Shown piece after piece: positions 1 through 28,707 of a stretch of DNA of 28,707 nucleotides. Where the stretch lies: positions 1 to 28,707 of the IMG/VR virus record IMGVR_UViG_3300024348_000186. One strand, written 5' to 3'. A program made the position numbers and the translations under genes. The notes under the pieces are model-generated. The model saw only the letters and a list, made by a program, of their open reading frames with translations, was not told the origin of the DNA and did no database searches. Every line of letters begins with the position of its first letter. Position 1 is the first letter of the stretch. Origin of the DNA: a virus.

Positions 1-1226
1 TAGGCGGAGGAATTGGAGTGGCTGCACCAACATCTTTCCCAGGTGCAAATACTGATACTCAATACAATACATATTTAAGATACGATAAAGCTCCAATTAA
101 TTTAAATGGAGTTTCTAGAGCAGGCTTTGCTGCATTTACACAAAGAACCGGCTATCAATCATCCCAAGTAAAAAGCCAATATATCTATGCTAGATACTTT
201 AATGCGGATAATAGTAAGCGCCTCTATTATGGAGATATGCTAGACCAATCTGCTTCAACTTCTAGTATCAATGTGTCATCGTATGCAACTAACCAAAACT
301 ATAAATTTACTGATACGGTAAACGTAGTCCCCGGAAAACCTAACTATATGGGTGGACACTATATTCCATCTATTCCTGGTGCAGCAGGCTCGCTTGATGT
401 TTGGAATGGCGGCCTTTCCGGCGGAGTTCCTACTGGAGGTGGAACCCTTACTGAATTCTGTATTCATAAAGATCACCCATTCCTTAAAAACTTAGGAAAC
501 GGTTCATTCAATGGTAATAATTTCTTAGGCCTTAGTGCAAGCGCACCATACGAAGTTTCAGGAAATGCTATCACAAATACAAGTCAAGTATATTTACCGT
601 TTTCACACGCGGTTCACTTTAACACAAGCGCAGAAGCAGGAACCAATGAATTTGGAGTTCCATACTATGCACAAGCGGAAAGGGTAACCCCAGAATCTCC
701 TTATGCATATAGCGATGTATTATATTCAGCTCTAAATACTTTTCCAATTAAAATTGGATTTGGGACAGGCGATGATTATCTAATTGGTGCAAAAACTTGC
801 GGGTCATACTTATTTATGATGCCACAATCATATGCAGCTATTTCAGTAGACGGATCAAACGCAAGATCATCAAAAAGAACAGTTTCTGCCGGATCTGCTG
901 CTTCAATAACAGTTCCAGTAGTTTTCCAATTTAGAACAACTGATAAAATCGGTGAAATTGGAGGTTGGTCAACCGGTCAAAAATTAACTAATATTACATA
1001 TACAAAAATTATTGGACTTGATATTTACACTAAGAGTGGATTATTTGAGTTCGATATACAGGTTAGTGGTAAGCATCAGCGTGATACAATTATTACTTCG
1101 CCAACTATATTTACGCCACATGGCGGATCAGGCGGAGGCGGCGTTTACATATCAGATTTAACTGATATTCTTAGAAGCTCAGCATTTAATTTATCACTGA
1201 ACTCTTCTCTAAGTGCATTTGGGTAA
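1..1226 (+). CDS. Phage structural protein, 5'-truncated, unidentified
   Basis: The reading frame is already open at the left edge. The codons before the first possible start (GTG at 18) read Gly-Gly-Gly-Ile-Gly with no stop, so the true start almost certainly lies outside the window and at least 407 residues are visible. The protein is rich in Ser, Thr, Gly, Asn and Tyr, has few charged residues, no signal peptide and no membrane segment, and looks like a beta-rich virion protein. Near the C-terminus, about 30 residues from the end, is a glycine run (GGSGGGG), and the protein ends in Phe-Gly. A late structural role is inferred from composition and from position just before a 2040-residue tail protein. 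I recognise no family. The stop is 21 bases before the next gene. Confidence 0.75.
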   Translation, partial: GGGIGVAAPTSFPGANTDTQYNTYLRYDKAPINLNGVSRAGFAAFTQRTGYQSSQVKSQYIYARYFNADNSKRLYYGDMLDQSASTSSINVSSYATNQNYKFTDTVNVVPGKPNYMGGHYIPSIPGAAGSLDVWNGGLSGGVPTGGGTLTEFCIHKDHPFLKNLGNGSFNGNNFLGLSASAPYEVSGNAITNTSQVYLPFSHAVHFNTSAEAGTNEFGVPYYAQAERVTPESPYAYSDVLYSALNTFPIKIGFGTGDDYLIGAKTCGSYLFMMPQSYAAISVDGSNARSSKRTVSAGSAASITVPVVFQFRTTDKIGEIGGWSTGQKLTNITYTKIIGLDIYTKSGLFEFDIQVSGKHQRDTIITSPTIFTPHGGSGGGGVYISDLTDILRSSAFNLSLNSSLSAFG

Positions 1227-1247
1227 TATAAAAATTAAGTATGACAC

Positions 1248-4200
1248 ATGCCATTATCTTATAAAAAGATTACACCCTTTGACACATCATTTGGATTAGT
1301 TAGAACTAACCCTAAACTTACAGGTAATGTTAAGTTAGTGGTAGATGCTAACCAAAATTTATATTTTGAATCAATTGAGGCAAGTTCTGAATTAGCAAAT
1401 GATAAGTATAAAGCCTATCCAATTGACCCAACGTCTAATCATGATTCAAATCTATATAGATTTTTTAGTAATGGAAATACGCCAGAATCAATTGTATTTG
1501 GCGTAAAAACAAATGTCGCACTGGATTCAACATCATCAAATTTTGCTGACCAATACGATTTTTCTGAATATTTTTCAGGCGCGCGATACTGTATATCAAA
1601 GAATTATTCTGAAAAGTTCAAGTACTTTGCGCCAATATATTTAAATAAAGAGGTCCCAGAAAAATTTGTAATTTTTAAAATCCCTGGGGCAAGTCACTTG
1701 CCAATTTCGGAAACCAAAGCAAGCTATCCATATGCCAAGGCTGGACATTTAAAAAGCATACTGGATGATGCTCAAATTATAAAAACCTTTGACTTAGGAG
1801 TAGACTCGCATATCGGTAAGTATCTTAAAAAGATGCAGAGCAATCCGTTATTTCCGTCGACTACACTAAACTTTCCATTTAACAGAGGGTTGCTTGCATC
1901 ATATTCGGGAGTTGCCTATAAAGTTGGCTGTTACACTGAAAAATTTGAAAACCTACAAGATCTAATTATAGGCGGTAAAACTATTACTGACTTTGAAGAA
2001 TATGTAACTCTAGGTTATGAGAGAAACTCTGTAATTTATCCAAATATTCTAAATCTAGAATTTCTATTTGACGACACGTCAGACGACTTTGAATTTAATA
2101 GATATTTTGGAATTTACTGTAATACTGTAGATTTAGCCGAGCTAGATTTTGACTTAAGCGATCATGCTGCGCTTGCATTAAATTCTCCAACCATTACTGA
2201 TCCTAACACATATGAATATGCGCAAACACCATTTACCCAAACTAATGAAAATGGATTAGATCTAAAATTTTATTCAATTCCAGCGTCTATTTCTTCAGCA
2301 CTGTCTGAATTAGACGGAGCCGGCATTATTACGATTGAAGATAAGTTAGGTAACTTACATAAAGTTACGCAAGCAAATATTTTAGATTCAAAATTAAAGA
2401 TTTCGAGTAAATCAATAGATTTGTCTCTACTACACGGTCCAACTGAAACATTTATGGAAGACTCTGCCGATTATACAAAAGGTGGAATCCAATCATTTAT
2501 TGAAATTTCAATTGACGCAATCCCAAACCACCTAGATCAACTTAGAATTTATTATCCAAATGGAAAAGCGACTAATCAAAATTCTAAGAGATTTGAAACA
2601 CTTACTGCAGTATCTAATTTTTCATATAATGGGTCGACTCTACTTGGAGCGCTTGCTCTATACAATGAATATGGGCCAGATCAATTTTACTATAGTATTA
2701 ATGTTGTACAGCAGGAAGATCTAGCGACTCAATTACAAAAAATTGCAGAGTCGATAACCGAAGCAATTAACGCTATACAAAACAGTGGATTTAAAGCATT
2801 TTCTTATCAAAACCGAATATTTATTGTTGTAAATACCGAAGGTAATGTTTCATTGGAATATGCGGCCCAATATATTCCAGCCAGTAGCGACCTTAAAATA
2901 ACTATATCAGAAGAGCCAATTTTTAAGAAAACGGCGGCCGACCTACTTGGAACAAGTTCTAGTACAACTATCGATTTAACTAATAGCGATTATATTGTAT
3001 ATGGCGAAGCTTCACCCAGTATTAATCAAACTAACTACTCATTTGGTACTTTGATTGCAGAAGCTGGAGTAAAAACCCTAACGTTTGGTATAGGAAATTT
3101 AGACCAAACTGACATAATTGGATGTCAAGTAGTTAATTTTAAGCCCGGCTCAGCACTATCCTCGCATATTTCAGTTGAAGGCCAATATTTCAATAAATTA
3201 CATACAAATAAGGCAGATATTCTAGTACAATCACCTTCTGGTTGGGTTGAAATTGAAAATATTGTTAAGAGTATAGATTACATAAACACCAATACATTTA
3301 CTAGCGAAGCTGATAAAATTAAAGCAGTAGACTATTACGATAATAATATAAACGTATTAACAGAAAACGGCACAGAAGCTCTTTTAAAATTTGGACTAGT
3401 TCAATTTAAAAAGAAATATAAACCAACAATTAGTGCATTATCAATTATCCCAATTAAAGATTTTGATTTTGACCATACTGATAGCCAATACTCGTCTACT
3501 CAATTAAGTGATGTCTGGAAATCTGCATTTATTCCAGAGGGAATTAATATGATTAACCTAGGAAAATCTGCATATCGAGTTTTAAATGGTAGTATTAAAA
3601 TTGGAACGTCTACATATAGTGATGGAGATTTAATTGAAAAAACAGTACTACCGACGGTTGTTAAATTTGAAGCGATAAACGGAGATCCGTTTGTAATTCC
3701 AGCACTATCACTAACAACACCTACTTATGATGTTGAGCTTGCTGAGGCTACTCCAGATATTTTAGATTTTAAAGGATTTTTTACAATCACGTCAGACTAT
3801 GCTGAAGTTTCTCCTTCTAAAACAGTATCATACATTTATCGAGATAGATTTACAAGCGGAAAAATTACATCAGAGTACGACTCAAATTACGAAAGATTTT
3901 TAATTGAAAATGCTGGAAAAAACCGATTGGTTAAGTACATCTGTAAATGGGGCGCCGACGGTTCCCTTGATTCAAGATCAAACCCGTATCGTTTGAATGC
4001 GGATTTAGTTTTTGGTGTAAATAATTTTTCACCCGAGCCAAATAAAGTTGAGCCAGATTCAAGTTTAATGACGCATGAGTGGTTTTATATTGAATCTCTA
4101 TATGATTATATTAATGACATAACGGCCGCGTCTCAAAACAAACTATATTTTGATACGCCGTTTAACCCAACACTAGCTGTAACGCAAGCTGGATATTTTG

Positions 4201-7200
4201 AGGACTACTTTATTTTTACTCCAAGTTATTTAAATAATGGCGTTATGACGCCTTGTGCAAGAACGCAATATAGATTTTCCCAAATTAAAAAAGACTCTGT
4301 GTCTGGCATTGCTAAATCTATATTTAAAGGAATTAAGTTTGTATTTAAAGAGGTCGTGCAAGATACAGTGGAAAAGGAATTATCAGGGGCTCTTAAATAC
4401 GTTAGAGAATCTAATCGTTTTAATAATTATCGCTTTACTTCAATCCTAAAGGTAATAGAAGAGACACCATATTCTGGTGAAAATCCTATTCAATTTAAAT
4501 TTATTGAATCTAAGGACTTTAAATTTATTACACTGGTTATTGAATTAAGAGTTGGTCGTAAATCAAATGCATTGGTTTCTAGTCCAAAGGAATTACTTGT
4601 AACTAAAACTGGTGGACTTTCTCAAAATGAACAACATGCATTTAATAATATATCATCATCATTTTCTGACTATAAACTTAATATAAATCAAATTAGTACT
4701 GCTAATGGGATTCTATCAATTTCTGATATTACCTTAGCATTTATGTATTATGCAAAAAACAAAAAGTATAATACGTTAGACGGCAGCTACAGTAGCATAA
4801 ATCTAGTAAATAGTTTAGATTTATCAAGGCCGGCTGGCTATGGTGACAGAGGTTTACCATTTGTATTTTCTTTAGATAAAGGCTCAGATATTCAAATTGT
4901 TGATGAGATTAGCAAAGTTAGTGTTAATAGCATGTTATCTTATAAGGACTCAGCCGCGCTTAAAGTATTTAGTACAGCTAATCCAGAAGAATTTACGCTA
5001 GATTTTCCAATTAATTCAAACGGACTCTTGTCAAGTGGAGAAGGTCAAGCCTTAACTACCATTACTCTTCCTGGAGGAACTTCACAAGGAATTACTACAA
5101 CTGAAAATAATGCATATGGTGCATCTGGGCTAAGTTTATATCCATTTATTAAAAACCGAATTATTACATCAAACAGTATTAAAGAATCATTTGTTAACCA
5201 AACTGCAATAATTGGAAGTACTCTTAACCCAGCCGTAACTGCTAGTGTAGAAGGAGGTTCTTCGATTATCACGCTAAGCTCAGCTCCAGCCACCGCAATT
5301 TTAATTGGATCTGAAGTTGAAATTGTTGGATGGAGTACGCCTGGAACCAGAGTCAATTCAGTTAATGGCACAGCCGTAACCTTGTCTAAGGCAATTATAT
5401 CAAATATACCAAATCAAAGCCAGCCTGCAGCTATTACATCTGGCTCAGTTGACATCTATTTACAAGCCGGCGCCAATTCAGAATTAGCATCATATGGTGA
5501 TGCAACGGGTTTAAACTATAATGCGTCAAATAAAGTCTATGTAACAGGCACCGGTATTCCAGCCAATGCCTATGTAGTTAGCGTTAATAATGCTGCGCTT
5601 GACGCAAACGGCCAACTTATAACTAAAGTTACGTTATCAGCGGCTGCGACCTCAACTGGACCAGCTATTACTGTTAAATTTTTCCAAAAAAAGACGGCAG
5701 CCCCTATTAATTTTTATCAAGCAGATATTAGCCATGCGCTTGCTACTCAAAACCGGGTAGCGTATTCAGGCAGTACTTTATTAAACGTTATTGATATTTT
5801 AGAATTAAAAAATAAAGCCACTGGCGAAACCGGATATACCTATCCAAATGCACAAGTGCTGGCATCAGAAACAAATTCAGCCTTTAATATTTTAGCTTAT
5901 CCAGGAGATGTAACCAAGAAACTTCTTAGAATAATTAAGCAAACTATTTACAGATTATCAAATGAGTCTGGTATTTCGGAGATTTTGCCAAGCGGTGTTG
6001 TAATGAGGTCTGACTCTGGAATTGGTGAACTTACATTTACCAGTATTCCAACTGCACAAACTGTTTCAGGTGTAACAACCTTTAATCTTGATAAAATTAT
6101 TAAAAGAGAATTAACTATCCCTGCTCTTGATACTAGCTATTGGGAATCAGTAAACTTTGCCCTTTTGCTTGGAGGAGAATCTTATTACAAAGGATTATTT
6201 AAAAGGTTAAGTTTCAATGAGTTTAAGAGATCAATTGATAGAGGCCGAGATAATGTAACCTATACTACATATTCAAATGGGGTAAAAACAACTAGCGAAT
6301 TCTATATTGAAATTGAAGAGGCAACTATGGTTGAAAAATTAAAAATACCAACAATTTCACCAGTTAATATCCAATTGACACAAGCTGAAACTACAAGTAA
6401 AAGACAGGCTTCAAACTTAGTTGGATATACTGCGGCTGAATCATATTTACAGAATCCTGTCTTCTTAAGAAGACACGGCTCAACATATTCGCCTATTTTT
6501 AGAGAAGTTACCGCATTTATGCCAGATACCACTCTAAATTCAGAAATAGTTAAGGATGCAAATTGTAAATTTAATCCAAGCGCAAATCGATTCTTTGAAG
6601 TAAAAGGATTTGAGCATATTAAAGTTTCAGAAAAGAAAATTCTAGAGTTAGAGGGTAGCGATAAGTATAAACCAATCTTTGAATTAATTGGAGAAACTCC
6701 AATATCAAACGGTGACCTTTATCTACTTGCATCAAATTGGGACTATGGCTTCCATTTAGAATATATTAATAAAACTGATTCTATTCCAGCATACGGCACT
6801 CGACGCATAGCCGAAGATTCTTATTTTATGGCTAAACTTGCATCGTTACCGACGTCTATTGAAATCGATTCACTTTCTTCTAGCGAAATACTGGAGTTTC
6901 CATCGATTTCTGCTGACTATATTAATAGAGAGGCTGACGTTTTATACAAAGTAAACACTAGCGACTCTCAAGTTGATATAAACTTAACTAATGTTTTTGC
7001 AGCAAAGGTCTTATCATTAGGCCTAGAATCTCAAATTTCAGGCAGCTTTAATATTGATACAACTGCTAGAAATCCAGAAATACTTGGATCATACGATTTT
7101 TCGTCATACGTTAAACAATATGCAATCGAGAACATTTTACCTAACTATGCAATTGACCAACTTGTATTCTGGTACATAGAAGATAAGAGCCAGCCGACTG

Positions 7201-7370
7201 GCCTTGAAATTATTACCAAAACCGCAGCAGAGCGCTATGCGTTAGGGTACAAGAAACTAGAAGGAGTCCAAATAAATATTAAAGACGGACGATCTGTTCA
7301 ATTAAGAATTCCCTTAAAAACAACTGGTCGATTAAGTTTAATAATTGAACCAAAAATGAAATTTATCTAA
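1248..7370 (+). CDS. Giant beta-rich tail/baseplate structural protein (2040 aa)
   Basis: This is one uninterrupted 2040-residue frame. The N-terminus (TNPKLTGNVKLVVD near residues 20-33) resembles, from memory, the start of very large unassigned virion proteins of T4-like phages thought to infect Bacteroidota; I cannot confirm this without a search. Most of the sequence is mixed beta and charged. A helical, Lys/Val-rich segment lies at about 1005-1050. Two tandem beta modules lie at about 1336-1483, each with a Gly-(S/T)-x-(I/V)-P or Gly-Thr turn followed by a V-x-S-V-N strand and a T-L-S strand. There is no signal peptide or membrane helix. It is about twice the length of T4 gp7, the largest T4 wedge protein. 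The next gene starts 2 bases after its stop, so the two are probably translationally coupled. A baseplate or tail-scaffold role is inferred from size and neighbours; no enzyme motif is seen. Confidence 0.7.
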   Translation: MPLSYKKITPFDTSFGLVRTNPKLTGNVKLVVDANQNLYFESIEASSELANDKYKAYPIDPTSNHDSNLYRFFSNGNTPESIVFGVKTNVALDSTSSNFADQYDFSEYFSGARYCISKNYSEKFKYFAPIYLNKEVPEKFVIFKIPGASHLPISETKASYPYAKAGHLKSILDDAQIIKTFDLGVDSHIGKYLKKMQSNPLFPSTTLNFPFNRGLLASYSGVAYKVGCYTEKFENLQDLIIGGKTITDFEEYVTLGYERNSVIYPNILNLEFLFDDTSDDFEFNRYFGIYCNTVDLAELDFDLSDHAALALNSPTITDPNTYEYAQTPFTQTNENGLDLKFYSIPASISSALSELDGAGIITIEDKLGNLHKVTQANILDSKLKISSKSIDLSLLHGPTETFMEDSADYTKGGIQSFIEISIDAIPNHLDQLRIYYPNGKATNQNSKRFETLTAVSNFSYNGSTLLGALALYNEYGPDQFYYSINVVQQEDLATQLQKIAESITEAINAIQNSGFKAFSYQNRIFIVVNTEGNVSLEYAAQYIPASSDLKITISEEPIFKKTAADLLGTSSSTTIDLTNSDYIVYGEASPSINQTNYSFGTLIAEAGVKTLTFGIGNLDQTDIIGCQVVNFKPGSALSSHISVEGQYFNKLHTNKADILVQSPSGWVEIENIVKSIDYINTNTFTSEADKIKAVDYYDNNINVLTENGTEALLKFGLVQFKKKYKPTISALSIIPIKDFDFDHTDSQYSSTQLSDVWKSAFIPEGINMINLGKSAYRVLNGSIKIGTSTYSDGDLIEKTVLPTVVKFEAINGDPFVIPALSLTTPTYDVELAEATPDILDFKGFFTITSDYAEVSPSKTVSYIYRDRFTSGKITSEYDSNYERFLIENAGKNRLVKYICKWGADGSLDSRSNPYRLNADLVFGVNNFSPEPNKVEPDSSLMTHEWFYIESLYDYINDITAASQNKLYFDTPFNPTLAVTQAGYFEDYFIFTPSYLNNGVMTPCARTQYRFSQIKKDSVSGIAKSIFKGIKFVFKEVVQDTVEKELSGALKYVRESNRFNNYRFTSILKVIEETPYSGENPIQFKFIESKDFKFITLVIELRVGRKSNALVSSPKELLVTKTGGLSQNEQHAFNNISSSFSDYKLNINQISTANGILSISDITLAFMYYAKNKKYNTLDGSYSSINLVNSLDLSRPAGYGDRGLPFVFSLDKGSDIQIVDEISKVSVNSMLSYKDSAALKVFSTANPEEFTLDFPINSNGLLSSGEGQALTTITLPGGTSQGITTTENNAYGASGLSLYPFIKNRIITSNSIKESFVNQTAIIGSTLNPAVTASVEGGSSIITLSSAPATAILIGSEVEIVGWSTPGTRVNSVNGTAVTLSKAIISNIPNQSQPAAITSGSVDIYLQAGANSELASYGDATGLNYNASNKVYVTGTGIPANAYVVSVNNAALDANGQLITKVTLSAAATSTGPAITVKFFQKKTAAPINFYQADISHALATQNRVAYSGSTLLNVIDILELKNKATGETGYTYPNAQVLASETNSAFNILAYPGDVTKKLLRIIKQTIYRLSNESGISEILPSGVVMRSDSGIGELTFTSIPTAQTVSGVTTFNLDKIIKRELTIPALDTSYWESVNFALLLGGESYYKGLFKRLSFNEFKRSIDRGRDNVTYTTYSNGVKTTSEFYIEIEEATMVEKLKIPTISPVNIQLTQAETTSKRQASNLVGYTAAESYLQNPVFLRRHGSTYSPIFREVTAFMPDTTLNSEIVKDANCKFNPSANRFFEVKGFEHIKVSEKKILELEGSDKYKPIFELIGETPISNGDLYLLASNWDYGFHLEYINKTDSIPAYGTRRIAEDSYFMAKLASLPTSIEIDSLSSSEILEFPSISADYINREADVLYKVNTSDSQVDINLTNVFAAKVLSLGLESQISGSFNIDTTARNPEILGSYDFSSYVKQYAIENILPNYAIDQLVFWYIEDKSQPTGLEIITKTAAERYALGYKKLEGVQINIKDGRSVQLRIPLKTTGRLSLIIEPKMKFI
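5253..5696 (+). repeat. Two tandem beta modules inside the 2040-aa protein
   Basis: Residues about 1336-1395 and 1400-1483 share an arrangement. A Gly-Ser-rich lead strand (GGSSIITLSS; SGSVDIYL) is followed by a turn before a V-x-S-V-N strand (RVNSVNG; VVSVNNA) and a closing strand T-L-S (VTLSKA; VTLSAA). The similarity is at protein level and weak in DNA, which suggests an old duplication. Short beta modules of this kind recur in phage tail proteins; the function here is unknown. Confidence 0.45.
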
Positions 7371-7372
7371 AG

Positions 7373-8986
7373 ATGCCAGCACAATTAAATCTTAAAGAGG
7401 TTTTTACAACAGATAGCCAAGCCGTATTGTCAGACAAACTAAATTTTAACTTTACTAAGTTAATTGAATTAGGAATCGGCGATATTGGCCCAAGCGGCCC
7501 TGCCGGTGCGATAGGCGGAATCGGCCCAGCCGGTCAAGTTGGACCTAGAGGAGCAAAGGGCTCTAGAATATTTAGTGGAACAGACCAAACCACCAACACA
7601 ACTGCCATTGTTGACGATATTTTTATTACAACCGGCGGAAGATTCTATACTAAAACTACGACGGCGTGGTCTCAAATATTTAACATAAACGATCTTTTAG
7701 CAGTATCGACTGAGTTCTTTTTAAATAAACAATTATTTACAATTAGTGACACTGATACTACCTTTACTGCAAGTACTAAAAAGAAAAATTATGGAATAGT
7801 AAGATTTTTAAAAAATGCTGGAGCAGACTTAGCTGTCGTCAACCCGGATGGAATAAATTATGGAAGTTCTGCATCAACTTATAATAACTCAACCCTATTT
7901 TTAAATAACTTTGATTTAGACAAATACCAAGCTAACTTTGTTGCAAACGGAAGTGTTGATGCACTAATTACTGATGTTAGTAAAGCAATTACAACAATAT
8001 ATTCAAATTTTGTAACCACATCAGATGAATCAGCTAGTAGATATCACATTCAATTAGGTTCTTTGTATAAATTGCCAAACGGTCAACATCAGATGAGTTT
8101 TTCTGAGAATAACCTTAGAATAAAGCACGCGCTAATAAACAATACGTCTGCTAGTCCAGCTGTTTCTTACTTTCTGTCAGAATTTAATGTAGGTGGAGAT
8201 TCATCGTATACCAATTCAGTTAATGGTGCAACATCAGCCTTTAAGTTTAGAGCATCTCAAATGGATGGATCTGCCCACAATGGAGTTACACTATACACTG
8301 GAGGATCTTCTGCAATTAAAAGTTTTGCTGAAAATGACGCGGTATTTGATATAAATGGACTTTTGCTTGAACGCGCAACTGCTTCTGGTAAAACTCGGCT
8401 TGCGTTTGGAATAGACTCGTTAAACACAGCTCATATTATTACAAAAACTTCGTTTGACATTTGCGCAACTGGTGATATTTCGATTGGAGTATTTGGAACC
8501 GCATTGGGTGATACTAAACAAATTATCGCTAAGCGATTTGGCGCAACTGAAAAAACAACTGCTCTTGGTGTTGGAGGTACCCCCAATTCATCATTAACTG
8601 TATATGGAACTAAGAGTATAGCATCGGCAGTTTCCGATACCCGATATTTGGCAGACCAAGTTAACCTTGGAACAATGACCAAAAATAGTTTACCTTTGTC
8701 TGGTAGCGGACTAACCGAATTATTTGTACCAAGGCAGCCAAATTTAAGTGTTAACGGTAGTGCTGCAACAGCGGCTGGCCTCGCAAGTTATTTAGGATTT
8801 AATTCATATTTTGATGATAATGGAAATATGAACTTTACATATAGAGATGATAGTCCGGCAGGTACGTCTGGAACAGGTTCAGCTTTTATTACAACCCGAG
8901 ATGGTAGCATGCACTTTGTTGCATATTCAAATGATCCAGCTCTAGTTGATACTAACTCCGGATCAAATTCAAACGAATCAGTATAA
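7373..8986 (+). CDS. Collagen-like phage structural protein (537 aa)
   Basis: Residues 1-37 form a short head with the pattern D-K-L-N-F-N-F (about 21-27). A collagen-like run of eight Gly-X-Y triplets follows at about 39-62 (starting GPSGPAG and ending GAKG). The remainder is a long beta-rich, Ser/Thr/Asn-rich region. Collagen-like segments are known in phage tail and fibre proteins, where they trimerise the stalk, so this is probably a trimeric fibre or baseplate appendage. A segment near residues 410-450 (SDTRYLAD, then a Leu-Ser-Gly-Ser-Gly motif) resembles fibre linkers. The last ten residues are Ser/Asn-rich. The start is 2 bases after the stop of the upstream giant gene and has no ribosome binding site of its own, so coupling is likely. 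No S74 or enzymatic domain is seen. Confidence 0.75.
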   Translation: MPAQLNLKEVFTTDSQAVLSDKLNFNFTKLIELGIGDIGPSGPAGAIGGIGPAGQVGPRGAKGSRIFSGTDQTTNTTAIVDDIFITTGGRFYTKTTTAWSQIFNINDLLAVSTEFFLNKQLFTISDTDTTFTASTKKKNYGIVRFLKNAGADLAVVNPDGINYGSSASTYNNSTLFLNNFDLDKYQANFVANGSVDALITDVSKAITTIYSNFVTTSDESASRYHIQLGSLYKLPNGQHQMSFSENNLRIKHALINNTSASPAVSYFLSEFNVGGDSSYTNSVNGATSAFKFRASQMDGSAHNGVTLYTGGSSAIKSFAENDAVFDINGLLLERATASGKTRLAFGIDSLNTAHIITKTSFDICATGDISIGVFGTALGDTKQIIAKRFGATEKTTALGVGGTPNSSLTVYGTKSIASAVSDTRYLADQVNLGTMTKNSLPLSGSGLTELFVPRQPNLSVNGSAATAAGLASYLGFNSYFDDNGNMNFTYRDDSPAGTSGTGSAFITTRDGSMHFVAYSNDPALVDTNSGSNSNESV

Positions 8987-9000
8987 AATATACATAACAC

Positions 9001-10029
9001 ATGAAAACATTAAGTTTATCAAATATACTTAAAGCAGTTAAGTTTACCGTTACCAGAGATGGAAGAATGGCGGCTGGAAAATTTAACTATTATGAAGATG
9101 CAACAATGGATGCAGTTCTTTCTAATCCAACTTCGCACTTCATGCTTAATGGATCGCTGAGCTTACCAAATGTTGCATACTTCGGCAGTGAAAAATCAGG
9201 CCTATTGGAACTAACTAACGGTCATTATGGAGTATATGTTGGATCAACTAGTGCAATTACCGGTATTACTTTACCAGAACCTACGGCAAGTGTTTTACAC
9301 AGAACCTATGTTTTAACTAACCAAAAAAGTTCTACCCTTGCTGTTAAATTTACAAGTGGAGGAACCGAAACAACTGTAGTTACACTATCGGCCCTGCCTT
9401 CAACTAGCGCGGCAATTACAACAGTTGCAAATTTACCAATTAATTCAGTTGTAGTTCAGTGTCAACGTACATCACGTGCCTTAGCTACTCCTCAGACCTA
9501 TACTTGGAGAATTATTTCTGCAAACTATGCGCCAGCGGTTGGAGCATCTGCATCAGCTGCTACATATAATGGCGGTATTTTTAAAGTAAATCTTCTTAAA
9601 ACAAACCTGTCGTCGATTTCATCGAGCACACTATCTCAATATATTACAATTACACTAAACGGAGCTTCGGGTATTCCGCAATCGGGTAACTCTAATCAAA
9701 TTATTAGAAAATTTACAAGTGGTCAAAATGTAAGTGTATCAGTATCTTCATCTCTTCCTTCTGGATATTCGTTTTCGTATTGGCAAAAGAAGTCGCCATT
9801 ACCGGTTGGTACAATTTCAGCAAGTCAGCCATTTACTCAAGAATTAGCAAATGCGATTACAGTAGACAACCTAACTATTACTGAGATTGACCTAGTGTTT
9901 AGCTATACGGCGCCGGTTACAAGTCAAACTTATACATATAGTGGCGGAGGTGGATCTTACAGTTACAGCAGTGGAGGTTCTGGTCAATACTCTGGCGGCG
10001 GCTATAATAATGAGTACATGTATTCATAG
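9001..10029 (+). CDS. Structural protein with Gly/Ser/Tyr-rich C-terminal tail (342 aa)
   Basis: The N-terminal 300 residues are beta-rich and dominated by Ser, Thr and Val. The last ~34 residues (about 309-342) are low complexity, made almost only of Gly, Ser, Tyr and Asn with several SGGG blocks, and end in Met-Tyr-Ser. Glycine-rich tips are known on adhesins of T-even phages (for example gp38 of T2), where they carry host specificity. I see no other homology to that family, so a tip or adhesin role is only a suggestion. It lies 14 bases after the collagen-like gene and is the last gene of the first + strand block. It is the only gene here that stops with TAG. It converges on the reverse-strand gene with a 3-base gap and no terminator hairpin. 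Confidence 0.7.
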   Translation: MKTLSLSNILKAVKFTVTRDGRMAAGKFNYYEDATMDAVLSNPTSHFMLNGSLSLPNVAYFGSEKSGLLELTNGHYGVYVGSTSAITGITLPEPTASVLHRTYVLTNQKSSTLAVKFTSGGTETTVVTLSALPSTSAAITTVANLPINSVVVQCQRTSRALATPQTYTWRIISANYAPAVGASASAATYNGGIFKVNLLKTNLSSISSSTLSQYITITLNGASGIPQSGNSNQIIRKFTSGQNVSVSVSSSLPSGYSFSYWQKKSPLPVGTISASQPFTQELANAITVDNLTITEIDLVFSYTAPVTSQTYTYSGGGGSYSYSSGGSGQYSGGGYNNEYMYS

Positions 10030-10032
10030 CAG

Positions 10033-10833
10033 TTAAGTTAAGGATCTAAGCTTATACGGGATCACCTGGCCTCTTTCTAACATGGACTTAATATCCAATA
10101 AGATGTTTGAATTGAAGCCACTAGAGTGATTCAGAAGTTTATTAGCAACAATCGTAGCTAACGCTAGTTCAAATAGAGTTTCGTCTTTAATTTTCTTTAC
10201 TGAAGATAATACCATGACATTTTTCTTAGCTGAAAAATCTGTAATTTCTGGCTTAACTTGGCCTAATAGTTCGCTAAATTCGCCGTCTTCACATGAAAAT
10301 TCGTTTATTTCAATTAGGTGATTTGCTTTAATCAAAAAGGGTACGCCTTTATCTTTAGTAATTTTCCAAATATGATTAAGTTTAGCTTTATTTTGTGTAG
10401 TTGCGACATAAATCGAATCTAACTTGTGAAATTTTGCTGAATTAAAGTAGAGTCTAGTGTAAGCCAGTCTATCTAACATAATATCTAAATATTCAGTAAG
10501 AACTTCTGCTAAAATGGTTGACGACATTCTTAAGATTTCCCCGCCATACTCTTCCCTGTTTCGGGTTAAAGATGCAATAATTTCCATTACGTGACGATCG
10601 TCCTTTTTAAAATTATAGGCAGAGTCGAAAACTCCCTTATCAACAATAACTGTATTTAAATTTAGGTAGTGAAATAGGATTTCGTGGAATCTAGTAAAAG
10701 ATCCAGCTTTAAGATCCGCAAGATACTTTTGTTTAGCACCAAGCATAACGTAATTATAATATTCAAGGTCAACATATTTAGAATTTGCCAGCCATAGTGG
10801 ATCCAGGCCTGGCACATTTAGGTTAGTCTTCAT
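10033..10833 (-). CDS. Conserved-looking protein of unknown function, reverse strand (266 aa)
   Basis: This is a soluble, charged, mainly helical protein with normal Lys/Glu/Leu content, unlike its Ser/Thr-rich structural neighbours. The N-terminus has the pattern PGLDPLWLANS, followed by a helix with VDLEYYNYVMLGA and, later, FHEILFHYLNLNTVIVDKG. I believe this N-terminal pattern recurs in unassigned proteins of related large phages, but that is from memory. No catalytic motif, signal peptide or membrane segment is visible. It is the only gene on the minus strand and is expressed from its own AATAAATA element, 19 bases upstream of the ATG on that strand. Its composition suggests a regulatory, assembly or scaffold-type protein rather than a virion surface protein; this is inference. 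Confidence 0.75.
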   Translation of the reverse strand: MKTNLNVPGLDPLWLANSKYVDLEYYNYVMLGAKQKYLADLKAGSFTRFHEILFHYLNLNTVIVDKGVFDSAYNFKKDDRHVMEIIASLTRNREEYGGEILRMSSTILAEVLTEYLDIMLDRLAYTRLYFNSAKFHKLDSIYVATTQNKAKLNHIWKITKDKGVPFLIKANHLIEINEFSCEDGEFSELLGQVKPEITDFSAKKNVMVLSSVKKIKDETLFELALATIVANKLLNHSSGFNSNILLDIKSMLERGQVIPYKLRSLT

Positions 10834-10852
10834 GGTGCCGAATCTTTATTGA

Positions 10853-10860
10853 TATTTATT
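10853..10860 (-). promoter_or_regulatory. Candidate late promoter box AATAAATA (minus strand)
   Basis: On the minus strand it reads AATAAATA, followed by TC, with 19 bases between the box and the ATG at 10833. It matches the NATAAATA late-promoter box of T4-like phages and pairs with the forward box at 10886. Confidence 0.55.
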
Positions 10861-10885
10861 TAAGTTAGCGACCAGGCTAAACTTG

Positions 10886-10893
10886 GATAAATA
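10886..10893 (+). promoter_or_regulatory. Candidate late promoter box GATAAATA
   Basis: GATAAATA lies with a 20-base spacer to the ATG of the 687-aa gene at 10914. It has one mismatch to T4 TATAAATA, at the first base. It would drive the 687-aa and 436-aa genes together. Confidence 0.5.
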
Positions 10894-10913
10894 AAAAGAA
10901 AGCGCCATCTGTA

Positions 10914-12977
10914 ATGCAGACAGTTACCCTAAAGCTTATTCCGGAGACTTCCAAATCAAGTCTGACATTCAGCAGTAACTATAGACTATTTTCAACAAAG
11001 GACCCTTTACCTGGAGCCTATTCGATTACAAGTTTTACTGACGATGTTGACTTAAATGGCAATAACCAAACCTATCTAAGTAAAAAATTTAGATATTCAA
11101 CAGATCGTGGAAACTGGTCTCTGTGGTACGATATTGCAGACATTGCCGCACTTGCTTTTAATAATGCTGATCTATTTGTTGAATTAAAATATGAATATAA
11201 TAATACAACTAGGAATCAGCTTACTAATCCAATTGTTGTAAATGAAATTAAATTTAAAATTGTTGCAGCAGATTCTGTTCCAAGCCTATTTACACCAAGC
11301 ATAGTTTGTAGCGATGAGGTTTGTCCAGCTCTTATTTCAACTGGCACCATGTCGTTTAATCCATATGCGGCAGACCAGGCCGTAAATATTTTTAAACAAT
11401 TAAGCTTTAATACTAACAAATTATTTGGACATGAGGTTGTTTACTTTAAAACCGAACCAGATAGAGACTCTGCGGACTACGTGTTCAAGGAGTGGACTCT
11501 ATTCAAAACAATTAGCAGAAAATGCATTAAGGTGCTTGTACCCGGAAATAAATTTCCAGATAATAAGCCTACATACGCAGAGTTTGGTGTGGATTTTGAA
11601 ATGCCATTCGAAATCCATATTGATAACCAATATTTCCAAACGATCTTTGGAGCAGCGTCGAATCCTCGCAAAAAGGATTTCCTCTATTTTCCATTAACTA
11701 ACAGAATGTATGAGATTCAGGGTACATACCTATATCGCGGAATTATGCAGGAGCCAGTTTATTGGAAAATTCAATTGGTTAAGTTTCAGCCAAATATTGA
11801 TATGATGATGAAAGCAGAAGACCGAACTTTCTTAGATAATATTATTACAAGTACAGATGAATTATTTGCAGATCAAATGATTGACGAAGTTAAGGATGCA
11901 ACAATGCCCCAGCAATTTAAAACAATTTCAACCCGTTTTGATGAAACTCGTAAGGCACTACACCCAGATCTCAAAATCAAGCAATTGACCCTAACCTACA
12001 ACTATTCTCCACTAATTCAATATTATTATGAAAGTAAGAGTGTACCGAGCTTACCTATTACAGTTATACCCAAAACCTCAAATTTTACAAAAGATTCGGT
12101 TAAATATGAAGATGCTGCAACCAAATATACTTTAATTGCATATGAAGAATCTGAACTATTTTCACTATGGGCTGGCTATAAATTAACAACATATGACTTA
12201 AGTAATGGAGCGCCAATTAAAATTAGAGGTCCATATAATTCAAACGATCCACTGCTTGGCCGATATATTAAAATTGACAGATATGCTGACTCTAATTTCT
12301 TTACGCCAAACCAATTAGCGTTTGAACCAGATACAAATAGCCGTGTACATATTTTAACCAGAGACTATAGCGTTGTCTATAATGAAATTGGAAAATTAGG
12401 AGAAGACAAATCTAATATGACTTACTTTGCGCTATTTAAAATTAATGCCCTAACCGATTCAATTAGTTTTATTGATGCATACGATAATAATTTATCACAA
12501 GGATTAAAGTTAGATGGTACTTCAATTGCAATTAATAATTCAACTGATAAAAACGTTTCAATTAGGCTTGAAATAAATTCGACCTTAACTCAATTTAATA
12601 CAGTTAGATTAGAAATCGATAAGTGGTATGCCATATTTGTGCCAGTATCTAGTCAATTTAAGCAAACTGCCCTAACTATATATGGATTTAATCAGGATCC
12701 AGCGAATTTAAATAATTTTAATGATATTTCTCAAATCCATAATTCAGCAAAAACCTTGACTGGTGCAAGTTCATTTAGTTTTTCAATTAACGAAAACTTT
12801 AGACTAGTATCATCACCAATTGATATTGCAAATATACGACTCTTTAATACAATGGTTCAAGAGGAGGACCATGATTTTGTAATTAGTCAGTTATTCATTA
12901 AAGATGAATCAATTTTACGTATAATTGATAACTGCCGTCCAAGATTAAATATTCCTTATATTGGTATAAACAGATAA
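10914..12977 (+). CDS. Baseplate/tail structural protein with LamG-like C-terminus (687 aa)
   Basis: The N-terminal ~120 residues form beta-rich modules with a Trp/Tyr cluster (NWSLWYDIADI near 67-77). Residues about 225-300 hold a distinctive block, FEIHIDNQYFQTIFG followed by DFLYFPLTNRMYEI and a Trp-Lys-Leu/Ile strand, which I associate with virion proteins of large myoviruses without being able to name the family. Residues about 498-665 look like a concanavalin/LamG-type jelly roll: alternating strands, a K-W-Y-A-I-F strand and a closing A-N-I-R-L-F-N strand, as in LamG folds. Such domains bind glycans in other phages. Four Cys residues are clustered near 132-204. It is transcribed from the GATAAATA box and is followed after 8 bases by the amidoligase-like gene. 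A structural role is well supported by context; the exact position in the virion is not known. Confidence 0.65.
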   Translation: MQTVTLKLIPETSKSSLTFSSNYRLFSTKDPLPGAYSITSFTDDVDLNGNNQTYLSKKFRYSTDRGNWSLWYDIADIAALAFNNADLFVELKYEYNNTTRNQLTNPIVVNEIKFKIVAADSVPSLFTPSIVCSDEVCPALISTGTMSFNPYAADQAVNIFKQLSFNTNKLFGHEVVYFKTEPDRDSADYVFKEWTLFKTISRKCIKVLVPGNKFPDNKPTYAEFGVDFEMPFEIHIDNQYFQTIFGAASNPRKKDFLYFPLTNRMYEIQGTYLYRGIMQEPVYWKIQLVKFQPNIDMMMKAEDRTFLDNIITSTDELFADQMIDEVKDATMPQQFKTISTRFDETRKALHPDLKIKQLTLTYNYSPLIQYYYESKSVPSLPITVIPKTSNFTKDSVKYEDAATKYTLIAYEESELFSLWAGYKLTTYDLSNGAPIKIRGPYNSNDPLLGRYIKIDRYADSNFFTPNQLAFEPDTNSRVHILTRDYSVVYNEIGKLGEDKSNMTYFALFKINALTDSISFIDAYDNNLSQGLKLDGTSIAINNSTDKNVSIRLEINSTLTQFNTVRLEIDKWYAIFVPVSSQFKQTALTIYGFNQDPANLNNFNDISQIHNSAKTLTGASSFSFSINENFRLVSSPIDIANIRLFNTMVQEEDHDFVISQLFIKDESILRIIDNCRPRLNIPYIGINR

Positions 12978-12985
12978 CATAAACT

Positions 12986-14296
12986 ATGATACTAGACATT
13001 AAAAACAGGGAACAGGTAGAATCAGCACAGTTTGTGCTTACAGTTGATTTCTTTTCAAATAAATCAATTCAGCAACTTGCAGAAAAAGCCAAATCTGCTC
13101 TACACAGAGACATTGAGGTTGGCGCAACTCGAGATGCTTGGAAACCTTTACAGGAAAATGGAGCACGGCTAACCAATCTCTATAATAACGGATTTAAAAT
13201 GAAGCGAATGACAATCGGTCCAGTCTACTATTACGAAGGGGTCAATGCTCTTCTTAAATCATTTAAGTTTATTGAAGATAACGGGTACACTAACGAATTG
13301 TGTAAGGTTAAAATTGATTTAGGTTTCTCTAAAATGAATGAAGGAGCAAGAATTCCTCAGCTAAATAAATTTAAATTTTTACTTAATTTTAATGAAGCTA
13401 AAGCCTTTGAATTATGGCCACAGGAGATTCGCTCAAGTAAAATCTATAAACACTCTATAAATTTAATATACCCAAAAAATAAATTTATAGCCGAAGCCGC
13501 TGTGCCGTCTGGCAGCTATTCTTCACAACTGGAATTTAGCTTTCCCAGATCAAAACAGTTTGGAATCAATTTTGACAGAATTAGTGAAGGTTTTGTAACT
13601 ATAAAGTATATCGGCGGAAAGGATTACGAAAAGAGAAATACCCAAGCCGTTGAATTATTAAACCTGGTAATAGAGTCTCTTTTTTCAACCTTAAAATCAA
13701 ATTCAATCTATTCAGATAGAGATCGTGAAAAAATTAAAGAGATCTTAACCGAACAAAAGTCACACTTAACTGCCTTAAAATCTTACGCAACATTTGAAAC
13801 TAAATTTCCACTTATTAAATTATCAATGGATCTAGATTCAAGGCCAGAAATACTTGGTGCTAAGTTTAATCTGGTTAGGGAAAAACTTTTTGATCTGGTA
13901 ACATATGGCGGACTGGTTAGAGGCCGTGTAAATTATAATTCAGAAACAAATCAAGTTGAAGTTTTAGAAGGTCGAATAAAAAATGGTTTTAATCTATCAA
14001 ATATTATTTTTATGGAGTCTTCAATTCAGGCTGAACTTTCTGACTGTACACTAGTCAACTGTAAAGTTAGAAGTTCTAGACTTTTAGAGTGTACAATTTT
14101 TGATAAAAATGATATTAGATACTCAACTCTATCTAATTGCAACTTTAACCAATCTGGCGTTAATACAATTCAGCAATCAACAATTAAAGGTCAACCAAAC
14201 ATGCAAGTTTCAGCGGATTTAACTGAGTGTCTTGTTGTAGGATCACCACTTTCATACCACGCAACTAAAGATTCTAAGACTGAGATTGCTCTTTAA
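12986..14296 (+). CDS. Degenerate amidoligase-like protein with pentapeptide-like tail (436 aa)
   Basis: Residues about 15-235 follow the landmarks I remember for phage amidoligase-like proteins (COOH-NH2 ligases with a glutamate-cysteine-ligase fold): a (T)-x-G-P-x-Y-Y block at about 76-83, an N-G-Y-T-N segment at 99-103, a Cys followed by an expected His-Ile-Asn strand, L-N-K-x-K-F at 126-131, and a Y-I-G-G-x-x-Y motif at 208-214. Active-site positions seem lost: the expected His is Lys109 and the Arg before YIGG is Lys207. Residues about 336-403 form a pentapeptide-like ladder (repeated L-S-x-C, T-x-x-N-C), a likely right-handed beta helix. A structural role derived from an enzyme fold is my inference. 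It sits 8 bases after the 687-aa gene. The family call rests on remembered motifs, not on a search. Confidence 0.5.
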   Translation: MILDIKNREQVESAQFVLTVDFFSNKSIQQLAEKAKSALHRDIEVGATRDAWKPLQENGARLTNLYNNGFKMKRMTIGPVYYYEGVNALLKSFKFIEDNGYTNELCKVKIDLGFSKMNEGARIPQLNKFKFLLNFNEAKAFELWPQEIRSSKIYKHSINLIYPKNKFIAEAAVPSGSYSSQLEFSFPRSKQFGINFDRISEGFVTIKYIGGKDYEKRNTQAVELLNLVIESLFSTLKSNSIYSDRDREKIKEILTEQKSHLTALKSYATFETKFPLIKLSMDLDSRPEILGAKFNLVREKLFDLVTYGGLVRGRVNYNSETNQVEVLEGRIKNGFNLSNIIFMESSIQAELSDCTLVNCKVRSSRLLECTIFDKNDIRYSTLSNCNFNQSGVNTIQQSTIKGQPNMQVSADLTECLVVGSPLSYHATKDSKTEIAL

Positions 14297-14314
14297 GCAA
14301 ATCCAGTTTGGGAT

Positions 14315-14322
14315 AATAAATA
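14315..14322 (+). promoter_or_regulatory. Candidate late promoter box AATAAATA
   Basis: AATAAATA lies 20 bases before the ATG at 14343, in a 46-base gap after the amidoligase-like gene. Same element and spacing as the box at 10886. Confidence 0.55.
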
Positions 14323-14342
14323 ACTAAAACAACTGGGCCTAG

Positions 14343-16574
14343 ATGGGAGTCTATTCTAACTTAACAAACATTACCGATTTATCTGATTCAAGCTTAAGCT
14401 CGAGTATATCGACGTCTAACCAGAATTTTGATAACTTACAGGCGGCTATCCAAGCGTTTTTAACTGCAATCTCATTTGATGAGACCAATAACAATATTTC
14501 GGTTAACCAGATTGCAGCAGTTGGTATTACAGCAAGTTCTACTATCAGAGTCGTACAAAACGGCTCTATTAAAATGCAGGTCGATGCAGATGGAGTATTA
14601 ACAACCCAATCTGCCCTTGCTAACCTATTTCAAACACCTTTACTTAGATTACAGGATAATACTGGTAAGCTCGGCGCAGCTGGCCTTATTGGAGATGTTA
14701 TCTATGCAAATAATACCGCTCCAGCTGGAGAGGGATTTTATGGATATACTCAAAATAACGGTTGGGTAAAACTATCTAGCGGTCAAGCCGCAAGCGGCCC
14801 AGTCGGAACAGCTTTTACTGGAATTGCAAATTCTCAAGGAACTGTAATATTTGGTGCAAGTAGTGCAACTGATACCCTTGGTTTTGAGGGTCAGGGTGGA
14901 ACCACCGTGAGTCTAGATGCCGTAACCAAGAGGGTTATAATTAGCTCAGCAAATGTTTCAACTAATTCGTTTAGTCAAATTGCAAATGCACTTGGTAATA
15001 TTCAATTAAGTGCAAGCGGTCCACAAAGTACATTTAGAATTGAAGGTACTGGTGATACTACTGTTGCATTTAATGGTGCAACCAATAAGGTAACTATTAA
15101 CTCGCCTGTTCAAACTCCAGGTTTTTCTAAAATTGCAAGCGCAAGCGGCGCAATTCAATTTGAAGCTGCTTCTATTAATGATATAATCAGAATTGCTGGA
15201 GAGGGTGGAATTAATATTAATTTTAATTCAACTACAAAACAGGTTTCAATTGGAATTGATACGGAGGCCCTTAATTCAGTTTCAGCCTTTACTATAAGTA
15301 ATGATGGAACCGATATTGCATCAACCGAGCCTGCAACGATCTTAACTAAAATGGAGCAACTTGATTTCAAGGAAGGTCCAGCTAATTTAAGTTCATCAAT
15401 TTTAGCAGTAGCTGATCCATCTAGCGATAAGGTAACTGTTTTTGTAAGACCGATTTCTCCACCTACATTTTCAGCAGACGTTTTTGTAAGTTTACCATTT
15501 GGTAAAACAGTTGGACGATTTATATCTGGAGACACAATTCCCGCAGCGGGTAAAACTGCTGAAGAGGTGTTTAACCTTATTGCACAGGAACCAATTGCTC
15601 CTACCGTGTCCCTAAGTTCCTCTACAAGTATCTTATTTAATCAAACTGCAATTTCAAATGAGTTAGTCTTTACTAAAACTATTAATACACTTGGTGCAAC
15701 TACAGCAACTGCTGTTTTACAGTGGAGACGTAATAATTCTGGTACATGGACTACCTTAACTTCAACTACTGGTGCAACTACATATACACACACTCTAACA
15801 GATTCGGCTTTTAATACTCAACCTTTTAATTATCAATATATTGTAACCGATAGTGCTGGAGCTACCGCAACTGCAACTTTAACAATTACTCCACAATCTT
15901 ATCAATCACCAAGTATCTCATTTAGTGCCCCAGCTTCGACTCTTTCACTATCAATTGAAAGTAATCAAATTAGAGAACGCGGTAATACGTCATCTGTTTT
16001 ACAGGGATCTACTTCCAGAAACCGACTCTATGTTCCAATTAGCGGATTCCAATATGCAGTTTCGTTTAATAGTGGAGCCTATGTAAATATTGGAACAGCT
16101 GGATCCCTAGCGGCAGCCGGCGGATCCTTTACTAATTTTACTGATACGTCAATTACATCATCCGCAACTAGCGCAATTTATCGAGTTTCTGTTACAGATT
16201 CCTATACAACTGCAACTGCTTCATATAACATAACTTACAAATACGTGGTATTCTATGGACCTAGTGCAAGCGCGCCAGCTAATTCAGCTGGAGTTAGAGC
16301 CCTATCTGGCAAAAGATTTACAGATGCCGGTAATACATTTACCCTAAATACAGGAGCAGTTCAAACAATATTTACAGTAGCTATTCCTGCAACAATGGCC
16401 CTAACTCAAGTATTAGATCTGGATGCACTAAACGCAAATATCACAGCAAATTATACACTTTCAACATTTAATGTTAATGATGGAGGAGGAACACCAGTTG
16501 CATATAAAATATACACGCTGACCAATGCTATTCCTTATAGCGCAGATCACCGTCACCAAATAACTATCGCATAA
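14343..16574 (+). CDS. Repeat- and Ig-domain-containing tail structural protein (743 aa)
   Basis: Residues 1-155 form a helical-to-beta head. Residues about 156-312 are three tandem ~52-residue beta repeats (conserved Phe at 158, 210 and 261). A G-K-T-A-E-E-V-F-N-L-I helix at 403-413 leads into two Ig-like domains at about 417-517 (W-R-R-N-N-S-G strand, then a Y-x-Y-x-V-T-D-S-A-G strand) and 519-634. The C-terminal domain (about 635-743) carries Y-x-I-Y-T and A-I-P-Y-S strands and a near-terminal D-H-R-H-Q-I pair of His residues, a type of ending I associate with phage tail and neck-associated proteins. Ig-like domains are common on phage virions, where they give weak adhesion to carbohydrates. 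It is driven by the box at 14315 and followed after 2 bases by the next gene, so the two are coupled. Confidence 0.7.
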   Translation: MGVYSNLTNITDLSDSSLSSSISTSNQNFDNLQAAIQAFLTAISFDETNNNISVNQIAAVGITASSTIRVVQNGSIKMQVDADGVLTTQSALANLFQTPLLRLQDNTGKLGAAGLIGDVIYANNTAPAGEGFYGYTQNNGWVKLSSGQAASGPVGTAFTGIANSQGTVIFGASSATDTLGFEGQGGTTVSLDAVTKRVIISSANVSTNSFSQIANALGNIQLSASGPQSTFRIEGTGDTTVAFNGATNKVTINSPVQTPGFSKIASASGAIQFEAASINDIIRIAGEGGININFNSTTKQVSIGIDTEALNSVSAFTISNDGTDIASTEPATILTKMEQLDFKEGPANLSSSILAVADPSSDKVTVFVRPISPPTFSADVFVSLPFGKTVGRFISGDTIPAAGKTAEEVFNLIAQEPIAPTVSLSSSTSILFNQTAISNELVFTKTINTLGATTATAVLQWRRNNSGTWTTLTSTTGATTYTHTLTDSAFNTQPFNYQYIVTDSAGATATATLTITPQSYQSPSISFSAPASTLSLSIESNQIRERGNTSSVLQGSTSRNRLYVPISGFQYAVSFNSGAYVNIGTAGSLAAAGGSFTNFTDTSITSSATSAIYRVSVTDSYTTATASYNITYKYVVFYGPSASAPANSAGVRALSGKRFTDAGNTFTLNTGAVQTIFTVAIPATMALTQVLDLDALNANITANYTLSTFNVNDGGGTPVAYKIYTLTNAIPYSADHRHQITIA
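14808..15278 (+). repeat. Three tandem ~52-residue protein repeats
   Basis: Within the 743-aa gene, three units begin at about 14808, 14967 and 15120. Each reads F-(T/S)-x-I-A, a G-x-(I/V)-x-F/L strand, an (E)-G-x-G/T-(D/G)-T/I strand and an (A/T)-T-(K/N)-x-V-x-I closing strand. Period is 51-53 codons. DNA similarity is low, so the duplication is old. Confidence 0.7.
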
Positions 16575-16576
16575 CC

Positions 16577-17503
16577 ATGAGTTTTACACCAGGACTTCAA
16601 TTACCTTATGGTATTACACCAGTTAACCCGGTTCCAGTCGACGGGTACTCTGGGCCATATGCAACAACAGCTGAAGCATTAGCTAATATTCCACAGGCTA
16701 TTCGATTCCCAACCATGCAGGTCCGAATCGTTAATGGTGATGATAATCAGATGTACTGGTTTAAAGACGGAGTTTTAGATGTAGATCTTATTGAATTTTC
16801 ACCAACCAATGCTAACTTATTAACTTTTGTTGCGCATCTTCAAAATACTTCATGGTTAGTTAATGAAGCCGCTGATTTTAACAGTGGCAATAATGCAAAT
16901 CCAACGATTTATGTTTTTAGAGGAAATATTTACAAATTTAAAGTTGCCTCAAGTATAGGTCACACCCTGCAAATCCGAAGCGCAAATGGCACAGCCTATT
17001 CAGTCGGCATGCCGACTAGCGGTGCCGGTACAAATACTCAAGGTAGCGGCGGCTATATCTTATGGACAGTTCCATTTGACGCGCCAGACGATCTTTTCTA
17101 TGTATGTACGGCTCACCAAAGCGTAATGCGAGGACATATTCGAGTTATTCCAAGTCTGGTTGCACCAATTACTCCAAGTGCTGAACAAGGCAATGCTAAT
17201 CAGGTAACATATACTTCAAATACTGGCAGTTATTCACTAGCATCAAACTCGGCAATTACCAAAGCAATTCATATAGATTCAACCGTGTGTATAAGTATAA
17301 ATGGAGTAAGAAGACTCTTAACAGATTCAAATACGTCTCCTTTCTTTTTTAGCCGAACTGGTGGTATAAATCAATTATTATTAGCTCAAGTGCAGGCAGG
17401 GGATTCACTTTATACGAGGCCTGCATATTTAGAACATGGATTAGAAACCTCTGATCTTATTCTACTTGAATATTTTAGCGGGGGCACAGTTACACTTGCA
17501 TAA
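16577..17503 (+). CDS. Tail structural protein with cupredoxin-like domain (308 aa)
   Basis: Residues about 20-75 hold a short domain with a Y-W-F-K-D-G-V strand at 60-66. Residues about 105-192 form a cupredoxin-like beta sandwich: N-P-T-I-Y-V-F-R-G (108-116), Y-K-F-K-V, G-H-T-L (128-131), then F-Y-V-C-T-A-H-Q-S-V-M ending at 184. The candidate type-1 copper ligands are His129, Cys177, His180 and Met184. The His-Cys distance of 48 is close to plastocyanin (37 to 84), and Cys-x2-His matches; Met is one residue closer than in plastocyanin. I recall this domain in marine phage structural proteins. Residues about 205-308 are a third beta domain with an I-S-I-N-G-V strand. It begins 2 bases after the 743-aa gene. 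The fold is fairly well supported; copper binding is untested. Confidence 0.65.
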   Translation: MSFTPGLQLPYGITPVNPVPVDGYSGPYATTAEALANIPQAIRFPTMQVRIVNGDDNQMYWFKDGVLDVDLIEFSPTNANLLTFVAHLQNTSWLVNEAADFNSGNNANPTIYVFRGNIYKFKVASSIGHTLQIRSANGTAYSVGMPTSGAGTNTQGSGGYILWTVPFDAPDDLFYVCTAHQSVMRGHIRVIPSLVAPITPSAEQGNANQVTYTSNTGSYSLASNSAITKAIHIDSTVCISINGVRRLLTDSNTSPFFFSRTGGINQLLLAQVQAGDSLYTRPAYLEHGLETSDLILLEYFSGGTVTLA

Positions 17504-17521
17504 ATTACTGAACAACCAACA

Positions 17522-17529
17522 AATAAATA
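17522..17529 (+). promoter_or_regulatory. Candidate late promoter box AATAAATA
   Basis: AATAAATA lies 26 bases before the ATG at 17556, in the 52-base gap after the cupredoxin-domain gene. A second A/T-rich stretch, TATAAACA, directly abuts the ATG and may only be the A-rich leader. Confidence 0.5.
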
Positions 17530-17555
17530 ACTTAAATAAAAAGACTTTATAAACA

Positions 17556-19022
17556 ATGGCACTAATTAAAGGTAAACAACTACAAGATACGTCAGTTTCA
17601 CTAACTAAGCTGAGCGGCGCAACTGGTTCAGTTACGTTAACTACTGGTACAATTACCACACCTGCTGCAAACTTAGTAATAAGTAGCTTACCAATATCTG
17701 GAAGTCAAGCAGCAAACAAAGAATATGTCGATTCGGTTGCAACTGGATTAGATATAAAAAAATCAGTAGTGGCAGTTTATCGCACATCAGTTGCAGCAGC
17801 AGGCGGTACTCCAGCTATATCTACTAACAGCCAGCTAGACGGAGTCGACGCAGATGATGGTAACGTGTATACAGCTATTATCACACAGGCGGATATCAGT
17901 TTCCTTGTACTTGACGGTATTACCATTACCGACGGTGATCGTGTCCTAATTGCAATTTCACCAGGCGGTGTTCGCCAAAAGGTAAATGGTATTTACGTAT
18001 ATCAAGGCAGTAAATTAATTAGAGCCCAAGATGCTGATAACGTAACTGCAAATATTGGAGAAGTTTCTGGCGGATTATTTACCTTTGTTGAGCAAGGAAC
18101 AGTATATGGCGACACTGGTTGGGTATTAAGTTCACCAAACGGAGCAATTAGCGGCCAGACTGGCGCTGCTGGTTTATATGACTTTACCAATAACCCAGCT
18201 GGACTGGTTCAACTTGAATTTACTCAATTCTCTGCAGCCGGTGTTGCTGAAGCTGGTGTTGGTTTAACAAGAACTGGTACCAAATTTAATGTAAACTACG
18301 ACGACTCTTCAATTGGTATTGATGGTGCAGATGCTTTATACATTAAAGCCGACGGTGTAACCAATGCAATGTTGCTGAATGATTACATAAATATTATAGG
18401 AGACGGCGGCGGAAATGGTAATATTGCGCTAGGCGGATCATTAACAATCGCAGGTAATACTGGTATTGATACTTCAATGACTGCAGGTCTATTATCAATT
18501 GACTTAGACCTTTCTGAATTAACTACCGTTACTACAATTGCAGATGCTGACTTTATTGTTACTTCTAGAGCAACCACTCCAGCAAACCAAAAAATTACAT
18601 TTGCTAATCTTAAAACCTTAATTGGAGCTGCTAGTCAGTTAAGTATCAGCGCCGAAGGTGCTACTGCGTCTAGTTTAGATTTAGATACAGATACTTTAGA
18701 TTTTGCAACTGGTCAAGGTTTAACCTTTGCTGCAACAGGCGGTGCTGCTCCTGGTACAACAAATACACTTACCTTAACCGTTAGTAATAATGCACTAAAC
18801 GTTCAACAATCAACTTCATATACAACCGCTGCCTTGGGCAATACTGATATTACGATAACAGCTGCTGCCGAGGTATTTTCAGTTACTATAAACGGAGTAA
18901 TGTTAAAGAAAACTACAAACTGGGTATGGCCGCAGGGTGCAAACACAGTAGTTCGAGTAACAGGATTACCATATGCTCTAGAAGCATCTGATGAAATCGA
19001 AATTACTTATAGAGTAGCTTAA
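17556..19022 (+). CDS. Tail-fibre-type structural protein (488 aa)
   Basis: Residues about 40-190 hold a domain I recognise from many phage tail proteins: A-A-N-K-E-Y-V-D-S-V-A-T-G-L-D-I-K (52-68), then D-G-D-R-V-L-I, N-G-I-Y-V-Y, a Leu-Ile-Arg-Ala-x-D-A-D strand and a (F)-V-E-Q-G-T ... D-x-G-W-V-L strand. The middle is a series of Gly/Thr/Asp-rich beta strands. The C-terminus ends in a small domain with V-T-I-N-G-V-M-L and D-E-I-E-I-T-Y-R-V-A, another common fibre ending. It is therefore likely a trimeric or hexameric tail appendage. Its unit is monocistronic: a NATAAATA box upstream and an intrinsic terminator immediately downstream, suggesting it may be made at its own level. Confidence 0.75.
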   Translation: MALIKGKQLQDTSVSLTKLSGATGSVTLTTGTITTPAANLVISSLPISGSQAANKEYVDSVATGLDIKKSVVAVYRTSVAAAGGTPAISTNSQLDGVDADDGNVYTAIITQADISFLVLDGITITDGDRVLIAISPGGVRQKVNGIYVYQGSKLIRAQDADNVTANIGEVSGGLFTFVEQGTVYGDTGWVLSSPNGAISGQTGAAGLYDFTNNPAGLVQLEFTQFSAAGVAEAGVGLTRTGTKFNVNYDDSSIGIDGADALYIKADGVTNAMLLNDYINIIGDGGGNGNIALGGSLTIAGNTGIDTSMTAGLLSIDLDLSELTTVTTIADADFIVTSRATTPANQKITFANLKTLIGAASQLSISAEGATASSLDLDTDTLDFATGQGLTFAATGGAAPGTTNTLTLTVSNNALNVQQSTSYTTAALGNTDITITAAAEVFSVTINGVMLKKTTNWVWPQGANTVVRVTGLPYALEASDEIEITYRVA

Positions 19023-19047
19023 TTTAACTATTAAATATTTTTTAAAT

Positions 19048-19075
19048 AAGAGCCTCCTTTATGGAGGCTTTTTTA
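19048..19075 (+). terminator. Rho-independent terminator
   Basis: The arms AGCCTCC (19051-19057) and GGAGGCT (19063-19069) form a perfect 7-bp stem with a 5-base loop, extendable by GU and AU pairs. A run of six T follows directly. It starts 26 bases after the stop of the 488-aa gene and is the only clear terminator in the window. Confidence 0.9.
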
Positions 19076-19098
19076 TTATTCAAAGTCAAAACTTGGAG

Positions 19099-19106
19099 TA
19101 TAAATA
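19099..19106 (+). promoter_or_regulatory. Candidate late promoter box TATAAATA
   Basis: A perfect match to the T4 late-promoter box, placed between the terminator at 19048-19075 and the ATG at 19133 with a 26-base spacer. This is the strongest promoter call in the window because the terminator forces a new start here. Confidence 0.65.
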
Positions 19107-19132
19107 TCTATAGAAAAGATACAAACTCATAA

Positions 19133-19561
19133 ATGGCTCAAGTTAAACTAAAACAAGTTAATATCAGTACTCACATGACGTATAACGAAACGTCTGGAGA
19201 TATTAGTCATAATGGTAATTTTTCAGCTGTTACCAAGCAGTTCTTAATTGACCATCCAACCAAGCCAGGTTTTAAACTTGCGCACGGTAACTTAGAAGGC
19301 CCCGAACATGGCATCTACCTTAGAGGAAAGAGTGAAGCTAAACGTATCTTTTTTCCAGAATATTGGGCAAGCTTAGCAAACGCGGACTCAATCACAGTTA
19401 CAATTACACCATTCGGTAAATCTCAATCGTTGTGGATTAAACATATTACTGATACTTATTTTGAAGTAGCAGGCTCGCACAAGCCAACTTTTTTTTATTT
19501 AGTGCAGGCTGAACGTAAAGATGTTAAACCATTACAAATTGAGATAGACATGAATAAATAA
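19133..19561 (+). CDS. Stand-alone fibre-associated domain protein (142 aa)
   Basis: A compact domain with F-L-I-D-H-P-T-K-P-G (38-47), a G-N-L-E-G-P-E-H-G-I-Y-L-R-G block (52-65), F-P-E-Y-W (74-78), S-I-T-V-T-I-T-P-F-G-K (86-96) and A-E-R-K-D-V (125-130). I recognise this block from the C-terminal part of many phage tail-fibre proteins, where it commonly sits near an S74 chaperone or forms the fibre end. Here it is a separate gene of 142 residues. It may be a fibre tip or accessory protein working with the fibre encoded next. It has its own TATAAATA promoter, and its stop codon overlaps the promoter box of the following fibre gene. Confidence 0.7.
   Translation: MAQVKLKQVNISTHMTYNETSGDISHNGNFSAVTKQFLIDHPTKPGFKLAHGNLEGPEHGIYLRGKSEAKRIFFPEYWASLANADSITVTITPFGKSQSLWIKHITDTYFEVAGSHKPTFFYLVQAERKDVKPLQIEIDMNK
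19553..19560 (+). promoter_or_regulatory. Candidate late promoter box AATAAATA overlapping a coding end
   Basis: AATAAATA lies inside the last codons and stop of the 142-aa gene, 22 bases before the GTG at 19583. It would drive fibre 1 and fibre 2. The Asn-Lys-stop codons could produce the string by chance, but spacing agrees with the other five boxes. Confidence 0.45.
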
Positions 19562-19582
19562 TTCAAATAGTCTATTACATAC

Positions 19583-22500
19583 GTGGCGCAAACGGTCAAG
19601 ATAACTCCCGCATCCGGTTTATTAGAATTCATAGGTAATACTACGTCGAACAAACCGTATCTACAGCATGATGATAATGGCAATCTTACATTAACTCTAC
19701 AGGCGACTAAAAAATTCACAGTTGCCGGCAATCTTAAGGTTAATGGTAAGGTTACAATGGCTCAGCAAACCCTGACTGATGGCGCAGCTATTACTTGGGA
19801 CTTTAACTCTGGAGCAAATGCAAAGGTAACCATTGCTGGAGCTAGAACGTTAGTACTTTCCAATATGGAAACTGGCGATACTGGTTTAATCTTAGTTAAA
19901 CAAGATGCAGCCGGTAGCCGAACCCTAACCCTGCCAGGCTCAAGTTCAATTGTTGGCGGCGGTACCTATACAGCTTCGCCTGCAGCCGGTGCAACCGATG
20001 TCTTAGGCGTTTACTATGATGGTACAACTTATTGGTGGACGATTGGTTATAATACAGTATCGCCGCCCATAACTTCAATTGGAATTACTGGTGCAGATTT
20101 TACAATTGCAAACTCACCATTAACAGCAAACGGCAATATAGGATTAGCCTTAGCAACAGTTAACTCAACAGTTGGAACATTTGGTTCAGCGACAGCAGTG
20201 CCCGTAATTACAGTTAATGCCAAAGGTTTAGTTACTGCAGTATCTGCAACTAATATTTCAATTCCAACAAACTTAGACAGCTTAACTGATGTTACAATAA
20301 CATCGGCTGCTACTGGTCAATTATTACAATTTAATGGATCACAATGGGTTAATTGGACTCCAAATTATATTACTTTAACTTCTTTAAGTGGAAGCACAGG
20401 TATTAGTTATAACAATACAACTGGTGCTATTAGTTCTACAATAACACAATATACAGATGCTTTGGCTAGAGCTGCTCATAGCTTTACGGCAGGCAGTGGC
20501 GCGTATAACGCTACAACTGGAGTTATAACAATACCTACGAATACTAATCAGTTAACAAATGGTGCAGGTTACATCACGTCTTATGCAGAAACAGATACCC
20601 TTGCAAGCGTAACTGGTCGAGGCGCAACCACAAATACGGCTTCTGTATTTGCAGGCGGATTATACGCGCGAAAAGCTCAAGGTGACGGCGATTATACAAC
20701 AGCAGCTCTTTGGACTGAATCATATAACAACACAACGACCGGTATAGCATTTCATATTAGTGGCGTGGTTGGTAAGTTCTTGGAAATGAGGCTAGACCAA
20801 AGACTATATTGGGATAACTCACAAGTATGGACCGCAGGCAACTTAACTAACCTAAACCAATTATCAAATGGTCCGGCTTATATTACAACGGCTGCTCTTT
20901 CTGGATATGCAACTCAAACCTACGTAAACACAGCTGTTTCTAACTTGGTTGCATCGGCACCTAGTACACTAGACACACTTAACGAATTAGCTACCGCATT
21001 AGGTAATGATGCTAATTTTGCTACCACAATTACCACATCAATAGGAAACAAAGTTTCTAAGAGTGGTGATACAATGACTGGTAATCTTGCCTTTGGCGCA
21101 ACCTCTGGATTAGGCCTTACTTGGGGATTAAACACAGATGCCGCATTTATTAAATTTATATCAACCGGCAACCAGGCTGGAGGATCTTACCTTGAAATTG
21201 GTACACAGGATGACTCAAACGAAGAAATTAAGTTTACTCAATCTGGAGTTCTTAAATTTTATTTAGCAACTGACGGTAATTTAAAAACTGGCTCAGGTTA
21301 CAATTACGTTTGGGAAAACGGCACTTGGGCAATTGGTATTTCTGGAAACGCTGCTACAGCAACCAATGTAGCATGGACTGGAGTAACAGGCAGACCTACT
21401 GCTCTTTCTCAATTCTCTAATGACTTAGGAAACTATGGAGGCTGGCTAACTCAAGCAGCAGCTAATCCACTATATGTTAATGTGGGTGGAGACACAATGA
21501 CTGGACCTTTAGTAATTACTGGTTCAACTAGCGGCCAGGAATTATTTGCAGTAAACGGAGTTAACGGCAGACTGTTCACAGTAAGTGATGATCTTTCAAA
21601 TTCTTTATTTTCAGTAAATACTGTAGCCGGTCTTCCTGTAATCGAAGCCTTTGCCAATAATACTGTTAATATTGGACCTTTTTCTGCGCCTATTGTAATT
21701 AATGCAAGTGGAATCTCTACGCCAAGTCATGGTACTTCCGCGAATTGGAATTCTGCATATAATGATACAATAACTTCAGCTGCAGTTAGTGGAACAACCT
21801 CAAAAACCCTAACTCTTACTCAAAGAGATGGAGGCACAGTAACTGCAACGTGGACAGATATCGATACCGATACAAATACTGATGCTCAGACATTAAGTGT
21901 TAGTGGATCAACTCTTACCATTAGCGGAGGTAACTCAATTACTTTGCCAACCGGCGGTATTTCACAAGCAACAGCAGACGGGCTATACGTTAATATAAGT
22001 GGAGATGAAATGACAGGAAATCTGTATATTTCTCCAATTAGTGCTAACCCAGCACAAATTCAATTAGCTGGATCTAATCCAGAATTATATGTTAGTGCTA
22101 AAACTGGAACTGCCAGGGTATTCATTAGCCGACAAGGAACAGGGCATCAAGCAACGCTGATGTTTATGACTGGCATGGGCACATATCAAGGAACTGCTTG
22201 GGATTACACAGGAGCACCAATGTGGTCGATGGGAATGACCAATAATGCTAATACTAATAGTTTTAAACTTGGATATGGCGATATTTATGATCCAACTGTA
22301 GTTGCACTTGAAATAACTACTGCAAATACTGCGTATTTTAAATATGTACCATATGCAGCCGGAAACCTATTAGCAACTCAATCATGGGTAACTTCTCAGG
22401 GTTACATAACTGGTTACACTGAGACTGATACTCTAGCGAGTGTAACAGGTAGAGGCGCAACCACGTCAACTGCTTTATCTTTAAATGGAAAAGTTACTTT

Positions 22501-24724
22501 TTCAAGTACAGTTGCAAATAGGCCACAATTCCCTGGTGGTATTTTAGGATTAGATACAAGCGATGGCAACTTTGATATATGGGGTATTTCTAGAGACTAT
22601 TATCCATCTCATCCAACTCCACAAAATGCATGGGGTTTAAGATGGAATGGTGACAATAATGATTTTGAATTCGTAGGCGCTGGAACTAGCCGAGTTATTT
22701 TAGATATGGACGGTGGTAATATTACAACTACTGGGAAAATAAGTGTAGGCACAACATACGCAGGATTTGCTGCTAACATAGCAGGAACGGTGTACATAAT
22801 AGGTGGAGATTTATTTTTATCTGATGGATATTTAGTTAGAAATGCTTCAAATAATTCAAGTATAGCATTTAATAATTCTGCATTATCGTTTACAGGAGCT
22901 GCTACGTTTAGTTCAACTATTTCTGCTTCTAACTTTAGTGGTACACATAGTGGAGCATCTTCAGGAACCAATACTGGAGATCAAACAAATATTTCGGGTA
23001 ATGCAGCGACTGCGACCTATGCAACATCAGCTGGTAATGCTGCTACGGCTGGATATTCAGATGAAGCAAAATGGATTTCTTTTCCAGACGGACCGAGAGA
23101 TTTAAGTGACAGATTACCAAACTGGAATAATAGGTCGGTAGCTTGGGATTTTGTTGGTGCCGGTACAGCAAATGGTTCTGGAAACTACGGTGGTGTAATG
23201 ACATTTTCACCATGGGATGGTACAAGTGGAAGTACTGGAGACTCATCTTATCAACTTGCCTTTGCTAATACTACAGGTGTAAATGCTAGTGGACAACCTA
23301 AACTTAGTATTAGAAACGGAATTAATTCTACTTGGAATGCTTGGTATACACTTATCCATTCTGGTAATATTGGTTCGCAATCTGTAAGCTATGCTACTAC
23401 AGCAGGTGCTCTAACATCAATGAATATCTCGCAGTTTACTAATAACTCTGGATATTTAACTTCAGTATCAGACATTTGGGTTGACCTTGCAGGTGATACT
23501 ATGACCGGTATTTTAAGATCTAGTTATAATACAGCAACCGGTATCGCAAACAATGGATTTAATGTTGCCAAAACAATTATTGGTAATTTTCATATTCGAA
23601 ATGGTAACGGCACAAGCGGCAATAATGCTCAGGCTGCTATTACTTTCCAAGGAGGAGCTGCCGGAGAAGCCCAAGCAGGTATTTATGTTTCAAATAATGA
23701 TAGTACTGGAACAGCAATGGGATTTGCAACTACAGATTCTTATTCAACCGGTCCACAATTATTTATGGCTGCTACGTGTTTTGGTGTTGTCAATTTTCCA
23801 AGAGCTACTCCTACTGTTCAAGGTAATACTGTATGGCATGCAGGAAATGATGGAGCTGGTTCTGGATTAGATGCAGATTTACTAGATGGATATACTTCAG
23901 ATACTGCAGCAAACGTAAATACAATTGTACGAAGAGACTCTAGTGGAAATATCTATTCAAACTACGTCTTAGGGTCTTATTTTAATGCTTCTGCTGGTAA
24001 CTCAGAAAACCCAACAATTGGTCAAATTTGGACACAAAATACAAGCGATAACTACTTAAGAAAATCTACGCCCGGTCACTTTAGAAGTCAGGTTACAGAT
24101 AGCTACTACTTATCACTAAGTGGCGGTACCCTTAGCGGAAACTTAAATATTATCGGCGAACTTGCATTTAGAGACGGAGCTGGAGGCTATTCTAATATAA
24201 TTCGAGCAGCAGCTTATCCAAGCGAAGGTTATCCAAATGGTACTAATTATTGGATGGAATACCGTGCATACGGTGGACATCATTTTGTCCTAAATACAGA
24301 CGGCGGAGTAGGCGGCGGTGCAAATACAATGGATGATTTCGTTATATGGCAAGGTGCAATTGATGGAGACCGTTTACTTGAAGTAAGTAATACTGGAACC
24401 CTAACAATCGCAGATCGATTAATAGAATTATCTTCTATCAGATATAAAACTCAAGTTGAGTCCTTAACTCCAGCTCTAGATAAAGTCTTACAACTAAGAC
24501 CAGTTCACTATGTTAAAATTGGTGGAACTGGCGAAACTGAAATTGGTTTAATTGCGGAAGAGGTTGCTGAAATCTATCCTGAATTAGTTAAATATAATAG
24601 TGAAGGTCAAGTTGATGGTATTAACTATACCCGTATTGCGCCAATCTTAATTAAGACAATTCAAGAACAGCATGAAATAATTAAAAAATTAACCGAGAGA
24701 ATTGAAAATCTTGAAAATAGATAA
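19583..24724 (+). CDS. Giant tail fibre protein 1 with C-terminal S74 chaperone (1713 aa)
   Basis: The start is GTG: an in-frame TAG at 19568 precludes a longer form, the next Met is at residue 59, and the M-A-Q start matches its neighbours. Residues 1-160 form a known phage domain (T-D-G-A-A-I-T-W-D-F, then L-I-L-V-K-Q-D-A-A-G-S-R-T-L-T-L-P, and Y-D-G-T-T-Y-W-W). The shaft carries five (G)-D/G-T-M/L-T/S-G linkers and modules A-G shared with fibre 2. About 200 residues before the chaperone lies an A-D-L-L-D-G-Y-x-S-D motif typical of long tail fibres. Residues 1617-1713 are an S74 intramolecular chaperone: S1617-S-I-R-Y-K (SxxRxK; Ser the likely self-cleavage residue), a GLIAEEV-x-x-I-Y-P-E-L-V motif and a C-terminal coiled coil. 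Mature fibre would lose this domain after trimer folding. Confidence 0.85.
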   Translation: MAQTVKITPASGLLEFIGNTTSNKPYLQHDDNGNLTLTLQATKKFTVAGNLKVNGKVTMAQQTLTDGAAITWDFNSGANAKVTIAGARTLVLSNMETGDTGLILVKQDAAGSRTLTLPGSSSIVGGGTYTASPAAGATDVLGVYYDGTTYWWTIGYNTVSPPITSIGITGADFTIANSPLTANGNIGLALATVNSTVGTFGSATAVPVITVNAKGLVTAVSATNISIPTNLDSLTDVTITSAATGQLLQFNGSQWVNWTPNYITLTSLSGSTGISYNNTTGAISSTITQYTDALARAAHSFTAGSGAYNATTGVITIPTNTNQLTNGAGYITSYAETDTLASVTGRGATTNTASVFAGGLYARKAQGDGDYTTAALWTESYNNTTTGIAFHISGVVGKFLEMRLDQRLYWDNSQVWTAGNLTNLNQLSNGPAYITTAALSGYATQTYVNTAVSNLVASAPSTLDTLNELATALGNDANFATTITTSIGNKVSKSGDTMTGNLAFGATSGLGLTWGLNTDAAFIKFISTGNQAGGSYLEIGTQDDSNEEIKFTQSGVLKFYLATDGNLKTGSGYNYVWENGTWAIGISGNAATATNVAWTGVTGRPTALSQFSNDLGNYGGWLTQAAANPLYVNVGGDTMTGPLVITGSTSGQELFAVNGVNGRLFTVSDDLSNSLFSVNTVAGLPVIEAFANNTVNIGPFSAPIVINASGISTPSHGTSANWNSAYNDTITSAAVSGTTSKTLTLTQRDGGTVTATWTDIDTDTNTDAQTLSVSGSTLTISGGNSITLPTGGISQATADGLYVNISGDEMTGNLYISPISANPAQIQLAGSNPELYVSAKTGTARVFISRQGTGHQATLMFMTGMGTYQGTAWDYTGAPMWSMGMTNNANTNSFKLGYGDIYDPTVVALEITTANTAYFKYVPYAAGNLLATQSWVTSQGYITGYTETDTLASVTGRGATTSTALSLNGKVTFSSTVANRPQFPGGILGLDTSDGNFDIWGISRDYYPSHPTPQNAWGLRWNGDNNDFEFVGAGTSRVILDMDGGNITTTGKISVGTTYAGFAANIAGTVYIIGGDLFLSDGYLVRNASNNSSIAFNNSALSFTGAATFSSTISASNFSGTHSGASSGTNTGDQTNISGNAATATYATSAGNAATAGYSDEAKWISFPDGPRDLSDRLPNWNNRSVAWDFVGAGTANGSGNYGGVMTFSPWDGTSGSTGDSSYQLAFANTTGVNASGQPKLSIRNGINSTWNAWYTLIHSGNIGSQSVSYATTAGALTSMNISQFTNNSGYLTSVSDIWVDLAGDTMTGILRSSYNTATGIANNGFNVAKTIIGNFHIRNGNGTSGNNAQAAITFQGGAAGEAQAGIYVSNNDSTGTAMGFATTDSYSTGPQLFMAATCFGVVNFPRATPTVQGNTVWHAGNDGAGSGLDADLLDGYTSDTAANVNTIVRRDSSGNIYSNYVLGSYFNASAGNSENPTIGQIWTQNTSDNYLRKSTPGHFRSQVTDSYYLSLSGGTLSGNLNIIGELAFRDGAGGYSNIIRAAAYPSEGYPNGTNYWMEYRAYGGHHFVLNTDGGVGGGANTMDDFVIWQGAIDGDRLLEVSNTGTLTIADRLIELSSIRYKTQVESLTPALDKVLQLRPVHYVKIGGTGETEIGLIAEEVAEIYPELVKYNSEGQVDGINYTRIAPILIKTIQEQHEIIKKLTERIENLENR
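20567..20632 (+). repeat. Fibre module A (three copies)
   Basis: A 22-residue unit beginning GYIT and containing ETDTLASVTGRG. Other copies: 22400-22465 in fibre 1 and 26320-26385 in fibre 2. In fibre 2 it follows module G directly, whereas in fibre 1 neither copy does. Confidence 0.85.
20918..21088 (+). repeat. Fibre module B (two copies)
   Basis: A 57-residue unit containing LDTLNELA and ALGNDA and ending in a TMTG linker. The second copy, at 24817-24987 near the N-terminus of fibre 2, has exactly the same length. The DNA shares only short exact tracts. Confidence 0.85.
21365..21445 (+). repeat. Fibre module C (two copies)
   Basis: A 27-residue unit beginning NVAWTGVT and ending DLGNYGGW. 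The second copy is at 26932-27012 in fibre 2, same length. Module D follows in fibre 1; in fibre 2 the same unit is followed by unrelated sequence. Confidence 0.85.
21470..21676 (+). repeat. Fibre module D (two copies)
   Basis: A 69-residue unit opening with the LYVNxxGDTMTG linker, then NGRLFTV and SVNT. The second copy is at 27658-27864 in fibre 2, same length. It precedes module E in fibre 1 but follows E in fibre 2. Confidence 0.85.
21788..22018 (+). repeat. Fibre module E (two copies)
   Basis: A 77-residue unit containing KTLTLTQ, DIDTDTNTD and SISGGNS-type strands, ending in an LYVNxSGDxMTG linker. The second copy is at 27463-27693 in fibre 2, same length. Its closing linker is the same motif that opens module D. 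Confidence 0.85.
22931..23011 (+). repeat. Fibre module F (three copies)
   Basis: A unit reading NFSG ... SSGTNTGDQTNISG. Other copies: 26857-26925 and 28153-28209, both in fibre 2. This first copy has a 4-residue insertion after NFSG relative to the first fibre 2 copy. Confidence 0.85.
23366..23461 (+). repeat. Fibre module G (two copies)
   Basis: A 32-residue unit containing GSQSVSYATT and NISQFTNNSGY. The second copy is at 26236-26331 in fibre 2, same length. It is the most similar of the paired modules at protein level, with only a few substitutions. Confidence 0.85.
24431..24721 (+). other. S74 intramolecular chaperone domain (self-cleaving)
   Basis: Codons for residues 1617-1713 of fibre 1. 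The SxxRxK motif opens the domain; G-L-I-A-E-E-V and Y-P-E-L-V follow, then a heptad-like helix ending in E-N-L-E-N-R. In the S74 family (T5 fibre, endosialidases) this part trimerises the fibre and is then cleaved at the leading Ser. No second copy is visible in fibre 2 before the window ends. Confidence 0.85.
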
Positions 24725-24729
24725 CTAAT

Positions 24730-27700
24730 ATGGCACAATTAATATCAGGAACTACAATTGCTGGACACAGCGCGATCCATGCTGGAAACCTATCGGCTCA
24801 CAGCATTGCGACAACGTCTTATGTTACAACGCAAATTAATAACTTAATTAATGGTGCCCCTGGAGCGCTAGATACTCTTAACGAGTTGGCCGCTGCATTA
24901 GGTAATGATGCTGGTTTTTCAACAACAATTACAAATTCAATTGCTAGCAAATTATCACTAAGCGGTGGTACCATGACGGGTAATATTAATTGGGGACAAA
25001 CCGATCGCGGTCTTGTTTGGAGTATGAATACAGATGGTGCCTATATTAAATTTTTTAATACTGGAGATGGAGATACTAATTCAAGACTAGAATATGCAAC
25101 ATCTGATAATGGCGATGAATATCATAGATTTTTAGTAGCTGGAATTGAAAGAATGACAATTACCGCAAATGGTATTTCTGCAACAGGTTATAATAAATCA
25201 AATTGGGACACTGCATATGGATGGGGTAACCATGCTGGATTATACTCAGCAGCTTCGCATAATCACGATGGAAGATACTTATTACTTTCAGGAGGAACCT
25301 TAACCGGCGACCTGCTTTCAACTCATCCATACTACCCAGGTTATAATAATGCAGCCGTTGGTTCACAAGGTTCTTATTACCTATATGGTGCCACTGGAAA
25401 TTCTGGTATTAGAACTAATGGTAATTTCTTAGCCAATGGAGATATTTACTTAGGAACTAGAGGACAATGGCTTTCTACTTATCTAAATCAAAATGTTAGA
25501 ACAGATAGCTCACCATCATTTAGTAGCGTATACGTAGGCGGCTCTCAATTAACTGGAACTCAAGTTAATGGCTTATCTAATATGCTTGGTGTTACAACTC
25601 TACCCTATTCATGTGATATTACAGTCGGCGGCGACCCAGACAAATTTTATGCTGTTCAGTTTTGGGGAGGAGATCAAGATGTTTGGAGAAGAATTATTAT
25701 TAAAAGAGGATATGGCGAAACCGCGCCTTGGGATCCAATTGGAACAGGTGCACACCATGGCGGTCTTCTATTAGATTGGGAAGGTAATTTTGGCGGATGG
25801 GGCGGTGCCGAATATGCAGATCGATTAAGAGTATTTAATGAATCATATACAAATGTCTGTGCAGATATGTTTATCTACAGTCATTCAATGAGTTATGTGT
25901 TTATGCTTAGGGGTGGTGGAGCAGTTTATCACCTATTTTCTGATCAACCAATTAATGGTTATTACCAAGCAGGTTCGCCTGATATTTTATATAGTTCAAG
26001 TACATTATCGTATGACGATGCATGGTCTGGTACAAATCAATATGATGTTTATGCTCCTACACCTTTAGCGCTTAATCAGGTTAACTCAACAAGAATTGAC
26101 GGTCTTAGAACTAAAAAGCAATCTCTTTTAGATGGTAGATATGCAGCAATCTCGCATTCGCATACATTTGCTTCATTAACAAGTAAACCAACTACAATTA
26201 GTGGTTATGGAATTACAGATGCGATTACTACAGCAAACATTGGGTCTCAATCTGTAAGTTACGCTACTACATCGGGTGCGTTAACTTCCATGAATATTTC
26301 TCAATTTACAAATAACTCTGGTTATATTACAGGATATACAGAAACAGACACTTTAGCTAGTGTAACAGGTCGTGGGAATACTACAACTAGCTCAATGGCT
26401 ATTGGTTCTGTGTCTATTCCTAATGGTAAATTATATGTCAATAGTGGATCTGGGTCAGATGTTGTTGCATTACAAAATACTCTCAATACAGGGGCGTATT
26501 TAGTATTTGCTGATAATGTTACTCCAACTTGGGCTAACGCTCCAAGACTAGGTGCTATTAGCAATGACATGGTGTTTAAAACACTTGATACTGAGCGTTT
26601 TAGAATAGCATCTACAGGTGCATCTACATTTACTGGACCTTCTTTAACAATAAACACTACAAGTGATATAGTTGCTAATGGTGACACCTTCCGTATGAAA
26701 GGTGGTGGAGGCTCTGCTGAATTTATATGGTATAGAAATTACTCAGGTAGTCCTTCTGAACCTGGTTTTGTAATTAATAATAGAGCAGGTACTACTACAT
26801 TTAGCCATAATGTAAATGGAGGTGGTACAAGTGTAAGTGGTAATTTTTCTGCTGCTAACTTTAGTGGAGCATCCTCTGGAACCAATACTGGAGATCAGAC
26901 AAATATTTCTGGTAATGCAGCAACAGCTACTAATGTAGCTTGGACAGGAGTAACTAGTAGACCTACGACATTGTCTCAGTTTACAAATGATTTAGGTAAC
27001 TATGGCGGTTGGATTACAGGTTATACTGAAACTATTGGTACCAATAATACCTCTGGTGTTGCTGGCGCAAAATATCAAATTAATGACACTTGGTTACGGG
27101 TTAACAGTGATAACCGTCAATTTCAAATATATGGAAATGCTAGATCCATTATCTATCGAACCGATGGTGTAACCAATGACCATGGAGGAGGAGATTATCC
27201 TCACATATTCTACTACGGTGGTTCGACTGATGCTTCGCGCCTTGTTATATTTGGAACTAATGGCGATATTTGGATGCGATACGCTGGAGACTGGATTTCC
27301 AACCTATTGGCTGCTAAATCGAATACAGGTCACACTCATGATGACAGATACTATACAGAAACTGAGGTTAATAATTTCTTTAGTGCTGCAACTGCAATTA
27401 CAGGTTATAACAAATCAAATTGGGATATTGCCTATAATAAGAGACCTACTGCAATTTCATTTAGTGGTACTGGTACAAAAACCTTAACCTTAACTCAAGG
27501 AGATGGTTCAACCTTAACTGCTGCGTTTAATGATATTGATACAGATACAAATACTGACGGCCAAACCCTAAGTCTTAGTGGAAATACCCTAAGTATTTCA
27601 GGCGGAAACTCAGTTACTCTTACTTCGGGTGGAATATCACAAGGCACAGCAGACTCACTTTACGTTAATGTAAGTGGAGATACAATGACTGGTCCATTAA

Positions 27701-28707
27701 ATATAGTAGGATCAACCGACGGTCAAGATCTGCTTGCAGTTAATGGTTTTAATGGTAGACTTTTTACCGTAACGGATTCAGTTCTTGATACAATTTATAG
27801 CGTTAACACAATTGCAGGTTTACCTATTTTAGAGGTACTTGCAAATAATACAGTTAGAATAGGTAAATATGGTGCAAATTCTATTACCATTGCAAATAGT
27901 AATATTGCAATCAATAGTGATTCAGTTGATGCTAAATTTCCATTTTACGTAAGCGATAGAAGTACTGCTACGGCTAGATATAATTTAACTAATCCTGGTA
28001 TGGGATTCAACCTAGCTGACTCCTATGCTCAGCTACAACTATACGGAACAGCCGGTGCATATATTGACTTTACAACAGGTGCAAATGATTATCAAGGTCG
28101 AATTATGTGGACAGGTTCAGCATTTTCGATTACTGGAAATATATCAGCAACAAACTTTAGCGGTTCCTCTTCTGGTACCAATACCGGAGACCAAACTAAT
28201 ATTTCAGGTACAGCTAGTAATATTACAGCATATACAATTAATCAAAGTGTTGGAACAGGTAACGCCCCTACATTTACAAATATTTACAATAATGGGTGGT
28301 TCCGAAATAATAATAACCTAGAAGGTCTCTATAATCAGGCAAATGGCAACCACTTTTATTCAAGAGGTGCTGCTAAATGGGGTATAACTGGAGCAGGCGG
28401 AAATATCCATCTAGAATTCAGAAGTAATCATGAATCAACCCTTAGAGGAGTAGTCTATGCCGATACAAGTAATCAAATTGGATTCCTTAATAATGGAGAA
28501 GGCTGGTCACTAAGAGCTAATAGTAGTAATAATGTATTTGTTCATGGAACAGATCTTACAATAAATGCAGATGGTGCCGGCTCATCAAATATCAATATGA
28601 ATGATGGTGATGAAGGTAATCGTATTATTCACTGTAACTCAAACCGTATTGGATTCTTAACTCAAGCTGGAAGCTGGGGAGCATATTGTGATGATAGTGG
28701 TAACTGG
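24730..28707 (+). CDS. Giant tail fibre protein 2, 3'-truncated by the window edge
   Basis: An ATG 5 bases after fibre 1 opens a frame of 1326 codons with no stop to the last base, so the C-terminus lies outside. The N-terminus (M-A-Q-L-I-S-G-T-T-I-A-G-H-S-A-I-H-A-G-N) lacks the 160-residue head of fibre 1. It carries the same modules B, G, A, F, C, E and D in a different order, three SG-(G/D)-T-(M/L)-T-G linkers, and three His-x-His motifs (H177/H179, H476/H478, H868/H870) like those that bind iron in T4 gp37. Residues about 285-450 (W-G-G-D-Q-D-V-W and following) are unique and not recognised. The visible end is a module with G-W-S-L-R-A-N-S-S and N-R-I-G-F-L-T-Q-A-G-S-W-G, known from phage fibre proteins. 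It has no promoter box and is probably cotranscribed with fibre 1. Confidence 0.85.
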   Translation, partial: MAQLISGTTIAGHSAIHAGNLSAHSIATTSYVTTQINNLINGAPGALDTLNELAAALGNDAGFSTTITNSIASKLSLSGGTMTGNINWGQTDRGLVWSMNTDGAYIKFFNTGDGDTNSRLEYATSDNGDEYHRFLVAGIERMTITANGISATGYNKSNWDTAYGWGNHAGLYSAASHNHDGRYLLLSGGTLTGDLLSTHPYYPGYNNAAVGSQGSYYLYGATGNSGIRTNGNFLANGDIYLGTRGQWLSTYLNQNVRTDSSPSFSSVYVGGSQLTGTQVNGLSNMLGVTTLPYSCDITVGGDPDKFYAVQFWGGDQDVWRRIIIKRGYGETAPWDPIGTGAHHGGLLLDWEGNFGGWGGAEYADRLRVFNESYTNVCADMFIYSHSMSYVFMLRGGGAVYHLFSDQPINGYYQAGSPDILYSSSTLSYDDAWSGTNQYDVYAPTPLALNQVNSTRIDGLRTKKQSLLDGRYAAISHSHTFASLTSKPTTISGYGITDAITTANIGSQSVSYATTSGALTSMNISQFTNNSGYITGYTETDTLASVTGRGNTTTSSMAIGSVSIPNGKLYVNSGSGSDVVALQNTLNTGAYLVFADNVTPTWANAPRLGAISNDMVFKTLDTERFRIASTGASTFTGPSLTINTTSDIVANGDTFRMKGGGGSAEFIWYRNYSGSPSEPGFVINNRAGTTTFSHNVNGGGTSVSGNFSAANFSGASSGTNTGDQTNISGNAATATNVAWTGVTSRPTTLSQFTNDLGNYGGWITGYTETIGTNNTSGVAGAKYQINDTWLRVNSDNRQFQIYGNARSIIYRTDGVTNDHGGGDYPHIFYYGGSTDASRLVIFGTNGDIWMRYAGDWISNLLAAKSNTGHTHDDRYYTETEVNNFFSAATAITGYNKSNWDIAYNKRPTAISFSGTGTKTLTLTQGDGSTLTAAFNDIDTDTNTDGQTLSLSGNTLSISGGNSVTLTSGGISQGTADSLYVNVSGDTMTGPLNIVGSTDGQDLLAVNGFNGRLFTVTDSVLDTIYSVNTIAGLPILEVLANNTVRIGKYGANSITIANSNIAINSDSVDAKFPFYVSDRSTATARYNLTNPGMGFNLADSYAQLQLYGTAGAYIDFTTGANDYQGRIMWTGSAFSITGNISATNFSGSSSGTNTGDQTNISGTASNITAYTINQSVGTGNAPTFTNIYNNGWFRNNNNLEGLYNQANGNHFYSRGAAKWGITGAGGNIHLEFRSNHESTLRGVVYADTSNQIGFLNNGEGWSLRANSSNNVFVHGTDLTINADGAGSSNINMNDGDEGNRIIHCNSNRIGFLTQAGSWGAYCDDSGNW

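Follow-up and report, generated by a model that had tools for sequence, protein, structure and literature searches.

The two fibre genes

The DNA analysed here, referred to as the window, is a stretch of 28,707 nt (IMG/VR record IMGVR_UViG_3300024348_000186). It carries, separated by 5 nt, two long tail fibre genes of a large uncultured phage, fibre 1 (F1) and fibre 2 (F2), which have their chaperone family in common; a relation to tail fibres is shown by PHROG tail-fibre profiles. The genes and their main parts are as follows.

19133..19561, +, 142-aa gene directly upstream of F1, present in close relatives too
19583..24724, +, F1, long tail fibre of 1713 aa (open reading frame; PHROG tail-fibre families; S74 domain)
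19583..20374, +, N-terminal anchor of F1, residues 1-264, collinear in relatives (DNA and protein identity with relatives)
24431..24592, +, S74 intramolecular chaperone domain of F1 (Pfam PF13884, E 2.5e-11)
24730..28707, +, F2, first 1326 aa (open reading frame open at the contig end; complete, with 2079 aa, in L009:15148-21387)

With its reading frame cut by the contig end, F2 encompasses at least 1326 aa inside the window; its complete form, including a C-terminal S74 chaperone at residues 1982-2035 (E 9.9e-12), is provided by L009, a near-identical contig that differs at a single position over 19,125 overlapping bases. Long tail fibres that end in an S74 domain are generally trimers from which the chaperone is freed by autoproteolysis. 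In L010, L012 and L013/L014, three distinct relatives, the anchor of F1 retains 84-95% DNA identity; protein identity in relatives is 88-97%, and the distal part is variable. The N-termini of F1 and F2 belong to different classes (6 and 0).

Shared modules in permuted order

Seven kinds of modules, designated A to G, are common to F1 and F2, as delineated by an ungapped comparison of F1 with the complete L009 version of F2, in which residue numbers are identical to those of the window. Thirteen segments reach a score of at least 93, and three of these lie in F2 past the window; the chance maximum was 76 when the residues of F2 were shuffled 30 times and 77 with reversed F2. Among these segments are E (F1 720-836/F2 896-1012, score 340, 59% identity), D (F1 620-702/F2 967-1049, score 280, 63%), B (F1 443-507/F2 27-91, score 208, 63%), C (F1 586-623/F2 726-763, score 189, 89%) and G (F1 1258-1297/F2 499-538, score 158, 78%), along with A (F1 310-353/F2 512-555, score 127; F1 935-967/F2 526-558, score 117) and F (F1 1111-1151/F2 700-740, score 120; F1 1123-1148/F2 1144-1169, score 93). 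Module positions derive from this segment comparison, with further or other evidence given in brackets.

20366..20375, +, 10-nt joint in the YIT word, at which L010 has 1680 extra nt (overlap of two 93-95% identical blocks)
20558..20641, +, module A in F1, first copy (GYIT.Y.ETDTLASVTGRG)
20888..21319, +, module B in F1 (model with a helical part, then a beta part; mean pLDDT 59)
21338..21451, +, module C in F1
21440..21688, +, module D in F1
21740..22090, +, module E in F1, terminating in the D joint word (also model of the F2 E-D pair)
22385..22483, +, module A in F1, second copy, at whose end the replaced block of L010 starts (also comparison with relatives)
22472..23810, +, block of F1 instead of which L010 has a different 400-nt block (comparison with L010)
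22913..23035, +, module F in F1
23354..23473, +, module G in F1
24781..25212, +, module B in F2
26224..26343, +, module G in F2
26305..26403, +, module A in F2
26827..26949, +, module F in F2, first copy
26905..27018, +, module C in F2
27415..27765, +, module E in F2
27628..27876, +, module D in F2
28159..28236, +, module F in F2, second copy

The original prediction had read the module order as A-B-C-D-E-A-F-G-chaperone in F1 and as B-G-A-F-C-E-D-F in F2; self-alignment reproduces both orders exactly, above the shuffled null, and the sharing of modules between the two fibres is a real observation. The assumption that copies of B, C, D, E and G are equal in length is strictly true of C, E and G, while B comprises 144 aa in each fibre with small compensating indels and the aligned stretches of D, 117 versus 118 aa, differ by one residue. 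DNA identity between the two genes is limited to 71% over 275 nt, 88% over 74 nt and 81% over 95 nt, as had been noted from the sequence. Equally, the view that this is not a simple gene duplication is upheld by N-termini of different classes and by the lack of a collinear match across both proteins. D and E overlap via a common joint word, LYVN..GD.MTG, so that a swap of D-E versus E-D passes through a common end.

Module B of both fibres matches in sequence the collar fibre of 9d93, and module B of F1 weakly matches 6v8i (E 0.009). The model of the F2 E-D pair has a mean pLDDT of 65, with residues 11-50 at pLDDT 82-93; a Foldseek search of this model against the PDB gave nothing below E 0.99.

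Rearranged blocks in close relatives

In related phages, modules have been acquired, dropped or relocated in entire blocks, for the most part through exchange with other phages and occasionally between the two neighbouring fibres. L009 and L010 share 96.0-98.0% identity in four of five upstream genes and 89.4% in the remaining one; their F1 is the same gene except for one block of 1680 nt, which is extra in L010, and one replaced block, with joints located in the short linker words TATATTACTT, the A word and WHAGNDGAGSG, one joint being a 10-nt identity. Nucleotides 5239-5925 of F2 in L009, before the chaperone, are without DNA match in L010. Between L082 and L083 a shared block has moved (96.9% over 292 nt), and L058 and L064 have common blocks in a changed order. 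Rearranged forms recur across separately numbered assemblies, with L010 and L011 identical over 26,488 nt and L013 and L014 over 7,517 nt. The presence, absence and replacement of whole blocks in L009 and L010, together with moved blocks in other relatives, bear out the proposal that modules shift as units; a fixed order, which would speak against it, was not seen, the order varying among the related phages compared.

The peptide patterns with which the fibre set was fetched, from among the matches listed, bias its composition. Near-identical contigs were merged; L058 and L269 are one contig, equally L056 and L272, and both pairs were counted as separate ORFs in the module nearest-relative and 40-aa window comparisons. 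Four loci with internal tandem repeats (L116, L084, L071 and L087) were excluded from block-end tests, the same-contig block count and codon comparisons, with their peptides still serving as background in word scores. Same-contig blocks in L116 reach up to 88% over 78 nt and 85% (84.9) over 119 nt.

Block ends lie in words with at least three other contig groups in 150 of 185 cases versus 653 of 1110 interiors (Wilcoxon 4e-7); per contig group, the preference of ends over interiors, which is insecure, is found in only 13 of 20 (sign test 0.26). An earlier control, with positions anywhere in the fibre (402/536 ends vs 1357/2680), was too easy. The same-codon fraction is 0.444 in words versus 0.472 in the rest of the module (random draw of 150 of 1964 HSPs), and over 42 pairs of words and module bodies the mean difference is 0.001 (p 0.99). 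Since the DNA of the words is no more conserved than that of module bodies, the words do not have the appearance of special sites for DNA recombination. This role of the linker words was rejected on their same-codon level, which equals that of the bodies, and on an end enrichment non-significant per contig group.

Probable exchange between neighbouring slots and with a pool common to phages

A block characteristic of one fibre slot is found in the neighbouring slot in L014 and L010 only, and the donor may have been the fibre of another phage. Residues 1893-2092 of F1 in L014 form an F2-type E-D block in F2 order, 79% identical to residues 855-1054 of F2 in L009, with 71% same codons, close to the baseline of 76% in the F1 anchor. 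Towards its far end the F2-like stretch is less clearly delimited: same codons amount to 59% at residue 2115 and 42% at residue 2330, with L088 as the best match at residues 2240-2300. The assignment as F2-type is based on order, collinearity and identity; taken singly, AU tests do not reject a grouping of the E or D copy of L014 with F1 (p 0.137 and 0.213), and the concatenated E+D tree, in which both placements of the L014 row occur as branches, does not discriminate between them. F2 of L010 carries an F1-type C, for which the AU test rejects pairing with C of L009 F2 (p 0.0024) and which is 88% identical to F1 of L009 and 85% to its own F1.

In the L009-type F1 and F2, 122 of 270 codons (45%) are the same over eight segments, with 0.45 expected from codon usage, and 141 of 305 upon addition of two more F pairs. 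As the shared blocks are synonymously saturated, a recent exchange between F1 and F2 is unsupported in this genome, apart from a single short C-like stretch that the window does not contain (30 aa; F1 592/F2 1441 in L009; 0.73 of 22 codons the same). Somewhat less saturated than L009 are the within-genome copies of D in L010 (33/54 same codons, p 0.013) and of E in L012 (0.62 of 56).

Among 53 same-contig fibre pairs, DNA blocks that reach 100 nt with 85% identity or above are common to the members of only one, and none attains 90%; the count is without the four repeat-rich loci and is equally one pair with them included. Blocks of this kind number 125 within the same N-terminal class on different contigs and 70 between different or unknown N-terminal classes on different contigs, as compared to one inside a contig. 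Among the ORFs of the 305 loci fetched, the best non-orthologous match of 40-aa windows lies in other phages for 61 of 84 windows of F1 (71 less 10 matching L026, an F1 orthologue) and for 87 of 102 of F2; the other fibre of the own genome or of relatives provides it for 8 and 11 windows, and 5 and 4 are without match. With most windows best matched by fibres of other phages, the main source of modules appears to be a pool common to phages.

The idea that adjacent paralogues recombine is supported in part, by slot exchange in L014 and L010, but not as a recent event in this genome, given the saturation.

Discussion

The best overall explanation, to which we assign a probability of roughly 0.8, is that of modular fibres subject to block recombination mainly with other phages, with exchange between neighbours being rarer. 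In each fibre, a fixed anchor at the N-terminus would be followed by a long shaft, whose exchangeable modules are connected by short linker words that recur, and by a tip carrying the S74 folding chaperone at the C-terminus. Recombination at short shared stretches, often the linker words, might insert, delete, replace and reorder modules in frame, with fibre genes of other phages that possess the same parts as probable main partners and co-infection as the conceivable occasion; exchange with the neighbouring slot would be rarer and, in this genome, not recent. An altered shaft length or receptor binding may be the benefit, and a change of host range, as originally predicted, is conceivable.

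That recombination between F1 and F2 within a genome is instead the main source of new fibres, as originally predicted, is unlikely. The F2-type E-D in F1 of L014 and the F1-type C in F2 of L010 argue for it, as do the raised same-codon counts for D in L010, E in L012 and the 30-aa stretch in L009 and the occurrence of near full-length D only in this clade and L237/L238 among the matches listed. The synonymous saturation in this genome is set against it, and DNA identities between F1 and F2 are alike within and across L009 and L010 (68 and 70% versus 67 and 70% for E; 62 and 67% versus 65 and 63% for D). Furthermore, C in F2 of L010 is closer to F1 of L009 than to its own F1, and the copies of B and G are each closer to other phages. 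Same-contig HSPs above codon expectation at p<1e-4 amount to 0 of 191 versus 106 of 12,671 for different classes; with under two expected and short HSPs of little power, this count does not show a deficit.

A tandem duplication of one fibre gene with subsequent divergence and internal rearrangement is highly improbable: the genes adjoin and share the chaperone family, but N-termini of different classes, the different nearest relatives of the B, C and G copies and the missing collinearity contradict it. Still less credence is given to programmed switching by an invertase shufflon or another site-specific system; relatives do show alternative distal parts, but positions 19000-28707 contain only five pairs of inverted repeats, short or imperfect, and no invertase or recombinase is among the PHROG matches of 13 proteins of the window, itself a fragment, with 4 of the 13 unmatched. 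The resemblance of Ser/Thr/Gly-rich fibre repeats by chance or biased composition, which can yield a reversed-sequence match of score 77, has next to no probability in view of 13 segments scoring 93-340 and of blocks that fibres of different classes have in common with 85-97% DNA identity.

Block recombination of modular fibres has precedents. In a study from 1998, short conserved motifs reportedly flank exchanged segments in the tip; short flanking motifs are seen here too, whereas exchange also extends throughout the shaft and the words show no particular conservation at DNA level. Domain mosaicism of phage receptor-binding proteins, in the part of the work considered here, involves fragments common to otherwise unrelated proteins and recent shuffling among close relatives (Smug et al., 2023; PMC10684548). 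Both are seen here, the former in the 70 blocks across N-terminal classes. Unlike the tail-fibre example therein, a C-terminal swap with a conserved N-terminus, order and number of shaft modules change in the present fibres and a relative has a module of one slot in the adjacent one. Neighbouring tailspike genes of Ackermannviridae equally recombine, with a chimera between tsp4 and an added tsp5 (PMC11414711); that case, as far as the source was consulted, is a laboratory construct sharing sequence with tsp4, while the present exchange is deduced from natural relatives and concerns several short shaft modules. Conserved DNA motifs around tailspike domains in six lytic genera, proposed to aid recombination between genera (PMC10408124), are similar as short conserved stretches, but in the sections at hand they span 20-95 bp around the receptor-binding domain, whereas the words here recur along the shaft. 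Mosaicism of T4-type fibre genes is treated as well in what was considered of PMC2993671 and PMC12619734. In the literature searched, of which few papers were examined closely, none was found on permuted modules between neighbouring fibres. Shuffling of fibre modules is already known, and the present case is a legible member.

Tentatively, and with considerable doubt, the block recombination of fibres can be extended to several lineages of aquatic phages, with Bacteroidota as probable hosts, that would possess one common kit of fibre modules with ends compatible in any order. A fibre might then be regarded as an open-ended sentence, with neighbouring slots as additional sites of storage and exchange and with shaft, tip and chaperone evolving separately. 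While the well-known mosaicism of tail fibres consists mostly of tip swaps, here shaft modules have been moved, removed and crossed between neighbouring slots. The set of relatives constitutes a natural test bed for the compatibility of modules, the permitted joints and the role of shaft versus tip in the choice of bacteria.

Two adjacent fibre genes with permuted modules

The 28,707-base virus record, probably a fragment of a larger genome, ends in two giant tail-fibre genes, separated by 5 bases:

19583-24724, F1, second-last open reading frame of the window, 1713 aa
24730-28707, F2, last open reading frame, open at the window end

A domain search located an S74 chaperone at the C-terminal end of F1. 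Completed from contig L009, which shows one mismatch across the 19,125 overlapping bases, F2 has a full length of 2079 aa, also with S74. Structural genes lie upstream, with one protein clearly matching a baseplate wedge/fibre connector family (E 1.3e-17) and another, more weakly, a head-closure family (E 1.9e-7). The 308-aa protein encoded at 16577-17503 has a PHROG baseplate wedge/tail fibre connector match at residues 103-193 and a sub-threshold match to a plastocyanin-like copper-binding family, with counterparts in the related contigs L012 and L013 being about 120 residues longer. The 537-aa protein of 7373-8986 contains a short collagen-like Gly-X-Y run near residues 36-66, and the 488-aa protein of 17556-19022 is 89.4% identical between L009 and the related contig L010, with its neighbours at 96-98%.

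The original prediction had read modules A to G in the order A-B-C-D-E-A-F-G-chaperone in F1 and B-G-A-F-C-E-D-F in F2. Comparison of F1 with complete F2 reproduced letters and order exactly in 13 ungapped segments (scores 93-340; chance maximum 76-77), with a D-E to E-D swap via a common joint word among the differences in order, and the observation of permuted modules is thereby confirmed. The proposed equal length is strict for C, E and G, while B and D carry small indels. Structure models suggest, with modest confidence, that module B is helical, then beta-stranded, and that the start of E is a compact helix-plus-strand unit.

Gain, loss and replacement of blocks in close relatives

Scans with F1, a 142-aa gene and complete F2 identified, among the matches listed, a close group consisting of L009 (S1), L010 = L011 (S2), L012 (S3), L013 (S4) and L014 (S5), with S4 and S5 identical across a 7,517-nt overlap. 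Between S1 and S2, four of five upstream genes are 96.0-98.0% identical and the fifth 89.4%. In F1, nt 1-793 are common (95%), after which S2 holds 1680 extra nt; S1 784-2889 aligns with S2 2464-4569 (93%), in place of S1 2890-4228 there are 400 nt of different sequence in S2, and the ends beyond match at 93%. In F2, the anchor and several blocks are common, and no DNA match to S1 nt 5239-5925, before the chaperone, was found in S2 F2. So module content varies among otherwise nearly identical phages.

The gene following F2 (L009:21389-22702) encodes a 437-aa protein with a sub-threshold C-terminal Pretoxin HINT match; its DNA identity to the L010 counterpart is 71.5%, with four of five upstream genes at 96-98%. 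At L014:11074-16107 (S5), F1 is separated by four genes, one with a methyltransferase domain, from a short S74 fibre of 511 aa, which occupies the place of F2.

Possible exchange between neighbouring fibre slots and the age of module sharing

In module trees, each copy of B and of G, in F1 as in F2, lies closer to other phages, and E separates into an F1 and an F2 group (support 100/100). F1 of S5 (2875 aa) carries both E types, F1-type at 1579 and F2-type at 1935, the latter with 88% DNA and 94% protein identity to S1 F2 and followed by D, in F2 order. Residues 1893-2092 are 79% identical to S1 F2 855-1054, versus 59% to S1 F1 for 1923-2050. The F2-like stretch uses the same codon as S1 F2 in 71% of identical residues, close to the 76% seen between the F1 anchors of S1 and S5; further on, less clearly F2-like, same codons with S2 F2 amount to 59%, 71% and 42% at 2115, 2199 and 2330, and L088 is the best match for 2240-2300. 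AU tests on S5 E alone and D alone did not reject alternative placement (p 0.137, 0.213). Module C of S2 F2 is F1-type: the protein is identical to that of S1 F1 across 36 residues, the DNA is 88% identical to S1 F1, 85% to its own F1 and 73% to S1 F2, and grouping with S1 F2 is rejected (AU test, p 0.0024). The donor of these crossed modules may have been an F1- or F2-type fibre of another phage, not the neighbour gene.

Within S1, eight shared F1/F2 segments use the same codon in 122 of 270 identical residues (45%; 0.45 expected from codon usage), or 141/305 with two further F pairs; module sharing in this genome is old. A C-like stretch of 30 aa at F2 1441, beyond the window, is an exception (0.73 of 22 residues). 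Copies within S2 (D, 33/54, p 0.013; E, 33/59, p 0.06) and S3 (E, 0.62 of 56) are slightly less saturated. Segment pairs (HSPs) above codon expectation at p<1e-4 numbered 0/191 on the same contig, 106/12,671 between and 205/1614 within N-terminal classes; as fewer than two were expected on the same contig, no deficit is proven. The interpretation that modules move and are exchanged between neighbours is partly supported: modules of the other slot's type occur in S5 and S2, but in the genome for which it was proposed the sharing is old.

A wider pool of fibres and the nature of the joints

The comparison set comprised 124 fibre ORFs, drawn from 75 contig groups. DNA blocks with a length of at least 100 nt and at least 85% identity numbered 125 in the same N-terminal class on different contigs, 70 between different or unknown classes and 1 within one contig. 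By fibre pair, with four repeat-rich loci left out, such blocks occur in 64/180, 52/6651 and 1/53, respectively, so pairs on one contig show no shortage of blocks relative to unrelated pairs. S1 F2 matches, in its distal part, a class-2 fibre of L056 (86% across 827 nt), S2 F2 1597-1835 matches L067 6166-6404 (96.7%), and permuted blocks were seen in L082/L083 and L058/L064. When 40-aa windows of S1 were compared with the ORFs of 305 loci, and the orthologous gene was set aside, the best match came from other phages in 61/84 for F1 (71 less 10 matching L026, an F1 orthologue) and 87/102 for F2.

The 2708-aa fibre of L116:14491-22617 has many internal direct repeats (80-91% DNA identity), an alternative way of building a long shaft. 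L058 and L269 come from the two ends of a single 122-kb contig, and the L058 fibre gene is open into the contig end, so this genome may be circular, cut inside the fibre gene.

In-frame exchange at short common stretches is consistent with the S1/S2 joints, the first in F1 being a 10-nt identity coding YIT and the remaining ones lying in the A word, one of the recurrent linker peptides, and in WHAGNDGAGSG. Block ends fell in widely recurrent words in 150/185 cases versus 653/1110 for interiors. That words are DNA sites kept for recombination is disfavoured, as this preference was inconsistent by contig group (13/20) and DNA conservation of words did not exceed that of modules; the words are accordingly better regarded as protein joints tolerant of exchange.

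Likely host and relation to known systems

A 2040-aa upstream protein has matches in 30 phage records (15 Prevotella, 6 uncultured huge, 5 Tenacibaculum, 2 Sphingomonas, 2 Chryseobacterium), and F2 relatives occur in bacterial genome records at 11 loci, including two Flavobacterium, one Chitinophagaceae and one Limnobacter. Judged from these records of relatives, the host is likely to belong to the Bacteroidota.

Receptor-binding proteins are already known to show domain mosaicism (PMC10684548), neighbouring tailspike genes to recombine in a laboratory phage (PMC11414711), and exchange motifs to be conserved (PMC10408124). The F1/F2 locus is of the same kind and a further example of this known phenomenon, in which shaft permutation and crossing between neighbours are unusually easy to see.
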